Below, in pieces: positions 1 to 64,000 of a stretch of 64,000 nt of DNA. Origin of the DNA: Paractinoplanes deccanensis (GTDB taxonomy: Bacteria; Actinomycetota; Actinomycetes; Mycobacteriales; Micromonosporaceae). Positions within the stretch are counted from its first letter, which is position 1, and every line of letters starts with the position of its first letter. Where the stretch lies: the NCBI RefSeq assembly GCF_016862115.1, contig NZ_BOMI01000021.1, forward strand, positions 124,001 to 188,000, in the 5' to 3' direction. The position numbers and the translations under genes were made by a program. The notes under the pieces are model-generated. The model had not been told where the DNA came from, did no database searches, and saw nothing but the letters and a program-made list of their open reading frames with translations.

Positions 1-1277
1 CGCGACGTGGTGACGTGCCGGATGCCCCGGGTCCGGACGGCTCTGGCGAAGGTCTGGCAGGCGCTCTCGTCCGGGAACAGCAGCGGCGTCATCCAGCCCG
101 AGTCGCCCCGCGGGTCGTGGCCGGGCACCCGGCGGTAGGTGCGCGCCGGCCCGGTGAGGTCGAAGATGAGGTCGCGCGCCTCGCGCAGGCGGCCGAGCAG
201 ATCGTCGAGGCGCTCGGCCTGCGCCAGCGCCACGGCCCCGGTCAGCTCGTTCATCCGCAGCCCGGTCGCCGGCATGACGCGGTCCTCGACGGCCAGCGCC
301 CGCTTGCGTGCCGGGAACGTGCGGCCACCGGTGTAGAGGACCGCGAACTGGTAGAGCGCGTCCGAGTTCGTCGCCAGGAAGCCCCCGTCGCCGGCGGCCA
401 CGAACTTCATGAACTTGGTGCTGAAGATCGCCGCGTCACCGATGGAGCCCACCCGGCGGCCGTGGTGGCTCACGCCGGCCGCCTGGGCGTTGTCCTCGAT
501 CAGGGCGATGCCGTGCCGGTCCGCCAGCGCCCGCAGCCCGGTCAGGTCGCAGGAGGCGCCGAAGAGGCTGACGGCCATCACGGCCCGGGTGCGGCCGGTG
601 ACGAGGCGCTCCACGTCGGCGACGGAGAGCCCCAGCGTCTCGTCGACCTGGGCGATGACCGGGACCGCGCCGCACAGGATCACCGCGTCGGCGCACCCCA
701 CCCAGGTCACGGCGGGCACGATGACCTCGTCGCCCGGGCCCACGCCCAGGCCGAGCAGCGCCGCGGTGAGCGCCGCGGATCCGGACACCGTCGCGTGCAC
801 GTGCTTGACGCCCAGCAGCGACTCCATGGTCTCCTCGAAGCGCCCGACGAAGGAGCGGGCCGCGGGCACCTCGTAGCGCCAGAGCCGCTTGCCGCGCAGC
901 ACCTCCAGGACGTAGCGCTCCTCCGCCTCGCCGGTCATCTCCGCGCCGGTCGAGGTGTAGGGGACGTCCACATAGTTCGCGAGTCCCGCGAGCCGCAGCG
1001 CCGCGTCGTGGCGCTCGCCGCCCACCGCGTCCCGGATCAGCGACAGCACGACCGAGACCGCGGGTGGCGACGCGGTACGGGCGAGATGCCGCATCACCTC
1101 GGCGATCTCGCAGTCGTCCTTCGTGACGAACGCCTTGCGGAACTCCTCGTGCGCCTCGTCGCCGGAGATCGCCGCGTAGGCGGCGCCCTGGAGGTCCTTG
1201 ACCGCCTTGCGGGACTCGTCCGGGCTCCCGCCGGTGGCGAGGGCCGTCAGCGCGCTGCGCAGATCCTTGAAGTCCAT
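1..1277 (-). CDS. DegT/DnrJ/EryC1/StrS-family PLP aminotransferase, 3' end cut by window
   Basis: About 425 codons are visible; the C-terminus lies outside the window. From about residue 130 the protein follows the sugar/inositol aminotransferase fold: a SGSAALTAAL segment that would bind the cofactor phosphate, an ALIEDNAQAAG motif carrying the Asp that pairs with the pyridine nitrogen, then FSTKFMKFVAAGDGG, where Lys291 is the expected Schiff-base lysine. Family members transaminate keto-sugars or scyllo-inosose; the substrate here is not predictable. An extra helical, charged region of about 130 residues precedes the PLP domain, which is unusual for the family. ATG at 1277 lies two bases after the stop of the VOC gene, so the two genes are probably translationally coupled. 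Confidence 0.85.
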   Translation of the reverse strand, partial: MDFKDLRSALTALATGGSPDESRKAVKDLQGAAYAAISGDEAHEEFRKAFVTKDDCEIAEVMRHLARTASPPAVSVVLSLIRDAVGGERHDAALRLAGLANYVDVPYTSTGAEMTGEAEERYVLEVLRGKRLWRYEVPAARSFVGRFEETMESLLGVKHVHATVSGSAALTAALLGLGVGPGDEVIVPAVTWVGCADAVILCGAVPVIAQVDETLGLSVADVERLVTGRTRAVMAVSLFGASCDLTGLRALADRHGIALIEDNAQAAGVSHHGRRVGSIGDAAIFSTKFMKFVAAGDGGFLATNSDALYQFAVLYTGGRTFPARKRALAVEDRVMPATGLRMNELTGAVALAQAERLDDLLGRLREARDLIFDLTGPARTYRRVPGHDPRGDSGWMTPLLFPDESACQTFARAVRTRGIRHVTTS

Positions 1278-1279
1278 GG

Positions 1280-2137
1280 TCAGAGGTCCGCGCCGAGGAT
1301 GCGCCGGATCGCCTCGCCGGCCGGCGACGACATGGCCCGCGCGGACGGCTCGCAGAGGAAGAACCGGTAGCCGCCGGGATCGGTGAACGCGGCGGCGCGC
1401 CCGATCCCGGGCACCGTCTGGTCGCCGTCGAGGGAGAGCCCTCGCGCGGAGAGCTCGGCGGCCGCCGCGTCCAGGCCGGGAGTGTGGAAGCCGAGGGCGA
1501 CGCCGGGCGTGCCCCCGGCGGTGACCCGGTGCAGGGCCGCGTGGTCGCCGTCGCCGACGTGGTGCGTGGTCAGCAGGGCGCCACCGGCGTCGTACTTCAC
1601 CACACCGTCCGGCACGGCGGTGAGGCCGCGGTGGCACGTGGTGGTCTCCACCGGAGTCAGGCCGAGCCCACCCTGGTAGAACTTCTCGGTCGCGTGCAGG
1701 TCTCGCACGTAGAGGAAGAGATAGAGCAGCTCCGTGCCCGCGCCGCCCTGCCGCAGCGCCCTGACCTTGCGCGCGCTCGGCCAGGTCAGCGCGTCGGCGG
1801 ACGGCTGATAGAGCGAGAACCAGTGCCCGTCCGGATCGTAGAGGTCCGCCATCACGCCGGCCCGGGAGGTCTGCGCGGGTTTCACCGTGGCGCCGTTCCG
1901 CCCCATCGCCGCCCGGGTCTTCTCCACGTCGTCCACCAGCAGCGTCAACGTGACGGAGCGGTCGCGCCCGTCCGGGACGTCCGCGCGGTGCAGCACCAGG
2001 ATGACGTGGCCGAGCGGATAGCTCACCGTGGCCGCGTCCGGGCCGAGCGGGCGAAGGCCCAGCACTCCCTCGTAGAACCGCCGGGACTCCCCGACATCTC
2101 GCACGGCGAGGGTGACGAACATCAGGCGCGGATTCAT
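1280..2137 (-). CDS. Tandem-domain VOC (glyoxalase/bleomycin-resistance) family protein
   Basis: The 285-residue protein contains two vicinal-oxygen-chelate modules. The first (about 1-125) opens with MFVTLAVRDVGESRRFYEG and contains DLYDPDGHWFSLYQ. The second (about 140-270) opens with LYLFLYVRDLHATEKFYQ and ends with FTDPGGYRFFLCEP. Members bind a metal and act as dioxygenases, lyases or drug-binding proteins; neither substrate nor metal ligands can be assigned here. The ATG at 2137 is preferred over an upstream in-frame start because the VOC fold begins immediately after it. It is the upstream partner of the aminotransferase gene (2-base gap), so a joint role in one small pathway is likely. 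Confidence 0.85.
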   Translation of the reverse strand: MNPRLMFVTLAVRDVGESRRFYEGVLGLRPLGPDAATVSYPLGHVILVLHRADVPDGRDRSVTLTLLVDDVEKTRAAMGRNGATVKPAQTSRAGVMADLYDPDGHWFSLYQPSADALTWPSARKVRALRQGGAGTELLYLFLYVRDLHATEKFYQGGLGLTPVETTTCHRGLTAVPDGVVKYDAGGALLTTHHVGDGDHAALHRVTAGGTPGVALGFHTPGLDAAAAELSARGLSLDGDQTVPGIGRAAAFTDPGGYRFFLCEPSARAMSSPAGEAIRRILGADL

Positions 2138-2199
2138 GCTGCGACCGTAGGCAGCCACCGGGCGGCCGGTCTTCTCTCCCGTTGCTCAACCACGCCGGG

Positions 2200-3216
2200 T
2201 CAGGCGGCGCGGCACTCGATGACGCGGTAGCCGTGCTTGGCCGCCGTGATCCCGGCGAGCCGCAGGCCCGCCGCCGCGGCGAGCTCCGCGAACTCCGCCG
2301 CCGTGCGTTCCCGGCCGTGGCAGCCGACGAGCATGAGCAGATCCATCAGCAGCGCCGGGCTCGGCTCGCCGCCGGGCGGCAGCACGAACTCGACGACGAG
2401 CACCACGCCGCCGGGGCGCATCGCGCGCCGGCAGGCACCGAGCACCCGCGCCGCCTCGTCGTCGGGCAGCCCGTGCAGCACGCTCTTCAGCAGGTACGCG
2501 TCGCCGGCCGGCAGCGCCCCCGCGATGTCGCCGGCCACCGCGGTGCAGCGATCGGCGACCCCGGCGCGCGCGAACACCCGCCGGGCCGCGTCGAGCACGC
2601 GAGCCTGATCCACGAGCACGCCCCGCATCGCCGGGCGCTCGGCGAGGACCGCGGCGATCAGCTCACCGCGGCCGCCGCCGACGTCCACGACCACGCCCGC
2701 CTCGGCGAACCCGTGTCCGGCGATCGCCGCGGCGACCGGGGCGGTGTGCCGCGACATCATCTCGTCGAAGACCGCACCGGACTCCGGATGCTCGGCGAGG
2801 TAGGCGAAGAACTCCTGGCCGAACAGCGTCTCGAAGGCCGGCTCGCCGGTGCGCACACTCTGCTCCAGGGCGCCGAACGCCTGGTAGCTCACGCCGCCGG
2901 ACCAGAGGGCGAACGGCAGCACCGACCGCGGGTCGTCCGATCGCAGCAGCTCGCCCATCGCGGTGAGCCGGAAGCGGCCCGCGCCGTCGTCCGCGACGAT
3001 GTGGTGGCCGGCGAGCACACGAAGCAGCCGGCCCAGCGCGCCGGGATGCGCCCCGGTCAGCTCGGCGAGCTCGGCGGCGTCGCGCGGGCCGTCCCGCAGC
3101 CGGTCGGCGATGCCGAGCCGCGCCGCCACGTGGACGGCCTGCTGCACCTGGTTGCCGACGAGCAGCTGGGCGAGGGCCTGCGCGGCGGACATCGCCGGTG
3201 CCGTTGGGCTGGTCAT
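2200..3216 (-). CDS. SAM-dependent O-methyltransferase (AcnMT2/plant-type dimerisation fold)
   Basis: This 338-residue protein has an N-terminal winged-helix dimerisation region (about 10-100, with AAELAELTGAHPGALGRLL) followed by a Rossmann methyltransferase domain. VVDVGGGRGELIAAVL is the SAM-binding motif I; LLKSVLHGLPDDEA is the post-II motif often seen in antibiotic O-methyltransferases, with His as candidate base. Such enzymes methylate phenolic hydroxyls on secondary metabolites, but no biosynthetic cluster surrounds the gene. ATG at 3216 was chosen because GGGAGG precedes it by about eight bases; a longer in-frame extension lacks such a site. Confidence 0.85.
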   Translation of the reverse strand: MTSPTAPAMSAAQALAQLLVGNQVQQAVHVAARLGIADRLRDGPRDAAELAELTGAHPGALGRLLRVLAGHHIVADDGAGRFRLTAMGELLRSDDPRSVLPFALWSGGVSYQAFGALEQSVRTGEPAFETLFGQEFFAYLAEHPESGAVFDEMMSRHTAPVAAAIAGHGFAEAGVVVDVGGGRGELIAAVLAERPAMRGVLVDQARVLDAARRVFARAGVADRCTAVAGDIAGALPAGDAYLLKSVLHGLPDDEAARVLGACRRAMRPGGVVLVVEFVLPPGGEPSPALLMDLLMLVGCHGRERTAAEFAELAAAAGLRLAGITAAKHGYRVIECRAA

Positions 3217-3361
3217 CGTGGCCCCCTCCCGCTGCGCGACGCCGGATGCCGCGAGCGTAGGGCGGCGATCCGGCGCGGCGCTTCTTCCCGCTTGCGCGAC
3301 GGGCACGCTTGTCTCGATCGCGGCACCGCCGTTAGGGTCCGAATCTATAGATGGTCGTTGT

Positions 3362-3376
3362 GTTCGATTATCGAAC
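3362..3376. promoter_or_regulatory. Perfect palindrome, candidate IclR-type operator
   Basis: GTTCGAT-T-ATCGAAC is a perfect 7-base inverted repeat about 140 bases before the hmgA remnant. IclR-family repressors bind short palindromes of this kind, and a decayed IclR gene lies just downstream. The assignment is inferred from context. The rest of 3217-3516 shows only the strong GAGGAGG ribosome-binding site at 3505-3511. Confidence 0.45.
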
Positions 3377-3516
3377 GACCGCCTCCTCGGCCGATCTGGG
3401 CGTCAAGGGCACCGCGCCGCCCGCCGTGAGCGCATCGCCGCCCAGCCGCTGATCGACCGGCGCTGGGGCCGCCGCACGGCCGGCATCACCGTCCCGTCAC
3501 CGTCTGAGGAGGTCCC

Positions 3517-3708
3517 ATGGCGTACTACCGGCAGGTGGGCAGCGTCGCGCCGAGGCCGTGCGACGAGCTCGCGGTCATGGTGGGCAGCGTCGCGCCGAGG
3601 CCGTGCGACGAGCTCGCGGTCATGGTGGGCACGTTCCGGCCGCTGGGCCTCGGCGAGGCGGGCACCGCGGCGAACAGCGGCCGCTACGCGTGGACGTGGT
3701 CGGCATGA
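3517..3708 (+). pseudogene. hmgA: Internally deleted homogentisate 1,2-dioxygenase remnant (63 codons)
   Basis: The frame is open from an ATG with an excellent GAGGAGG site and starts MAYYRQVG, the usual start of homogentisate 1,2-dioxygenase. It ends DELAVMV-GTFRPLGLGEAG...YAWTWSA, which matches the C-terminus of the same enzyme. The middle of the protein (normally nearly 400 residues, including all iron ligands) is absent. The junction carries a 45-base tandem duplication. The enzyme would cleave homogentisate in tyrosine and phenylalanine breakdown; this product cannot. Its stop overlaps the next ATG (ATGA), so it may now serve only as a leader that carries ribosomes to the downstream gene. 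Confidence 0.7.
3538..3627 (+). repeat. Two tandem copies of a 45-base unit at the hmgA deletion junction
   Basis: Positions 3538-3582 and 3583-3627 are identical and in frame, each encoding GSVAPRPCDELAVMV. The duplication sits where the internal deletion of hmgA ends and was probably produced by the same slippage or recombination event. Confidence 0.95.
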
Positions 3709-4499
3709 TGTTCGAGCGGCTCTTCGACGACGCGGCGCTCTTCCCGCCCGGTGACGCGCCGATGGACGTGGCCGTCGCGGCGCACCGGGCACGCGGATCC
3801 GCCTTGGTGGGGCCGTTCGTGGTGACCGCGCGACATCTCGACGCGGTGGCCGTACAGCTGGAGAAGGAAGGACCACCCCTGGAGCTGGCGCTGATCGCCG
3901 CCGCGGACGACCTGCCGGCGGCGGCCGGCAAGGTCGGCAAGACCGAGGGCCTGCGGTTGGCCGCGGTGGAGACACCGGTCGCGGCCGGCGCGGCGCAGGC
4001 CCTTGCGGCGGTACGAGTGGCGCGCGACGTGCTGCCGCCGGACGTGCCCGTGGCGGTGGAGATCCCGCGTACGGACGCCCGCGACGACGTGCTCGACGCG
4101 CTCGCCGGCACCGGCTGCCGGGCGAAGCTGCGCACCGGCGGGATCCGCGCCGACCTGTTCCCACCCGCGCAGGAACTGGCCGCGACGATCCGCGCCTGCG
4201 CCGACCGGGGCATCGCGTTCAAGTGCACGGCCGGGCTGCACCACGCGATCCGGCACACCGACCCGGCCACCGGCTTCCACCACCACGGCTTCCTCAACGT
4301 GCTGCTCGCCGCCGCCCACCCCACCGACGCCGAGGCCCACCTGCGGCGCACCGACACCGAGGCCATCGTCGCCGACGTGCGCGGCTGCGAGACGGCGCGG
4401 CGCAGCTTCACCTCGTTCGGCACGTGCAGCGTCGCCGAGCCGGTGGACGACCTCATCGGCCTCGGGCTCCTGCCCGCCCACGAGCGGATCACGGCGTGA
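3705..4499 (+). CDS. Conserved actinobacterial protein linked to the homogentisate locus, function unknown
   Basis: This 264-residue protein starts MMFERLFDDAALFPPGDAPM and contains KCTAGLHHAIR and GFHHHGFLNVLLAA, a His-rich conserved core. No catalytic family can be assigned from sequence. I recall proteins of this type encoded beside homogentisate or fumarylacetoacetate genes in actinomycetes, which fits the hmgA remnant that overlaps it by 4 bases (ATGA). The frame is intact over its full length with normal codon use, so unlike its neighbours it does not look decayed. ATG 3708 is an equally possible start. Confidence 0.7.
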   Translation: MMFERLFDDAALFPPGDAPMDVAVAAHRARGSALVGPFVVTARHLDAVAVQLEKEGPPLELALIAAADDLPAAAGKVGKTEGLRLAAVETPVAAGAAQALAAVRVARDVLPPDVPVAVEIPRTDARDDVLDALAGTGCRAKLRTGGIRADLFPPAQELAATIRACADRGIAFKCTAGLHHAIRHTDPATGFHHHGFLNVLLAAAHPTDAEAHLRRTDTEAIVADVRGCETARRSFTSFGTCSVAEPVDDLIGLGLLPAHERITA

Positions 4500-4505
4500 A
4501 CGGCC

Positions 4506-4517
4506 TGCCATATGGCA
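4506..4517. promoter_or_regulatory. 12-base palindrome TGCCATATGGCA at the start of the IclR remnant
   Basis: TGCCATATGGCA is a perfect palindrome lying between the conserved gene and the decayed regulator, overlapping the regulator's presumed ATG at 4512. It could have been an autoregulatory operator; a short palindrome like this may also be chance. Confidence 0.25.
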
Positions 4518-4988
4518 TCCGGATCAGCCACGGCGAGGTCACCGGAACCGTCGAACACCATGCTGGGGGCTCTCTCGACACCTCGCCGCCGGCATCCCCG
4601 AGCCGATCACGGAGATCTGCCGCGAGCTGAACGTGCACCGGTCCATCGCCTACCGGCTGCTGCGCACCCTAAAGGACCACCAGCTCGTCGAACGCGACTC
4701 GCTCGGCCGCAACGGCCTCGGCGTCTCCGGCCTGGCCGAGCCGTCCGCAGCGACCTTCAGTCGGCCGCCACGCCCCGCCTGACGGCGCTCGCCGCCGAGC
4801 TGGGCATGACAGCGTTCCTGGTGGTGCGCGCCGGCGACGAGGCCGTCACGGTCGTCAGCATCCCACCCCACGACACCGCGGCGCGCGGCGCGGGCAGCCT
4901 TGGCCGTCGTCCACGTCAACGCCGACACCGAGGCATCGGCCGAGCGGTCACCGAGGCGGCGGCGAAGGTTGCCGCCGCTTTGGGCTGA
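4512..4988 (+). pseudogene. Frameshifted and internally deleted IclR-family regulator
   Basis: Pieces of one IclR protein are spread over different frames. SNTMLGAL is followed, after a shift near 4575, by the helix-turn-helix part ITEICRELNVHRSIAYRLLR and TLKDHQLVERDSLGR. After another shift near 4750 comes the start of the effector domain (LTALAAELGMTAFLVV, GDEAVTVVS). About 100 residues are then missing before the C-terminal end AVVHVNADTEA and RAVTEAAAKVAAALG. Intact members are about 250 residues and control aromatic-acid catabolism. It was probably the repressor of the adjacent homogentisate genes and cannot now make a working protein. Confidence 0.75.
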
Positions 4989-5779
4989 GAAGCTCGGCTG
5001 CCTCCGCGCGGGGTGGTGGTGACCGCGTCCCGCAGGTGCGGGCCGGCCGGAGTGCCGGGGGTCCCTATGGATGCTGTCAGGCGGCGCGCGCCAGCTTTTC
5101 TACCGGTTTGTGCTGGTAGGGCGTCGCGGCGTAGGAGGCCGTGAAGACTGTCGGCGAGTCGAGGGAAGGATCGTCTCCGCAGCGATGAAACCCGGGACCA
5201 CGACGGTCTGGGCGTCCAGAGCGGTGACGCCCGCGGCGCGGGCGACCGCGACCGGCAGGGCGCCGCGCGATGTCCCGTCATGGGCTCGGCCGCCGTGTCT
5301 GAGCGTCGGACTGCCGGCAGCCACGTTACGAAGAGACCTACCCCGAACGGTGGCCGGGTCCCTGTCAGCGGTCTCGCCGACGCCACCCGGCCGGCGACAA
5401 CACCCCCCGGATCATGGGTGCGACAGGAGCAGCAAGACGGACCGAGCGACTGAGTCCCCCGGGCTGGGGACGATCAAAGTTAACGGGTGACGAGCAGAGC
5501 TGGGATGCCGACCGCGCGGGCTCCGGCCACGTCCGCCCTCGAACAGTCACGGACTGATGGCGCCAGTCCGCCGGGTGGTGGGGACCTGGGCGGCGCTTCG
5601 TGGGGTGAGCGCAGGACCGCGACGTGGGCGTCGGCAGCGCCCTCTGGTCCCTTGACGATCCCGGCCCGGAGCGGCCGCGGCAGGTGGGGCCGCCCGCGCG
5701 GATCCGGCGGCCAGGTCAAGGGTAGGCGGTCGGAGTCCTGCGCGGATCTGGATGGCCGGCTTCGGTGTCAGGGCATTGA
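4989..5779. other. Gene-poor stretch with an unidentified relic
   Basis: No convincing intact gene is visible. On the minus strand between about 5080 and 5320 several frames contain short protein-like pieces (GALPVAVARAAGVTALDAQ, then VFTASYAATPYQHKPVEKLA ending in a stop near 5081). They read like one gene broken by frameshifts, of a family I do not recognise. The remainder shows no RNA gene or repeat. Confidence 0.4.
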
Positions 5780-5811
5780 AGCGGCGCGGCGGTGGGGACC
5801 GCCGCGCCGCT
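5780..5811 (-). terminator. 14-base-pair hairpin terminator of the xylanase gene
   Basis: A perfect inverted repeat (arms 5780-5793 and 5798-5811) with a GGGG loop begins 13 bases past the xylanase stop codon. No strong T-run follows, which is common for actinomycete terminators. Confidence 0.8.
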
Positions 5812-5824
5812 GTGGAGGGGTGGG

Positions 5825-7122
<1,298 letters not shown>

Positions 7123-7157
7123 GTCGGGCGCCGGCGGATGGACCGCCGGCGCCCGAC
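7123..7157 (-). terminator. Intrinsic terminator of the GH27 gene
   Basis: Arms 7123-7137 and 7143-7157 form a perfect 15-base-pair hairpin with a 5-base loop. On the minus strand it is followed within a few bases by TTTT. It lies 24 bases past the GH27 stop. Confidence 0.9.
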
Positions 7158-7180
7158 TCGGGGTGGTGCTGGGTGGAAGG

Positions 7181-9688
7181 TCAGCGTGTGGTGTAGCGGA
7201 TGACGTCGCTGCGCATCACGTTGCCGGTGACCTTGACTGCCTTGAACGTGTGTTGCTTGTTCTTGAGACCCGACGTGCTGAAGAGGGTCTGCTGGGTGGC
7301 GCGGGTGGCGCCGTGGGCGTCGACGCGCTTGACCCGCACGCCGTCGATGTAGATGTCGACCAGGCCCTGGTCGGGGGCGGTCGCGGTGATCCAGTCGACG
7401 CCGGTTCCGGTGAAGGTGTAGGAAACCGCGTCGCCGTTGGCCGTGGTCGCGTGGACGTCGTCGAGGTGGTCGCCGCGGAAGGCGAAGTCCAGCTGGGCCT
7501 TGCCGGCCGGGAGGGTGGACAGGTACGGCGCGCGCAGCGTCACGGTCGAGCCCGACAGGGTGTAGTCGGTTCCCCGTACCAGTGCCTTGCCGTTGTGGGT
7601 GACGCCGGTGAACTCGGTGCCGTCGCGCAGCAGCTCGACCCGGACGTCCGCCGGGGCCTTGCGGTCGAACGAGGCGGTCGGCGGGTCGAGCAGGCTCGGC
7701 TGCATCACGTCGATCCGGTCGAGCAGCATGAACGAGCCCGACTTCTTCACGGCCATCAGCGTGTGGCTGCCGTTCGGCAGGTCGTTCACGGTGAACACGG
7801 CCTGCTGCGCGAGGCGGGGCTGGCCCTGTTCACGGCCGGTGTTCACGGTCTTGATGAACTGGCCGTCGAGGTAGACGTCGACCTCGCCCTGCGAGCTGTC
7901 CATCTCGGTCACGTACGAGACGCCGGTGCCCGTGAACGTGTACTGGAACGAGTCGCCGTTGCGCTCGGTGTAGTGCACGTTGTCGTTGTAGTCGCCGAGG
8001 CCACGGCCGGTGCTCTGCGACCACGTGCCCGCGTACGCGATGCCGGTGTCGGTGTTGTCGTGGACGATCGTGCGGACCGGGCCGCTCGTCGACGGCGGGG
8101 CGGGGGTGCCGGTGTCGGTGACCGTCAGCTCCAGCGGCTGCGCGGTGGCGGCGACCTCCTTGCCGCCGTTGCGCGCCCAGTCACCCTGGTAGCCGACGCG
8201 CAGGGCGTCGTCGTTCACGGCGACCTTGGCGCCCGCCTGCGGCGTGATCTTGAGCAGGCGTACGCCGTGGATCGGCACCGTCGCGGCGGTGAAGCCGGTG
8301 GGGAAGCGGCCGAGGTCCTTGCGGGCCCACAGGTCGCGGACCGAGGCGGCGCCGGTCAGGCCGATGTCCGACCAGTTCACCGTGATGTCCTTGTCGGTGC
8401 GGCCCAGGTTGAACAGCGCGACGGTGTAGCTGCCGTCGGCGTTCAGCGCGTACCAGGTCGGCTGCTGCGACGTCGCGTTGACCGGGCGCGCCGGGGTGCC
8501 GGCCTGGTCGACCGCGATCACCTCGGGGTTGGTGAGCAGGCTCAGCCCGTACGAGTCGAGCTTGGTCAGGTCGTTGCCGAGATAGAGGGGAGCCGCGGAG
8601 ATCGCCCACAGGGTCATCGCCGTGCGCCGCTCGTCCTGGGTCAGGCCGTCCATGGAGCCGTTGCCGACGTTGAGCGAGTCGAGGTCGTTCCAGCCGCCGT
8701 TGCCGCCGTGGCGCCACCAGGTGGCCAGGTCGGGGAAGAGGCGGGCGATGTTCTGCCACTGGGTGAGTGCCTCGCCGGCGCAGTAGCACTCGACGTCCCA
8801 GTCGATGCGCCAGCCGTTCGCCTTGGACCGCCAGAAGCCGGCGTACTGGGGGTCGAGCGCCCAGGAGAGCTCGAACCAGATCTTGTGCTTCTTCAGCGCG
8901 GACGACCAGGCGGCCACGTCGTCGCGAGCGTCGAGCGACAGGTCGCTGATGCCGGAGCCGGGCGTGACGCTGTCGAACTTGACGAAGTTGACGCCCCACT
9001 CGGCGAAGAGGCCGACGATCGAGTTGATGTACTTCTGCGAGCAAGGGTTCGAGAAGTCGATGCGGTAGCCGATCTTCCAGTAGTCGGCCTGCTGGATCGG
9101 CTGCTTGACGATGTCGTGCGTGGTGCAGCCGGGCGCGCCGGCGATCGGCAGGCTCGCCTCGTACACGGCGGGGGAGATGCCCGGGATCATGTAGAGCCCG
9201 AACTTCTGGCCGTTCGCGTGGACGTGGTCGATGACCTTCTGCAGGCCCTGCGGGTAGAGGGTGGTGCTGGGCTTCGGGCGGCCGTTGGCGTCGACGCCGT
9301 CGTTCCAGCCGGCGTCCACGTTGATGTAGTTGTAGCCGTACCGCTGGAGCTTGGCCTTCATCGCGTCCGACTGCTTGATGAGCTGGTCGGCGGTGATCCA
9401 CTTACCGTTGCCCGAGTAGACCTGCATGCTGTAGCTGCTCCAGCCCATGTAGGGCTTGACGGCCCAGGGGTCGGGAGCCGAGGCGGACGGCGCCTCGGCC
9501 GCCGCGACGGCCGGAGCGGGCCGGGCGGCGGCGCCGGGCGGCGGGCTCGGTTTGGGGCCGGTGGCGGCCTGCGCCGCGGAGGCGCTCGCGGTCGAAGCGC
9601 TCGCGGTCGAAGCGCTCGCGGTCGAAGCGCTCGCGGTCAAAGCCAAGAGCATCGTCGCGCCGAGGACGGCGGCGGAACGGGAACTCAC
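7181..9688 (-). CDS. Secreted GH27 alpha-galactosidase-like enzyme with X2 and two similar beta modules
   Basis: The 835-residue protein starts at GTG 9688 with a signal peptide and an odd STASA pentapeptide repeat (20-38). A GH27 barrel plus C-terminal beta domain (about 74-485) follows, with NVDAGW near 123, the probable nucleophile D239 in FVKFDS and the probable acid/base D298 in GWRIDWDVE. Two similar beta domains (about 540-662 and 735-833, both containing YTFTGTG) flank a CBM_X2-type segment (about 672-740). GH27 members release alpha-D-galactose or beta-L-arabinopyranose; the exact sugar is uncertain. It diverges from an ABC importer across a shared operator region, so it probably feeds sugars to it. 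Confidence 0.9.
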   Translation of the reverse strand: MSSRSAAVLGATMLLALTASASTASASTASASTASASAAQAATGPKPSPPPGAAARPAPAVAAAEAPSASAPDPWAVKPYMGWSSYSMQVYSGNGKWITADQLIKQSDAMKAKLQRYGYNYINVDAGWNDGVDANGRPKPSTTLYPQGLQKVIDHVHANGQKFGLYMIPGISPAVYEASLPIAGAPGCTTHDIVKQPIQQADYWKIGYRIDFSNPCSQKYINSIVGLFAEWGVNFVKFDSVTPGSGISDLSLDARDDVAAWSSALKKHKIWFELSWALDPQYAGFWRSKANGWRIDWDVECYCAGEALTQWQNIARLFPDLATWWRHGGNGGWNDLDSLNVGNGSMDGLTQDERRTAMTLWAISAAPLYLGNDLTKLDSYGLSLLTNPEVIAVDQAGTPARPVNATSQQPTWYALNADGSYTVALFNLGRTDKDITVNWSDIGLTGAASVRDLWARKDLGRFPTGFTAATVPIHGVRLLKITPQAGAKVAVNDDALRVGYQGDWARNGGKEVAATAQPLELTVTDTGTPAPPSTSGPVRTIVHDNTDTGIAYAGTWSQSTGRGLGDYNDNVHYTERNGDSFQYTFTGTGVSYVTEMDSSQGEVDVYLDGQFIKTVNTGREQGQPRLAQQAVFTVNDLPNGSHTLMAVKKSGSFMLLDRIDVMQPSLLDPPTASFDRKAPADVRVELLRDGTEFTGVTHNGKALVRGTDYTLSGSTVTLRAPYLSTLPAGKAQLDFAFRGDHLDDVHATTANGDAVSYTFTGTGVDWITATAPDQGLVDIYIDGVRVKRVDAHGATRATQQTLFSTSGLKNKQHTFKAVKVTGNVMRSDVIRYTTR
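9582..9641 (-). repeat. Four tandem 15-base repeats in the GH27 signal-peptide region
   Basis: Units at 9582, 9597, 9612 and 9627 (the last with one change) encode the STASA repeats just after the hydrophobic core. Such a slippage-prone array can change the length of the secreted N-terminus. Confidence 0.9.
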
Positions 9689-9723
9689 AGAGAAACCCCC
9701 TGGTCAGGGCAGGAAGGCGGGCA

Positions 9724-9815
9724 GAGAGTGCGACGAGCGTAGGACCGCCGACTCACATAAATCAATACTTGACGAAGGAAATTATTGAGCTTAGGTTTCG
9801 GCCATGTTTCCCGAG
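9724..9815. promoter_or_regulatory. Bidirectional promoter with ROK-type operator, copy 1
   Basis: Plus-strand promoter: TTGACG (9769-9774), 17 bases, TAGGTT (9792-9797). The predicted +1 is the A of the importer ATG at 9804, so the transcript is probably leaderless. Minus-strand promoter for GH27: TTGATT (9765-9760), 18 bases, TACGCT (9741-9736). An imperfect 25-base palindrome CAATA...TATTG (9763-9787) covers both -35 boxes. A near-identical block (mainly 9759-9815) recurs at 24907-24963 beside the ROK repressor gene, which makes that protein the likely regulator. Confidence 0.75.
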
Positions 9816-10763
9816 ATCGGCCATCAGCCGACGACCGTGCGCCGGCGCAGCCGCTGGTCGGAGGCGCAGCGGTCCTGGCGGCTGCACTGGCAGCTGTACC
9901 TGCTGGCGATCGTGCCGATCGCCTACTTCGTGATCTTCAAGTACGTCCCGATGGCCTTCAACGTCATCGCGTTCAAGGACTACAGCCCCGTGCTGGGGCC
10001 ATGGGGCAGTGAATGGGTGGGGCTGCGGAACTTCCAGCAGCTGTTCGACAACCCGGTCTTCACCGAGCTGCTGAAGAACACCGTCTTCCTGGCGTTCTAC
10101 CTGGTCCTGGCGAGCTTCCCGATCCCGATCCTGCTGGCGATCGCGCTCAACGAGATCCGCAACGGGTGGTTCAAGCGCACCGTCCAGATGGTCACCTACG
10201 CGCCCTACTTCATCTCCACCGTGGTGGTCGTGTCGATGACGATCCTGGTGCTGTCGCCCCGGGCCGGCGTCGTCAACGAGGGGCTCGGCTGGTTCGGCAT
10301 CGACCCGATCAACTTCCTCGGCGAGCCGGGCTACTTCCGGCACATCTACGTGTGGACGGACGTCTGGCAGACGGCGGGCTACTCGGCCGTCATCTACATG
10401 GCCGCGCTCGCCGGCATCGACCCGGCGCTGCACGAGTCGGCCAAGGTCGACGGGGCCAGCCGCCTCCAGCGCATCCGGCACATCGATCTGCCCGGCATCA
10501 TGCCGACCGCGGTGATCATCCTGATCCTCGGCGTGGGCAACACGATGGCGATCGGCTTCGAGAAGGCCTACCTGCTCCAGAACGACCTCAACCTGGCGGT
10601 GTCGGAGATCATCCCGACGTACGTCTACAAGACCGGCCTGATCAACGCGGACTTCAGCATGGCCACCGCCGTTGGCCTGTTCAACTCGGTGGTCAATCTC
10701 TTCCTGCTGCTGGCGGTCAACTTCGCCGCCAAGCGCATCACGGGGAACGGACTCTGGCGATGA
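9804..10763 (+). CDS. Carbohydrate ABC transporter permease, LplB/UgpA type
   Basis: This 319-residue integral membrane protein of the inner membrane has about six helices, beginning at LHWQLYLLAIVPIAYFVIF. The EAA loop, ALAGIDPALHESAKVDGAS, is the site that docks the ATPase. It is closest to the LplB branch, which imports oligosaccharides. The start is at the predicted transcription start (leaderless), and its first four codons, ATGTTTCCCGAG, are shared with the ROK repressor gene. It forms an operon with the second permease and a binding protein. No ATPase is encoded nearby, so a shared MsiK-like ATPase elsewhere is expected. Confidence 0.92.
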   Translation: MFPEIGHQPTTVRRRSRWSEAQRSWRLHWQLYLLAIVPIAYFVIFKYVPMAFNVIAFKDYSPVLGPWGSEWVGLRNFQQLFDNPVFTELLKNTVFLAFYLVLASFPIPILLAIALNEIRNGWFKRTVQMVTYAPYFISTVVVVSMTILVLSPRAGVVNEGLGWFGIDPINFLGEPGYFRHIYVWTDVWQTAGYSAVIYMAALAGIDPALHESAKVDGASRLQRIRHIDLPGIMPTAVIILILGVGNTMAIGFEKAYLLQNDLNLAVSEIIPTYVYKTGLINADFSMATAVGLFNSVVNLFLLLAVNFAAKRITGNGLWR

Positions 10764-11704
10764 GCGCGATATCCACTTCGGCGTTGACCCGGCTGCGGCG
10801 GCGCGAGCGCCCGGCCACGACGAAGGTCCGCGAGCCGTTGCGCGACCGCATGTTCATGGTCGTCATCACGATCATGCTGGTGGTGGCGCTGCTGCTGGTG
10901 CTGGCACCGCTGGTGTTCATCGTCGCCAGCTCGTTCAGCAGCGCGGAGGCGGTGAACGCGGGCCGGGTGACCTTCTGGCCGGTCGACTTCTCGCTGCACG
11001 CGTACCAGGTCGCGCTGAGCAACTCGCAGGTCCTGCAGGGCTACTACAACTCGCTGATCTACGCGGTGTTCGGCACCCTGATCAGCGTCACGCTGACCGT
11101 GGCCATCGCGTACCCACTGTCGCGCAAGACGTTCTTCGGGCGCAACGTCATCATGACGCTGCTGATCTTCACGATGCTCTTCTCGGGCGGCCTGATCCCG
11201 ACGTACATGGTGGTCCAGGACCTCGGCATGCTCGACACTCGCTGGGCCCTGCTGATCCCCAACGCGATCGGCGTCTGGCAGGTGATCATCGCGCGCACGT
11301 TCTTCGCCAACTCGATCCCGGACGAGCTGTACGAGGCGTCCATGCTGGACGGCGCCGGCGGGCTCAGAACGCTGTGGTCGGTGGTGCTGCCGCTGTCCAA
11401 GCCGCTGCTGGCCGTCCTCGCGCTGATGTACGCGATCTTCCAGTGGAACACCTACTTCGACGCCCTGGTGTACCTCAAGGACCCCGGTCTGTATCCGCTG
11501 CAGATCGTGCTGCGCAACCTGCTGATCCTCAACGAGACCCGCTCGGGCGCGCAGGACCTGGCCCAGCAGATGGAGCAGCAGCAGCTGGCCGCCGTCCTCC
11601 GCTACGCGCTCATCGTCGTCTCAAGCCTGCCCGTCCTGCTCCTCTACCCGTTCATCGCCCGCCACTTCACCAAGGGCGTCATGGTCGGCGCCGTCAAGGG
11701 ATAA
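10760..11704 (+). CDS. Carbohydrate ABC transporter permease, LplC/UgpE type
   Basis: The 314-residue partner permease overlaps the previous gene by ATGA, indicating translational coupling. A long charged N-terminus precedes the first helix (MVVITIMLVVALLLVLAPLV). Further helices and the EAA loop (DELYEASMLDGAGGLRTLW) follow. With the preceding protein it forms the membrane channel of a sugar importer. Length and topology are normal for the family. Confidence 0.92.
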   Translation: MSAISTSALTRLRRRERPATTKVREPLRDRMFMVVITIMLVVALLLVLAPLVFIVASSFSSAEAVNAGRVTFWPVDFSLHAYQVALSNSQVLQGYYNSLIYAVFGTLISVTLTVAIAYPLSRKTFFGRNVIMTLLIFTMLFSGGLIPTYMVVQDLGMLDTRWALLIPNAIGVWQVIIARTFFANSIPDELYEASMLDGAGGLRTLWSVVLPLSKPLLAVLALMYAIFQWNTYFDALVYLKDPGLYPLQIVLRNLLILNETRSGAQDLAQQMEQQQLAAVLRYALIVVSSLPVLLLYPFIARHFTKGVMVGAVKG

Positions 11705-11716
11705 GGAAACTCACCC

Positions 11717-13384
11717 ATGAAATCGCATGCCCCCGGAAGAACACTCGTCGCCGTCTCGGCCGCCATGGCGCTCGCGGCGGCCGGCTGCTCCTCGAGCGCG
11801 AAGGACGACGCTCCCAAGGCCAAGATGGCCGGCGACAAGGTGATCATCTCGGTGATGTCGCCCGCCGACGCCGACACCAAGCTCGACACCAACACCGCCA
11901 CCAAGGCGCTCAGCGACAAGTTCAAAATCCAGTTCCAGTTCCAGAGCACCAACCAGGACGGCGGCGCGGCCAAGGAGAAGCGGCAGATCTCCCTGGCCAG
12001 CAACGACTACCCCGACCTGTTCCTGCTGGTGCCGTGGGTCGACGCGTTCACCAAGGTCGAGGTGCAGAAGCTCGGCCGGCAGGGCGTCGCGGTCCCGCTG
12101 GAAGACCTGATCAAGGAGAACGCGCCGAACATCCAGAAGGCGCTCGACTCCAACGCCACGCTCAAGGCGATGTCGGTCTCGCCGGACGGGCACATCTACG
12201 CGCTGCCGCAGTGGTCCGACTGCTACCACTGCGCGTACCCGGACAAGCTCTGGATCAACTCGTCCTGGCTGAAGAAGCTCAACCTGCAGATGCCGAAGAC
12301 GCCCGAGGAGCTGCGCACGGTCCTCAAGGCGTTCAAGACCCAGGACCCGAACGGCAACGGCAAGGCCGACGAGATCCCGATGACCACCTCCGTCGGCGAC
12401 AGCAGCCTCATCGGCTATCTCATGGGTGCCTTCGCCTACAACCCGGTCGGCGCCAACAACGGCATCCGGTCGCTGCTGGAGCTCAACGGCGACAAGGTGG
12501 AGACGCCGGTCGACAAGGCGAACTTCAAGGCCGGCCTCAAGTACATCAATTCGCTCTACAAGGACGGGCTGATCGACCCCGCCTCGTTCACCCAGAACGC
12601 CGAGGCGCTCCAGGCCATCGGCAACAACCCCAAGGCCGTGCAGATCGGCTCCGCCCCCGTGCTGTGGCCCGGCATCTTCGTCCAGCTCGGCCAGAAGGAC
12701 GGCCGCGACAAGCAGTACGACGCCGTGCCGCCGCTGACCGGCCCGGACGGCACCAGCTACACCGGGTACACCCCGACGACCTCCACCGGCTACACCTTCA
12801 TGCTGACCAACAAGTCCAGCAAGGAGGCCCGCGTCGCCGCGATCAAGATGCTCGACTACCTCTACACCGAGGAGGGCCTGCTCAACACGATGGTGGGCCC
12901 CGAGAACGTCGCCTGGGTCAAGCCGGGCCCCGGTGACATCGCGCTCGACGAGAAGGCCAAGCCGATCTACAAGGCGCTGAACTCCGCCGAGGTGCCGAAG
13001 AACGTCGGCTGGAACGCGCTGGCGCAGTACAACGTCACCCTCGCCTTCCGTAACGGCCTGGTCGTGCCCAAGGACATCTACTCCGAGCAGGGGCTCGAGC
13101 GGCGGCTGTTCGAGGCGACCAAGCAGTACGAGCCCCACGCCGACAAGTCGCTGGTCTTCCCCGAGGTTTCGATCTGGGTCAGCGACAGCGAGGCGTCCGA
13201 GCTGGCCACCCTGAAGACCAACCTCGACAGCTACGTCAGCCAGGGGCAGCTGGCCTTCATCACCGGGTCGAAGAACATCGACACCGAGTGGGACACCTGG
13301 GTCAAGGGCCTCGACGGGGTCGGCATGAAGCGGTACCTGGAGATCAACCAGAAGGCCTACGATCAATACAAGTCGAGCAAGTAG
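11717..13384 (+). CDS. Extracellular sugar-binding lipoprotein of the ABC importer
   Basis: The 555-residue protein has a lipoprotein signal ending in ALAAAGC (lipid-modified Cys near 23), then a long family-1-type solute-binding fold, typical in size for LplA-like oligosaccharide receptors. The GYTPTTSTGYTFMLTNKSS stretch and Trp-rich patches suit sugar binding. It starts 12 bases after the second permease and completes the importer operon. The ligand is unknown; the shared operator with GH27 and with the GH95/esterase genes suggests galactose-, arabinose- or fucose-containing oligosaccharides. Confidence 0.92.
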   Translation: MKSHAPGRTLVAVSAAMALAAAGCSSSAKDDAPKAKMAGDKVIISVMSPADADTKLDTNTATKALSDKFKIQFQFQSTNQDGGAAKEKRQISLASNDYPDLFLLVPWVDAFTKVEVQKLGRQGVAVPLEDLIKENAPNIQKALDSNATLKAMSVSPDGHIYALPQWSDCYHCAYPDKLWINSSWLKKLNLQMPKTPEELRTVLKAFKTQDPNGNGKADEIPMTTSVGDSSLIGYLMGAFAYNPVGANNGIRSLLELNGDKVETPVDKANFKAGLKYINSLYKDGLIDPASFTQNAEALQAIGNNPKAVQIGSAPVLWPGIFVQLGQKDGRDKQYDAVPPLTGPDGTSYTGYTPTTSTGYTFMLTNKSSKEARVAAIKMLDYLYTEEGLLNTMVGPENVAWVKPGPGDIALDEKAKPIYKALNSAEVPKNVGWNALAQYNVTLAFRNGLVVPKDIYSEQGLERRLFEATKQYEPHADKSLVFPEVSIWVSDSEASELATLKTNLDSYVSQGQLAFITGSKNIDTEWDTWVKGLDGVGMKRYLEINQKAYDQYKSSK

Positions 13385-13461
13385 CGGCGCGTCCTGTCGT
13401 ATCCCGGCGCGGCTGTTCGTGGACCCGGTGTGCTCTGCCGGACACGAGGAGAGGTAACGCC

Positions 13462-13836
13462 ATGACCGAGTACCTGATCACCTTCAACGACGAGTGGGTG
13501 CCCGCACACACACCGGAGGAGCTGGCCCAGAAGGCCAAGTCGGGGCTGGCCGTGATCGACGAGATGCGGGCCGAGGGGGTCCTGATCTTCACGAACGGCG
13601 GGCTCGACCGCTCCACCGCGGTGTGCAGCGCCGAGGCGGTCGACGGCAAGGCGGTGATCACCGACGGGCCGTACGCCGAGACCAAGGAACACCTCGGCGG
13701 CTTCGCGGTCGTCGACGTGCCCGACGACGAGGCGGCGCGCTACTGGGCCGGCCGGCTCGCGGTCGCGCTCGACTGGCCACAGGAGGTGCACCGGTTCCGG
13801 GGCCCCGGGCAGAGGGCCGGCGCACGGGAGCCGTGA
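13462..13836 (+). CDS. YCII/DGPF-domain protein
   Basis: The 124-residue ferredoxin-like alpha/beta protein carries the DGPYAETKEHLGG motif of the YCII (DGPF) family. ATG 13462 follows a GAGGAGAGG ribosome-binding site. Its stop overlaps the GTG of the sigma-factor gene (GTGA). This gene pairing is the standard arrangement for ECF42 sigma factors, where the YCII protein is thought to act in the same stress response. Its biochemical role is not established. Confidence 0.9.
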   Translation: MTEYLITFNDEWVPAHTPEELAQKAKSGLAVIDEMRAEGVLIFTNGGLDRSTAVCSAEAVDGKAVITDGPYAETKEHLGGFAVVDVPDDEAARYWAGRLAVALDWPQEVHRFRGPGQRAGAREP

Positions 13837-15077
13837 CCCACTCCGACGCCGAGCAGGCGATCACCCGCGCTCACCACGAGGAGTGGGCACGGGTGATCGC
13901 CGGCCTCGCACGCCGCTTCGGCAGCCTCGACGTGGCCGAGGAGGCGGCGGCCGAGGCGTTCGCGGCCGCCGCGGAGAGGTGGCCGCGCGAGGGCGTACCG
14001 CCCCACCCCGGCGGCTGGCTGTCCACCACGGCCACCCGCAAGGCGATCGACTGGCTCCGTCGCGAGTCGCAGCGCGACGCCAAGCACAAGGCGGCCATGA
14101 TCGTGCACGACGACACCCCCGCCGAGCCGACCGGCCCCGTCGGCGACGACCGGCTCCGGCTGGTCTTCACCTGCTGCCATCCCGCGCTCGCGATGGAGGC
14201 GCGGGTGGCGCTCACCCTGCGCCTGCTCGGCGGGCTCACCGTCGCCGAGATCGCCCGCGCCTTCCTGGTGCAGGAGACGGCGATGGCGCGGCGGATCACC
14301 CGGGCCAAGGCGAAGATCAAGGCGGCGCGCATCCCGTACCGCGTGCCCTCGGCCGGCGACATCCGCGAGCGGCTGGCGGGCGTGCTCGCGGTGATCTACC
14401 TGGTCTTCAACGAGGGCTACCTCGCCGGCGAGGGCGACGACCCGGTGCGCGCGGACCTGACGGACGAGGCGATCCGGCTGGGCCGCCTGCTGCGCACCCT
14501 GCTCCCGGACAACGGCGAGGTGGCCGGGCTGCTCGCCCTGATGCTGCTCACCGACGCCCGGCGGCGGGCCCGCGTCTCGGCCACCGGCGAACTGGTCACC
14601 CTCGGCGAGCAGGACCGCGGCGCCTGGGACCGGGAGCTGATCGCCGAGGGCAGTGCCCTGGTCCGGGAACGGGTCGAGGCGGTGGCACGGGGCACGGACC
14701 TGCCGGGGCGCTACCAACTGCTGGCCGCGATCAACGCGGTGCACACGACTGCCCGCACCGCCGCGGAGACCGACTGGGCGGCGATCGTGGCGCTCTACGG
14801 TCAACTGGCGCGGGTGGACCCCTCGCCGATCGTGCGGCTCAACCGGGCGGTCGCGGTCGCCGAGGTGGACGGGCCGGGCGCCGGGCTCGCGGAGACCGAC
14901 GGTCTCGCCCCGGCTCTCGACGGCTACCACGCCTTCCACGCGGCGCGCGCCGACCTGCTGCGCCGGCTCGGGCGCACGGGCGAGGCGCTCACGGCGTACG
15001 ACCGGGCCATCGACCTCGCCGGCAACCCGGCCGAGCGCGCCTATCTCACCCGGCGCCGCGATCAGCTCGCGGCTTAG
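13833..15077 (+). CDS. ECF42-group RNA polymerase sigma factor with C-terminal TPR-like domain
   Basis: The 414-residue protein has sigma region 2 (about 10-80, with AIDWLRRESQRD), sigma region 4 (about 105-165, with LTVAEIARAFLVQETAMARR), then a helical, TPR-like C-terminal extension of over 200 residues (VIYLVFNEGYLA, INAVHTTA, RLNRAVAVAE). This architecture defines ECF42, in which the extension, rather than a separate anti-sigma factor, is thought to regulate activity. GTG 13833 overlaps the YCII stop, so the two are co-translated. Confidence 0.93.
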   Translation: MTHSDAEQAITRAHHEEWARVIAGLARRFGSLDVAEEAAAEAFAAAAERWPREGVPPHPGGWLSTTATRKAIDWLRRESQRDAKHKAAMIVHDDTPAEPTGPVGDDRLRLVFTCCHPALAMEARVALTLRLLGGLTVAEIARAFLVQETAMARRITRAKAKIKAARIPYRVPSAGDIRERLAGVLAVIYLVFNEGYLAGEGDDPVRADLTDEAIRLGRLLRTLLPDNGEVAGLLALMLLTDARRRARVSATGELVTLGEQDRGAWDRELIAEGSALVRERVEAVARGTDLPGRYQLLAAINAVHTTARTAAETDWAAIVALYGQLARVDPSPIVRLNRAVAVAEVDGPGAGLAETDGLAPALDGYHAFHAARADLLRRLGRTGEALTAYDRAIDLAGNPAERAYLTRRRDQLAA

Positions 15078-15116
15078 GCTTTCGCCGTGGCCGGGCCGGC
15101 CGGGCGCCGGTGGGAG

Positions 15117-15130
15117 ATGACATCTGTCAT
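15117..15130. promoter_or_regulatory. Perfect inverted repeat ATGACA-TC-TGTCAT, candidate operator
   Basis: It lies 60 bases before the ABC ATPase start and heads the exporter/two-component operon. A response regulator of the NarL type would be expected to bind such a dyad, and that operon encodes one, so autoregulation is the simplest reading. This is inferred from position and symmetry. Confidence 0.55.
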
Positions 15131-15189
15131 GGGTGGGCGCTGACTCCGGCGACTGCCGGAACGCCGCGTGCTCGCGAACCATGGACGGC

Positions 15190-16143
15190 ATGAGCACGCA
15201 GACCCTGACCCGCACCGGAACGGCCATCGAGGTGTCCGGCCTGCATCAGCGGTACGGCGCCTTCGAGGCCGTCCGCGGAGTCGACTTCACCGTGCCGGGC
15301 GGCCGGTTGTTCGCCCTGCTCGGCACGAACGGCGCGGGCAAGACGACCACCATGGAAGTCCTGGAGGGCTTCCGGCCCGCCTCGTCCGGCACGGTCCGGC
15401 TGCTCGGCGCCGACCCGTACCGCGACCGCCGGGCGCTGCGGCCCCGGGTGGGGATCATGCTGCAGGAGAGCGGCCTGATCGGCGACCTCACCGCCGCCGA
15501 GACCGTCGACCTGTGGCGCGACCTGGCGAGGAACCCGCTCGGCCGGGACGAGGCCCTGGACCTGGTCGGCCTCGGCGACAAGGCCGGCGTCGCGGTGCGG
15601 CAGCTGTCCGGCGGGCAGAAGCGCCGCCTCGACCTGGCCCTCGCGGTCGTGGGCCGCCCCGAGGTCCTCTTCCTCGACGAGCCGACCACCGGCATGGACC
15701 CGGAGGCGCGCCTGGCCACCTGGCGGCTGATCCAGGACCAGGTCGCGGCCGGCACGACGGTGCTGCTCACCACGCACTACCTGGAGGAGGCGGAGCGGCT
15801 CGCCGACCGGATCGCGATCATGCACCGGGGAACGGTCCGGATCGACGGAACCGTGCCCGAGGTGGTCGCCGGCCACGGCGACCGGATCGCCTTCCGCGTC
15901 CCGGCGCACACGCCGATCGACGCGCTGCCGGCGCTCGACGGGATCCTCCCGGAGATCGCCGTGACCGACGGGCACCCCACCGCCCGCTACACGGTCACCG
16001 GCGGCGACCCGGACGGCCGCGCCCACCGGGCGGTCGCCTCCCTGCTGGCCTGGGCCGGCGAGCAGCGGGTCACCCTCGACCGGCTCGCGGTCCGCCCGGC
16101 CTCGCTCGAAGACGTGTTCCTGACCATCGTGGAGAACCAGTGA
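15190..16143 (+). CDS. ABC exporter ATP-binding protein (DrrA-like)
   Basis: The protein is 317 residues from ATG 15190 (ATG 15181 is an alternative). The nucleotide-binding domain shows Walker A GTNGAGKTTT, signature LSGGQKRRLDLALAV, Walker B VLFLDEPTTGMDP and the switch His in LLTTHYLEEAE. A C-terminal DrrA-type extension of about 90 residues ends in SLEDVFLTIVENQ. It would energise export of a drug or lipid with the permease encoded immediately downstream. First gene of a four-gene operon with a two-component system. Confidence 0.95.
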   Translation: MSTQTLTRTGTAIEVSGLHQRYGAFEAVRGVDFTVPGGRLFALLGTNGAGKTTTMEVLEGFRPASSGTVRLLGADPYRDRRALRPRVGIMLQESGLIGDLTAAETVDLWRDLARNPLGRDEALDLVGLGDKAGVAVRQLSGGQKRRLDLALAVVGRPEVLFLDEPTTGMDPEARLATWRLIQDQVAAGTTVLLTTHYLEEAERLADRIAIMHRGTVRIDGTVPEVVAGHGDRIAFRVPAHTPIDALPALDGILPEIAVTDGHPTARYTVTGGDPDGRAHRAVASLLAWAGEQRVTLDRLAVRPASLEDVFLTIVENQ

Positions 16144-16892
16144 AGACCGATCTCGCGCACGTCTACCGGCTGGCCCGGCTCGACCTGACCCTGATCTTCC
16201 GCAACCGGTCGGCGCTCACCAACGCCGTCCTGATGCCGCTGCTCGTCACCGGATTCCTGATCTTCACGGCGAAGCGGCAGGCCGGCGACGAGCAGCTGCG
16301 GTTCCTGCTCACCGGGCAGGTCGCCGCCCTCGTGCTGTTCGCCCCGCTGGTCAACCTGGCCGGCTTCTACACCAGCCGGCGCGAGGAACTGGTGCTCAAG
16401 CGGCTGCTCGGCGGCCCCGCGTCGGCGACCGCGATCCTCGGCGGCAGCGCGGCCGGCGCCGCCGCTGTTTACCTGCTCCAGGTCCTCGTGCTGTGCGTGG
16501 CCGCGGTGCCGCTCGGCGTCGGGTTGCCGGACAACCCGCCCCTCCTGCTGGCCGGTGCGCTGGCCGGCGCGGCCCTGTTCAGCCTGCTCTCGATGGTCAT
16601 CTCGGGGCTCAGCTCCAGCGGCGAGCTGGCCCAGATCGCCACCGTGCCGGTCATGCTGCTCTGCCTCTTCCTGTCGCCCGTGGTGGCCCCGCCGGACGCG
16701 CTGCCGGAGGCGCTGCGGGCCGTGGCCGGCTACCTGCCGATGACGCCGATGGCCGAGATCGTCCGCGCCGGCTTCCTCGGCGGCACGCGCTGGACGGAGA
16801 CGATGCAGTCGGCCGGCGTGCTGGCCGTGTGGGTGGCGGTGGCCGCGATACTGGCCCGGCGGTATTTTCGCTGGGATCCGCGGCGAGGCTGA
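16140..16892 (+). CDS. ABC-2 type exporter permease
   Basis: The 250-residue membrane protein has about six helices, starts at GTG 16140 and overlaps the ATPase stop (GTGA). The sequence runs from LTLIFRNRSALTNAVLMPLL to a C-terminal helix ending ILARRYFRWDP, the usual ABC-2 layout. It forms the membrane pore of the exporter; the substrate is unknown, though exporters paired with kinases in this way often respond to cell-envelope stress or antibiotics. Confidence 0.9.
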   Translation: MKTDLAHVYRLARLDLTLIFRNRSALTNAVLMPLLVTGFLIFTAKRQAGDEQLRFLLTGQVAALVLFAPLVNLAGFYTSRREELVLKRLLGGPASATAILGGSAAGAAAVYLLQVLVLCVAAVPLGVGLPDNPPLLLAGALAGAALFSLLSMVISGLSSSGELAQIATVPVMLLCLFLSPVVAPPDALPEALRAVAGYLPMTPMAEIVRAGFLGGTRWTETMQSAGVLAVWVAVAAILARRYFRWDPRRG

Positions 16893-16910
16893 AAAGTTAG
16901 GGTGGCGTGC

Positions 16911-18203
16911 ATGAGTGGCGCTGTGCACCGGGCTCGCCGGATCACCATGTGGAGCCTCCTGTGCGGCCTGATCCCGGGCTGGGTCGGCGCGCTCGGCGGG
17001 GCCGGCGCGCAGATCGCGGAAGACCGGGTCGATCCGCTGCGTCTCGCCGTCGCCGGCATCGGGCTGCTGGTCTTCACATGGTCCGGCGCGCGGCTGGTCC
17101 GGGCGGTGTCGGTGGGCTGGCCCGAGCAGGCGGCCCGCAGCCGGCGCGAGTCGGTGATCTCCGGCGTCGCCGTCCTGGTCGTCCTCGTCGTGCAGGACGC
17201 CGGCCCGCTCGGCTGGGGCCTGCTGGCGGTGGCATGGATCAGCCTGGTCACCGTCCGGACGAGTGCCAGGGCGACGGTGCTGCTGGCGCTCGGCACGGCG
17301 TTCACGGCCGGCGGCCTCTACTGGCTCGATCCGAGCTACGGCGACTTCCCGGTCTCGGCGGCCCTGATCGTCTACTCGGCGTTGTGCGTCTCCCTCCCGT
17401 ACGCGAACAAGCTCTGGATCTGGATCCTCAACCTCACCGAGCAGGCGCACGCCAGCAAGGACGCGGAGGCCCGCCTGGCGGTCACCGAGGAGCGCCTGCG
17501 GTTCGCCCGGGACCTGCACGACCTGGTCGGCCACAGCCTGTCGGTGATCGCGGTGAAGAGCGAGTTGGCCGGCAAGCTCGCCGCCCTCGACACCAACCGG
17601 GCGGCGGCCGAGATGGCCGAGGTGCGCGGCCTGGCCCAGGACAGCCTGCGGCAGATCCGCGAGGCGGTCCGCGGCTACCGGGTCCTCGACCTGGCGTCCG
17701 AAGTGGCCAGTGTGCGGGCCATCCTGGAAGCCGACGGGGTGCGCTGTGAAGTGGACGTCCCACCGGGCGTCGTGGAGCCGTCGGCGGCGGGGCCGTTCGC
17801 CTGGGTGGTGCGGGAGAGCGCCACCAACATCCTGCGGCACAGTTCGGCGTCGTGGTGCCGGATGACGCTGCGGGCGGCGGACGGCTCGGCCGTCCTCGAG
17901 GTGGTCAACGACGGTGCGCCGCCGCCGGCCCAGGGCGGCACGGGGCTGGCGGGGCTGGCCGAGCGCCTGGCCGCGGTCGGCGGCTCGCTGACGGCCGAGC
18001 CCACCGGTGACGGTCGATTCCTGGTACGCGCCATCGCGCCGTCCGGGGTGGCCGTTGGGTCTGGATCCGGCGGGCTGTCGGGAATCGCTGGGCCGTCCGG
18101 ACCCGGTGCGGTGTCGGGAATCGCTGGGCCGTCCGGATCTGCTGCGGTGTCGGGAACCGCTGGGCCGTCTGGGACCGCCGCGCCGTCCGGAGCTGCCGCA
18201 TGA
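16911..18203 (+). CDS. NarL-class sensor histidine kinase with repetitive C-terminal tail
   Basis: Of the 430 residues from ATG 16911 (AGGGTGG upstream), about 1-165 hold five or six membrane helices with no large sensory domain. The HisKA_3 dimerisation helix (RFARDLHDLVGHSLSVIAVK) carries the phospho-accepting His. The ATPase domain has WVVRESATNILRHS and GGTGLAGLAERL. The last 50 or so residues are a low-complexity tail with repeats of the type GIAGPSG, not usual for the family. The stop overlaps the response regulator (ATGA). Confidence 0.93.
   Translation: MSGAVHRARRITMWSLLCGLIPGWVGALGGAGAQIAEDRVDPLRLAVAGIGLLVFTWSGARLVRAVSVGWPEQAARSRRESVISGVAVLVVLVVQDAGPLGWGLLAVAWISLVTVRTSARATVLLALGTAFTAGGLYWLDPSYGDFPVSAALIVYSALCVSLPYANKLWIWILNLTEQAHASKDAEARLAVTEERLRFARDLHDLVGHSLSVIAVKSELAGKLAALDTNRAAAEMAEVRGLAQDSLRQIREAVRGYRVLDLASEVASVRAILEADGVRCEVDVPPGVVEPSAAGPFAWVVRESATNILRHSSASWCRMTLRAADGSAVLEVVNDGAPPPAQGGTGLAGLAERLAAVGGSLTAEPTGDGRFLVRAIAPSGVAVGSGSGGLSGIAGPSGPGAVSGIAGPSGSAAVSGTAGPSGTAAPSGAAA
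18080..18187 (+). repeat. Three 36-base tandem repeats in the kinase C-terminal tail
   Basis: Units begin at 18080, 18116 and 18152; the first two are nearly identical, the third more diverged. Each encodes about 12 residues rich in Gly, Ser, Ala and Pro. The unit length keeps frame, so copy number could vary without breaking the kinase. Confidence 0.85.
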
Positions 18204-18793
18204 TCCGCGTTCTGCTCGCCGACGACCAGCATCTGATTCGCGAGGCCCTCGCCATGATGCTGGACTTCGAGGACGACCTGACGGTGGTCGCCCAGTGCGG
18301 CCGCGGCGACGAGGTGGTCCCCGCGGTGACGGCCCACGACCCCGACGTGATCGTGCTCGACATCGAGATGCCCGGCCTCGACGGCCTCACGGTCGCCGAA
18401 CAGCTTCCCGGCCGCGCCATGCTGATCCTGAGCACCTTCGCCCGTCCCGGCTACCTGCGCCGCGCCATCGCCGCGGGCGTCCGAGGCTTCATCCCCAAGG
18501 ACTCCTCCAGTGCCGAACTGGCCGCCGCCATCCGCAAGATTCACGCCGGCGGCCGGTACCTCGACCCCGAACTGGCCGCCTCCGCCATGATGGCCGGCGA
18601 GAGCCCGCTCACCGACCGGGAACGCGACACCCTGTCCCTCGCCGCCTCCGGCGCGCCGGTCGCGGACATCGCCGCCCGGCTGCACCTCAGCGAGGGCACG
18701 GTCCGTAACTACCTGAGCAACGCCATCACCAAGCTCGGCGCGCCGAACCGGCTCACCGCGATCCGTCAGGCCCAGAGCATGGGGTGGATCTGA
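18200..18793 (+). CDS. NarL/FixJ-family response regulator
   Basis: In this 197-residue protein the receiver domain (1-120) has the acidic pair in LLADDQ, phospho-acceptor D54 in VIVLDIEMPG and the switch Lys in GFIPKDSS. A LuxR-type helix-turn-helix (about 135-190, with LTDRERDTLSLAASG and AARLHLSEGTVRNYLS) follows. Co-translated with the kinase. The probable target is the ABC operon in front of it, through the dyad at 15117-15130. Confidence 0.95.
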   Translation: MIRVLLADDQHLIREALAMMLDFEDDLTVVAQCGRGDEVVPAVTAHDPDVIVLDIEMPGLDGLTVAEQLPGRAMLILSTFARPGYLRRAIAAGVRGFIPKDSSSAELAAAIRKIHAGGRYLDPELAASAMMAGESPLTDRERDTLSLAASGAPVADIAARLHLSEGTVRNYLSNAITKLGAPNRLTAIRQAQSMGWI

Positions 18794-18879
18794 CACCGTC
18801 CGGGTGACGGGGTCGTCCGACCTGACGTGGTGGCCGCGGAATCCGCCTGTACGGGGCCGCAAGAGGAGCGGCTCCGGCG

Positions 18880-19318
18880 GTGAGCCACGTATCTGATCAG
18901 AAGTTTGTTGCCGCGACAGGGTGCAGCCGCACATTCGCCGGCTCAGGAACTTGGCCTTGGTGTGGCGGCTTCGATCGGCCCCTTGTTGTAGGGCAAGGTC
19001 AGGCGGGTCACGACGGTGGGCGGGTTTATGCGGGTTTATGCCCAGCCCGTGGACGAATCCGTGCAGGGCGGACAGGGCTCGGTGTTCACGGTGCAGGGTC
19101 CAGGCGTCGAGGTCTTGTCCGCGTCGACCGGTGAGCAGATCGGCGGACCGTGGATCGTTCGGTGAAGGCGCCGAGGCGCCGCGGAGTTCGCTGATCTCGG
19201 CCACCAGCCGTGTGAGGGCCGCGCGGGGGTCTTCGGCTCGTCGTCGACGCAGGTGATTACGGACCGAAGTGACCGAGATCAGCGCCGCGATTGGCCGAGG
19301 GACAGCCCGCCATGCCAC
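18880..19318 (-). pseudogene. Relic ISL3-family transposase, C-terminal half
   Basis: Minus-strand pieces in different frames together resemble the end of ISL3-type transposases: RNHLRRRRAEDPRAALTRLV, ADLLTGRRGQDLDAW, ALHGFVHGL, then in other frames VTRLTLPYNKGPIEAA and TKAKFLSRRMCG. The usual order is a GLTLPYS.G.VEG motif followed by K.KRQMYGRA. A 10-base duplication (19021-19040) and at least one further shift break the frame. I see no intact ends or N-terminal half. The flanks 18794-18879 hold nothing recognisable. Confidence 0.65.
19021..19040. repeat. 10-base tandem duplication inside the transposase relic
   Basis: CGGGTTTATG occurs twice in a row. Removing one copy joins FVHGLGINP to a frame reading TVVTRLTLPYNKGP, so this duplication is one of the lesions that inactivated the gene. 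Confidence 0.85.
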
Positions 19319-19319
19319 C

Positions 19320-19760
19320 GACCGCCATCAACGTCAAGGCCGGTCTTGTCGCCAACCGGGTCGTCTACGCAGCGCTTGCCGTCACGGCCGGGACGGGTGC
19401 GAACTCCTCGGATTTGGGGTCGGTGAGGTCGGCAAAGGCGCGAGGTTTCTGACTGGCGTGTGAACCCGACAGAAGGACTGCCGCATCGAGGACGTGTTGA
19501 TGGTCGTCTGCGACACCTGGCGGGCCAGCCGCGCGTTGCCGGCTAGGCGCAGGGAATATGCCCAATCTTCGGCCGGTGCTTCATCGACGATATTCCAGGT
19601 CGATAAAGACTCCGGGCCAGCGCCTGGGGAGAGTCTGTGCCGTTCCTGGATGCGTAGCCCGAATCTGCACGGCCGATCGACGCCATCGATAGCGTTGACG
19701 TCCGCATCCCACCGCGGCCGGTTCGCGGGCATCTTGCAACGCGCGGCCAGCCTGAATGCG
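19320..19760 (-). pseudogene. Degraded gene fragment, weakly crotonase-like
   Basis: Minus-strand frames hold WNIVDEAPAEDWAYSLRLA and GNARLARQVSQTTIN, then in another frame SHASQKPRAFADLTDPKSEE. The order (a VDE.. segment, a run like LA..NA.LA....K..IN, then a tail with AF.) resembles the C-terminal third of enoyl-CoA hydratases, but similarity is slight and frames are broken. It may be a relic of any family. 19761-19863 is low-complexity GC-rich repeat leading into the HNH gene. Confidence 0.25.
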
Positions 19761-19863
19761 GCTCCCTCGGCCGCCGGCTTCAGGGTCGGCTTCAGAGGGT
19801 CAGCGGCGCGGATGGTCAGCGGCGCGGGCGGTCAGGAACGCGGGTGGTCACGGGCGCGGGTGG

Positions 19864-21138
19864 TCACGGACGCGGGTGGTAGAGGTTCCGGCGCGGCCGT
19901 TGCTGCTGGTCGATCGTCGGTGGCGGGATGAAGTCGGGCCGCCCGTCGGTGCCGTGGCGGATCTGCCAGCCGGTGCGGGGATGGTGGACGGCGCGGTGGT
20001 GGTGACGGCAGAGCAGCACCAGGTTGTCGAGCGACGTGGTGCCGCCGGCCGTCCAGGCGATGATGTGGTGCGCGTCGGTCCAGCGGGGTGGCCGGTCGCA
20101 GTCGGGGAAGGCGCAGCCGCCGTCGCGGATGTGCAGGGCTCGGCGTAGCGGGCCGGTGGCCAGGCGGCGGGCGCGGCCGACGTCGAGGACCTGGCCGGCG
20201 CCGCCCAGCACGACCGGGAGGATGCGGGCGTCGCAGGCGAGCCGCCGCGCGGTCTCGGCGGACACGCGCTCGCCGGTGTCGGTGGTCGCGGCCGGGCCCA
20301 GGGCGGTGGCCAGCGAGTCGAACGGGATGGTGACGGCGACCTGGGCCGGTTCGCCGCCGTCCTCGGGCAGCTGCCCGGTGCGCAACGCCAGCCGGCACAC
20401 GTCGACCAGGGCGTCGGCGCGGCGCTGGGCGGCCGTCCGGTCGTCGTCGGGGGTGGGTGCGCACAGCGGATGCAGGGCGGCCTGCACGGTGGCGGCGTCC
20501 TCGGCGCCGAGAACCCCGGAGATGCGCACCATGCCCTCGACGGGCAGGGACAGGGTCAGGCCGCGGCGCCGGTGGGCGCGCGCCTCCTGCCGGGCGAGGG
20601 CGGCCGCGTCGGCGCGGTCGGCCAGGTGCGGGGCGATGTGGGCGAGGATGCGCTCGCCGACGCGGCGCAGCTGGTAGGCGGGGAGTCGGCCGGCCATGTC
20701 GGTCATCGTGGCCTGGGCCTGCTCGGTGAGGGCGGCGGCCTCGGCGAGGGGCAGGTCGGCGAGCTCGGTGGGCAGGTCGGTGACGGTCGCCGAGATCACC
20801 GCGGCTTGGCGCAGGTCGACCTGCCCGTCGAGGACCGCCTCCTCGAGCTCGGGGTGGCCGCCCATCGCGGCGGCGCCCTCGGTGAGCTCGCGAGCCGGCT
20901 GGGGGTCGATCCGCAGCAGGCTGCGCAGCCAGCCGGTGGTGCTGCGATGGCCTTGCTTGGCGGGCAGCCGCCGGGTCTCGGCCTGGTGCACCAGGCGCGC
21001 CTGGAGGGCCGCGGCGGTCTGTTGCAGCTGGTGGGCCGCCTCGAGGACATCGATCAGCTCGTCGTCGGCGAGGGACCACACCGGGGCAGCGGCGAGCTTC
21101 GCCGCTTCCTCACCCAACTGCCGAACGTCTGCCAACAT
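19864..21138 (-). CDS. DUF222/13E12-type protein with C-terminal HNH nuclease domain
   Basis: The 424-residue protein has a long helical DUF222 domain (about 10-270) and a C-terminal HNH motif (CAFPDCDRPPRWTDAHHII, then LDNLVLLCRHHH), including the Cys pairs that often bind structural zinc. Such genes are multicopy in actinomycetes (the REP13E12 family in mycobacteria), sometimes nested with mobile DNA, and several are SOS-induced. ATG 21138 is used; ATG 21147 is three codons upstream. A LexA-type box lies directly before it. The neighbouring transposase relic fits a history of insertions here. Confidence 0.88.
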   Translation of the reverse strand: MLADVRQLGEEAAKLAAAPVWSLADDELIDVLEAAHQLQQTAAALQARLVHQAETRRLPAKQGHRSTTGWLRSLLRIDPQPARELTEGAAAMGGHPELEEAVLDGQVDLRQAAVISATVTDLPTELADLPLAEAAALTEQAQATMTDMAGRLPAYQLRRVGERILAHIAPHLADRADAAALARQEARAHRRRGLTLSLPVEGMVRISGVLGAEDAATVQAALHPLCAPTPDDDRTAAQRRADALVDVCRLALRTGQLPEDGGEPAQVAVTIPFDSLATALGPAATTDTGERVSAETARRLACDARILPVVLGGAGQVLDVGRARRLATGPLRRALHIRDGGCAFPDCDRPPRWTDAHHIIAWTAGGTTSLDNLVLLCRHHHRAVHHPRTGWQIRHGTDGRPDFIPPPTIDQQQRPRRNLYHPRP

Positions 21139-21149
21139 GCGGACCATAA

Positions 21150-21165
21150 TCGAACAGACGTACGA
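21150..21165. promoter_or_regulatory. Candidate LexA (SOS) box
   Basis: TCGAAC-AGAC-GTACGA matches the actinobacterial SOS consensus TCGAAC-N4-GTTCGA with a single mismatch. It sits 3 to 12 bases upstream of the possible starts of the HNH gene, where a bound repressor would block transcription. Confidence 0.7.
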
Positions 21166-21574
21166 CAACTTTGAGCGCCCCAGAGGCGCAAACGAGATCG
21201 ACATCCACCATCTGCAAGCAACCGCAAAAGCCCTCCGATGCTGGCTCGAGATCGCTCGAAGTGACTTGCGCGTGGTGCCAGTGTGATCAATCGCTCGAGG
21301 GTGGTCATGGGGCGTCCGGCGGCCGATCGGCGCCAACAAGCCCTCCTGCGGGACCCGGCATGGGCACCGTCACCGTGCTGGACGTGATCGCCGCCCGTGG
21401 CGAGTCGCGCGAGCGGGTGGCCGAACTCGCCGCCCGAGCTGGTCGAGCCTGGCCACCCGTCAGGCCCCCGACCAAGGCCCCCGGGCCAAGGCCCCCGGGC
21501 CAAGGCCCCCGGCCAGGCCTCGGCCAAGGCCCCGGCCAAGGTCCCGGCCAAGGCCCTCGAACACGAAGTGACCG
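21166..21574. other. Intergenic stretch with GCCAAGGCC-type repeats
   Basis: No convincing gene. From about 21465 to 21565 the sequence is an imperfect array of 12- to 15-base units built around GGCCAAGGCCCC, each self-complementary through GGCC-AA-GGCC. It lies immediately after the GH95 stop on the minus strand and could fold into hairpins acting as a diffuse terminator. The rest shows nothing recognisable. Confidence 0.5.
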
Positions 21575-23884
21575 TCACCCGGCAGGTATCGACCCCCGAG
21601 CGGACACGGCCGAGAAGTGCTCGGGACCGATGACCAGCTCCTCGTCCGGCCGCCAGGTGTGATCGACGGTGGTTTCCCGGAGGCGGACCCGCATCGCGGC
21701 CGCCCGGTCCGAGCGGATCCGGCCCTCGCGCAGCCGGCCGCCGCGCCAGGACAGGTCGACGGTGAAGCCGCCTCGGGCGCGCAGCCCACGGACCGAGCCG
21801 TCGCGCCACGCGGTGGGCAGGGCGGGCAGCAGCTCGATCTCCTCGCCGGTGGACTGGAGGAGCATCTCCGCTATGGCTGCCGTGCCGGCGGTGTTGCCGT
21901 CGAAGGAGTAGATGTTCTGGGTGGCTCCGGCCACGCCGCCGGTGGAGTAGCTCAGCAGGTTGGCCTCGCTGGCGTCGGTGATGAGGCTGGTGATGTGGGC
22001 CAGGGCCCGGTCGCCGTCGAGCAGGCGGGCGTAGAAGGCGGCGAAGTTGCCCTCCACCCATTCGGTCTGCTCCCAGCCGGGCGCCTGGCGGCGGCGTTCG
22101 AGGGTCACGGAAGCGGCCCGGGCCAGGTCGGGGGTGTGGCGGGGGCTGATCTGCCGTTCGGGGAACAGGGCGCACAGGTGGGAGGTGTGCCGGTGCGCGG
22201 GGTCCGCCTCGTCGAAGTCGTCGAGCCACTCCTGGAGCTGGCCGTGGCGGCCGATCCGGAACGGGGACAGCCGGGCGCGCGCCGCCGTGGCTCGGTCGCG
22301 CAGGTCCGGGTCGACGCCGAGGATGGTGGCGGCCTGGGCGCAGATCCGCAGGACGGCGTCGGCGAAGACGCGGTCGGCGGTGGAGCCCATCGAGACGGAG
22401 CAGGGCGTGCCGTCCGGGGCCAGATACCAGTTCTCGGGTGACTCGGACGGCCCGGCCACGAGCCAGCCGTGTGACGGCGAGGGCACCAGATAGGACAGCA
22501 GGAACAGCGCGGCGCCGCGCAGGACGGGGTACGCCTGCTCGCGGAGGAAACGCTCGTCGGGGTCGTACTCGTAGTGCTCCCACAGGTGCAGGGCGAGCCA
22601 CGCGCCGCCGGTGACGTGCATGCCCCAGCCGATGCCGCTGCCGGGCGCGGTGTAGCCCCACGCGTTGGTGACCGTGTGCGCCGTCCAGCCTTCGGCCCCG
22701 TACATCTGCCGTGCCGTGCTCTTCCCCGCCTCGGCGAGGCGCTGGAGGAACCGGAAGAGCGGGGCGTGACACTCGGCGAGGTTGGCCGGCTCGGCGGCCC
22801 AGTAGTTCTGCTGGGTGTTGATGTCCAGGTGGAAGTCGTCGGTCCAGCCGGAGCTGCTGGCCAGCCCGTCGTTCCAGACGCCCTGCAGCGCCAGGGGCAG
22901 CGGCGAGTCTTCGCGCGAGCCCGCGACGGTGAGGTAGCGGCCGTACTGGAAGTAGAGGGCGATCAGGTCGTCGTCGCGCTCACCCCGGGCGAGGCGCTCC
23001 CGGCGTACGTCAGTGGGAAGCGCGACCGGATCGCCGAGATCGAGCGACACCCGCCGCATCAGGCGCTGGTGGTCCTCGAGGTGCGCGGTGCGCAGGTCCT
23101 CGTAGCCGGGAGTGCCGGCGATCAGCTTCTCCGCCCGGGCGGCCGCGTCCTCGCCGCCCCAGTCGGTGCCGACGGCGACCAGCACGACGACCGCGTCCGC
23201 GCCGGTGACCTCGATCGTGTCGTCGCCGTGCCGCAGGGTTCCGCCCTCGAGCCGGAACTCGGTGCGGATCTCGACCGTGGCGCCGTCCGTGCCGTTGCTG
23301 TGCAGCGACTCGACGGCACGGCCGCTGAACGCGACGCCGGCCTCGGTGGCTGTCGTCGTGCCGGGCAGCAGGGTGTCGTCCAGGGTGGCCGTGAAGCTGA
23401 CGGCGCCGGGCCGGTCCGCGGTGAGCCGCAGCGCGATGACGCCATGCGGATGGGAGGCGAGCACCTCGCGTACGACATGGGTCTCGTCCTGGTCGAACTC
23501 GGCGCGCACGAGGCCGGTGTCGAGGTCGAGGGTGCGCCGGTAGCCGCTCGCCGGGCCGCCGGTGAAGTCGAGGCGCAGGCGGGGGAGCGGCAGGTTCGTG
23601 CCGAACGACGAGGGGCGTCCGGTCAGGTGCTGCTCCGCCAGCCGTTGGGCCTCGGCGTGCTTCCCCTCGAACAGCAGCTGCCGTACGGTGTGCAGCTCCC
23701 GAAGGGCCGTCGGGCTCACGTCGTCGTCCGAGGGCGCCCCGGACCACGCGGTCGACTCGGATAGCCGCACGATCTCGGTGCGCACACCCCCGTACACCAT
23801 GCCGCCGAGACGTCCGTTGCCGATCGGGAGCGCCTCGAACCAGCGCTCCGCCGGACGGTCGTAGGCGAGGACGGTGGAAGGCAT
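21575..23884 (-). CDS. GH95-family glycosidase (alpha-L-fucosidase / alpha-L-galactosidase type)
   Basis: The 769-residue protein has an N-terminal beta domain opening APAERWFEALPIGNGRLGGM-like (about 5-270), an (alpha/alpha)6 barrel (about 300-690) and a C-terminal beta domain. The proposed general acid is E552 in GQLQEWLDDF; HRHTSHLCALFP (564-575) is another family signature. HLDINTQQNYW (352-362) aligns with the HLNIN catalytic asparagines, with Asp at the first position, a difference that may matter for mechanism or subfamily. No signal peptide: intracellular hydrolysis of imported oligosaccharides is likely. ATG 23884 lies 11 bases after the esterase stop, forming an operon. Confidence 0.9.
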   Translation of the reverse strand: MPSTVLAYDRPAERWFEALPIGNGRLGGMVYGGVRTEIVRLSESTAWSGAPSDDDVSPTALRELHTVRQLLFEGKHAEAQRLAEQHLTGRPSSFGTNLPLPRLRLDFTGGPASGYRRTLDLDTGLVRAEFDQDETHVVREVLASHPHGVIALRLTADRPGAVSFTATLDDTLLPGTTTATEAGVAFSGRAVESLHSNGTDGATVEIRTEFRLEGGTLRHGDDTIEVTGADAVVVLVAVGTDWGGEDAAARAEKLIAGTPGYEDLRTAHLEDHQRLMRRVSLDLGDPVALPTDVRRERLARGERDDDLIALYFQYGRYLTVAGSREDSPLPLALQGVWNDGLASSSGWTDDFHLDINTQQNYWAAEPANLAECHAPLFRFLQRLAEAGKSTARQMYGAEGWTAHTVTNAWGYTAPGSGIGWGMHVTGGAWLALHLWEHYEYDPDERFLREQAYPVLRGAALFLLSYLVPSPSHGWLVAGPSESPENWYLAPDGTPCSVSMGSTADRVFADAVLRICAQAATILGVDPDLRDRATAARARLSPFRIGRHGQLQEWLDDFDEADPAHRHTSHLCALFPERQISPRHTPDLARAASVTLERRRQAPGWEQTEWVEGNFAAFYARLLDGDRALAHITSLITDASEANLLSYSTGGVAGATQNIYSFDGNTAGTAAIAEMLLQSTGEEIELLPALPTAWRDGSVRGLRARGGFTVDLSWRGGRLREGRIRSDRAAAMRVRLRETTVDHTWRPDEELVIGPEHFSAVSARGSIPAG

Positions 23885-23895
23885 CGGCAATCCCC

Positions 23896-24855
23896 TCAGG
23901 CCAGCTGGTCGCGGAGCCACGGCAGCTGGATCGGCGCCTGGTAGGAGCCGCCGCCCTCGTGCCGGTTGTAGGGCCAGACCTGCATCTGCTTCGGGCCCGC
24001 GTAGTGGTTGTAGGCGGCGTACACGGTGGACGGCGGGCACACGTCGTCCATGAGGCCGACGGAGTAGAGCGCGGGAGCCGTGGCACGGGCGGCGAAGTGG
24101 ACGCCGTCGAAGTAGCCGAGGGTGTCGAAGACCTGCTCGGTCCGCTCCCGGTTGGCCGCGCAGAAGGCGGACAGCTCGCTGTACGGGTGCGAGTCGGTGA
24201 TCTCGCTGGCGCGCCGGAAGTGGGTCAGGAACGGCACGTCGATCAGCGCGGCCCGGACCTGGGGGTGCAGCCCGGCCACGGCCTGCGCGATGCCGCCGCC
24301 CTGGCTGGCGCCGGCCACCACGATGCGGGTGGGGTCGACGTCCGGCAGGGAGGCCGCGAGGTCCACGGCCCGCACCGCGTCGGTGAACAGGCGGCGGTAG
24401 TAGTACTGCTCGGGGTCGAGCACGCCGCGGGTGAGCAGGCCGTTGTGGTGGGGCGTGCCGTCGCCGGGCAGGTCGGGGGTGTCGCCGTCGCCCTGGCCGC
24501 GGGAGTCGACCACGAGCACGGAGTATCCGGCGGCCGGCCACAGCAGCCACTCGTGCGGGCGGCCGCGCCCGCCGCCGTACCCGATGAACTGCACGACGCA
24601 CGGAAGGGGCCGGTCGCCGGCGTCGGCGGGCCGCAGGAGCCAGGCGGCGACCCGCTGCCCGTCGTAGCCGCTGAACCGCACGTCGAACACGCGCACCGCG
24701 GGCAGCAGCGCGTCGTACGGCACGAGCTCGGCCGCGAGGTCGTGCTCGCGGGCGGCGGTGAGCGTGCGCTGCCAGAAGGCGTCGAAGTCGTCCGGCTCGG
24801 GGAGGGCCGGGCGGTAGTCGCGCAGCTCGGCGAGGGGCAGGTCGAACAGGGCCAT
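23896..24855 (-). CDS. CE7-family acetyl esterase (acetyl-xylan esterase / cephalosporin-C deacetylase type)
   Basis: The 319-residue alpha/beta hydrolase shows RGQGDGDTPD (the family RGQ motif), nucleophile Ser in GASQGGG, Asp in GLMDDVCPP and His in YNRHEGGGSYQ. No signal peptide, so it probably removes acetyl groups from oligosaccharides after uptake. First gene of the operon with GH95, transcribed from the minus side of the bidirectional promoter shared with the ROK repressor. Confidence 0.92.
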   Translation of the reverse strand: MALFDLPLAELRDYRPALPEPDDFDAFWQRTLTAAREHDLAAELVPYDALLPAVRVFDVRFSGYDGQRVAAWLLRPADAGDRPLPCVVQFIGYGGGRGRPHEWLLWPAAGYSVLVVDSRGQGDGDTPDLPGDGTPHHNGLLTRGVLDPEQYYYRRLFTDAVRAVDLAASLPDVDPTRIVVAGASQGGGIAQAVAGLHPQVRAALIDVPFLTHFRRASEITDSHPYSELSAFCAANRERTEQVFDTLGYFDGVHFAARATAPALYSVGLMDDVCPPSTVYAAYNHYAGPKQMQVWPYNRHEGGGSYQAPIQLPWLRDQLA

Positions 24856-24871
24856 GGTGCCAGCCTTTCGG

Positions 24872-24963
24872 GAGAGTGCGGCGAGCGTAGGTTCACGTAT
24901 GCGGCCAAATCAATACTTGACGAAGGAAATTATTGAGCCTAGATTTCGGGCATGTTTCCCGAG
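24872..24963. promoter_or_regulatory. Bidirectional promoter with ROK-type operator, copy 2
   Basis: Plus-strand: TTGACG (24917-24922), 17 bases, TAGATT (24940-24945), predicted +1 at 24952, the A of the ROK ATG (leaderless). Minus-strand for the esterase/GH95 operon: TTGATT, 18 bases, TACGCT (24889-24884). The palindrome CAATA...TATTG is at 24911-24935. The block 24907-24963 differs from 9759-9815 at only three positions, and GAGAGTGCG.CGAGCGTAGG is also shared. Confidence 0.8.
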
Positions 24964-26106
24964 GCTGGGGTCCTGGCACCCGCAGTGACGGCCGTGTTCA
25001 CCGCCGTGTTGACCGAGGGGCCGATCAGCCGCGTGGCGCTCGCTCGCCGTCTCGGGCTGTCCTCCGGGGCGGTCACCAAGGCGGCGCGGCCGCTCATCGA
25101 GATGGGCTACCTCGAGGAACTGGCCGCCACGGAGCGTACCGGCCCGGGCGCGGGGCGGCCCGCAAGCCCGCTGGCCATCCGGGCGGACCGCGAGCTCTTC
25201 GTGGGCGTGAAGATCACCGGCGACGAGCTGATCGGCGTGGTCTGCGACCTGCGCGCCCAGGTGCGCACCTCGGCGCACCGGCGGCTGCCCGTGCCCGACC
25301 CCGATCAGGTGCTCACCCAGCTCGGCGAGCTGGTCGACGACCTGCTCGACAGCCACGCCGACTATCGCCCGCGCACCCGCCGTCTCGGGCTGGCCGTCTC
25401 CGGCGACGTCGACCGCACCACCGGCCTGGTGCGCTATTCGCCGTTCCTGCGGTGGCGCGACGTGCCGCTGCGCGAGCGGGCCGAGAAGATCACCGGCCTC
25501 ACCGTCACGGTGGAGAACGACGTGAAGGCGTTGACCACGGCCGAGCACTGGTTCGGCGAGGGCGTGGGCGCCGAGTCGTTCGCGCTGGTGACCGTCGGCG
25601 CGGGCATCGGCTGCGGCCTGGTGGTGGGCGGCCGGCTGGTCTCCGGCTCGCACGGGGTGGCCGGCGAGATCGGCCACGTCGGCTGCGACCCGAACGGCCC
25701 CGCGTGCCACTGCGGGAGCCGCGGCTGCGTGGAGGCGATCGCCGGCACCGGCGCCATCGTCCGCCAGGCCCGCGAGGCCACCGGCCGCCCGGAGCTCACG
25801 CTCGCGGACGCGGTGGCCCTGGCCCGCGCGGGCGACCCGCCGGCGCGCGCGGTCTTCGCCCGCGCCGGCGACGCGATCGGCTCCGGCATCGCCGCTGTCG
25901 CCAACCTGGTCGGCCCGGCCCGGATCGTCGTCTCCGGCGAGGGCCTGTCCGCCTACGACCTGTTCGAGCCGCACATCCGGGCCGGCTTCCAGCGCCAGGC
26001 CTTCGGCGCCGCCGCGGATTGTCCACTGTCGATCCGGCCGCTGCCGTTCGAGGAGTGGGCGCGCGGCGCGGCGACGGTGAGCATCAAGGCGCTGGTCGAC
26101 GCCTGA
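24952..26106 (+). CDS. ROK-family transcriptional repressor
   Basis: In this 384-residue protein a winged helix (about 20-60, PISRVALARRLGLSSGAVTK) is fused to a ROK sugar-kinase-like domain (75-380). The ROK zinc/signature region reads GEIGHVGCDPNGPACHCGSRGC followed by VEA, and an ATP-site-like segment LAVSGDVD is present. Members (XylR/NagC type) release DNA when a sugar binds. The start is leaderless and sits at the edge of the operator, so it is probably autoregulated. The second operator copy at the GH27/importer locus makes it the likely local regulator of both sets. Confidence 0.93.
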   Translation: MFPEAGVLAPAVTAVFTAVLTEGPISRVALARRLGLSSGAVTKAARPLIEMGYLEELAATERTGPGAGRPASPLAIRADRELFVGVKITGDELIGVVCDLRAQVRTSAHRRLPVPDPDQVLTQLGELVDDLLDSHADYRPRTRRLGLAVSGDVDRTTGLVRYSPFLRWRDVPLRERAEKITGLTVTVENDVKALTTAEHWFGEGVGAESFALVTVGAGIGCGLVVGGRLVSGSHGVAGEIGHVGCDPNGPACHCGSRGCVEAIAGTGAIVRQAREATGRPELTLADAVALARAGDPPARAVFARAGDAIGSGIAAVANLVGPARIVVSGEGLSAYDLFEPHIRAGFQRQAFGAAADCPLSIRPLPFEEWARGAATVSIKALVDA

Positions 26107-26133
26107 GCGCGCACGGCGTGACCCTGCCCCGGG

Positions 26134-26634
26134 TCAGAGGAACTCGCTGCGGTACGCCGGGGCCAGCTCGGCGGCGCGGCGGCGGCGCTCGGCGAGCTCG
26201 TCGGCGGAGAGCCGCGGGGCGGGGGCGTCCGGGCCGGCCACCACGTCGCCGATCCGCATGAAGTACTCGTCCTGGCCGGCGGGGGTGCACATGCAGAGCA
26301 TGCGGGCCGGGGCGCCGGAGACGTTGCGGAAGTTGTGCGGCGCGTTGGCCGGGATGTTGACCGTGGAGCCGGCCCGGGCGACGTGCTTCTCGCCGCGGAA
26401 GGTGAACTCGATCTCGCCCTCGAGGATGGTGAACATCTCCTCGAAGTCGTGCCGGTGCGGGGGCGGGCCGCCGCCGTCCGGGACGCGCATGTCGATCAGG
26501 CAGTACCGGCCGTTCGTCTGCTCGCCGGTGATCAGCATGGTGTAGGTGTTGCCGACCAGCGAGATGTGGGTCGTGCCGGGGGCGTCCGGGCTCGCCACGG
26601 TCAGCGAGCGGGACGGGTCGTCATCGGGAATCAT
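26134..26634 (-). CDS. Cupin-domain protein
   Basis: The 166-residue protein has a single cupin barrel: PPPHRHDFEEMFTILEGEIE holds the His, His and Glu metal ligands of motif 1, and NIPANAPHNFRNVSG the His of motif 2. Small cupins of this type are metal-binding dioxygenases, isomerases or sugar sensors; the reaction is unknown. ATG 26634 is favoured because CGGAG lies six bases before it; ATG 26640 is two codons upstream. It starts 17 bases downstream of the oxidoreductase gene and is probably in its operon. Confidence 0.88.
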   Translation of the reverse strand: MIPDDDPSRSLTVASPDAPGTTHISLVGNTYTMLITGEQTNGRYCLIDMRVPDGGGPPPHRHDFEEMFTILEGEIEFTFRGEKHVARAGSTVNIPANAPHNFRNVSGAPARMLCMCTPAGQDEYFMRIGDVVAGPDAPAPRLSADELAERRRRAAELAPAYRSEFL

Positions 26635-26651
26635 CGTCATCTCCGGGAGGC

Positions 26652-27587
26652 TCAGGCGGTGGGAGCGAGGACGACGACCTTGCCGCTGGGCAGGGTGCCC
26701 GCGGCGGCGGAGGCGTGCAGGGCCGGCAGCTCGGCCAGCGGCACGCGCTCGGCGACCTCGACGCGCAGCTCGCCGTCGTCGACCAGGGCCGCCAGCCGGG
26801 CCAGCTGCTCGGCGTCGCTGCGGACGTACATGTTGACGCCGCGCACGCCGCGCTTCTCGTCGGCGGGCGCGGGCATCCAGACGGTGGTGTTGACCAGGAC
26901 GCCGCCGTCGCGGATCAGCGGGACCAGGGCGGCCAGCTGCTCCGGCGCGACCGGGGCGAGGTTGAGCACGGCGTCGACCGGCTCGGTCACCACGGTGGTG
27001 TCGTGGCCGATCACCTCGTCGGCGCCGGCCGCCCGGACGCGCTCGGCGCTGCGCGGGCCTGCGGTGGCGATCACGTGGGCGCCGGCGCGCTTGGCCAGCT
27101 GTACGGCGTAGCCGCCGACCGCCCCGCCGGCGCCGTTGATCAGCACCCGCTGCCCGGCCGTCAGCGCGGCGTGCTCGAAGAGCGCCTGCCAGGCGGTGAG
27201 CCCGACGATCGGCAGCGCCGCCGCGTCGGCCAGGGGGATGCTCTTCGGCGCGGGCGCCAGCACCTCGGCGGGCGCGATCGCGTACTCGGCGGCGGCGCCG
27301 GGCCCGGTCATCGGCAGGAACCCGATCACCTGGTCGCCGGCCTGGACGCCGGTGACGCCGTCGCCCAGCGCGTCGACCGTGCCGGCGACGTCGATGCCGG
27401 GGGTGTGCGGCAGGGTCACCGGGATCGGGCCCTGCATGAAGCCGCCGCGGATGTTGGCGTCGACCCCGTTGAACGAGGTCGCGGCGACCCGGACCCGCAC
27501 CTGCCCGGCGCCGGGCGTGGGCTGCTCGACGTCCTCGTACCGCAGGACGCTCGGCTCGCCGTACTCGTGGAAACGCACTGCCTTCAT
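26652..27587 (-). CDS. Zinc-independent quinone oxidoreductase (MDR superfamily)
   Basis: The 311-residue protein has a GroES-like N-terminal domain (MKAVRFHEYGEPSVLRYEDV) and a Rossmann domain with NGAGGAVGGYAVQLAKRAGA for NADPH. The zinc-ligand cysteines of alcohol dehydrogenases are absent, as in quinone reductases. It would reduce quinones or enones, often in response to electrophile stress. A -35 TTGCTT, 17 bases, -10 TATCTT promoter is flanked by two near-identical palindromes, indicating tight repression. Confidence 0.9.
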   Translation of the reverse strand: MKAVRFHEYGEPSVLRYEDVEQPTPGAGQVRVRVAATSFNGVDANIRGGFMQGPIPVTLPHTPGIDVAGTVDALGDGVTGVQAGDQVIGFLPMTGPGAAAEYAIAPAEVLAPAPKSIPLADAAALPIVGLTAWQALFEHAALTAGQRVLINGAGGAVGGYAVQLAKRAGAHVIATAGPRSAERVRAAGADEVIGHDTTVVTEPVDAVLNLAPVAPEQLAALVPLIRDGGVLVNTTVWMPAPADEKRGVRGVNMYVRSDAEQLARLAALVDDGELRVEVAERVPLAELPALHASAAAGTLPSGKVVVLAPTA

Positions 27588-27613
27588 GGGACTGCTCGCT
27601 TTCGCGTGATGTT

Positions 27614-27672
27614 TTGCTTCGAACTCGAAGCAACCTGAGACCAAAGATAGGCTTGCTGCGAATTCGAAGCAA
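27614..27672 (-). promoter_or_regulatory. Promoter of the oxidoreductase with two palindromic operators
   Basis: TTGCTTCGA-AC-TCGAAGCAA (27614-27633) is a perfect 9-base dyad. A second copy with one mismatch lies at 27653-27672, centre to centre 39 bases. The second overlaps the -35 (27672-27667); -10 TATCTT is at 27649-27644; the first sits just past the predicted +1 near 27637. A dimeric TetR- or MarR-like repressor would fit; none is encoded beside it. Confidence 0.8.
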
Positions 27673-27788
27673 GAGGCGTGGCTGTGGGGACGGCCACAGA
27701 TCGACTCTAGGAACGGCCGCGTGCCGGAGGCTTGTACGGTCGCGACGCCGGATGGCATTCCGGCGACACCGTCAGGGAAAGGCACGTG

Positions 27789-28787
27789 ATGAGCAGGCCC
27801 CGCTTCCTCGGACCGGGCGGCCGGGTGGGCACGTTCACCGTCGACGCCGAGTCCACCGGCGCCGGCCGCGGCACCTGGGAGCCGTTCGTCGACACCTGGA
27901 ACGACCGGATGGGCGACCTCTACCCGCTGCCGGAGTTCAGCGCCGCCACGGTTGACGGCTTCCGCGGCACGATGCGCTCGGTGGCCCTCCAGGACACCGC
28001 CATCAACGAGATGTGGGCGTCCTCGCCGATCAGCACCCGCGCGGTCGGCACCCACGAGCACGACGAGATCCGGCTGTACGTCGGCCTCCGCGGCGCCGTG
28101 ACGCTGCGAGACCCGCACGACCGGGCCGGCGACACGGACGTCCCGGCCGGCACCTACTTCGCCCACCACGTGGTGACGGAGAACCACTTCCACACCACGC
28201 CCGGCATCGCCACCCGCATCTTCATCTTCCCCGGCGACGCCCTGCGGTCCCTGGTCAGCGGCAGACCGCGCAGCGGCCCGGTCACCTCGCCCGCGGCGCA
28301 GATCCTGATGGCGCACGCCGGCATGGTCCAGCGCACCGTGGGCGGCCTCGGCGCGGCCGGCGCGCGAGCGTCCCGGGACGCCCTGATCGAGTTGGCCAAG
28401 GGACTGATCCTCGACCACTTCGACGACCATGAGCCCACCTTCGTCCCGGCGCTGGCGGAGGCGGCCAAGGAGCTCGCCGACGCGCGGCTCACCGATGCCG
28501 GCCTGTCGCCCGCCACCGTGGCCGCGCACCTGCACGTCTCGGTCCGCACCCTGCAACGGTCCTTCGCGGGCCTCGACGAGTCGTTCGCCGCGTACATCCG
28601 CCGCCGGCGCCTGGAGGAGGCGGCCCGCGCGCTCGCCGCGCCCGGGTCACGGCTCAGCGTGTCGCAGGCCGCGGCGATCTGGCAGTTCACCGACAGCAGC
28701 CACTTCATCCGTTCCTTCAAGAAGTGGTACGACGTGACGCCGGCCCAGTTCGCCCGGCTGCACGGCGCGGGCCGGGACGGCTCCTAG
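27789..28787 (+). CDS. AraC-family regulator with cupin-like N-terminal domain
   Basis: The protein is 332 residues from ATG 27789 (GGGAAAGG upstream). The N-terminal half has HEHDEIRLYVGLRGAV and YFAHHVVTENHFHTTP, resembling an effector-binding cupin-type fold. The C-terminal 100 residues hold two helix-turn-helix motifs (SPATVAAHLHVSVRTLQRSF and SVSQAAAIWQFTDSSHFIRS). It diverges from the oxidoreductase operon and could control it, though the TTGCTTCGA dyads do not look like AraC half-sites. It ends 51 bases before the sigma-54 gene. Confidence 0.88.
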   Translation: MSRPRFLGPGGRVGTFTVDAESTGAGRGTWEPFVDTWNDRMGDLYPLPEFSAATVDGFRGTMRSVALQDTAINEMWASSPISTRAVGTHEHDEIRLYVGLRGAVTLRDPHDRAGDTDVPAGTYFAHHVVTENHFHTTPGIATRIFIFPGDALRSLVSGRPRSGPVTSPAAQILMAHAGMVQRTVGGLGAAGARASRDALIELAKGLILDHFDDHEPTFVPALAEAAKELADARLTDAGLSPATVAAHLHVSVRTLQRSFAGLDESFAAYIRRRRLEEAARALAAPGSRLSVSQAAAIWQFTDSSHFIRSFKKWYDVTPAQFARLHGAGRDGS

Positions 28788-28838
28788 CTGTCCTCGATCC
28801 GGCGGAGCCGGCGGCGCGCGGGGGGAGACGATGCGCGA

Positions 28839-30107
28839 GTGCCGACGATGCCGGGTCTGACGCAGGTCGCCGAGGTGCGCCTCGGCGCCGAGCTGCGGAC
28901 GCTGCCCGCCGTCCTGCACTCGCTCGGGATGCTGCCGCTCGCCCAGCCCGCGCTGGCCCGCGAGGTGGATCGGGCGCTCGCCGGCAATCCGGTGCTGTGC
29001 CGCCGTTCCGGCGGGCCCTGCCCCGGCTGCGGGTGCCATCGGCCGCCCGGTGCGCCGTGCGTGCGGTGCACGGCGTCGGCGCGGCCCGTGGCGGAGCCCG
29101 CCGTGCGGCCGTTCGAGACGCTGGAGGCCCTGGCCGGGTGGGAGATCCGGTCGGACTGCCGTGCGGCGCTGCCGGTGGTTGTCGGGCATCTGACCGCGCG
29201 CGGGCTGCTCGACGACGAGCCGGAGAGCATCGCGGCGGCGAGCGGGCTGCCGGTGGCGGCGATCGAGGAGGCGATCCGGGCGGTGCGCGCGGCTGGGCCG
29301 CCGGGCATCGCCGAGCGCTCGGTCGCCGCCATGCTCGCGGCCCAGGCACAGTCCCTCGTGGACGGTGCGGAGGCGCCGGCCTGGCTGCCCGCGCTGGTGC
29401 GCGACCATCTGGCGGCGGTGGCGGACGGCGACCACGCGGGCATCGCGCGGGCCCTCGGCGTCTCGCCCGCGGCGGCCCGGGCGGCGATCGCGCTGATCCG
29501 GGCCCGGCTGCGGCCCTTCGCCCTGGCCGGCGGGGGCGCCGAGGCCGCCGGGCCGCCGCCCGACGCGTACGTCTCGCGGGGTGCCGGCGGTCAGTGGCGC
29601 GTCGAGGTGCCGGACAGCGCCTGGTTCGGGCTGCGGGTGGCCTCCGTGCCGCCCGCCGTGCGTGCCGATCCCGAGGCCGCCGCATGGCTTTCCCGGTACG
29701 AGCGCAGCGCCCGCGACCTCCTCCAGCAGCTCGACGTGCGGGCCGGCGTGCTGCGCCGGGTCACCGCCTGCGCGGTGCGCCACCAGGCCGGCTACTTCGA
29801 TCGCGGGCCGGCCGGGCACGTGCCGCTGACCCGCACCGAGGTCGCCGACGAGCTCGGGCTGCACCCCTCCACGGTGAGCCGCTGCGTGGCCGGCAAGACC
29901 GTGCGCGGGCCGGACGGCCGGCTGCTGCCGCTCGCCGCCCTCTTCGGCGGGGCGGTGGCGGCCAAGACCCGGGTCGCCGCGCTGCTGGCCGCGGACCCGC
30001 TGAGCGACGCGCAGGTGAGCCGCGCGCTCGCCGCGGAGGGTTTCACGGTGGCCCGGCGCACGGTCGCGAAGTATCGCGCCGAGCTCGGCATCGCGGCGCG
30101 AACCTGA
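28839..30107 (+). CDS. rpoN: RNA polymerase sigma-54 factor (RpoN)
   Basis: All sigma-54 landmarks are present in 422 residues: region I (7-52, ELRTLPAVLHSLGMLPL and REVDRALAGNPVL), the core-binding domain (about 95-315, with AAGPPGIAERSVAAMLAAQ), the helix-turn-helix for the -12 element (332-352, VADELGLHPSTVSRCVAGK) and the RpoN box for the -24 element (ARRTVAKYR, 405-413). In place of the usual acidic region II is a Cys cluster (C54, C61, C64, C66, C74, C77) that could bind zinc. Sigma-54 is generally considered missing from Actinobacteria. A -24/-12 promoter lies 70 bases downstream and an enhancer-binding protein closes the locus. GTG 28839 was chosen; ATG 28848 is possible. Confidence 0.92.
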   Translation: MPTMPGLTQVAEVRLGAELRTLPAVLHSLGMLPLAQPALAREVDRALAGNPVLCRRSGGPCPGCGCHRPPGAPCVRCTASARPVAEPAVRPFETLEALAGWEIRSDCRAALPVVVGHLTARGLLDDEPESIAAASGLPVAAIEEAIRAVRAAGPPGIAERSVAAMLAAQAQSLVDGAEAPAWLPALVRDHLAAVADGDHAGIARALGVSPAAARAAIALIRARLRPFALAGGGAEAAGPPPDAYVSRGAGGQWRVEVPDSAWFGLRVASVPPAVRADPEAAAWLSRYERSARDLLQQLDVRAGVLRRVTACAVRHQAGYFDRGPAGHVPLTRTEVADELGLHPSTVSRCVAGKTVRGPDGRLLPLAALFGGAVAAKTRVAALLAADPLSDAQVSRALAAEGFTVARRTVAKYRAELGIAART

Positions 30108-30141
30108 CTTCGCCCCTCCCGTACCCAGGACCCTCCCCGGC

Positions 30142-30157
30142 GCGAAGCGCGCTTCGC
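30142..30157. promoter_or_regulatory. 16-base palindrome between rpoN and the -24/-12 promoter
   Basis: GCGAAGCGCGCTTCGC is perfectly self-complementary. It lies 20 bases upstream of the -24 element and 35 past the rpoN stop, so it could be an activator site of the enhancer-binding protein, a terminator stem, or both. Enhancer sites are usually farther upstream, so this is tentative. Confidence 0.4.
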
Positions 30158-30177
30158 TCTCGGCCCGCCCGGCGGCC

Positions 30178-30193
30178 TGGCACGGATTGTGCG
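30178..30193 (+). promoter_or_regulatory. Sigma-54 (-24/-12) promoter
   Basis: TGGCACG-GATT-GTGCG has the invariant GG and GC at the required 12-base distance and matches the TGGCACG-N4-TTGCW consensus except at the first base of TTGC and the final position. Predicted start near 30204 leaves a leader of about 24 bases with a GAGGGGAG ribosome-binding site before the first operon gene. No sigma-70-like boxes are apparent here. Confidence 0.8.
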
Positions 30194-30227
30194 GTACCGG
30201 GGCGAGGAGACCAGAGGGGAGCAAGGC

Positions 30228-30902
30228 ATGCACGACATCGACCGAGCACTGTTCGAAGCCGAGGGCGAGTTCGAGTCCGAGTTCGAGGACGAGTTCGAGT
30301 CCTTCGGCGAGGCGGAGGGCGAGGACCGGGAGACCGCACTCGCCACCGAGCTGCTGGAGATCAGCTCGGAGGAGGAGCTGGACCGGTTCATCGGCAGCCT
30401 GCTGAACGGCGCGGTGTCCGCGGCGCGCAACTTCGCCCGCTCCAGCGCCGGGAAAGCCGTCGGCGGCATGGTGAAGCAGGCGGCCCGCCAGGTGCTGCCC
30501 CGCATCGGCCAGGCGCTGGGCGACGCGGTCGGCGGCAAGACCGGCGGGGCCATGGGACAGCGGGCCGGCAAGTGGCTGAGCCGGCAGTTCGAGGGCGAGC
30601 AGTACGAGGGCGAGTTCGGCGTCCAGACGGAGGGTCTGTCCGCCGAGGACCGCGAGTTCGAGCTCGCGCGCACGTTCGTCCGGTTCGCCGACGAGGCCGC
30701 GCGGCGTGCGGCGAGCGCGGGACCCGGCGTGCAGCCGCAACAGGCCGCCCAGCAGGCGGCGATCGCGGCCGCCCGCACCCACCTTCCCGGGCTGCTGCGG
30801 CCCGGGCCGGCACAGGCCGGCCCGCGCGGCAACGGCGGGCAGCAGCGCAGCGAGGGCCGCTGGGTCCGGCGCGGCAGCCGCATCGTGATTCTCGACGTGT
30901 GA
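30228..30902 (+). CDS. Acidic-repeat / amphipathic protein A of the sigma-54 operon
   Basis: Of the 224 residues, 8-32 are an acidic Phe-Glu ladder (EGEFESEFEDEFESF). Then ELLEISSEEELDRFIGSLL, a Gly/Ala/Lys segment with amphipathic helices (about 65-125, GKAVGGMVKQAARQVLP and GKTGGAMGQRAGKW), a second acidic patch (GEQYEGEF), a helical part with FVRFADEAARRA, and a C-terminal GRWVRRGSRIVILDV. There is no signal peptide or known domain. The next gene encodes a paralogue with the same order of parts. The middle resembles membrane-active peptides while the flanks would neutralise it; that is inference. It starts the -24/-12 operon. Confidence 0.85.
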   Translation: MHDIDRALFEAEGEFESEFEDEFESFGEAEGEDRETALATELLEISSEEELDRFIGSLLNGAVSAARNFARSSAGKAVGGMVKQAARQVLPRIGQALGDAVGGKTGGAMGQRAGKWLSRQFEGEQYEGEFGVQTEGLSAEDREFELARTFVRFADEAARRAASAGPGVQPQQAAQQAAIAAARTHLPGLLRPGPAQAGPRGNGGQQRSEGRWVRRGSRIVILDV

Positions 30903-30923
30903 CCAGGAACGGAGGACCTTCCG

Positions 30924-31730
30924 ATGTACGAGACGACTTTCGAGATCCCCGGTGAGAGCTTCGAGTCCTACGAGAACGAGGGCGAGTCCTACGAGAGCGA
31001 GTCCTACGAGAGCCAGGGCGAGGGCGAGTCGTTCGAGGGCGAGGCCGAGCTGGTCCAGGAGCTCATGGAGATCAGCTCCGAGGCCGAGATGGACCGCTTC
31101 CTCGGCAAGCTGGCCGGCAGCATCGTCCGCGGCGCCGGCAAGTTCATCAAGTCCCCGGTCGGCAAGGCGCTCGGCGGGGTGCTCAAGAACGTCGCCAAGC
31201 GGGCGCTGCCCGTGGTCGGCGGCGCGCTCGGCTCGATGGTGATGCCCGGCGCGGGCACGGCGATCGGCGCCAAGCTCGGCGGCCTGGCCGGTGGCCTGCT
31301 GGAGGCCGAGGAGGCCGAGTCGATGGGCGAGGTCGAGGCCGAGTACGAGGCGGCGACCCGCTACGTGCGGTTCGCGCGGGCGGCGTACGGGAACGCGGCC
31401 CGCGCGCCCCGGAACCTGCCGCCGCGGGCGATCGTGCGCGCGGCCAGCATCAGCGCGGCCCGCCGGTACGCGCCGTCGCTGCTGCACGGCGACCAGCGCC
31501 GGGGGCAGTGGCGCGGGCGCCGTCGCGGCTATCCGATGTGGGCGGCCTACGAGCCGCAGCCCTGGTACGGCGGCAACGGTTACGACCCGGGCGACGGCGA
31601 CGACGGATACGACGACGGGTACGAGGGTGAGGGCGCCGGCGGCCGGTCGAGCGGCGGCGGCAACGGCAACCGCGCCGCCGAGGGCCGGTGGGTCCGCCGC
31701 AAGGGACGCATCGTCGTCCTCGGTGCCTGA
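30924..31730 (+). CDS. Acidic-repeat / amphipathic protein B of the sigma-54 operon
   Basis: The 268-residue paralogue of protein A has an N-terminal acidic ladder with Phe and Tyr (ESFESYENEGESYESESYES), the shared LMEISSEAEMDRFLGKL motif, a Gly/Ala/Lys segment (about 65-130, GKALGGVLKNVAKRALPVV and MPGAGTAIGAKLGGLAGGL), a helical FVRFA-like part (YVRFARAAYGNAAR), an extra Gly/Tyr/Asp-rich stretch (DPGDGDDGYDDGY), and the terminal GRWVRRKGRIVVLGA. The conserved last 15 residues in both suggest a recognition or export tag. GGAGG precedes the ATG; 21 bases separate it from A. Confidence 0.85.
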   Translation: MYETTFEIPGESFESYENEGESYESESYESQGEGESFEGEAELVQELMEISSEAEMDRFLGKLAGSIVRGAGKFIKSPVGKALGGVLKNVAKRALPVVGGALGSMVMPGAGTAIGAKLGGLAGGLLEAEEAESMGEVEAEYEAATRYVRFARAAYGNAARAPRNLPPRAIVRAASISAARRYAPSLLHGDQRRGQWRGRRRGYPMWAAYEPQPWYGGNGYDPGDGDDGYDDGYEGEGAGGRSSGGGNGNRAAEGRWVRRKGRIVVLGA

Positions 31731-31740
31731 GCGGTCCCCG

Positions 31741-33111
31741 ATGCCGGACAACCCGATGCTGGATACCCCGATGCCGGACGCCCCGATGCCGGACGCCGCG
31801 GCCTTCGCCACGCGCCTGCTGCGCGACGAGGCGCGCGGGCTGCTCACCCGGCTCGACCAGGTGCGGCCGTTCGCCCTGCACGAGACCATGGTGCTGGCCG
31901 CCGCCCTGCCGTACGGCGCGCACGTGACCATCGAGCGGTTCCTGCACGCCGCCCGCGGCCATCTGCGTGCTCGCGTGTACGCGTACCTGCACTGGCTCGA
32001 CGGCATCGGCAGCCGGGCCACCGCCGCCGAGCAGCAGCGCCGGTTCGTGCTGATCCGGCTCGAGTTCAACGCCGTGCTGTCGCAGTTCGACCTGTTCACC
32101 GAGGTGATCACGCAGCGCAGCGAGCACGGCACCGGCGTGTGGCTGTCCGGCCTGGACGTGCTGGCCGCCGACGCGCTGCGGGTCGACGTGGCGGGGTACG
32201 AGCCGCCGCCGGTGGTCTGCTACCTGGCCCGGGGGCCGGGCGCGGCGATCCGCCGGGCGCGCACCCGGCTGCCCGGCGGCCGGCCCAACCCGGTGGCGAT
32301 CATCCGGGTGCCGCGGGAGCGGATGGTCGGCGGTTCGGTGGCGTCCAGCCTGATCCACGAGGTGGGCCACGAGTGCTCGGCCCAGCTCGGCCTGGTCGAG
32401 TCGATGCGGCGCGACATCGCCGCGGCGGCTCGGCGCCATCCGGGCGGCCGAGGGCAGGGCGGCAGCTGGCCGGCGTGGCACGCGTGGATCGGCGAGATCC
32501 TCGCGGACTGCTTCGCGGTCGGCCGGCTCGGCATCGCCGGCACGGTGGGGCTGCTCGCGGTGGTCAGCCTGCCGGCGTACTTCGTCTTCCGGCCCTCCGG
32601 CGACGACCCGCACCCGGTGCCGTACCTGCGGGTCCTGATCAGCGCGGGGATCGGGGAGGCGCTGTATCCGCATCCGCAGTGGGCGGCGCTGCGCCGGGCG
32701 TGGAAGGACCTCTACCCGCTCGGCGAGCTGCCGGCCGAACGGGTGGCGCAGCTGCGCCGGATCGAGGCGGACATCCCCGAGCTGGTCGATCTGCTGCTGA
32801 GCCACAGCCCGGCGGCGCTCGGCGGCCGGCGCCTGGGCGACATGTTCGACGCGGGCAGGCGTACGCCGCAACGGCTCCTGCATTTGCACCGGCAATGGGC
32901 CGGCGACGTGGGCGTGCTGGCCCGGCGGTCGCCGTCGCTGGTCTTCGCCGTTCTCGGCCAGGCCAAGGCGGCCGACCTGATCTCGCCCGAGCGGGAGAGC
33001 CGGATGCTGTCCACCCTGCTCGCCGCGTGGGCGGTGCGCAGCAGCCTCGATGTCGTGCAGAACACCAGCAGAACCCGGGCGCCGGCTCTGCAGCCGACCG
33101 GGTGGTCATGA
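31741..33111 (+). CDS. Putative HExxH zinc metalloprotease of the sigma-54 operon
   Basis: The 456-residue protein contains LIHEVGHECSAQLG (206-219), an HExxH zinc motif; E252 in WIGEILADCFAVG is a candidate third ligand. A hydrophobic stretch (267-283, GTVGLLAVVSLPAYFVF) follows. The N-terminus has short MPDxP repeats (1-18). No known peptidase family is recognisable beyond the motif. Possible role: processing the two acidic proteins encoded just upstream. ATG 31741 is 10 bases after the previous stop; a GTG upstream overlapping that stop is an alternative start. Confidence 0.75.
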   Translation: MPDNPMLDTPMPDAPMPDAAAFATRLLRDEARGLLTRLDQVRPFALHETMVLAAALPYGAHVTIERFLHAARGHLRARVYAYLHWLDGIGSRATAAEQQRRFVLIRLEFNAVLSQFDLFTEVITQRSEHGTGVWLSGLDVLAADALRVDVAGYEPPPVVCYLARGPGAAIRRARTRLPGGRPNPVAIIRVPRERMVGGSVASSLIHEVGHECSAQLGLVESMRRDIAAAARRHPGGRGQGGSWPAWHAWIGEILADCFAVGRLGIAGTVGLLAVVSLPAYFVFRPSGDDPHPVPYLRVLISAGIGEALYPHPQWAALRRAWKDLYPLGELPAERVAQLRRIEADIPELVDLLLSHSPAALGGRRLGDMFDAGRRTPQRLLHLHRQWAGDVGVLARRSPSLVFAVLGQAKAADLISPERESRMLSTLLAAWAVRSSLDVVQNTSRTRAPALQPTGWS

Positions 33112-33126
33112 GAAAGGACGAGCGAC

Positions 33127-34755
33127 GTGCGCATTTCATGGAATCCGGAAGTGATCCGGGTCGGCCAGGTGGCCAACCTCGTGGTGCTGCTGGACAAGAC
33201 CGACGAGGAAGGCGACTACACGTTCCGGTTCGCCGACCCCAACGACGACCCGTTCGAGGGCGGCTTCGAGGTGCCGCTGAAGTTCGGCCAGTTGCAGGAC
33301 TTCGAACCCGAGATCCAGTTCACCACGCCCGGGACGAAGGAGCTCCAGGTCACCAAGGGCAGCCGGGCGAGCACCGAGGGCACCGAGCCGTGGCAGCGAG
33401 TCCCGATCCCGGTGGTGGCGGCGTCGTCGGCCGGCGCGCCACCGCAGAGCGTGGCGCTGGTGGCCGGCGATCCGCCGCAGAGCGACGACGAGGTGCTGTG
33501 GAGCTTCATCCGGCTGCTCACCCGCCAGCTGCGGTTCGAGGAGTTCCACCAGTTCGTCGAGGCGCAGATGACCAACCTGCCCGAGCGGGACTGGTTCGGC
33601 CGGCAGTCGCACCAGACGCTGGTGCGGGCGGCCGAGCGCTTCGTGGAGGCCGCCGCCGATCCGATCCGGGCCGTGGAGAAGAGCCAGCTGCTCAAGCACG
33701 AGCTGCGCCCGGCCACTGTGCTCGGCGCGCTGGAGCGCTCGTACGTCAGCAGCGAGAGCGACGCCCTCGCCCAGCCCTTCCTGGACGAGGAGCGCAACGG
33801 CGGCAACGGCGACAACGGGAAGCGGCCGTCGACTGCGCTCGCCCGCTACCGCCGCTCCAAGGAGGCCGGTGCCCAGTTCCCGCTGCCGAACATCCCGTTC
33901 GTCGAGCTGATCTGGTCGTACTGGATGGAGGAGGGCGCCCTGGTGCAGACGATGAACCACATCATGGCCCGCTTCCAGAACCGGCGGATGGCGCGCGACC
34001 CGCTGGCCCGCTTCGACCTCAACCCGCTGCTGCCGCTGCGCAGCCTGCTCTGGGGCTACACCGAGGCGGAGCGGCGGCGGCTGACCATCCGGCGGCGGGC
34101 GGCCGAGTACATGGTCCAGTACGGGCTGCCGCTGGTCGGCCGGGCGGTGCCGCCGCCGGACACGCTGACGGACCACCGCACGCAGTTCCTGGAGGGCTTC
34201 CACGCGCTGCTGCACGACGCCTACCGCTTCTACAAGGAACGCGACGACAAGACCGTCGACGCGGACGCCTTCCCGCTGCTGAGCAGCCTGCGCGAGGTGC
34301 ATCTGGTGCTGGCGCACGGCGCGCACAACCAGTTCGCGGACCTGCCGCTGGTGGCCCGCGCCGAGATGCTCGAGATGCAGTGGATCCTGGCGCAGCCGGA
34401 GATGCGGGAGTTCCTCGGCGGGCCGACCATGGTGCCGTACGAAGAGGACTGGATGGACCGGGTCGAGACCATGAAGACCCTGATGGGCTGGCCGGCCGCG
34501 AGCATCACGCACTTCTTCGAGCTGGCGGTGACCGGCGAGCAGATCGTGCTGTCCATCCGGCACGGGCGGTGGAACGAGTCGGACCGCACCCGCGACCACG
34601 CGGCGAACTGGGCGCTGACCTGGCGCAACGAGATCCAGCGCTACATTCACGCCTACCGGGCGGTGACCGGCGTGGACCTGGCCACCAGCACCGACGCGAC
34701 GCCGCCGGCGCTGCTGCTGACCCGGCGCGTCCCGCAGCGGGGACGGCGCGGGTGA
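33127..34755 (+). CDS. Large orphan protein of the sigma-54 operon
   Basis: The 542-residue protein, GTG start, opens with a beta-rich domain of about 95 residues (ISWNPEVIRVGQVANLVVLL, then DYTFRFADPNDDPFEGGF), followed by a long helical region rich in Trp, Tyr and Arg (LPNIPFVELIWSYWMEEGAL, LNPLLPLRSLLWGYTEAER, ADAFPLLSSLREVHLVLAHG). I recognise no family. No signal peptide or clear membrane helix, so probably cytoplasmic. A structural or scaffold part is possible from its size and composition. It overlaps the next gene by GTGA. Confidence 0.8.
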   Translation: MRISWNPEVIRVGQVANLVVLLDKTDEEGDYTFRFADPNDDPFEGGFEVPLKFGQLQDFEPEIQFTTPGTKELQVTKGSRASTEGTEPWQRVPIPVVAASSAGAPPQSVALVAGDPPQSDDEVLWSFIRLLTRQLRFEEFHQFVEAQMTNLPERDWFGRQSHQTLVRAAERFVEAAADPIRAVEKSQLLKHELRPATVLGALERSYVSSESDALAQPFLDEERNGGNGDNGKRPSTALARYRRSKEAGAQFPLPNIPFVELIWSYWMEEGALVQTMNHIMARFQNRRMARDPLARFDLNPLLPLRSLLWGYTEAERRRLTIRRRAAEYMVQYGLPLVGRAVPPPDTLTDHRTQFLEGFHALLHDAYRFYKERDDKTVDADAFPLLSSLREVHLVLAHGAHNQFADLPLVARAEMLEMQWILAQPEMREFLGGPTMVPYEEDWMDRVETMKTLMGWPAASITHFFELAVTGEQIVLSIRHGRWNESDRTRDHAANWALTWRNEIQRYIHAYRAVTGVDLATSTDATPPALLLTRRVPQRGRRG

Positions 34756-35819
34756 CCGGATCCGGCGGCGACTTCACCTCGTCGCTCTTCCTGGGCCTGC
34801 GGCACGGCAGCGCCGGCCTGCCCGAGTGGGCGGCGCTGACCACCGGCGTGCCCGCCGCGCTGGCCGAGCGCGAGCCGGCCCGCCGGGTCGCCGCGGCCGT
34901 CGCGGCGTCACAGAGGGCGCAGGCGGGGGTGGCCGCCCGGTCGGCGTTGCACGCCCTGATGGACGTGCTCGGGACGCTGCCGCGGCGCGGCGACGTGGTG
35001 GCGATCGACGCGGCCGCGTACCCGATCACGGAATGGGCGGCGCTGCGGGCCGCCGCCCGCGGTGCGGTGGTGCGGCGCTATCCGCACCACCGGCCGGAGC
35101 TGCTGCGGCCGCCGCGCGGCAGGCGGCTGGTCGTGGTCGCCGACGGCTGGTGTGCGGGCTGCGGGCGCCCGGCTCCGCTGCCGCGGCTGCGCTCGCTCGC
35201 CCACGCCGGTGACGGGGTGCTGGTGGTGGACGACTCGCTGGCCTTCGGCGTGCTCGGGCGCCGCGACGGCCCGGGCTTCGGCGACGGCACGGGCACGCCG
35301 CGCTGGTGGGGCCTCGGCCACGAGGGCGTGGTCTGGGTGGCGTCGCTGGCCAAGGCGTACGGGGCGCCGATGGCCGTGACGACCGGGCCCCGCGACCTGG
35401 TGGCCCGGCTCGCGGCCGGCGGCGGCAACCGCACGCACAGCAGCCCGCCGACCGCCGCGGACGTCGCGGCCGCCACCCGGGCACTGGACGACCCGGACCG
35501 CAACGCCGCCCGGCGGGCCCGGCTGCTGCGGCACACCAGGGTCATCGGCGACGTCCTGGGCCTCCGCGGCCCGCCGTTTCCGATGGTCAGCATCCGCTCG
35601 GCCGGGCCGGACGAGGCCCGGCGGTGGTGGCGCGCGTTGCGGCGGCAGGGGATCGCCACGGTGCCGCAACGGTCCCGGTGCCGCGACGACATCCGGCTCA
35701 CCGCGCTGCTGCGCGCCGACCACAGCGAGCGCGACGTCGCCCGGCTCGCGGCCGCGCTGCGACAGGCCGCGCTGCGACAGCTGCCGCCGCGCGACGAACT
35801 CCGGCGGGCCGCCGCGTGA
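34752..35819 (+). CDS. PLP-dependent fold-type I enzyme, KBL/BioF-like
   Basis: The 355-residue protein, GTG start, has GVLVVDDSLAFGVLGRRDGPG, corresponding to the DEAHS.GV.G..G.G motif of 2-amino-3-ketobutyrate ligase and 8-amino-7-oxononanoate synthase with altered residues. WVASLAKAYGAP holds the probable cofactor Lys. The C-terminal small domain is short, and the usual D-E-A-H is D-D-S-L, so a non-standard reaction or a regulatory role is possible. Cotranslated with its neighbours in the sigma-54 operon. Confidence 0.8.
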   Translation: MTGSGGDFTSSLFLGLRHGSAGLPEWAALTTGVPAALAEREPARRVAAAVAASQRAQAGVAARSALHALMDVLGTLPRRGDVVAIDAAAYPITEWAALRAAARGAVVRRYPHHRPELLRPPRGRRLVVVADGWCAGCGRPAPLPRLRSLAHAGDGVLVVDDSLAFGVLGRRDGPGFGDGTGTPRWWGLGHEGVVWVASLAKAYGAPMAVTTGPRDLVARLAAGGGNRTHSSPPTAADVAAATRALDDPDRNAARRARLLRHTRVIGDVLGLRGPPFPMVSIRSAGPDEARRWWRALRRQGIATVPQRSRCRDDIRLTALLRADHSERDVARLAAALRQAALRQLPPRDELRRAAA

Positions 35820-35877
35820 ACGGCCGGCCGGTCATCCTGGAGGGCCGCCGCGTGAACGGGTGGCCGGTGATCGACGC
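35806..35877 (+). repeat. 36-base imperfect tandem duplication spanning the amidohydrolase start
   Basis: Units 35806-35841 and 35842-35877 share the first 18 bases exactly, including GCCGCCGCGTGAACGG with the GTG start. The result is two in-frame GTG starts 36 bases apart. Confidence 0.8.
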
Positions 35878-36625
35878 GCATTGTCACGCCGGGCAGGGTG
35901 ACGGGCTCACCGGCCCGTGGGACACGGAGGCCCCGCTCGACCGGTACGCGGCCCGGGCCCGCGAGGCCGGCATCGACCGCACCGTGCTGTTCGCGCCGCT
36001 CACCTCCGACTACCGGCCCGCCAACCGGGCGGTCGGCGCGATCGTGCGGGCCGAGCCGCGCCGCTATCTCGGGTTCGCCTTCGTCAACCCGGTCGCCGAC
36101 CGGGGCCGCGTCGGCGAGCTGGTGCACGAGGCCCGCGCGTGGGGCGCCTGCGGGATCAAGGTGCACTGGCGCGACGGCCGGATCACCCGGGAGATCGCCG
36201 AGGTGGCCGGGCGGGCCGGGTTGCCGGTGCTCTACGACCCGGGCGGCGACCTGGCGGCGGTCGAGATGGCCGCGCGGGCGTACCCGCGGGTGGCCTGGAT
36301 CGTGCCGCACCTGTCCTCGTTCGGCGACGACTGGAAGGCGCAGGTGGCCTTCGCCGATCAGCTCGTCAGGCTGCCGAACCTGTTCACCGACACCTCGGGT
36401 GTCCGCTACTTCGACCTGCTCGCCGACGCCGTCCGCCGGGCCGGCCCGGACAAGGTCCTGTTCGGATCGGACGGACCGTTCCTGCATCCAGGCGTCGAGA
36501 TCAGCAAGATCCACGCGCTGCACCTGCCGGCCGCGGACGCCGCGCTGGTCCTCGGCGGCAACCTGCTGCGCCTCACCCGGGCGGCCCGCGGCCGCCACCG
36601 AGCCCTTCTCCGGAGGTCATCATGA
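35852..36625 (+). CDS. Amidohydrolase-2-like metal-dependent hydrolase
   Basis: The protein is 257 residues from GTG 35852 (GGAGGG upstream); GTG 35816, overlapping the previous stop, is the alternative. The TIM-barrel family motif DAHCHAG supplies the HxH metal ligands, GIKVHWRDG a further His, VPHLSSFGDDW another, and LFGSDGPF the conserved Asp. Relatives hydrolyse or decarboxylate aromatic acids. It is followed by the last operon gene with an ATGA overlap. Its substrate and its link to the acidic proteins are unknown. Confidence 0.85.
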   Translation: MNGWPVIDAHCHAGQGDGLTGPWDTEAPLDRYAARAREAGIDRTVLFAPLTSDYRPANRAVGAIVRAEPRRYLGFAFVNPVADRGRVGELVHEARAWGACGIKVHWRDGRITREIAEVAGRAGLPVLYDPGGDLAAVEMAARAYPRVAWIVPHLSSFGDDWKAQVAFADQLVRLPNLFTDTSGVRYFDLLADAVRRAGPDKVLFGSDGPFLHPGVEISKIHALHLPAADAALVLGGNLLRLTRAARGRHRALLRRSS

Positions 36626-37275
36626 GCACCCACGCCGTCGAGCTCGAGACGCCGCGCTGGTCCGCGGCGCCGGCCCGGCTCCACACCAGCAAGCCGCCGC
36701 CGAAGATCACGCTGGCGGCGAAGGGATTCCTCGAGATCAAACCGCACACGGTCAACGGCATCGCCAAGGGCATCGCCCAGATCCGGCGCAGGCTGAACGC
36801 CGGCGAGGGCACCGTCGGCGTGCTGGTCACCTACCTGGCCGTCGACGCGCGGGACAACGTGATCACCTCCGGCCGGGCCGCCCACGTGCACCTGTTCATG
36901 GCCACCGTGCGCAAGGCCGGTGACGCGGTCAGCACGTACCGGACGTCGGGTCCCTGGACCCACATCGGGCGGGTGCCGGTCCCCGCGACGCTGCCGCATC
37001 CCCAGGTCGACCAGATGTCGCAGTTCGGCCAAGCGATCGAGCCGGCCGTGCAGGGAAAGGTACGGCAGGTCATCCGCCGCTGGTACGCGGGCGTCAAGTT
37101 CGCCGCGGGCACCGGCGGCCACCGCACCGGCGCCGACATGCGGTGGACCTCGCTGGCCGAGCTCTACGCCGAGCTCGGCAACGAGCTGCGCGACCCGTTC
37201 TGGCAGGACCTGGCCGTCAGCCTCACGGGCGCTCGCGGCTCTGCTGCCGGCGCAGGTGCAGGGCGCGGTCGGTGA
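36622..37275 (+). CDS. Last gene of the sigma-54 operon, unknown
   Basis: The 217-residue protein starts at ATG 36622 with CGGAGG before it. Basic N-terminal half (KITLAAKGFLEIKPHTVNG, IAQIRRRLNAGEGTVGVLV), a beta-rich centre (RAAHVHLFMATVRKAGDAV), and a C-terminal helical part (ELYAELGNELRDPFWQDLAV). I do not recognise a family. No signal peptide. Its 3' end overlaps the convergent enhancer-binding protein gene by 53 bases, which ties the two tightly. Confidence 0.75.
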   Translation: MSTHAVELETPRWSAAPARLHTSKPPPKITLAAKGFLEIKPHTVNGIAKGIAQIRRRLNAGEGTVGVLVTYLAVDARDNVITSGRAAHVHLFMATVRKAGDAVSTYRTSGPWTHIGRVPVPATLPHPQVDQMSQFGQAIEPAVQGKVRQVIRRWYAGVKFAAGTGGHRTGADMRWTSLAELYAELGNELRDPFWQDLAVSLTGARGSAAGAGAGRGR

Positions 37276-38563
37276 CCCCCAGGCGGGCGGCCGCCGCGCG
37301 CACGTTGCCGCCCGACTCCTCCAGCGCCGCCGCCACCGCCAGGTCCGCCACGTGCTCGCGCAGCTGCTTCAGCGTGTGGCCGGCGCGCAGGTGCTCGCGG
37401 ACCGACTCGGCCAGCGCGCCCGCGGACTCGGCCGGCTCGCCCGGCGGCGGACCGTCGAGCGTCACGGGCGGCCGGTCCTCGGGCGGCAGGTCGCCGGGCG
37501 TGACCGGCCCCGGCCCGACGTGCCGCGCCGCCACCCGGCAGGCCAGCTGCCGCAGGTCGCGCAGGTTGCCCGGGAACGACCGGGCGCGCAGCGCGCTGCG
37601 CACCGCCGGCCCCACGGTGACCGGCCCGCCGAGCGCCTCGAGGAGGAACTCCTCGAACAGCGGGATGACGTCGGCGCTGCGGTCGCGCAGCGGAGGCAGC
37701 CGGATCTGGTACGCGGCGATCCGGTAGTAGAGGTCCGCCCGGAACCGCCCGGCCGCCACCTCGTCCTCCAGCACCCGGTTGGTGGCGCACACCAGCCGGA
37801 AGCGGGCGCGCTGCCAGGTGTCCGCGCCGACCCGCTTGTAGGTGCCCTCCTGCACCACCCGCAGCAGCTCCGGTTGCAGCTCCAGCGGCAGCTCACCGAC
37901 CTCGTCGAGCATCAGCGTGCCGCCGTCGGCCGCCGCGCAGGCGCCCGTGCGCACCCCGACCGCCCCGGTGAACGCGCCCCGCTCGTGGCCGAACAGCTCG
38001 CTGCCGGCCAGCCCCGGCACGATCGTCGTGCAGTCGACGACCACGAGGTGCCCGGTGCGCGCCGCCGGGCTGACCGCGTGCACCACGCGCGCCGCGAGCT
38101 CCTTGCCCGTACCCGTCTCGCCGGTGATGAGAATCGGGCCGGTGCCGAAGCAGGCCGCCGTGACCAGGTCGCGCAGCGCCTCCCGCAGCGCCGGGCTGCG
38201 GCCCTTGAGCACGCCCGCCACGGCCGGCGAGTCCACGATCCGGTCGACGGCGGCGAGCCGCCGCAGCTTCTCCGTCACCAGCCGCGGATCCCCGTCCCAC
38301 ACCGCCACGTCGCACGCGCCGAGCGCCAGCAACCGCCACGGCTCCGCGACCCCCGGCGCCTCGGTCACCACGATGACCTGGGCCCCGGCCGCCGCGCGCA
38401 GCGCCTCGGCGAGCACCGTCGCGTCCTCGTCGCAGACGATGACCCCGATCTGATCGCGCGGGTCCGGCGCCCGCACGCACCGTAGCGTCGGCTCCGCGTC
38501 TCGCAGCGCCGCGGCAATGGCCGCCGTGCCGGGGCGCGCGCCGATGTCGAGCATCCACGCCAT
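37223..38563 (-). CDS. Sigma-54-dependent enhancer-binding protein (bEBP)
   Basis: The 446-residue protein has an N-terminal receiver-like domain of about 110 residues (VIVCDEDATVLAEALR, AQVIVVTEAPG) with no obvious phospho-acceptor. The AAA+ domain has Walker A GETGTGK (148-154), the sigma-54-contacting loop GAFTGA (196-201), Walker B LMLDE (217-221) and the Arg-finger region FRADLYYRI. A Fis-type helix-turn-helix (about 413-437, GGNVRAAAARLGVTDRALH) ends it. GAFTGA is diagnostic for proteins that remodel sigma-54 holoenzyme. It is convergent to the operon it presumably activates; ATG 38563 faces an AT-richer leader. Confidence 0.93.
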   Translation of the reverse strand: MAWMLDIGARPGTAAIAAALRDAEPTLRCVRAPDPRDQIGVIVCDEDATVLAEALRAAAGAQVIVVTEAPGVAEPWRLLALGACDVAVWDGDPRLVTEKLRRLAAVDRIVDSPAVAGVLKGRSPALREALRDLVTAACFGTGPILITGETGTGKELAARVVHAVSPAARTGHLVVVDCTTIVPGLAGSELFGHERGAFTGAVGVRTGACAAADGGTLMLDEVGELPLELQPELLRVVQEGTYKRVGADTWQRARFRLVCATNRVLEDEVAAGRFRADLYYRIAAYQIRLPPLRDRSADVIPLFEEFLLEALGGPVTVGPAVRSALRARSFPGNLRDLRQLACRVAARHVGPGPVTPGDLPPEDRPPVTLDGPPPGEPAESAGALAESVREHLRAGHTLKQLREHVADLAVAAALEESGGNVRAAAARLGVTDRALHLRRQQSRERP

Positions 38564-38651
38564 TCGTCCCCCAAGGGAGGCCCCCGTGCCGTCCCATCGA
38601 CGACGTTAAACCCCGTCGATTTCCCCCGAAATCAGATCACCGACTCGCGGT

Positions 38652-38668
38652 ATTACCTCAGGGGTAAT
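38652..38668. promoter_or_regulatory. Inverted repeat ATTACC-N5-GGTAAT
   Basis: A perfect 6-base dyad about 36 bases before the DUF1330 gene and 88 bases before the enhancer-binding protein start. It could be an operator for either divergent gene. Confidence 0.4.
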
Positions 38669-38703
38669 GGGCACCGCCCCGCGCCACCCGCATGCTTGAC
38701 GGC

Positions 38704-39039
38704 ATGACGACCTACGCCGTGGCCCACCTGCGCACCCCGACGACGAACGACGACGTCATCCGCTACATCGAGCGCATCCAGGACACGCTGGACCCGTACG
38801 GCGGCCGTTTCCTGGTCCACGGCAAGCAGGTGGAGGTCATCGAGGGCAGCTGGCCGGGGACGATCGTCATCATCGCGTTCCCGGACTCGGCGGCCGCGCA
38901 CGCCTGGTACGCCTCCGACGCGTACCAGGAGATCCTGCCCCTGCGCACCGACCACATCGAGGGCAGCGCGATCTTCGTGGACGGGGTGGGCCCCGACTAC
39001 GACCCTCGGGTCACGGCGGCGGCGCTGCGGGCCGGCTGA
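38704..39039 (+). CDS. DUF1330 family protein
   Basis: The 111-residue ferredoxin-like alpha/beta barrel protein starts MTTYAVAHLRTPTTNDD and contains the family stretch GRFLVHGKQVEVIEGSWPG followed by IVIIAFPDSAAAHAWY. Members are small dimers of unclear function, some stress-linked. Divergent from the enhancer-binding protein gene but with no evident link to that system. ATG 38704 is chosen over ATG 38692 because homologues start at this MTTYA-like sequence. Confidence 0.85.
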   Translation: MTTYAVAHLRTPTTNDDVIRYIERIQDTLDPYGGRFLVHGKQVEVIEGSWPGTIVIIAFPDSAAAHAWYASDAYQEILPLRTDHIEGSAIFVDGVGPDYDPRVTAAALRAG

Positions 39040-39077
39040 CCTGTGCGCGGTGCCGCTGCCCGGGTTGCCGGCCGTGT

Positions 39078-40427
39078 CTACTGTGCCCGGGCGAGCGTCG
39101 CCGTGCGCAGGGCGGGGGAGCGCAACCCCAACGCCGCCGCCAGGAGGAGGCAGGTGGCGCAGGCGGTCAGGGCCGCGTCGACGGTGAGCAGGTCGTTGAG
39201 GGCGCCCAGGGCGTTGTTGGTGAGCAGCAACGGAAGGCTCTGGGCCAGCACCAGCACGGACTGCACCCGGGCCAGGTGGGTGGACGGGGTGCCGCCGAGG
39301 ACCAGCGGGCCCACGTGGGTGGTGAAGAGGCCCGAGCCGAGGCCCACCGAGACGGCCGCGGCGATCGCGGCGGCGGTGGTGTGGGCCAGCGACAGGGCGA
39401 GGACCGCGGTCGCCGCGAGGGTCAGCCCGCCGACGGCCGCGAGGCCGGGACGGGGAAGGGCCCCGGCGGCGGTGATGACGACGGCCACGGCGACGATGCC
39501 CAGGGCGATGGCGCCGGCCAGGATGCCGCCCGTGCCGGCGTTCCAGTGGCGTTCGGTGGCCAGCAAGGGGATGAGCAGGCCCGAGACGGGCAGCAGGAAG
39601 CCGGCGGTGGCGGCGATGAGGCCCAGCGCGGGGCGCAGCAGCGGGTCCTTCCAGGCGACCCGCAGGCCGTCGGCGGAGCGGCGCAGGCCGGAACCGGCGG
39701 CGGGCGGTGCGGGGGTGCCGGCGGCAGGCGGTGCGGTGGCGGTGGTGGCCGGCGATGCGGTGGCGGTGGTGGCGGGCGATGCGGTGGCGGTGGTGACGGG
39801 CGATGCGGTGGCGGCGGCTGGTGCGGGGGCGGCCGCGGCGGGCGGTGCGGCGACGGTGGTGGCGGGAGCGGATCGCGGGCGCAGGCCGACGAGGATGGCG
39901 GCCATGACCGCGAAGGTGCCCGCGTTGAGCAGAGCGGCGGCGGCCGGCCCGGCGGTTGCCACGATCAGGCCGCCGGCGGACGGCCCGGCGAAGGCGGCCA
40001 GCTGACCGGCCGCCTGGCGGGCCGACACGGCGCGGGCCAGCGGCTCGCCGGTGACCAGGCGCCTCGGCATGGAGCCGGAGCTGGGCAGCGAGAAGGCGTC
40101 CACGGTCCCGATGAGCAGCGCGGTGGCCAGCAGCAGATAAGGCTGGACGCCCAGAACGAGCACGGCCACACCCAGCACGACCATGGCAACGGCCATCGCG
40201 ACGTCCGACGTGATCATCACCCGCCAGGCGCCGACCCGGTCGGCCAGGGCACCGCCGAAGAGCAACAGGGCGACCCGCGGCAGGTTGACGGCGGTGAGCA
40301 CGGTGCCGGCGAAGGCGCCGCCCCAGGCCGCGGCCGCCCAGGTCATGCCGAAGGCCATCATCTGCGAGCCGAGCAGGGAGAACGTCACCCCACCCAGCCA
40401 GATCCAGTAGCGCGACGGCAGCGACAC
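39078..40427 (-). CDS. MFS transporter with repetitive central loop
   Basis: The 449-residue, 12-helix transporter of the EntS/MFS_3 type has the conserved GGALADRVGAWR in loop 2-3. The cytoplasmic loop between helices 6 and 7 is expanded by an Ala/Thr/Pro/Ser array (TATASPAT repeats). It probably exports a drug or metabolite; no substrate can be given. Confidence 0.9.
   Translation of the reverse strand: MSLPSRYWIWLGGVTFSLLGSQMMAFGMTWAAAAWGGAFAGTVLTAVNLPRVALLLFGGALADRVGAWRVMITSDVAMAVAMVVLGVAVLVLGVQPYLLLATALLIGTVDAFSLPSSGSMPRRLVTGEPLARAVSARQAAGQLAAFAGPSAGGLIVATAGPAAAALLNAGTFAVMAAILVGLRPRSAPATTVAAPPAAAAPAPAAATASPVTTATASPATTATASPATTATAPPAAGTPAPPAAGSGLRRSADGLRVAWKDPLLRPALGLIAATAGFLLPVSGLLIPLLATERHWNAGTGGILAGAIALGIVAVAVVITAAGALPRPGLAAVGGLTLAATAVLALSLAHTTAAAIAAAVSVGLGSGLFTTHVGPLVLGGTPSTHLARVQSVLVLAQSLPLLLTNNALGALNDLLTVDAALTACATCLLLAAALGLRSPALRTATLARAQ
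39733..39804 (-). repeat. Three 24-base tandem repeats in the MFS central loop
   Basis: Units start at 39733, 39757 and 39781, differing by single bases, and encode 8 residues each. Partial copies flank them. Confidence 0.9.
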
Positions 40428-40467
40428 GACTCTCCAGACCGATCGGTGACAGGCTCGGGCCAGCCTC

Positions 40468-41070
40468 AGCCCTCGATCAGGTCGAAGGTCAAGCCGTCGC
40501 CGTCGCGACCGTCCTCATGGGGTGAGATGCGCGGGGTCCTCGATGACGGGCAGGTCGCGCTGGGGCGCCAGGCGGCCCAGCGCCGTCAGGGCGTCGGAGT
40601 CGGGGTCGGCCGGCAGGTAGTGGGTGATGCCCTCGGCGCGGCACCGGGCATCGACCTCCGTCAGGGCGCGGGCGCCGGCCGTGACCGTCGTCGAGGGGGT
40701 GCGCCTGGAGCGCCAGCGTGCCGGCGGCGCGCAACGCCTCCCGGGCGAGGATGTCCTCGACGAGGTGCGGCTCGTCGGCGGCCAGGGCGAGCGTCGTACG
40801 GCGGCTGGCTCGCATCTCGGCGTCGATCAGGCCCTGTTGCATGCGCCGCCGGCTCGTTCACGCTGCCGAAGGTGGGCAGAACGCCGTCGAGGCCGGCGAT
40901 GCGCACGACCCGCTCGGTCAGGCTGCCGGGGCACGACGAGCCGTACGCCCACCGCGTCGCGGGCGCACCAGTCGGCGATCTCGGCGAGCAGGCGCAGGCC
41001 GTCGGCGGCGAAGAACTCCGCCTCGGTCAGGTCCGCGTGGCCGATCCGTGCCGCGCGAAACTTGTCGTAC
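40468..41070 (-). pseudogene. Frameshifted gene with STAS-like N-terminal part
   Basis: Minus-strand fragments in several frames: DLTEAEFFAADGLRLLAEIA then VVRIAGLDGVLPTFGSVNE (a STAS pattern: the F..ADGLRLL strand-helix and the I.GL..V end), then IDAEMRASRRTTLALAADEP and ARALTEVDARCRAEGITHYL in further frames, ending DLPVIEDPAHLTP. The order is consistent with one gene broken at least three times. The N-terminal part suggests an anti-anti-sigma-like domain; the rest is not recognised. Confidence 0.5.
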
Positions 41071-41090
41071 CCCCGTGGCAGGGTCGAAGC

Positions 41091-41756
41091 ATGTACGAGG
41101 AATGGCCGTCGGCTCTGCCGCACGTCGTCGCGTGGCGCAGTGTCGCGCCGCCGGGCGGTGGGGACAGACGCATCCTGCCGGACGGCTGTCTCGACCTGAT
41201 CTGGCACGAGGGCAGCGTCTTCGTCGCCGGGCCGGACACGACGGCGCAGGTCGGTGCCCCGCCCGCGGGCAGCCGGCACGCGGCGTTGCGGTTCGGCGCC
41301 GGTACGGGGCCTGGCGTGCTCGGTGTGCCCGCCTGCGAGCTGGTCGACCGCCGGGTGCCGCTCGACGCGTTGTGGCCGGCGGCAGCGGTGCGGGCGATCG
41401 CGGAGGCGGCCGATCCGCTGGGGGCGCTGGCGGCGGCCGCGCGCTCGCGCTGGCGGGGGCCCGACCGCGTGATGGTGGCCGTGGCGGGGGCGGCTCGGGC
41501 CGGGCTGCCGGTCGAGGTGGTCGCCGAGCGGTGCGGGCTGAGCGCGCGTCAGCTGCAGCGGCGCAGCAACGCGGCTTACGGCTACGGGCCTAAGGTGTTG
41601 CACCGGATCTTCCGGATGCGGCGGGCGGTCGCGATGGCCCGGGCCGGCCGGCCGTTCGCGGCGGTGGCGGCCGACGCGGGCTACGCCGACCAGGCTCATC
41701 TCGCGAGGGAGGTGCGAGCCATGGCCGGCGTGCCGCTCACCGCCCTGCTGCGCTGA
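41091..41756 (+). CDS. AraC-family regulator with DUF6597-like N-terminal domain
   Basis: The 221-residue protein has an N-terminal half with RRILPDGCLDLIWHEGSVFV, typical of the DUF6597 group. The C-terminal AraC domain has VVAERCGLSARQLQRRSNAA and FAAVAADAGYADQAHLAREV. Members often regulate a neighbouring VOC or stress gene; a VOC gene lies convergently next to it. ATG 41091 follows a short GC-moderate leader. Confidence 0.85.
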   Translation: MYEEWPSALPHVVAWRSVAPPGGGDRRILPDGCLDLIWHEGSVFVAGPDTTAQVGAPPAGSRHAALRFGAGTGPGVLGVPACELVDRRVPLDALWPAAAVRAIAEAADPLGALAAAARSRWRGPDRVMVAVAGAARAGLPVEVVAERCGLSARQLQRRSNAAYGYGPKVLHRIFRMRRAVAMARAGRPFAAVAADAGYADQAHLAREVRAMAGVPLTALLR

Positions 41757-41797
41757 CCGGTCCAGCGCGCCGGGGGCAGAGCCCGGGCGGGTGGGGC

Positions 41798-41887
41798 GCG
41801 GCTGCCGGGCCGGGGCGGTTGGGCGGGGCGGTTGGGCGCGGCGCGGCTGCCGGGTCGGGACGGTTGGGCGGGGCGGTTGGGCGGGGC
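41798..41887. repeat. Two 45-base GC-rich repeats between AraC and VOC genes
   Basis: Units 41798-41842 and 41843-41887 differ at a few bases and contain internal GGCGGTTGGGC repeats. They fill the gap between two convergent genes. I see no protein-coding meaning. Confidence 0.85.
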
Positions 41888-41891
41888 GCGG

Positions 41892-42287
41892 CTACTGCGG
41901 GGAGCCGGTCCAGGCGAAGAGGTCGACGACGTTGCCGTCCGGATCGCGCAGCTGGGCGTAGCGCTGGCCCCACGGCGCGTCCCACGGCTCCTTGACCGAC
42001 GGGTGCCCGGCGGCGACCAGGGCGGCGTGGACGCTGTCGACCTCGGCCGGGTCGGCGCAGAGGAAGGCCCAGCCGCCGCCGGGCTCGCCGGGGCGGTGGT
42101 CCGGGTCGAAGGAGCTCAGCGAGGCGTGGGTGTCCCACATGAGACGGATGCCGCCGGCGACCGTCGTCTCGGCGTGCGGCTGCTGCTCGGCACCGGGCGG
42201 AAACTCCAGGCCCAGGCGGCGGTAGAAGGCGAGGGATGCTGCCATGTCGGCCACGGCGAGGCCGATCGCGTTGAAGGTGGGTGCCAT
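41892..42287 (-). CDS. VOC (glyoxalase-fold) protein
   Basis: The 131-residue protein has a single VOC module pair: MAPTFNAIGLAVADMAASLA and FYRRLGLEF, followed by QLRDPDGNVVDLFAW. One potential metal ligand, Glu, aligns near the AET segment, but function is not predictable. ATG 42287 fits the fold start exactly. Confidence 0.88.
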   Translation of the reverse strand: MAPTFNAIGLAVADMAASLAFYRRLGLEFPPGAEQQPHAETTVAGGIRLMWDTHASLSSFDPDHRPGEPGGGWAFLCADPAEVDSVHAALVAAGHPSVKEPWDAPWGQRYAQLRDPDGNVVDLFAWTGSPQ

Positions 42288-42389
42288 GCGCCGACGATAC
42301 GAGGGGGTGCGACGCCCGGTCTTGAAGAAATCGGACGTTGAGTACGCGTACCCATGCCCCGGCGGGTGAAGCCGACAAGACTGCTCCGC

Positions 42390-42671
42390 ATGACCAAGTT
42401 GAGCCGTACGCCGTTCCTGATCGTCACCGCCCTCCTCGCCGGCGGCCTCGCCGCCGGGTGCTCGTTGCAGGACGCGATCTGCGGTGGCGGCGAATACCCG
42501 GTCGCCGCGGTGGACAGCCTCAGCGGCCGCGCGTGCGTGCCCGACGGTGAGGAGCCGCCGGCCGGCTATGTGCGCTTCCCGGAGGGCAAGGAACCGAAGC
42601 ACGTCGACGACAAGTGGGACCGCTACTGGGACGAGCACAAGCTGGACGAGCGAGGCGTCGAAGTGCCCTGA
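42390..42671 (+). CDS. Small secreted lipoprotein, unknown
   Basis: The 93-residue protein has a lipoprotein signal peptide ending LLAGGLAAGC, then a short charged domain with four cysteines in the first 55 mature residues (CSLQDAIC, ACVPDGEE) and GYVRFPEGKEPKHVDDKWD. The length and the VRFPEGKEPK segment recur in actinomycete lipoproteins of unknown role. ATG 42390 was chosen over upstream starts because the signal sequence begins there. Confidence 0.75.
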   Translation: MTKLSRTPFLIVTALLAGGLAAGCSLQDAICGGGEYPVAAVDSLSGRACVPDGEEPPAGYVRFPEGKEPKHVDDKWDRYWDEHKLDERGVEVP

Positions 42672-42737
42672 ATGATCCGATAAAGGCGATATTCTGCCCC
42701 TGGCATGCGGCGAGTTCGGCGATGACTAGGGTGCGAG

Positions 42738-43694
42738 ATGAGCGACGTCTACCAGCGCCTGTGGGAGGCCGGGAACGTCCATCGGCATCTGCGGCGGGCC
42801 GGGCTGGACACGGCCGTGTTGACCCTGGTGGGCTTCGCGGCCGGGTGTGGCATCGCGAGGGTGGGCTCGGGCGCCACGGCGAGCAGCCGTGACTTCGCGG
42901 CGAGCGCCGAGTTCGCCATCTGGAGCGCCATGGTGGGCTTCGAGGTCGCGTTGCGCGTGAACGTCTTCGGTGCCCTCTGGAGCATCCGCACCGAGGTCCG
43001 CAGACGTGCCGGAGTGGGGTTCGTGTGGCCGGCCCTGGTGGCGCTGGTGATCGTCGCCGTGATCTTCCACATCACGGAGCGCATCTATCCGCTGCCCGAC
43101 AGCGGGCTGGAGGCGGAGGATCGGCGCCGGTTCGTCCTTCAGCTGATGATGCTCGTGACGATCGCCCCCGGGCTGGTGACCTTCTGGCGGATACGGTCGT
43201 GGATCGCGCGTGCCGGCTCCCAGTGCGCCCTGCGGCAGCCGCACTCCCCGCCCGCGGGACAGCTCATCTGCGACGTCCTCTACATCAGCCGGATCGTGCA
43301 GAAGGTCGTCGTGATGATCAGCGCGGTCATCGTCGTGTCGATCCTCGAGTTCGCTGCCTTCCGGACGGCCTTCATGGCGCAGGCACCATCGAGCACGAAC
43401 TTCCCGGTCGGCCTGGTGATCCTGTACGGCGTCCTGCTGACGGTGGTCCTGTCGTTCCTCTACTTCCCGGTCTATTCCGGCTTCAACGACTACAAGCGGC
43501 AGCTGCGCGACGCCCTGTGCCCGGTCCCGGCCGTCGACGTGCCGGACGAGCGGTGGCACGCGGCCCGGGACCGCACCGAGAGGCTGCTGCAGCTGCCGAG
43601 GGGCCCGTGGGAGTCGGTCCGCTCCAACTACGCGATCCTCGCGCCGCTCTTCGCCAGCGTGTTCTCCCTGTTCCTGCCCGGAGTCAAGTTCTAG
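42738..43694 (+). CDS. Multi-spanning membrane protein, unknown
   Basis: The 318-residue protein has about six hydrophobic stretches, among them AVLTLVGFAAGCGIARVG, WPALVALVIVAVIFHI, VVVMISAVIVVSILEFAAF and VGLVILYGVLLTVVLSFLYF. No family is recognised. The gap to the following lipase-like gene is 20 bases, so they probably act together at the membrane. Confidence 0.8.
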   Translation: MSDVYQRLWEAGNVHRHLRRAGLDTAVLTLVGFAAGCGIARVGSGATASSRDFAASAEFAIWSAMVGFEVALRVNVFGALWSIRTEVRRRAGVGFVWPALVALVIVAVIFHITERIYPLPDSGLEAEDRRRFVLQLMMLVTIAPGLVTFWRIRSWIARAGSQCALRQPHSPPAGQLICDVLYISRIVQKVVVMISAVIVVSILEFAAFRTAFMAQAPSSTNFPVGLVILYGVLLTVVLSFLYFPVYSGFNDYKRQLRDALCPVPAVDVPDERWHAARDRTERLLQLPRGPWESVRSNYAILAPLFASVFSLFLPGVKF

Positions 43695-43714
43695 AAGCAC
43701 GGAAAGAGTGACGG

Positions 43715-45328
43715 ATGACGCGGCAAGACGATCTCCGGCCCTTGATTCTCATCCGCGGCTTCGGCGGCCCGGACGTCAGCGAGGAGCAGGCGAGCGGATA
43801 TCAGGGCTTCAACGACGGCACGGTCTATCCCGGCCGCCGCGGCGAGAACTACATCTACGAGGGCTTCGTCCTGCGCGCCATGAAGGCGGAGCGCTACCGC
43901 TACCGGGACGCCACGAACGTCGTGGGCTACTACGCCGACGAGGTCGCCGCGGTCCCGCCGGGCGCCCTCGGCATCGACGCCTCGCTGTGCGGGGGCACCG
44001 TGGCGGTCGATCCGTCGGTCGCCGAGCGGGTGCTGGGGTGCGGCGTCGGCGGCACGATGTGGGTGTACCGCTACTACGACCTGCGGCCGCGGACGATGCG
44101 GCACTTCGGCGCTGGGCTGGCCCGCCTCGTCGGCATCATCGCCGAGTGCGCGGCGCGGCGCGGCGAGCCCTTCGACGGAGTGGACATCGTGGCGCACAGC
44201 ATGGGCGGCCTCGTGGTCAACGCCGCGCTCAGGGAGATGACGGAGGCCGGCAACGACCCGCGCCGCCTGGTGCATCGGATCGTCACGCTCGGCACCCCGC
44301 ACCGGGGCATCGCCTTCAACGCGCTGCCCCGGTGGCTGGGCGAGCTCATCCCCGGCGTACGCGAGGCCTCCGACGAGCTGGCGTCGTTCGACCCGCGCGG
44401 CACGGCGTTCCTCGACGTCGCCTCGTGGTTCGACCCGCGCCGGATCCTCACCGTCGTCGGCACGGATCACCGCGGGTACGGCGTACGGGCGGCGACCCTG
44501 GCCAATCGCGTGGCGAGCCTGTTCGACGAGGGCGCCCTCGTGCACAACCGCAGCGACGGCCTGGTCAAGCACGCGTCGGCCCAGCTGCCGGGTTCGCCGC
44601 GGACCTTCGTGCACAAGTGCCACGGCGGGCACGACTCGCTGGTGACCGCGCGCGAGGCGTACGAGATCGCCATGCGCTTCTTCCACGGCACCCATCGGGT
44701 GTGCCTCTGGCTGGATGACGCGGACGTGCGCGAGGGCGGCGACCACTTCGGCCGCAGCGAGTTCTATCTCGGGGTGTCGATCAAGCCGCGGTACGTGGAC
44801 TTCGAGCTGTTCCACCAGAGCGCCGCGGCCGAGAACTGCTACGGGCCGTTCCACGAGCGGACGCTGGACGATCCGCTGCCCGACCTGGAGACCGAGCTGC
44901 GCCGGCCGCTCGCGGAGTGCGGCGACCGGACGAACGGGTGGGCGGGCCCGGACCGGCTGGTCTGGGAGGGGTGGCTGGACGCGCGCCTGACCACGGCGTG
45001 CGACCCGGTCTTCCGCGTCGACATCTACGTCGGGGAGCGCGACGCGTACGGCATCGGCTTCTCCGACAACGTGGTGTTCCGCAAGCAGTACTACGTGCAG
45101 GCCGTCCTCGGCCCGGGCCCGGTCGCGCTGTACGTGCACAGCGGCGAACGGTTCCTGGGCCCGCGCGGCCAGGCGGACGGCGCCGACCTCGACCGGGTCG
45201 CCGAGACGTCCGCGACCGCGCCGGTCCAGCGGGCGCAGCCGACCGGCCGCCCGGACGAGTGGACGTTCCGCACCGAGGGCGCCGCCTTCGCCGCCACCTG
45301 GCGGATCGCCATGACCGCCGAGCCGTAG
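43715..45328 (+). CDS. Alpha/beta hydrolase, PGAP1/lipase-like
   Basis: The 537-residue protein begins with the oxyanion-type loop LILIRGFGGPD. The nucleophile elbow is VAHSMGGLV, HRIVTLGTPHRGI follows, and HGGHDSL may supply the catalytic His. The C-terminal 200 residues, rich in Trp, Tyr and Phe, look like a beta-sandwich with no clear family. No signal peptide. It may act on lipids or glycans, probably with the membrane protein encoded before it. Confidence 0.82.
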   Translation: MTRQDDLRPLILIRGFGGPDVSEEQASGYQGFNDGTVYPGRRGENYIYEGFVLRAMKAERYRYRDATNVVGYYADEVAAVPPGALGIDASLCGGTVAVDPSVAERVLGCGVGGTMWVYRYYDLRPRTMRHFGAGLARLVGIIAECAARRGEPFDGVDIVAHSMGGLVVNAALREMTEAGNDPRRLVHRIVTLGTPHRGIAFNALPRWLGELIPGVREASDELASFDPRGTAFLDVASWFDPRRILTVVGTDHRGYGVRAATLANRVASLFDEGALVHNRSDGLVKHASAQLPGSPRTFVHKCHGGHDSLVTAREAYEIAMRFFHGTHRVCLWLDDADVREGGDHFGRSEFYLGVSIKPRYVDFELFHQSAAAENCYGPFHERTLDDPLPDLETELRRPLAECGDRTNGWAGPDRLVWEGWLDARLTTACDPVFRVDIYVGERDAYGIGFSDNVVFRKQYYVQAVLGPGPVALYVHSGERFLGPRGQADGADLDRVAETSATAPVQRAQPTGRPDEWTFRTEGAAFAATWRIAMTAEP

Positions 45329-45334
45329 GCCGCG

Positions 45335-45426
45335 CAAGATCATCCTTTCGGCCATCGCGGCGCGGCCGTCCGGTTCGGACGTGGGCCGGCGGCTTTCCCG
45401 GCGGGCGATCTCCAGAGATGATCTTG
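45335..45426. repeat. Spaced inverted repeat before the AAA operon
   Basis: CAAGATCATC (45335-45344) and GATGATCTTG (45417-45426) are perfect complements 72 bases apart in the promoter region of the AAA operon. Paired, they would form a long-loop hairpin; singly they could be operator half-sites. Confidence 0.6.
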
Positions 45427-45459
45427 CCGTAGTCGGGCGGGGAAGCGGGGAGACGCCGG

Positions 45460-47049
45460 GTGGGTAGGTCCTTCGCGGACACGTTCTCGCAGCTGCTCAA
45501 GGCCCGCTTCCCGGTGCTGTACATCGAGACGTTCGAGGAGCGGCGGGCTCTTCACCAGGTCGCGGCGGTCGCGGGGGACGCCGAGCTGGTCCGGGTGCCG
45601 CGGCCCGTCTGGTCGTGGTCGGTCACGGGTGGGCTCGTGCAGCCCGACGGGCAGTTGCGCGCGGGGGCCGAGCGGGCTGCCGACGCGCTGAGGGCCGTGC
45701 AGCGCATCGACGAGCCGGGCATCTTCGTCTTCCGCGACCTGCATCCGCTGCACCAGGACGGGCAGTACCCGCAGAACATGGACGTCGTCCGGCTGCTGCG
45801 CGACGTCGCGCACTCCTTCCGTACGGGCAGAAGCCCTCGATGCCTGGTGCTGATCTCGCCGGTGCTGCACCTGCCGGCCGAGCTGGCCAAGGACGTCACG
45901 ATCGTCGACTTCCCGCTGCCGGGCGAGGCCGAGCTGCGCCGGCTGCTGGACGCCATGATCCAGTCGAACGCCGCCACGGGCCGGCTGCGGGTTGCGCTCG
46001 ACGAGGCGGGACGGCAGCGGTTCGTGACCGCGGCCGCGGGCCTGACCATGCAGGAGGCGGAGAACGCGTACGCCCGGGCCATGGTCAACGATCCCGTGCT
46101 GGACATGGACGACCTGAGCATCGTCCACGACGAGAAAAGGCAGACCGTCCGCAAGTCCGGCGTCCTCGAGTTCGTCTCCACCGGCACGGTGCTCGACGAC
46201 GTCGGCGGCCTGGAGAACCTCAAGGGCTGGCTGGTCAAGCGCAACGGCTCGTGGCTCGCCGAGGCCGCCGACTACGGCCTGCCGGCGCCGCGCGGGGTGC
46301 TGGTCACCGGCGTGCCCGGATGCGGCAAGTCGCTGACGGCCAAGGCGATGGCCACGGCGTGGAACCTTCCGCTGCTGCGCTTCGACATCGGGCGGGTCTT
46401 CGCGGGCCTGGTCGGGTCGAGCGAGCACAACATGCGCACCGCGCTGCGCACGGCCGAGGCGGTCGCCCCGTGCGTGCTGTGGGTCGACGAGATCGAGAAA
46501 GGCTTCGCGGGCGGTACGGGCGGCGACTCGGGCACCGGCGCGCGGGTGTTCGGCACGTTCCTCACCTGGATGCAGGAGAAACGGCACCCGGTGTTCGTGA
46601 TCGCGACCGCCAACGACTTCGACGGTCTGCCCCCGGAGCTGCTGCGCAAGGGCCGCTTCGACGAGACCTTCTTCGTGGACCTGCCCAGCCGCGCCGAGCG
46701 GATCGCCGTCTGGCGGGTGCACCTGACCCGGGCGCTGCGTCACCGGCGCGCCGCGGGCGGCCTGCTGGTCACCGCCGAGCTGCTGGCCGAGCTCGCCGGC
46801 CTCACCGAGGGGCACTCCGGCGCGGAGATCGAGCAGGCGATCACGTCCGGCCTGTTCGAGGCGTTCTCGGAGCGCCGGCCGCTGCACCGCGACGACCTCG
46901 TCCGGGCGGTGATGAGCATGGTCCCGCTCAGCGTCACCCAGGCCGAGCGCATCGAGGCCCTGCGCGGCTGGGCACGCAACCGGGCGGTGTCGGCGACGGC
47001 CACCGAGGACTGGGACTTCGGTCGAACACACAACGGGGAGCCCATGTGA
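45460..47049 (+). CDS. Ycf46-like AAA ATPase
   Basis: The 529-residue protein starts at GTG 45460. The N-terminal domain (1-235) opens with [20 protein letters not shown], typical of the Ycf46 group. The AAA module has Walker A GVPGCGKS (284-291), Walker B VLWVDE (339-344), and [16 protein letters not shown] with the Arg fingers. Relatives in cyanobacteria and plastids are linked to photosynthesis-unrelated stress but remain poorly understood. First gene of a five-gene, overlapping operon. Confidence 0.88.
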
Positions 47050-47486
47050 GCGTGTCTTTGATATTGGTGCCGTTGGCGCTGGCCGGCGCCGCCGCGGCGC
47101 AGGCGGTGGCCGAACGGCGGGCGGACGGCCGGTCGGTGCGGGTGCAGACCCGGATGCGGGACGTGACGCTGCTCGCCGGGGCGCTGCGTGACCTGGGGGC
47201 CGCGGTCACCGACGGCGCCGGCACGGTCGTGGCGAGCTGGGACGGGTCCACCGCGACGTTCAGCCGCGGCGCCGACGGCATCTGGGCGGCGCACGTGGCC
47301 GGCGTCGACGAGCGGGCCGCGATCGACCTGGTGACCGCCGTCGACGGCGCCTACGGCCGGCGCGTGCAGCACGCGGTCCTCGAACGCCTGCGGGCCCAGG
47401 CACCGGCCGCGGGGCTGCGGCTGCAGTCCGAGTCGGTGACGGCGGACGCCGGTGTGCGCCTGGTCTTCGAGGTGGAACGGGCATGA
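47046..47486 (+). CDS. DUF1257 (Ycf35-like) protein
   Basis: The 146-residue protein starts at GTG 47046, overlapping the AAA stop (GTGA). After a hydrophobic N-terminus (LILVPLALAGAAAAQAVA) it follows the DUF1257 pattern with VRVQTRMRDVTLLAGALRDL and RRVQHAVLERLRAQA. The family usually sits beside Ycf46-type AAA proteins and DUF2997, as here. The hydrophobic start may be a membrane anchor. Function unknown. Confidence 0.78.
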   Translation: MSVSLILVPLALAGAAAAQAVAERRADGRSVRVQTRMRDVTLLAGALRDLGAAVTDGAGTVVASWDGSTATFSRGADGIWAAHVAGVDERAAIDLVTAVDGAYGRRVQHAVLERLRAQAPAAGLRLQSESVTADAGVRLVFEVERA

Positions 47487-47695
47487 CGGGCCATCCGCGC
47501 ATCGTCGTCACGGTGACCGGCGACGGCCAGGTGACAGCGGAGACGCTGGACATCCTCGGCGACCGCTGCCTCGACTACATCGCCGTCCTCGAACAACTCA
47601 TCGGCGCTCAGGTGCGGGCGAGCGCCTACACCGCCGACTACACGCGCGAGCCCGCGCGGGAACAGCAGGTGAACCGTGACGTCGATCCCGCCTAG
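47483..47695 (+). CDS. DUF2997 protein
   Basis: The 70-residue protein overlaps the DUF1257 gene by ATGA. The sequence RIVVTVTGDGQVTAETLDIL and the C-terminal conserved pattern with CLDYIAVLEQLIGA match DUF2997, which co-occurs with DUF1257. Its 3' end overlaps the next gene by 20 bases. Confidence 0.7.
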   Translation: MTGHPRIVVTVTGDGQVTAETLDILGDRCLDYIAVLEQLIGAQVRASAYTADYTREPAREQQVNRDVDPA

Positions 47696-48374
47696 CCCGG
47701 GACCCGCCCGGCTGTCGTGGCGGCTGGGCCACAGCGCCTGGGTGCTCGCCCCGATCCTGAGCTTCGGCTGCCTGGCAGGGGCCGGTTTCCTGTACGTCGG
47801 CCTGCGCGCCCGCCGGGCGTCGTGGTGGATCCCGGGCATCGTCTACAGCGTCGTCGCGTTCGCCTTCTTCGCCATCGGTGGCGAGGCGGAGAAGGACTCG
47901 GCGCTGCAGAACGTGGCGTACGCGGTGCTGATCGCCGCGTGGGCCGCCAGTGTGGTGCACGCGCTGGTCATCAACGTGTCCTGGCTGCGCTGGCGGGCGA
48001 CCTACAAGCCGTGGTACGCCCAGCAGCCTTCTCCGCCGCCGCCACCTTCCTTCGCGCCGCCGGCGGTCCCGCTGCCGCCTCAGGTGCAGCCGCTGGTGCC
48101 GCCGCAGCAGCAGTTCTACGCGGCTCCGCTCGACGTCAACACCGCCACGGAGCAGCAGCTCGCGACGCTGCCCGGCTTCGGGCCGGACCGGGCCGCCCAC
48201 GTGGTGGCGGTGCGCCGCACACGCGGTGGCTTCGCGGACGTGAACGACTTCGCCGCCGCGGCCGGGCTCGCCCCGCACGAGTTCGTCGCCGTGCGCGACC
48301 GGCTCACCTGGACGCCGCCGCGGCCGCCCACCGCCGGCGAGCAGAACCCGTACGGCCGCATCGTCGATGTCTGA
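47676..48374 (+). CDS. Membrane protein with C-terminal helix-hairpin-helix domain
   Basis: The 232-residue protein starts at GTG 47676. Three or four membrane helices (WVLAPILSFGCLAGAGFLYV, IVYSVVAFAFFAIG, VAYAVLIAAWAASVVHALV) are followed by a Pro-rich linker and a ComEA-type HhH pair (LDVNTATEQQLATLPGFGPD, RAAHVVAVRRTRGGF). ComEA-like domains bind DNA; here they could equally mediate protein contacts. The operon position suggests it anchors the AAA system to the membrane. Confidence 0.85.
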   Translation: MTSIPPSPGPARLSWRLGHSAWVLAPILSFGCLAGAGFLYVGLRARRASWWIPGIVYSVVAFAFFAIGGEAEKDSALQNVAYAVLIAAWAASVVHALVINVSWLRWRATYKPWYAQQPSPPPPPSFAPPAVPLPPQVQPLVPPQQQFYAAPLDVNTATEQQLATLPGFGPDRAAHVVAVRRTRGGFADVNDFAAAAGLAPHEFVAVRDRLTWTPPRPPTAGEQNPYGRIVDV

Positions 48375-48981
48375 GCCGCCGCCCGTGCGGGTGGCCCGGT
48401 TCGTCGAGCGGACCACCGCCGAGGGGCCCGGGGAGCGTACGGCCGTCTGGGTCCAGGGATGCACCATCCGCTGCCCCGGCTGCTTCAACCCGCACCTGTT
48501 CACCACCCGCGGCGGCACGCCGGCCCCGCCCGCCGAGCTGGCCGCCCGGGTGCTGGCCGCGGGCACGGACGGGCTGACCCTGCTCGGCGGCGAGCCGTTC
48601 GAGCAGGCCGCCGGCCTGGCCGCGGTCGCCGCCGCGGTGCGCGACGCCGGCCGCACGGTGATGACCTTCACCGGCTACGACCACGAGGACCTGCTCCACC
48701 TCGCCGGGCAGGGCCGCGACGACGTCGCCGCCCTGCTCGCCGCCACCGACCTGCTCGCCGCCGGGCCGTTCCGGCGCGACCTGCTCGACCACGACCGTCC
48801 CTGGGTGGGCTCGACCAACCAGCGGCTCGTCGCGCTCACCGACCGCATCGAGGCCGTGCCCACGGTCCGTGACCGCCTCGAGGTGACCGTGGACGCCTCC
48901 GGCGCTGTCGCCCTCAACGGCTGGGCCGGCACGGACGCGCTCGACGCCCTCCTCGCCGGCCTGCCCGCCAAGCGGGGATGA
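48367..48981 (+). CDS. NrdG-like radical SAM activating protein
   Basis: The 204-residue protein has the radical SAM CxxxCxxC motif, GCTIRCPGCFNP, and TLLGGEPFEQA as the SAM-binding GGE motif, as in anaerobic ribonucleotide reductase activases. The only other parts are a short C-terminal beta region. No nrdD is nearby, so its target may be a component of this operon. Overlaps the previous gene by 8 bases. Followed by a hairpin at 48987. Confidence 0.87.
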   Translation: MSEPPPVRVARFVERTTAEGPGERTAVWVQGCTIRCPGCFNPHLFTTRGGTPAPPAELAARVLAAGTDGLTLLGGEPFEQAAGLAAVAAAVRDAGRTVMTFTGYDHEDLLHLAGQGRDDVAALLAATDLLAAGPFRRDLLDHDRPWVGSTNQRLVALTDRIEAVPTVRDRLEVTVDASGAVALNGWAGTDALDALLAGLPAKRG

Positions 48982-48986
48982 CGAAA

Positions 48987-49017
48987 CGCCCCGGCCCCCG
49001 AACCGGGAACCGGGGCG
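48987..49017. terminator. Terminator between convergent genes
   Basis: Arms CGCCCCGG (48987-48994) and CCGGGGCG (49010-49017) form an 8-base-pair stem with a 15-base loop, in the short gap between the radical SAM gene (plus) and the lysyl-oxidase-like gene (minus). Probably serves both. Confidence 0.75.
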
Positions 49018-49030
49018 CGTCTCGCGATCG

Positions 49031-50602
49031 TCAGCCGGCGATGCCGTGCACCGGCGGGACGGTCAGGGTCCGCTTCTCGGGCGTGCCGCCGAGGATGATC
49101 TGGCGCAGCGCCGAGTTGTTCGTCGTGTCCAGCTCGGCGAGCTTCTTCTCCGGGTTGGCGAGCACCTGGATGTAGTACGTGCCGTTCGGCAGGTCGGTAA
49201 TCTCGAACGACTGGCCCGGACGGTACTGGCTGTATGTGTCGCCGTTGCCGATGTCGAGCACCTCACGCACCGCCACGACGGTGTCGGCGCCGCACGAGGT
49301 GGACAGGTCGGTGTTCTCCGGGCGCCACTTCGCCCCCGCGATGGTGAAGTCGACGGCGTCCGTGTTGGCCAGGCAGAACGCCTCCTTGCCGCTGCGCACC
49401 GCGAGCTTCTGGGTGGAGTCGAGCAGGTTGTACTGGGCGAAGTCGGTGAAGTGCCAGTGCTTGTGGCCCTCGCGCGCGTCCCACTCCATGGTGCCGGCGG
49501 GACGGCTGCCGACCTGGTTGCCCTTGGCGTCGAAGAAGTACTGGTAGGCGTCCATCAGCTCGGTGCCGGTGCGGCGGAAGCCGTCGACGAGCAGCGGCGA
49601 GGTGCCGGCGTTCCACACGGTCGCGCCGAAGTTGACGTACGTCTTGCCGTCCTCCTCGGACAGCGCGATCTCCCACGCCGGCAGCGAGCGCAGGTCCGGC
49701 CGCGGGCCGCCGGTCGGGGTGGCCTTGAGCGGGGTGGGCCGCCTCGCCGGCGCGCGCAGCTCCGGCACGTACGAGGAGACCTGCCGTTTCGCGTCCCCCT
49801 CGGCGGTGTGTATCGAGTGCTCGTCGGCCTTCTCGACGGGGCCGGCGTCCGCGGCCTTCACCCGGGCCAGGCCCGCCCTGTCGATCTCGGCGTCCACCAC
49901 GGTGACGTCGACCTTGGCGCTGGCCTGGTCCTGCGGGATGCCGAGCAGCTCCCGGTAGACCGGGTTCACGGTCGCGGTGGCCGTGTACTCGCCGTTCGGC
50001 AGGTCGAAGGACCCGTTCTGCGGCTGGTCGAGCACCGCGGCGTCCCAGCCGGCCTGCACGCCCCAGACCGCGCCGAGCGTGAACGGGTTGTAGCCGCCGC
50101 AGCTGGTCGGGTACGGGTTGGTGGCCGGGGCGTCCGGCCGGGTCCGCGCCGACGACCAGGTGTTGCCGCAGAACGGGGTCTTGTACTCGGTGACCACGGC
50201 GCCGGCCCGGTCCGTGATGGTGATCGTGGTGAAGTCCTTGAGGCCGGTGAAGTCGGTGACCATCCCGGCCGGGAGCGCCACCTTCTTCTTCTTGCCGTTC
50301 TGCACCACGGTCCGCTCGGCCACGATCGGCTTGTCGTAGCCGGTGCGGCGGGCCCAGATCTCCAGCGGATCCTTGCCGGCGATCACGTGCAGCCCCAGGT
50401 CGAACGAGAGGTAGATCTCGCCGTCGTAGTCGTACCGCTCGGCGGTCACATGCCCGGTGGCGGCGACGAACGACAGCGCGGGCGGCGTGGCCGCGGCCTG
50501 CGCCACACCCACACCGGTGGCGGTCAGCGCCAGCGTCGCGGCCACGGCCCCGTACGTCATCAGGCGCGAGCGCCGGCGGCGGTGCTTCAGCGGATCGGTC
50601 AT
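49031..50602 (-). CDS. Secreted protein with lysyl oxidase-like domain
   Basis: The protein is 523 residues from ATG 50602 (AGGACC before it). An Arg-rich start and signal peptide with an AQAAA site (about 1-38) precede a long N-terminal region of unknown fold. A LOX domain follows from about 320, with the copper-binding pattern GHKHWHFTDFAQYNLLD. Bacterial members are thought to oxidise amines or lysyl side chains extracellularly. The stretch 50603-50720 upstream shows no second gene. Confidence 0.88.
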   Translation of the reverse strand: MTDPLKHRRRRSRLMTYGAVAATLALTATGVGVAQAAATPPALSFVAATGHVTAERYDYDGEIYLSFDLGLHVIAGKDPLEIWARRTGYDKPIVAERTVVQNGKKKKVALPAGMVTDFTGLKDFTTITITDRAGAVVTEYKTPFCGNTWSSARTRPDAPATNPYPTSCGGYNPFTLGAVWGVQAGWDAAVLDQPQNGSFDLPNGEYTATATVNPVYRELLGIPQDQASAKVDVTVVDAEIDRAGLARVKAADAGPVEKADEHSIHTAEGDAKRQVSSYVPELRAPARRPTPLKATPTGGPRPDLRSLPAWEIALSEEDGKTYVNFGATVWNAGTSPLLVDGFRRTGTELMDAYQYFFDAKGNQVGSRPAGTMEWDAREGHKHWHFTDFAQYNLLDSTQKLAVRSGKEAFCLANTDAVDFTIAGAKWRPENTDLSTSCGADTVVAVREVLDIGNGDTYSQYRPGQSFEITDLPNGTYYIQVLANPEKKLAELDTTNNSALRQIILGGTPEKRTLTVPPVHGIAG

Positions 50603-50914
50603 GAGGTCCTTCCGGTCGTGCGGCCACGGATCGTGCGGCCGCTGCGCGACCATCCAAAACGGACAGTTGTGAGAAACCTGTGAGGTCGGCCCCCGTTGGC
50701 ACGAATCCGCGAGGATCTATGCCTTCCGGCCGAACGCCGCCCTCGGCCGAAAGGCAGATGCGCCGGCCGCCGAGCGCTGCTAAGCGTCGGCGCCGCGCTG
50801 GACCGGGCATACGGACGACAGGCTTCACCCGCCCGCCTTGAGCGAGGCCGGTGATCGCCTGGCCAGAGGTACGTCGCCGGCGCGCGCCTCGCCGAGGCTT
50901 GCCCGCGAGCGCCG
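50603..50914. other. Intergenic stretch: upstream of the lysyl-oxidase-like gene, with a terminator
   Basis: The 312 bases hold no gene that I can support. They contain the presumed promoter of the lysyl-oxidase-like gene and the hairpin described at 50721-50755. Confidence 0.5.
50721..50755 (-). terminator. Hairpin terminator of the secreted hydrolase gene
   Basis: Arms 50721-50733 and 50743-50755 pair at 12 of 13 positions around a 9-base loop, about 160 bases past the stop of the minus-strand hydrolase gene. Confidence 0.65.
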
Positions 50915-52714
50915 TCAGAGGCAGGGGCCGCCCTCGCAGACGTCGATGACCTTGCCGGTCAGCAGGAAGGTGGCCTTCTGGAGTTGGGCCGACGGCTGGG
51001 CTCTGGGGAACTCGTGCGGGTCCTCGCCGTACTGGGGGCCGATCGGGGCGAGGTTCGTGGGTGGGGGTGCGGTGGCCCGGCCGCTGTTCCAGACCACGAG
51101 GGCCGAGCCTCGGTAGGGGTGGTCCGGCAGCGGCTTGATGCCCCAGAACGGGATGGTCTCGTCGGACCAGCCGGGGGCCAGGGCGGGGCGGTGGATGCGG
51201 GCGCCGATCGTTCGCGCCTGCACCTGGGCGGCGGCGGGGGAGACCTGGTGGTCGCCGAAGGCCACGTGCATCAGGACCTGGTGGGCGGGGGTGCGGGGCA
51301 GCGGGTTCGCGGTCAGGTGCTGGGCGTAGCCGTTGGCCTCGGCGCGGTCCCAGAGCATCTGGATGAGCGCGAAGATGAGCTGCTGGTCGGCCTTGCCGGG
51401 GTAGGAGCGGTCGAGGAGCTGCTGGAACGGGGTGAAGTCCACACTGCGCTGCAGCAGGGTGCTGTAGTTCATGGCGGGCACGCCGAGCACGGAGCGGGTC
51501 CAGTCCTGGGCGATGGCGGTGAGCGCGCCGCCGTTGATGCCGCCCTGGCTGTTGCCGTCGTAGTGCAGGCCGCCGGCGCGGTCGAGCAGGCTGCGGCCCT
51601 GGGCGTCCTGGAAGGCGGGGTGCCCGGCGAAGCCGCCGGCGGCGATCATGGCGCGGCCGAGGAAGAGGAAGTTGAGCAAGCTCTGCTGGAGGCGGTCGGG
51701 GACGGCCGGGAAGGCGCTCAGGTCGTTCCACACCTGGGTCACGTACGGGATGTCGGCGTTGGCCATGCCGATCCAGCTGGTGGCGCAGAACATGAAGCCG
51801 TACGTCTGGCTCATCTGCTTCACGTTGCCGGCGTTGACCTCGGTGGGCGCGCCGAGCAGGCCGTGCCCGTAGAGCGACAGGTGTGCGGGCCGGGCGGCCG
51901 TCGCGGAGCGGGGGAGATTGCAGACGAAGTCGGCGTCGAGCGTGCCGTCGGCGGTGGGGCGCAGGCGGGAGCCGGGGCCGCCGTCGCCGGTGAGGTATCG
52001 GGGCACGGCGACGGTGCCGCGCACCTGGCGGGCGATGCGCGGGTCCTGCTCGGCGGGATAGTCGGTGACCTGGCTGACGGTGAACGCGGGCGACCGGCGG
52101 CCGAGGGCGGCGAACGCGTCGTCGCGCAGGTGCAGGACCCGGCCGGTGAGACTCTGCGCGCTGGCGACGGTGAAGGTCCACGGTCGCGGGGCGCGGATCG
52201 GGGCTCCGGTACGGTCGCGCAGGTGGCGCAGCACGACCGTGTATCGCGTGGCCTCGCGCAAGGCCACGGCCGGGCGGATGATGAGCAGCGGCCGGTCGGC
52301 CGCGTGCGCGTCGAGCTCGGCCCAGTGCGGCGTGCGCTGCCCCGTACGCGTGTTGATCAAAAGGATCGGCGCGTCGGGGGCGAGCGAGCGGCCGATGTCG
52401 GTGACCGGCGCGATGCCGCTCGCCGCGGGGTCGAGGCCGGGCACGTCGGCGAGGATCGGCGTGCCGGGGCTGAAGCCGTCCTGGCGGTTCCACTCGGCCG
52501 GGTCGATGTGCTTGCCGGCGATGTTGGCGGGCAGCGCGTCCGGGGCGAAGTGCACGCGGCGGCCGGTCGGGCTGCCCGGGTCGGCGACCGTGAACCGGTC
52601 GCTGGGGAACGGGAGCAGGCCGCTCACTGGTGGGGCGGCGGAGGCCACGGCGGCGCCGGACGGCGCCACGACGGCCAGCACGGCGACGGCGAGGCTCAGC
52701 AGACGACGCATCAC
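50915..52714 (-). CDS. Secreted alpha/beta hydrolase
   Basis: The 599-residue protein has a signal peptide (about 1-27, VLAVVAPSGAAVASAA). The long hydrolase domain holds a nucleophile elbow in YDGNSQGGINGG and, farther on, HVAFGDHQVSP that could supply the Asp and His. An N-terminal beta-rich region (about 30-190, with RPWTFTVASAQSL) precedes it. Substrates of related secreted proteins are unknown; some resemble polysaccharide or polyester esterases. Monocistronic. Confidence 0.82.
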   Translation of the reverse strand: MMRRLLSLAVAVLAVVAPSGAAVASAAPPVSGLLPFPSDRFTVADPGSPTGRRVHFAPDALPANIAGKHIDPAEWNRQDGFSPGTPILADVPGLDPAASGIAPVTDIGRSLAPDAPILLINTRTGQRTPHWAELDAHAADRPLLIIRPAVALREATRYTVVLRHLRDRTGAPIRAPRPWTFTVASAQSLTGRVLHLRDDAFAALGRRSPAFTVSQVTDYPAEQDPRIARQVRGTVAVPRYLTGDGGPGSRLRPTADGTLDADFVCNLPRSATAARPAHLSLYGHGLLGAPTEVNAGNVKQMSQTYGFMFCATSWIGMANADIPYVTQVWNDLSAFPAVPDRLQQSLLNFLFLGRAMIAAGGFAGHPAFQDAQGRSLLDRAGGLHYDGNSQGGINGGALTAIAQDWTRSVLGVPAMNYSTLLQRSVDFTPFQQLLDRSYPGKADQQLIFALIQMLWDRAEANGYAQHLTANPLPRTPAHQVLMHVAFGDHQVSPAAAQVQARTIGARIHRPALAPGWSDETIPFWGIKPLPDHPYRGSALVVWNSGRATAPPPTNLAPIGPQYGEDPHEFPRAQPSAQLQKATFLLTGKVIDVCEGGPCL

Positions 52715-52779
52715 CGTCTATGTCTACGCCGCGCGCGCATACCGGGGCAACCACACCCGCGGCTTCGTAGAGTGGGGCC

Positions 52780-53913
52780 ATGGGAGTCGACTTCGCCCGA
52801 TCGGACAGGTCGCGTCTGGGGATCGAGTGGGAGATCGCATGCGTCGACCGGCGCAGCGGTGAGCTCGCCGCCGCCGCGCCGGAGCTGCTGGCGAAGGTCG
52901 GCACCGCGCCCGGCTTCCCGCACGTGACCAGCGAGTTGCTCACCAACACCGTCGAGATCGTCAGCGCGCCGTACGAGCGGGTGAGCGACGCGGTCGCGGA
53001 CCTGACCCGGCTCGCCGAGCGGGTGAGCGACCTGGCCGAGCCGATGGGCGTCGCGCTCATGTCGTCGGGCACCCACCCGTTCAGCCAGTGGTTCCAGCAG
53101 CAGGTGACGCCGGACAAGCCGCGGTACGCCACCCTGATCGACCGCACCCGCTGGTGGGGACGGCAGATGATGATCTGGGGCGTGCACGTGCACGTCGGCG
53201 TGGAGGACCGGCGCAAGGTGCTGCCGATCATCGACGGACTGCTCACCTACCTGCCGCACTTCCAGGCGCTCAGCGCGTCGAGCCCGTTCTGGGCGGGCGA
53301 GAACACGGGGTACGCCTCCAACCGGGCGCTGATGTTCCAGCAGCTGCCGACGGCCGGGCTGCCACCGCAGTTCACCCAGTGGTCCGAGTACGAGGGGCTG
53401 GTGGCCGATCTGCGCCACACCGGCGTGATCGAGGAGCTGACCGAGCTGCGCTGGGACATCCGGCCGTCGCCGCAGCGGGGCACGATCGAGGTGCGGACGT
53501 TCGACGGGCTCTCCACCGTGTGGGAGATCGGCGCGGTCGCGGCCCTGACCCAGTGCCTGGTCGAGCATTTCTCGCGGGAGCTGGACGCGGGGCGCGAGGT
53601 GCCGAAGATGCAGCCCTGGTTCGTGCGGGAGAACAAGTGGCGCACGGCCCGCTACGGCATGGACGCCATCATCATCCAGAACGCGGCCGGGGACGAGCGG
53701 CTCGTCGGCGAGGACCTCGACGAGCTCGTGCCGTCGCTCGCCCCGATCGCCGAGGCGCTCGGCTGCTCGGCGGAGCTGGACCGGCTGCGGGACCTCGCCG
53801 GCCGCGGGGCGAGCTACCAGCGGCAGCTGCGCGTGGCCGCGGCCAACGACGGGAGCCTCAAGGCGGTGGTCTCCGCGCTGGTGCGCGAGCTGCGCGAGGG
53901 CCGCCCCGGCTGA
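52780..53913 (+). CDS. Carboxylate-amine ligase, YbdK/GCS2 family
   Basis: The 377-residue protein has the glutamate-cysteine-ligase fold: GIEWEIACVD for the first metal/glutamate site, TSELLTNTVEIVSAPYERVS, WGVHVHVGVED and RWDIRPSPQRGTIEVRTFDG. Members ligate glutamate to an amine (weak gamma-glutamylcysteine synthetase activity in YbdK). Full length for the family. Confidence 0.92.
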   Translation: MGVDFARSDRSRLGIEWEIACVDRRSGELAAAAPELLAKVGTAPGFPHVTSELLTNTVEIVSAPYERVSDAVADLTRLAERVSDLAEPMGVALMSSGTHPFSQWFQQQVTPDKPRYATLIDRTRWWGRQMMIWGVHVHVGVEDRRKVLPIIDGLLTYLPHFQALSASSPFWAGENTGYASNRALMFQQLPTAGLPPQFTQWSEYEGLVADLRHTGVIEELTELRWDIRPSPQRGTIEVRTFDGLSTVWEIGAVAALTQCLVEHFSRELDAGREVPKMQPWFVRENKWRTARYGMDAIIIQNAAGDERLVGEDLDELVPSLAPIAEALGCSAELDRLRDLAGRGASYQRQLRVAAANDGSLKAVVSALVRELREGRPG

Positions 53914-53953
53914 GCCGGCGGCCGAAATGAGCCGGCCGGGCCGGGGTCAGCCG

Positions 53954-53974
53954 GCCGGGCCCGGTCGGCCCGGC
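53954..53974. terminator. Hairpin between convergent genes
   Basis: GCCGGGCC (53954-53961) pairs with GGCCCGGC (53967-53974) around a 5-base loop, between the ligase gene (plus) and the HtrA-like pseudogene (minus). Confidence 0.7.
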
Positions 53975-53981
53975 GCGCGGG

Positions 53982-54940
53982 TCAGCCGACCGGGCCGGTG
54001 GCGAGGGTGACGGTCGCGGTGTGCGCCTGGCCGGCGACGTCGGCCCAGGTCACCTTGACCTTGTCGCCGGGGTGGTATCGGTCGAGCAGGCCGGTCAGGG
54101 CGGTGGCGGAGCCGACCGTGGAGCCGGCCACCGAGGTGATGACGTCGCCGCGGGCCAGGCCGGCGGACGCGGCCGGGGAGCCGGAGACCACGCCGAGGAC
54201 CGCGGGGCCGGTCGTGGCCGCGTACCGGCTGCTGTCGGTCGTCTCGATGCCGAGGTAGGCCGTGGCGCCGAGGTGCACCGTGGAGGACGACCGGCCGGCG
54301 CGGATCCGGTCGGCGAGCGTGGTGGCGGTGGCGATCGGGATGGCGTAGCCGTCGCCGCCGGACGCCTGGTACTGGAAGCCGGCGGACGCGGCGGTGTCGA
54401 CGCCGATCACCTGGCCGGAGGTGGTCAGCAGCGGGCCGCCCGAATCGCCGGCCTCGATGTCGGCGTTCACCTCGATGAGGCCGGTGAGCTGCTCGGCGGA
54501 GCCGCTGGACTCGTCCGAGGCGGTGATGGACCTGCCGGCACCGGTGACGGCGCCGCCGACCGCGCTGGGGGTGCCGCCGGTGCCGCCCGCGTTGCCGATG
54601 GCGACGACCGGGTCGCCGGTCTTGACGGTCGTGCCGGTGGCGAGGGTCGCCGTGGCGAGGCCGGTGGCGCCGGAGAGCTTGAGCACGGCGATGTCCGCGC
54701 CGCGGTCGTAGCCGACGACGGCGGCCTCGGCGTTCTGGGCGCCCAGCACCGTGGTGATGTCGACCAGCGCCGGATCGACCTTGGCGGCGACCGCGGCCAC
54801 CTGGGCGGCGGTGGCGCCGCCCGCCGCCGTGGCGGTGACGGCTGCGGATACTGGTAGTACTGCGGGTACTGCTGCCAGCCGCCGGACGGGGCCCATCCGG
54901 TCTGGTGCGGCGCGTGCGCGTGGTGCTCGGGAACGGTCAC
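53982..54940 (-). pseudogene. Frameshifted trypsin-like (HtrA-type) protease lacking the catalytic His
   Basis: The original start is probably GTG 54940 with GGGAG upstream, encoding a Pro/Tyr/Gln-rich cytoplasmic tail (HQTGWAPSGGWQQYPQYYQY) as in membrane-anchored HtrA proteins. The frame then breaks, and no membrane helix remains. The protease part continues in another frame (AAKVDPALVDITTVLG to the C-terminal PDZ-like region). DIAVLKL keeps the Asp and GDSGGPLL keeps the Ser, but the segment between DITTVLGAQNAEA and VVGYDRGAD that should carry the catalytic His is absent, about 35-40 residues. A shortened product from ATG 54896 is possible but could not be a normal protease. Confidence 0.75.
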
Positions 54941-55041
54941 CGGAGTCTCCCTCGTCCGGCGGCGGAAAGCCGCATTCGCCTCCCGGTGTAGTGCGGAAGC
55001 CTATGGGTCCGCTGTGCGTCTGCTGGACGAACGTTGGCGGG

Positions 55042-56784
55042 TCAGGCTCCTGTGGCGCGCGCCGACCAGGCCGCCCACAGTTGCGCGTAGCGGCCGCCCG
55101 CGGCGACCAGCTCGGCGTGCGGGCCGTCCTCGACGATCTTGCCGTGTTCCATCACGACGACGCGGTCGGCGGAGGCCGCCTGGGTGAGGCGGTGGGCGAC
55201 CAGCAGCGCGGTGCGGCCCTCCAGGGCGGCGGCCGCCGCCTGCTCCAGGTCGCGGGCGCCCTCGCTGCCCGCCTCGGCGGTCGCCTCGTCCAGCACCACG
55301 ACCGGCGGGTCCTGGAGCACCACCCGGGCCAGCGCCAGCTGCTGCGCCTGCGCGGCCGTCAGCTGGTGGCCGCCGTCGCCGACCACCGTGTCCAGGCCGT
55401 CGGGCAGATCCCGCGCCCAGGCCAGCGCGCCGACCCGGTCCAGCGCCGCGGCCACCTCGTCGTCCGACGCGCCGGGGCGGGCCAGGCGCAGGTCCTCGGC
55501 GAGCGGGCCGGCGAAGACGTGGGTCTCCTGGCTCACGATGGCGATGGTCTGCGCGGGCAGCCGGCCGACGGGAACGCCACCGACCGTGGCCTGTCCCTCG
55601 TCGGGGCGCAGGATGCCGGCGGCGAGCGACGCGGCGGTGGTCTTGCCGGCGCCGGTCGAGCCGACCAGGGCGACGCGCTCGCCCGCCGCGATCCGCAGAC
55701 AGACACCGCTCAGGACCGGGGAGGCGCCGTCGTAGCCGAAGGTCACGTCGTCGAGCGCGAGGTCCCAGCCGGCCGGCGGCTCGGTCACCGTGCGGCGCTC
55801 GGTCGGCATGCCGAGCACGCCGACCAGCCGGGCGAGGCTCGCGCCCGCGTCCTGGGCCCGGTCGAACGTGGCCATCAGCAGCGTGATCGGGCCGAAGAGG
55901 CGGTGGAACAGCAGCGCGGCCGCGGACACCTCGCCGACCGTGACGAAGCTTCCCCGTACGAGCAGGAAGCCCGCCACCAGCACCGCGCCCAGCCCGATCA
56001 GCTCGGCGCGGTTGATGCGCCCGACGAAGCGGGTGTAGAAGACGAACACGCCGACCGAGATGTCGCGGGCCCGGCCGGAGGCGCCCTCGATGCCGGCGAG
56101 GTGCCGGTCCTCGAGGCGGTAGGCGTGCACGGTGGGCAGGCCCTGCATGCCCTCGACGAAGAGCTGGGAGCGCTCGGCGATGGCGACCCGCTCGGCGGCG
56201 TAGGACGGCGCGGCGCGGGGGAGGTACCAGCGCAGCCCGAGCACGTAGAACGGGACGGCGACCGCGCCGGCCAGGCCGAGGCGCCAGTCGATGCCGGCCA
56301 TGGCGATCAGGCTCAGCACGCCGAGCAGCAGCGCCGAGATCATGCCGGGCAGGACCTCCTTGACGGCCCGGTCGATCGCGGCGATGTCCGCGCTGACCCG
56401 CGACAGCAGATCGCCGCGGCCGGAGCGGTCGAGCGTCGTGGCGGGCAGCCGCAGCGCCGTGGCGACGGTGTCCTCGCGCAGGTCGGCGAGCATCCGCGAG
56501 CCCAGCCGGCCGAGCAGGAAGCCCGCGACGCCGGTCGCCACGCCGCCCACCACGGCGGCGGCCACGATGACCACGGCGACCGGGACGACCGCGCCGGCGT
56601 CGCCGCCCGCGCGGATGCGGTCGACGAGCAGGCCGAGGGCGTACGCGGGAGCGATCGAGGCGGCCGCCGCGAGGACGCCGGCGAGCAGGGCGAGCGCGGT
56701 CTCGGCCCGGCGGCCCCACAGCTCGGCGCCCAGCCAGGCCCGGCTCTCGCGCGGCGTGGCCACGGGCAGGATCGTGCTGGTCAT
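55042..56784 (-). CDS. Heterodimeric ABC exporter subunit, catalytic-site half
   Basis: The 580-residue protein has a six-helix membrane domain (about 25-310) and nucleotide domain with normal Walker A (GSTGAGKTT) and Walker B (VVVLDEATA) but a degenerate signature (LTAAQAQQ instead of LSGGQ). The partner has the opposite defects. Together they leave one canonical ATP site. IrtAB-like pairs move siderophores. It overlaps the partner gene by 4 bases (ATGA). Confidence 0.92.
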   Translation of the reverse strand: MTSTILPVATPRESRAWLGAELWGRRAETALALLAGVLAAAASIAPAYALGLLVDRIRAGGDAGAVVPVAVVIVAAAVVGGVATGVAGFLLGRLGSRMLADLREDTVATALRLPATTLDRSGRGDLLSRVSADIAAIDRAVKEVLPGMISALLLGVLSLIAMAGIDWRLGLAGAVAVPFYVLGLRWYLPRAAPSYAAERVAIAERSQLFVEGMQGLPTVHAYRLEDRHLAGIEGASGRARDISVGVFVFYTRFVGRINRAELIGLGAVLVAGFLLVRGSFVTVGEVSAAALLFHRLFGPITLLMATFDRAQDAGASLARLVGVLGMPTERRTVTEPPAGWDLALDDVTFGYDGASPVLSGVCLRIAAGERVALVGSTGAGKTTAASLAAGILRPDEGQATVGGVPVGRLPAQTIAIVSQETHVFAGPLAEDLRLARPGASDDEVAAALDRVGALAWARDLPDGLDTVVGDGGHQLTAAQAQQLALARVVLQDPPVVVLDEATAEAGSEGARDLEQAAAAALEGRTALLVAHRLTQAASADRVVVMEHGKIVEDGPHAELVAAGGRYAQLWAAWSARATGA

Positions 56785-58466
56785 CGCAGCACCGCCTGCC
56801 GGTAGGTCTCGTCGTGGACGCTGAGCTCGGCGTGCCGCCCCTCGGCGGTGACCGCGCCGTCGCCGATGACAACCACCCGGTCGGCGGCGGCGAGCAGGGC
56901 CGGGCTGCTGGTGATCACGACCGTGCCGTACCCGGAGCCCGGGCCGTGCCGCATCGCCCGGATGCCGTCGGCGATGCTTTGCTCGGTCACGGCGTCGACG
57001 GCGGTCGTCGGGTGGTGCAGGACCAGCAGCGGCGGCCGGGCCAGCAGCGCGCGGGCCAGGGCCAGGCGCTGCCGCTGGCCGCCGGAGAGGTTCGTGCCGC
57101 GCTCGGTGATCTCGGCGTCGAGGCCGTCCTCGTGGAAGTCGACGGCGGCGGCGTGCAGGGCCTCGGTGAGCGGGTCGCCGTCCTCGCCGCGCAGGGCGAT
57201 GTTGGCGGCCAGCGTGCCGGTGAACAGATCCGTCTGGTGCGGCTCGACGTGCAGCAGGCGGCGTGCCTCGTCCCGCTCGACGGTCTCCAGCCGCTCCCCG
57301 CCGAGCGTGATGGTCCCCTCGTACGCCTCCGGCACCGCCAGCAGGCGCACGAGCGCCTCCGCGTCGGCGGGCCGGTGGGCGACCACCCCGACGAGCTCGC
57401 CCGGCCGCACGTGCAGGTCGAGCCCGGCGAGCGGACCGTGCGCGACCCCCTCGAGGCGCAGTGCTGCCTGCGTACCGGAAAGAGTCTTGTCGCCCTCGGG
57501 GAGGACCAGCCCCGCCTGGACGACCGAGGCGACCCGGCCGGCGGAGGCGCGTGCCGCGGCGACCCAGCTCGGCACGACGGCGAGCACGCCGAACGGCTCG
57601 ATCAGGAACTGCGCGGAGCCGATCACCGTGATGAACTCGCCGATCGTGATCCGGCCGGTCAGCGCGAACCAGCCGGCCGTGATCGCGATGCCGCCGGCCA
57701 GCAGCATGCTCAGCATCGAGGAGGCGCCCTGGTAGGCGTTCTGGGTGCGCGCGGCGCGCAGCGTGGCGGCCAGCGACCGGCGGCTGACCACCCGGTAGCG
57801 CTCGGCGGCGGCGTCCTGTGCCTCGATGCCGCGCAGCGGGCGCAGGCCGGTGACCAGGTCCGTGGCGAGCGACGTGGCCTTGCCCGCCTGGCTCTGCTGG
57901 TCGGCGACGCGCCGCGCGATGAGCGGGGCGGTGAGGTTGAGCGTGGCCAGCACGATCGGCGTCGCGATCAGCACGATCAGCCCGAGCGGCAGCGAGATCA
58001 GCAGCAGGGTGACGGCGCTGACCGAGGCGGCGATCAGGGCGCTGCTGATCCGCGGGATGTGATCGAGGAAGTACGACGTGTACTCGGCGTCCGTGGTGGA
58101 GATCGTCAGCAGGTCGCCGGAGCGCTGGTCGGTGCGCAGCCCGCGCGGGTGCAGGATCTTGGCGGCGACCTCGACCCGGAGCCGGTGGCTCTCCTCGGCG
58201 ATCGCCCGCATCAGCTGCCGCGCGCCGAACCGGTAGGAGACGGTCAGCACGAGGTAGACCAGGGCGAGCACGGCGATCCAGGCCAGCAGCGCGGTGACGT
58301 CGCCGCTGGAGACCGCCCGGTCGACGATCACGCCGATGAGGACCGGCACGAGGGCGGCGCAGAACTGGTACAGACCGGCCAGCGCGGTGCCCGTCCAGAG
58401 GCGCCTGCCGTTGCGGGCGACCGCCCTGCGCAGGATCGCGGTGCCCGGTTGAGCGGTTCTCGACAC
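56781..58466 (-). CDS. Heterodimeric ABC exporter subunit, signature-donor half
   Basis: The protein is 561 residues from GTG 58466, chosen for GAGGAG six bases upstream; a TTG six codons earlier is the alternative. Six-helix membrane domain (about 20-300). Its Walker A is lost (VGVVAHRPADAEALVRLL has no GxxGxGKS) and Walker B reads VLHHPTTAVD instead of LDEAT, but LSGGQRQRLALARAL is intact. It pairs with the downstream subunit. An iron box lies at 58490-58508, so expression is probably iron-repressed, consistent with siderophore transport. Confidence 0.92.
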   Translation of the reverse strand: MSRTAQPGTAILRRAVARNGRRLWTGTALAGLYQFCAALVPVLIGVIVDRAVSSGDVTALLAWIAVLALVYLVLTVSYRFGARQLMRAIAEESHRLRVEVAAKILHPRGLRTDQRSGDLLTISTTDAEYTSYFLDHIPRISSALIAASVSAVTLLLISLPLGLIVLIATPIVLATLNLTAPLIARRVADQQSQAGKATSLATDLVTGLRPLRGIEAQDAAAERYRVVSRRSLAATLRAARTQNAYQGASSMLSMLLAGGIAITAGWFALTGRITIGEFITVIGSAQFLIEPFGVLAVVPSWVAAARASAGRVASVVQAGLVLPEGDKTLSGTQAALRLEGVAHGPLAGLDLHVRPGELVGVVAHRPADAEALVRLLAVPEAYEGTITLGGERLETVERDEARRLLHVEPHQTDLFTGTLAANIALRGEDGDPLTEALHAAAVDFHEDGLDAEITERGTNLSGGQRQRLALARALLARPPLLVLHHPTTAVDAVTEQSIADGIRAMRHGPGSGYGTVVITSSPALLAAADRVVVIGDGAVTAEGRHAELSVHDETYRQAVLR

Positions 58467-58489
58467 CGCGTGCTCCTCACTCAAAGATC

Positions 58490-58508
58490 AAGTAAGGCTA
58501 GCCTAATG
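58490..58508. promoter_or_regulatory. IdeR/DmdR-type iron box
   Basis: TAAGGCTAGCCTAA with a perfect AGGCTAGCCT core matches the actinobacterial iron-regulator consensus (TTAGGTTAGGCTAACCTAA family). It sits 24-42 bases before the GTG of the ABC transporter operon. Confidence 0.85.
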
Positions 58509-58584
58509 ACCGGCGGACCAGGAACTCGCGGCGAAGGCGCGCTGCCCGAGGACCGCGTCCCCGAGCAGCGCGCCCCGCGGGCGC

Positions 58585-58908
58585 CTACGTTGCCGGCGGG
58601 CGCGGCACCGCGTACTCGGTGACCTCGCCACCCCGCACCAGCACCCGGGTCATGGGGGTCGAGGCGTCGCGCCAGATGACGTAGCGGCCCTCGGGCAGGG
58701 CGTCGATGACCGCGCAATACAGGATGTCGCCGCCGACGTGACGCGCGCGGACCGCCGCGTGCGTCCGGGCCTCGGGGGTCGCCTCGAGGCTCACCTCGAT
58801 CTCGCGGCCGTGCCACCCGGGAGCGGTGTGGATCAGGAGAGCGCCCACGCCCGCGCCCAGGGTGAGCATCACGGTGCCCTCGCTGGAGGGTGCCAGGGTG
58901 TGGCTCAT
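58585..58908 (-). CDS. Small protein after DUF4331, unknown
   Basis: The 107-residue protein overlaps the DUF4331 stop (ATGA). The sequence is beta-rich (EGTVMLTLGAGVGALLIHTA, GDILYCAVIDALPEGRYVIW) with no signal peptide. It recurs downstream of DUF4331 genes by my recollection; function is unknown. Confidence 0.7.
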   Translation of the reverse strand: MSHTLAPSSEGTVMLTLGAGVGALLIHTAPGWHGREIEVSLEATPEARTHAAVRARHVGGDILYCAVIDALPEGRYVIWRDASTPMTRVLVRGGEVTEYAVPRPPAT

Positions 58909-60296
58909 GACGGCACTGAGAAGCCGTCGAAGGGCGTGCCCAGGTACGGGAACCTGGCGAGCGGCTTGGCGCTGGACCTCTTGATGCTCAGGCCCTGCTC
59001 GACGAGGCCGGCCGCGGCGTCCGGCTCGAAGTCCGGGTCGACCAGCGGCACGGTGGCCCCGGCGATCGCGCGCAGCGAGATGGAGACCACGTCGTCGGCG
59101 ATGCGGCGGCCGTTGGGGAAGCCGGCCACGTCGCCGCCGAGCACGCCGAACTTGTTCTCCGTCTTGGCCGGCGGGATCGCGGTGTTCAGGCGCAGCATGT
59201 CGGCCTGGAGCTCGCCGGTGTTGTTCTGGAAGCCCTCGATCAGCCCGTCCGGGATGCCGGTGAGCAGGATCGCCAGCAGGTCCGCCCGCGGCTTGCCGGC
59301 CTTGTTGAGGGCGGCCAGGTTGTCGAACAGGCCCGGGTAGAGCACGGGCAGCAGCGCGCCCAGCTCCGGCGTGGCCACGAACTCGGCGAAGCGCTTGTCC
59401 TCGCTCGGCGGCAGGCTGTTCCACGTGTCCTTCTGGGCCATCGGCACGATGACCTCGTTGAACAGTGGGTTGCCCAGCCGGGACACCTGCACCTGCGGGC
59501 CGACCTCCACGTCACCCGACGCGTCGCCGTTGCGCACCTGCACCTGCCGGCGGCTCGCCGAGGTCCACACGCCGATGACGGCGCCGGCGTCGCGGCCGCG
59601 GACCTTCTTCTTGCCGTCGCGGCGGACCATGTGCACGGGGATCTGCAGGGCGATGCTGTGCACGTTCGTCTTGTCGGTGGCGTTGACCGCCTTGCCGGCG
59701 TAGTTGAACAGGTTCTGCCCGACCAGGTGCTTGTCCTGGAACGGGCGCAGCGTGCCCAGGTCGAAGATGGCGCCCAGGTCGACGAAGAACGCGTCGGCGC
59801 GCTGCCCGGCGAAGACCTTCTCGCCGGTCTTGAGCTTGTGCACGGCGTCCGCGGCGAGCGCGTCGTAGTCGGAGATCGAGATCTTGCCGACGTTGCAGGG
59901 CGGGCACGGCAGCTTGGACGCGAGCACGGTGCTCTTGCCGCCCCGCTCGACCTTGGTGACCGAGTAGAACTGGCGGCGGTTCCAGTTCTCGCTGTCCAGC
60001 GACTCGATCGGGCCGGTGTTGTAGAGGAAGGTCTTGTCGTTGCGCAGCTCGGTGCGGAACCGGAACTGGTACGTGATGTCGGGCCGGGCGTCGCCGTCCG
60101 CGTCGATGTGGATCTCGTACACGACGTCGGCGCCGAACTCGAAGAAGTTGGGCCCGCTCGCCGGCAGCTGCAACGGCACGTAGTTGGCGATCAGCGTGAC
60201 GGTGTCGGGATCGTCCGGGCTGACGAAGGCGTACAGGTCGGAGCTGTCGGCCACCGGATCCTTGCTGATCTCGGGCGCCTCGCGGTGTGAGGACAT
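58905..60296 (-). CDS. DUF4331 family protein
   Basis: The 463-residue protein starts with the family sequence SSHREAPEISKDPVADSSDL, then YAFVSPDDPDTVTLIANYVP, and contains ADGDARPDITYQFRF and FFVDLGAIFDLGTLRPFQ, all typical of DUF4331. Members are predicted beta-rich and often periplasmic or secreted; this copy lacks a signal peptide. The upstream Tat-signal gene is 2 bases away, so export as a complex is conceivable. Function unknown. Confidence 0.9.
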   Translation of the reverse strand: MSSHREAPEISKDPVADSSDLYAFVSPDDPDTVTLIANYVPLQLPASGPNFFEFGADVVYEIHIDADGDARPDITYQFRFRTELRNDKTFLYNTGPIESLDSENWNRRQFYSVTKVERGGKSTVLASKLPCPPCNVGKISISDYDALAADAVHKLKTGEKVFAGQRADAFFVDLGAIFDLGTLRPFQDKHLVGQNLFNYAGKAVNATDKTNVHSIALQIPVHMVRRDGKKKVRGRDAGAVIGVWTSASRRQVQVRNGDASGDVEVGPQVQVSRLGNPLFNEVIVPMAQKDTWNSLPPSEDKRFAEFVATPELGALLPVLYPGLFDNLAALNKAGKPRADLLAILLTGIPDGLIEGFQNNTGELQADMLRLNTAIPPAKTENKFGVLGGDVAGFPNGRRIADDVVSISLRAIAGATVPLVDPDFEPDAAAGLVEQGLSIKRSSAKPLARFPYLGTPFDGFSVPS

Positions 60297-60298
60297 GG

Positions 60299-60583
60299 TC
60301 AGGCCCTCCCGGCGGCTTTGATCAGGCTCGCGGCGAGCTTCCGGTCGGTGATCGTCTTCAGCTTGTCGCCGGAGAAGACGTCGATCGTGCCCTTCTTCGC
60401 GTCCCGGATCGACACGACCAGCGGGGAACCGTCGCCGGTGTCGCCGGCGTCGCCGTTCTCACCGGCCAGGCTCAGCCCCGCGACCGAGACCGCCGAGGCT
60501 CCCACGCCGGTCGCGGCGAGGGCGAGAACCTTCCGGCGGGACAGCCACGTTCGTCCCGGGGCGCGGTAGCGGGTGCGACTCAT
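60299..60583 (-). CDS. Small Tat-signal protein of the DUF4331 operon
   Basis: The 94-residue protein carries SRRKVLALAATGVGASAVSV, a twin-Arg signal, followed by a short beta-rich domain (SPLVVSIRDAKKGTIDVFSG). It starts the operon with DUF4331 (2-base gap). It could escort or display a partner outside the membrane. The promoter region is 60584-60724; nothing clear-cut is visible there. Confidence 0.75.
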   Translation of the reverse strand: MSRTRYRAPGRTWLSRRKVLALAATGVGASAVSVAGLSLAGENGDAGDTGDGSPLVVSIRDAKKGTIDVFSGDKLKTITDRKLAASLIKAAGRA

Positions 60584-60724
60584 GCTCGACCTTTCGTCGT
60601 CCTACGAGGAGTGGTGCGAGATCCGGACCGGGCGCTGCTTGTCGACGCCGGTCAGTACGAGATCTGTCCCCGCATGGTTCAAAAGATCCTTGGAGCGCTC
60701 CCATCGGGTGAGGCCATCGCGTCC

Positions 60725-61050
60725 TCAGACAGTGCGCCGCACTGCCACCCAGTTCGAGATGATCTCCGTGCCTTCGGGCAGGGTGGGGCGGTGGTGGGCG
60801 ACGGCCCGCTGCCACGCGCTGTAGGCCTGCGGCGTCACTCGGTCACGTCTCTGAGCAGGGCGAGAACCGCGACGGCGACGCCCACCACCGCGAGAACCAC
60901 TGCCACGACATCGAGCTTCTTCGACGAGGGCCCACCGCGAGCCTTCTGCTCGCTTCGGGGCTCGGAGCTGGAGGCGGCGTGCCTTGCCGGCCGCGCGCGC
61001 CGCCTCCTGTTCTCGCCGGGAGGTCGGTGACACCTGACGCGCCTGCCCAC
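60725..61050 (-). CDS. Short membrane ORF with overlapping downstream mini-ORF, possibly frameshifted
   Basis: A minus-strand frame ending at 60835 encodes KKLDVVAVVLAVVGVAVAVL, a single membrane helix, then RDVTE and a stop. A GTG overlapping that stop opens a 37-codon frame (VTPQAYSAWQRAVAHHRPTL) to 60725. The hydrophilic run MSPTSRREQEAARAAGKARR in the second frame near 61033 would fit better in front of the helix, so the region may be one frameshifted gene. No family recognised. Confidence 0.35.
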
Positions 61051-61098
61051 TCGGGCGCGAGAGGGCTTGGAACGGGCAGGCGATCCGGTGAGCGGGTG

Positions 61099-62622
61099 TC
61101 AGCGGCGGGCGGGGATGGGCTCGGGCGGCGGCTGATGCTCGAAGGCCATGCCGCCCAGCAGGACGGAGCCGCGGGATGGCAGGGTGGTGGTGTCGGTGCG
61201 GTCGAGGCGGCGGAAGGTGATCTCGTATTCGACGCCGTCGGTGTTGGTGTCCTGGCGGGGGACCCTGCGGGCCACCACGGTGCCCTCGCCGGTCAGCGGC
61301 GGGCCGCCGAAGCGGGTCAGGCGGCCGCGCAGCGGGAAGCGAGCCACTTCCTGGCCGGTCATCGGCGAGACGGCCACCAGGGTGCCGGACTGCGGGGCGC
61401 GTTTGCGCAGGTAGAGGATCAGAGCCAGGAGCATGAGCACGAGTGCGGCCGCCGCGGCGGCGATCGCCTGGGCCGTCCAGGTGCCGACCGTGGACGTGAC
61501 GGTGACCGTTCGCGGGTCGCCGGCCACGGTGGCGCGGGTCCTCAGGTCGATGTCGGGGGACAGCGCCTTGGCCCAGGGGGCGGTGACCTGGCCGATCAGC
61601 GCGAGCGGGCCGTTCGAGGTGTCGCTGTCGCGGAAGGGGATCGGCAGCGGGTCGCGGTCCCAGCGCAGGGCGAGCGGGAACGTGCGGGCCTCGCCGGGCG
61701 CCAGGTCGACGCGGTCCGGCAGGTCGCCGGTGACCTGGGGGCCGTCGGCGATGGAGGCACTCAGGCCGGTCACGGTCAGCGGGGTGTGCGTGGTGTCCGA
61801 TCGCAAGGTCAGGGTCACCGGCGCGTCCCGGCCGGTGAGGTCGGCGGTGGCCGGGGCCTCCCAGGTCGCCGTGACGCCCTTGCCCTGGTCGGCGGCGAGC
61901 AGGACCTTGGCCTTGCCGAGGCGGGCGCCGGTCTTGCTGCGGTCGAGGTAGGCGCCGAGCTGGGCGACGGCGGACGGGTCGAGCACCGTCGTGCCGCGGA
62001 CCACCGAGCCGAGCAGGGAGGCGCCGCTCTCGCCGCTGAGCGGCAGCGCGTACCCCTTGACCGATGTTGCCTTGAGCTTGGCCGCCCGCGCCTTGAGCGT
62101 GCTCCAGGCCGGGCCGGTCGACTGTGGATAGTCGGAGGACGAGGCGGGCGAGTGCGCGCCGTCGGTGATGAGCACGACCGAGGCCACGGCCGCGGCGCCG
62201 GGGCGTTCCAGCTCGCCGACCGCCTGCTCGATCGCCCGGCCGATGTCGGTGCTGCTGCCGGTCGCGGTGGCGGGCAGCTCGGCGAGCATCCGCGAGGTGT
62301 TGCCGGCCGGGCCGATATAGCGGGGGACGGCGTCCTCGTCGAAGGTGAACAGGGCGACGTGGTCGGAGGGGGAGAGGCCGCCGAGGAACGAGCCGAGCGT
62401 CGCGCGGACGCCGCCGTACAGGTTGCTGGTCGCCATCGAGCTCGAGGTGTCCACCAGCACCACGTAGTCGGCGGGCACCTGGTCGGCCTGGAGCCGGCGG
62501 AAGATGTCCTCGCGGCTGTCGTCGGCGGACGCCGGTGCGGACAGCGGGACGGCCAGGGCCAGCGCCGCGAGGCCCGCGACCGCGACGCCCCTGGCGAGCC
62601 GGCGTACCGGATGATGCGTCAT
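61099..62622 (-). CDS. Secreted von Willebrand factor A-domain protein with C-terminal membrane helix
   Basis: The 507-residue protein has a signal peptide (1-33). The vWA domain (about 50-235) has the MIDAS motif DTSSS (58-62) and VVLITDGAHSPAS. A beta-rich region (about 250-400) and a membrane helix near 410-432 (QAIAAAAAALVLMLLALILY) are followed by a cytoplasmic tail. This is the TadG/BatA-like surface arrangement. The upstream gene on the same strand ends 22 bases before its ATG, suggesting an operon. Confidence 0.88.
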   Translation of the reverse strand: MTHHPVRRLARGVAVAGLAALALAVPLSAPASADDSREDIFRRLQADQVPADYVVLVDTSSSMATSNLYGGVRATLGSFLGGLSPSDHVALFTFDEDAVPRYIGPAGNTSRMLAELPATATGSSTDIGRAIEQAVGELERPGAAAVASVVLITDGAHSPASSSDYPQSTGPAWSTLKARAAKLKATSVKGYALPLSGESGASLLGSVVRGTTVLDPSAVAQLGAYLDRSKTGARLGKAKVLLAADQGKGVTATWEAPATADLTGRDAPVTLTLRSDTTHTPLTVTGLSASIADGPQVTGDLPDRVDLAPGEARTFPLALRWDRDPLPIPFRDSDTSNGPLALIGQVTAPWAKALSPDIDLRTRATVAGDPRTVTVTSTVGTWTAQAIAAAAAALVLMLLALILYLRKRAPQSGTLVAVSPMTGQEVARFPLRGRLTRFGGPPLTGEGTVVARRVPRQDTNTDGVEYEITFRRLDRTDTTTLPSRGSVLLGGMAFEHQPPPEPIPARR

Positions 62623-62644
62623 TGTTGCTCCTTTGATTGCCGGC

Positions 62645-64000
62645 CTACCAGCGGAGGAACTTCCACGACCGGCCCCGTTGATCGGGGCGCTGGCGGCCCA
62701 CTTGCCGCTCGGTCTTCTTCAGGTGGTCCAGTTCGCTGCGGGAGGCGTCCGCCATCGCCCGGACCCAGTTCGCGTAGGGCTCGCTGCCGCTGAACACGCC
62801 CTGCACGATCGCGACCATCAGGTGGCGCGCGAAGTCCTCGATCCGGTCGTCCTCCACGGCGTGCGCGAGGAGGATCCGGCGGACCAGGAACGTGTCGTAC
62901 TCCCGGTCGGGCACGATCCACTGCTGGAGGGTGGCGAGCAGCCGCTGCGCGGGCACATGCGGCACAAGGACGAGCAGGTCGTCGGCGATCTGCTCGCCCC
63001 GCGCGGACCCGCGGCAATGATCGGCGAACGTCTTGTAGCGCAGGATCGAGCTGTCCAGGCGGGCGCGCCACTGCGGGCCCAGATGGAGCGAGCCGATCTC
63101 GTCCGGGTGCGTGAGGCAGTACTCGTTCACGTATCGCTCCACGCGGTCGAGCAGGTCCGTCGCCGCCTCGTTCACCACCGACACGATCCGGCGCACGCCG
63201 TCGGCCGTCGTGGCGTCGGTGGTCAGGACGGCGAGGAGGCTGTCCATGACGGCCCGCCGGCGCTGCTCCACCACGGGCAGGCGGATGTTGCCGAGCGCGG
63301 CGAGATAGGCCTCCTGCGGCCGCCCAGCGGACCGGTGCAGGTAGGGCGCCCGCCCCTCGCCGATCAGCAGCAGCGCGTCGACGAAGCCCTGCGAGGCCGG
63401 GGAGAGCGGCGCCCGTGACTCCAGCAGGCGGTGCAGGGTCGCGAGGACGCTCGCCTCGTGGTCCGGCGACTGCACCATCGCCGCGGCGAGCGCCGGGAAC
63501 ATCGGCACGATCACGGTCTCGAAGTGACCGGTGGCCACGGCGACGTCGAGCACGTAGGGCACCCCGCCCGGCCAGTGGTCGCGCAGGGTCTCGACGAGCG
63601 GCGCCGAGATGTGCTGCGACCGGCCCTTCACCGCCGCGATCACCGGGCTCACCCACGACGGCTGGCTCTTCATCGTGGTGAGCCAGAGGTCGCAGAGCCC
63701 GTCGAGCGCGGCCATCCCCTCCGCGTCGAACGGATAGGTGCTCAGCAGGGTCGCCGCGGCTCCGTAGCGGGCGATGAACTGCCGGTGGATCTCCGCGTCG
63801 GTGATGTCGGTGCCGGCCGGCGGGTCCGCGAGGAGCCTCAGCCAGCCCTGCACCGTCAGGGGCGTCGGATGCTCGACGACCATCCGGGTCACGCTGATCA
63901 ACATCGCCTGCGGCCACCGGGGCCCGTGGCGCTGGGCGAGGGCGAACCAGACCCGGACCGGGTCGACCCGGCCGGCGCCGATGTCGGCGTGCACCCGCGC
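62645..64000 (-). CDS. Large helical protein, 5' part outside the window
   Basis: At least 449 residues are seen, with no stop toward the window edge, so the true start may lie outside. The visible part is almost all helical and Leu/Ala/Arg-rich (RVWFALAQRHGPRWPQAMLI, DHEASVLATLHRLLESRAPL, RQRPDQRGRSWKFLRW end). I recognise no domain. It is followed by the vWA gene, possibly the same operon; such pairs occur in GTPase/vWA-linked accessory loci, but nothing here proves it. Confidence 0.7.
   Translation of the reverse strand, partial: ARVHADIGAGRVDPVRVWFALAQRHGPRWPQAMLISVTRMVVEHPTPLTVQGWLRLLADPPAGTDITDAEIHRQFIARYGAAATLLSTYPFDAEGMAALDGLCDLWLTTMKSQPSWVSPVIAAVKGRSQHISAPLVETLRDHWPGGVPYVLDVAVATGHFETVIVPMFPALAAAMVQSPDHEASVLATLHRLLESRAPLSPASQGFVDALLLIGEGRAPYLHRSAGRPQEAYLAALGNIRLPVVEQRRRAVMDSLLAVLTTDATTADGVRRIVSVVNEAATDLLDRVERYVNEYCLTHPDEIGSLHLGPQWRARLDSSILRYKTFADHCRGSARGEQIADDLLVLVPHVPAQRLLATLQQWIVPDREYDTFLVRRILLAHAVEDDRIEDFARHLMVAIVQGVFSGSEPYANWVRAMADASRSELDHLKKTERQVGRQRPDQRGRSWKFLRW

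Follow-up and report, generated by a model that had tools for sequence, protein, structure and literature searches.

A probable self-contained, horizontally spreading sigma-54 switch and its seven-gene operon in Paractinoplanes deccanensis

All the parts of a predicted sigma-54 switch are present in the window, which is the whole 64,000-nucleotide stretch of Paractinoplanes deccanensis DNA that was analysed: RpoN, a -24/-12 site, seven genes (A to G), and a convergent gene for an activator with GAFTGA. The features are listed in Table 1. A sequence-only reading of this DNA had placed sigma factor, promoter-type site, seven genes, and activator in one locus; all were confirmed, and the ends that it gave for the locus, 28839 and 38563, were both exact.

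Table 1. Features of the sigma-54 locus in the window.
Feature	Position	Strand	Basis
RpoN (sigma-54), 422 aa, actinobacterial clade	28839..30107	+	Pfam DBD and CBD, homologues, model, tree
Zinc-ribbon-like CxxC...CxxC (C61, C64, C74, C77), between region I and core-binding domain	29019..29069	+	Alignment A1
RpoN box ARRTVAKYR	30051..30077	+	Sequence; columns mostly invariant in alignment A1
-24/-12 promoter-like site CTGGCACGGATTGTGCG	30177..30193	+	10/11 consensus bases; same place in relatives
Operon, genes A-G	30228-37275	+	Intergenic gaps of -4 to 21 bases
Gene A, FEGE-type protein 1, 224 aa	30228..30902	+	Related to gene B
Gene B, FEGE-type protein 2, 268 aa	30924..31730	+	426 homologues at E ≤ 0.001
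Gene C, predicted zinc metallopeptidase, 456 aa, HEVGH and ExxAD	31741..33111	+	Motif conservation
Gene D, Ig-like sandwich (1-100) and conserved helical domain, 542 aa	33127..34755	+	963 homologues at E ≤ 0.001
Gene E, BioF-like PLP-enzyme relative, 355 aa	34752..35819	+	NCBIfam bioF E 1.2e-18, far under cut-off
Gene F, Amidohydro_2 hydrolase, 269 aa	35816..36625	+	PF04909 E 9.5e-17; 3cjp by sequence
Gene G, variable slot, 217 aa	36622..37275	+	Motif comparison
Sigma-54 activator (bEBP), with receiver-like N-terminus, GAFTGA-bearing AAA+ core, and putative Fis-like HTH	37223..38563	-	Pfam, NCBIfam, motifs

In the window RpoN, Pfam called Sigma54_DBD (PF04552; E 1.9e-28) and the core-binding domain Sigma54_CBD (PF04963; E 1.6e-16), and NCBIfam rpoN_sigma matched at E 3.2e-46 with 158 bits, the curated cut-off of 277 not being reached. 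The AlphaFold2 model had a mean pLDDT of 88.7, and all 30 of its Foldseek matches at E ≤ 0.001 were solved sigma-54 chains. The sequence-only reading had called RpoN box, region I, and core unmistakable. Region I, the activator-interacting domain, is weakly indicated: it was aligned when a profile of the relatives (alignment A1, 28 hand-picked RpoN sequences) was compared with the solved sigma-54 chain 8f1i_M (i-E 3e-4), while Pfam made no PF00309 call in the window RpoN, and among the first 82 RpoN homologues, the precomputed annotation includes PF00309 for 6. The reading frame of RpoN was uninterrupted in the 14 loci described below; a TAG noted for genome G879 is the gene's own stop codon.

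Canonical sigma-54 (e.g., PDB 8f1i) carries an acidic region II. It shares with the window RpoN, as aligned, the region I pattern, core-binding domain, HTH, and RpoN box, whereas RpoNs of the window's clade have the zinc-ribbon-like cysteine motif at the place of region II. The four cysteines are almost invariant in alignment A1 and were found in 13 of 14 cluster RpoNs (not in that of G016); they are a putative metal site. The window-type RpoNs form one deep clade in the tree and, also unlike canonical sigma-54, have a narrow, locus-linked distribution.

The activator matched Sigma54_activat (PF00158; E 1.6e-52) and carries GAFTGA, Walker A, and Walker B, in agreement with the AAA+ protein with GAFTGA that had been claimed for the far end of the locus. 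The loop reads GAFTGA in 12 and GSFTGA in 3 of 15 activators. HTH_8 matched at E 1.5e-4 with 21.8 bits, short of its cut-off of 22, and the best NCBIfam match was RtcR (E 1.3e-71, under cut-off). Activators of the RtcR, NorR, and NtrC types, which have CARF, GAF, or receiver domains, share the AAA+ core with GAFTGA and a putative Fis-like HTH with the window activator but appear to differ from it in the N-terminus, which is receiver-like in the window and has no obvious phospho-acceptor.

The promoter-like site has GG-N10-GC spacing (30178-30192), with a transcription start predicted near 30204. Its score of 10/11 was reached in 4 of 1,000 mononucleotide shuffles of the interval between rpoN and gene A, and in the 20 kb examined, with both strands covered, no second site scored so high. 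When the whole window was scanned with a loose consensus, fewer sites appeared than in shuffled DNA, so the evidence for a promoter is position and conservation rather than the motif alone. Ahead of the first FEGE gene, a site of at least 10/11 was present in 12 of 14 actinobacterial loci (each at ≤4/1,000 shuffles); the best sites of G957 and G976 in that interval scored 9/11 (76 and 78 of 1,000 shuffles, respectively), which is at chance level taken alone. The site is regarded as a candidate sigma-54-type promoter, at which the window RpoN would direct activator-dependent transcription.

Gene A encodes an acidic N-terminus, a glycine-zipper-like middle, and a GRWVRRG.RIVIL end, and the product of gene B matched Gly-zipper_Omp in Pfam at E 9.5e-4, under its cut-off. 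A genome search found two FEGE genes in the window's genome, both in the operon. HExGH was kept in 15/15 gene C homologues, with ExxAD downstream in 12/15; at E ≤ 0.1 gene C matched nothing in Pfam or NCBIfam, and a sequence comparison with the PDB at E ≤ 1 gave no relative. For gene D, no known family was found; its model (pLDDT 82.5) gave Ig-like matches in fold searches, mainly over residues 1-101, and its C-terminal 287 residues, searched against 396 genomes of the phylum, matched the window alone, a rare sequence but one uninformative on spread. Genes E and F were detected in 8 and 9, respectively, of 13 complete loci. Gene G shares a G-x2-EIKP-x5-I-x2-G-x2-Q motif with four relatives that weakly match Tox-REase-9 (16.8 to 22.9 bits, cut-off 27.3); the window gene G itself had no Tox-REase-9 match, and no toxin family was reached. 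No cell-wall hydrolase was recognised among the seven genes using Pfam and NCBIfam. PADLOC fitted no defence model to the operon genes; among nine proteins, it matched the activator AAA core to RtcR models and, weakly, the RpoN HTH, and nothing else.

RpoN homologues were found in Kribbella, Nocardia, Arthrobacter, and other actinobacterial genera. Counting the window's own, 14 clear RpoN loci from actinobacteria were opened. FEGE-type genes were present in 14/14 (tblastn), and genes C and D with the convergent activator in 13/14, the exception being G898, where the locus is ended by the contig end. Weak PF04552 matches (G419, G360, G181, G296, and G814) were left out of the clear-RpoN counts; the G419 locus was opened and held cassette genes at chance-level matches only. 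A contig scan with the RpoN alignment returned mostly ordinary RpoN, and 80 ordinary rpoN loci were kept as outgroups and control; genes C, D, or FEGE occurred in 0 of these 80 loci, many of which are short.

Within the genus of the window, RpoN was found in 4/67 genomes and the activator in exactly the same four, with one match each, where up to 25 activator candidates were scored per genome; in the RpoN search across the class, up to nine candidates were scored per genome, so that misses are possible in both searches. The four same-genus clusters did not form a single clade. An AU test against one same-genus clade, carried out after the trees had been seen, gave p 0.0103 for gene C, 1.07e-7 for the activator, and 7.2e-11 for RpoN, and the window C and activator grouped with the genus of G337 at 100/99 and 100/100, respectively. 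From the 4/67 occurrence and the lack of one clade, it follows that the cassette moves between families. The locus had been proposed to be horizontally acquired and self-contained. The first is supported by these counts and trees, and the second by the RpoN, activator, -24/-12 site, and operon genes standing together in the loci opened and by the single activator match per RpoN-bearing same-genus genome. All-or-none behaviour, proposed along with these, is conjectural. The opposite outcome, in which relatives would generally share and conserve this RpoN, was checked for and did not hold. Parts, kept order, and co-occurrence are observed in the sequences and their comparison, and the trees require inter-family transfer.

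Downstream of the locus, a gene of 115 aa (38692-39039) was matched at E ≤ 1e-20 in 22/67 same-genus genomes, its own included. Five clusterless same-genus loci with this gene lacked the remaining flanking genes of the window next to it, and without such synteny an empty site or insertion point was not located. No integrase or transposase was found among the ten proteins scanned (Pfam and NCBIfam).

Outside the phylum, FEGE, C, and D genes with a convergent activator were found on replicons of Ensifer adhaerens, Rhizobium sp. CCGE532, and Paraburkholderia phymatum. Unlike the window cassette, these operons had no rpoN match in the 19 to 25 kb read (25 kb for Ensifer and 19 kb for Rhizobium). 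The -24/-12 site scored 11/11 in the Ensifer and Rhizobium operons; by the same score, P. phymatum had no site (481/1,000 shuffles). The variable places hold other genes than in the window, e.g., for peptidoglycan hydrolases: in or beside the operon, PG_binding_1 occurs with GIY-YIG in Ensifer and with DUF2272 and Glucosaminidase in Rhizobium. Among the actinobacterial cassettes, Amidase_2 lies in or beside that of G280, and DUF2272 with Phage_lysozyme2 behind the activator in G957.

The section on rare actinobacterial RpoN in a 2025 survey, which concluded that functional RpoN is effectively missing from Actinomycetota, lists reports from Citricoccus sp. SGAir0253, Alloactinosynnema sp. L-07, and Modestobacter marinus BC501, rejects these three as genuine because domain scores were lacking, and makes no mention of a linked operon (PMC12316311). 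The Citricoccus RpoN (E7744_01085) fell within the window's clade in the tree, and E7744_01075, on a contig of equal length, is a FEGE B homologue. No description of the cassette was found in titles and abstract openings of the open-access papers that searches on actinobacterial sigma-54/RpoN gave. The absence of sigma-54 from Actinobacteria, as the sequence-only reading put it, is near-total rather than absolute, given the relatives in several genera and two Actinomycetota MAGs whose RpoN lies outside the window's clade in the tree.

The locus is probably a self-contained, horizontally spreading sigma-54 switch that would drive an operon predicted to be an envelope-directed antibacterial module; horizontal spread is likely because the same cassette turns up patchily elsewhere in the phylum, from which sigma-54 is reported to be absent. 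RNA polymerase with the cassette RpoN would wait closed at the 30178-30192 site until some signal, acting via the receiver-like N-terminus, released the activator, whose ATP hydrolysis would open the promoter; a dedicated sigma factor and activator would in this way turn on the operon from one promoter. Since actinobacterial hosts as a rule lack a sigma-54, the cassette would supply one itself, and the rhizobial and Burkholderiaceae operons without a linked rpoN would use the host's. The antibacterial reading was drawn from the exchangeable cell-wall-hydrolase and nuclease-like genes of relatives. It is a tentative proposal that the two FEGE glycine-zipper proteins, the metallopeptidase, the Ig/helical protein, and the exchangeable hydrolases or nuclease-like proteins act against neighbouring cells. 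Against it count the metabolic look of E and F, the sub-cut-off Tox-REase-9 scores of the relatives, the PADLOC outcome, and the window's seven genes giving neither a toxin-family match for G nor a recognised cell-wall hydrolase.

Somewhat less probable is a real switch whose operon is a metabolic or peptide-maturation pathway, in which the FEGE proteins would be precursors or scaffolds, C would be the protease that processes them, and E and F would be tailoring enzymes. The BioF-like E and the amidohydrolase F are members of enzyme superfamilies, the HExxH peptidase adjoins small acidic proteins, and an M20 peptidase gene stands at the place of gene F in G016, all of which fit such a pathway, but E was undetected in 5/13 and F in 4/13 complete clusters, so neither is core, and cell-wall hydrolases or nuclease-like genes occupy variable places in some relatives. 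That RpoN and the activator serve a wider genome regulon, with the neighbouring operon one target of many, is improbable: although 64 genome places fit the pattern with at most one mismatch, the backward control gave 238, for which a genome-wide regulon was rejected; there were three exact matches, the two besides the window's lying within predicted coding frames, and each RpoN-bearing same-genus genome had one match to the activator. The least credible reading has both regulators, sigma factor and activator, as relics in decay, which is what the 2025 survey supposed of RpoN in actinobacteria; the missing PF00309 call and the unreached NCBIfam cut-off would agree with decay, but across deep divergence the RpoN box, the region I pattern, the GAFTGA/GSFTGA loop, and the promoter-type site were kept, and the RpoN frames of the 14 loci are intact.

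With the self-contained, spreading switch as the preferred reading, the locus could, speculatively, be a mobile weapon cassette with its own RNA-polymerase specificity, in which a sigma-54 with a zinc ribbon, a single activator, and a single promoter are private and orthogonal to the host's sigma-70-type factors and stay together so that an antibacterial operon under sigma-54 control can function in a phylum that lacks sigma-54. Sigma-54 recurs in Actinomycetota as part of a single transferable cassette that brings along an activator, a candidate promoter, and target genes, and with this cassette one can test cleanly why the phylum almost lacks sigma-54. It introduces a sigma-54 with a zinc-ribbon-like insert, defines an uncharacterised operon that plant-associated proteobacteria also have, and may provide an orthogonal switch for actinobacterial expression work.

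The sequence-only reading had placed RpoN, a -24/-12 site, a seven-gene operon and a sigma-54 activator in one locus, and profiles, motifs and a consensus scan bore this out at 28839-38563. A gene for an AraC-type regulator (27732-28787) lies on the same strand as rpoN and ends 51 bases upstream of it; the two could be co-transcribed.

Features of the sigma-54 cassette, in window coordinates
Feature	Position	Strand	Basis and arrangement
Sigma-54 factor RpoN, complete	28839-30107	+	Pfam and NCBIfam profiles
-24/-12 sequence	30177-30193	+	Consensus scan
Seven operon genes (A to G)	30228-37275	+	Intergenic distances of -4 to 21 bases
Sigma-54 activator	37223-38563	-	Pfam and motifs; convergent with the operon, 53-base overlap with its last gene

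RpoN was counted using PF04552, own genome included, and was found in 2 of 60 relatives, 4 of 67 genomes of the window's genus and, at E ≤ 0.001, 7 of 394 genomes of the class; these seven were the window, G337 and G280 (clear), G419 (marginal) and three under the family cut-off. The genus of G337 held seven clear matches and one weak match in 150 genomes, and that of G280 three in 40. All 14 clear RpoN loci from these genome searches were opened. Genes A and B encode related proteins, acidic at the N-terminus, glycine-zipper-like in the middle and closing with a GRWVRRG-type end, and the label FEGE was coined for them in this analysis; they were the two such genes found by genome search in their own genome. 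FEGE genes were present at 14/14 loci, and C, D and the convergent activator at 13/14, the exception (G898) stopping at a contig edge. Within the window's genus, the activator was detected at E ≤ 1e-20 in the same four of 67 genomes as RpoN, in one copy each. Among the first 82 RpoN homologues listed, with Kribbella, Arthrobacter, Pseudarthrobacter, Nocardia, Rhodococcus, Mycolicibacterium and Citricoccus among those named, 40 had contigs no shorter than 9 kb; a D or B homologue with an equal-sized longest contig was listed for at least 28 of these 40 (window included), a proxy for co-occurrence taken from the best 120 of 963 D and the best 120 of 426 B matches. For some listed FEGE B homologues (Friedmanniella, Nocardioides, Actinomycetospora), no contig of the same size was among the listed RpoN matches; FEGE proteins may therefore exist without RpoN as well.

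Loose -24/-12 matches are frequent in G+C-rich DNA, and their count over the whole window was below that in shuffled DNA; what carries weight is where a site lies and how well it is conserved. Of the 14 actinobacterial loci (window included), 12 had a site matching 10 or more of the 11 consensus bases in the interval upstream of the first FEGE gene, and for each of these no more than 4 of 1000 mononucleotide shuffles scored as high; the remaining two (G957 and G976) had 9/11 sites that alone were not above chance. The -12 element was GTGC in 8/14 loci, the window among them. By consensus score only, an additional site lay before rpoN, or before a gene C preceding it, in G957 and all three G280-genus loci (at least 10/11) and in G976 (9/11), so that rpoN there would be self-activating; the same scoring gave no such site upstream of rpoN in the window. 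A further sigma-54-like site, CTGGCCCGGTTCTTGCTG, was seen on the minus strand, with rpoN oriented plus, near 14890 in the opened locus of G957 (L113) and near 14411 in that of G976 (L114), at a gene directed towards the activator; in G957 this gene's longest frame begins upstream of the site and its product has DUF2272 and Phage_lysozyme2 domains. Also in G957, a gene divergent from the adjoining rpoN (L113, 16090-16770) encodes a DUF6345 protein (E 3e-81).

The RpoN box of the window protein is exact. Its region I has diverged beyond what Pfam recognises, but a profile built from relatives does align with region I of solved sigma-54. All 30 matches of the predicted structure at E ≤ 0.001 were solved sigma-54 chains. 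In canonical sigma-54 the stretch linking region I to the core-binding domain forms the acidic region II; in its place, 13 of the 14 cassette RpoNs show a cysteine motif, CxxC...CxxC or CxxC...CC; among the 14 compared, it was not found in G016. The motif is modelled as a small ordered element and may bind zinc. RpoNs outside the cassette clade were seen in two Actinomycetota MAGs, one of them Coriobacteriaceae (L003, 10001-11020; L006, 9431-10453); an activator-like match followed 1.6-1.9 kb downstream, and neither C nor D nor FEGE genes gave a match.

In a midpoint-rooted tree of hand-picked sequences, the 14 cassette RpoNs, 12 close homologues (partly actinobacterial) and three more distant ones formed one group (100/100) on a long branch, with Anaerolineae RpoNs on the same side (98/97) and the two MAG proteins elsewhere. 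The window RpoN did not join its three genus-mates but grouped with Kribbella-type, Nocardia-type and G337-genus sequences (100/100), and its C and activator clustered with G337-genus sequences and not with the three same-genus clusters (100/99 and 100/100). A single clade of the four same-genus clusters was rejected in tests run after the trees had been inspected (p 0.0103 for C, 1.07e-7 for the activator and 7.2e-11 for RpoN). Horizontal acquisition, as first proposed, is thus upheld, and these placements and rejections argue that sigma factor, activator and operon moved between families together. No insertion point was found when flanking genes were compared with clusterless same-genus loci.

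The 2025 survey PMC12316311 gives rpoN candidates in 4/173 Actinomycetota and concludes that the phylum is effectively without functional RpoN, PMC3372290 gives 2/182, and PMC3162934 describes the system as lacking in the phylum. The Citricoccus SGAir0253 RpoN, dismissed in PMC12316311, belongs to the cassette clade, and a FEGE B homologue has a locus tag near that of its rpoN, on a contig of equal size. Among the titles and abstract openings of open-access papers listed by the literature searches, none described the cassette. Its parts are of known kinds; what is new, as far as found, is their arrangement as a transferable, self-sufficient unit, together with a sigma-54 bearing the cysteine motif and the operon itself.

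Gene C homologues carry HExGH (15/15) and a downstream ExxAD (12/15), a combination known from zinc metallopeptidases, and D combines a predicted Ig-like sandwich with a conserved helical domain. Of the 13 complete clusters, E (BioF-like) was detected in 8 and F (amidohydrolase) in 9. Variable genes lie from D or E to the activator and include an M20 peptidase (G016), Amidase_2 (G280), PG_binding_1 with GIY-YIG (Ensifer) and PG_binding_1 with DUF2272 and Glucosaminidase (Rhizobium); the DUF2272 and Phage_lysozyme2 gene of G957 is located behind the activator and shares its strand. Four relatives have G proteins that match Tox-REase-9 weakly, under the family cut-off; the domain profile search gave none for the window G, which has an invariant EIKP motif in common with them. 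Interchangeable wall hydrolases and nuclease-like proteins around a core most resemble an antibacterial or lytic module, an identity we put forward tentatively.

FEGE, C, D and the convergent activator also occur on replicons of Ensifer adhaerens, Rhizobium sp. CCGE532 and Paraburkholderia phymatum, with an 11/11 site upstream of the FEGE genes in the first two and none by the consensus score in P. phymatum. The Rhizobium locus (L164) has a divergent pair of sigma-54-like sites separated by 258 bases, at 6996 (minus) and 7254 (plus), each pointing at a FEGE-type match (that on the minus strand weak), and its PG_binding_1, DUF2272 and Glucosaminidase protein (934 aa, 13384-16188), between E and the activator, has an acidic FEGE-like start. 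No RpoN match was found in the 19-25 kb read at each of the three loci; these hosts presumably have a chromosomal rpoN.

In the proposed mechanism, holoenzyme carrying the cassette RpoN would be held closed at 30178-30192 until the activator, whose N-terminus reads as receiver-like with no obvious phospho-acceptor, responded to a signal, oligomerised and opened the promoter. Because sigma-54 depends on its activator, background should be low, and with a sigma factor of its own the operon would be insulated from the host network. All-or-none switching is an inference of the sequence-only reading. The contrast with the proteobacterial replicons is consistent with a sigma factor that was gained, or retained, in hosts without one of their own.
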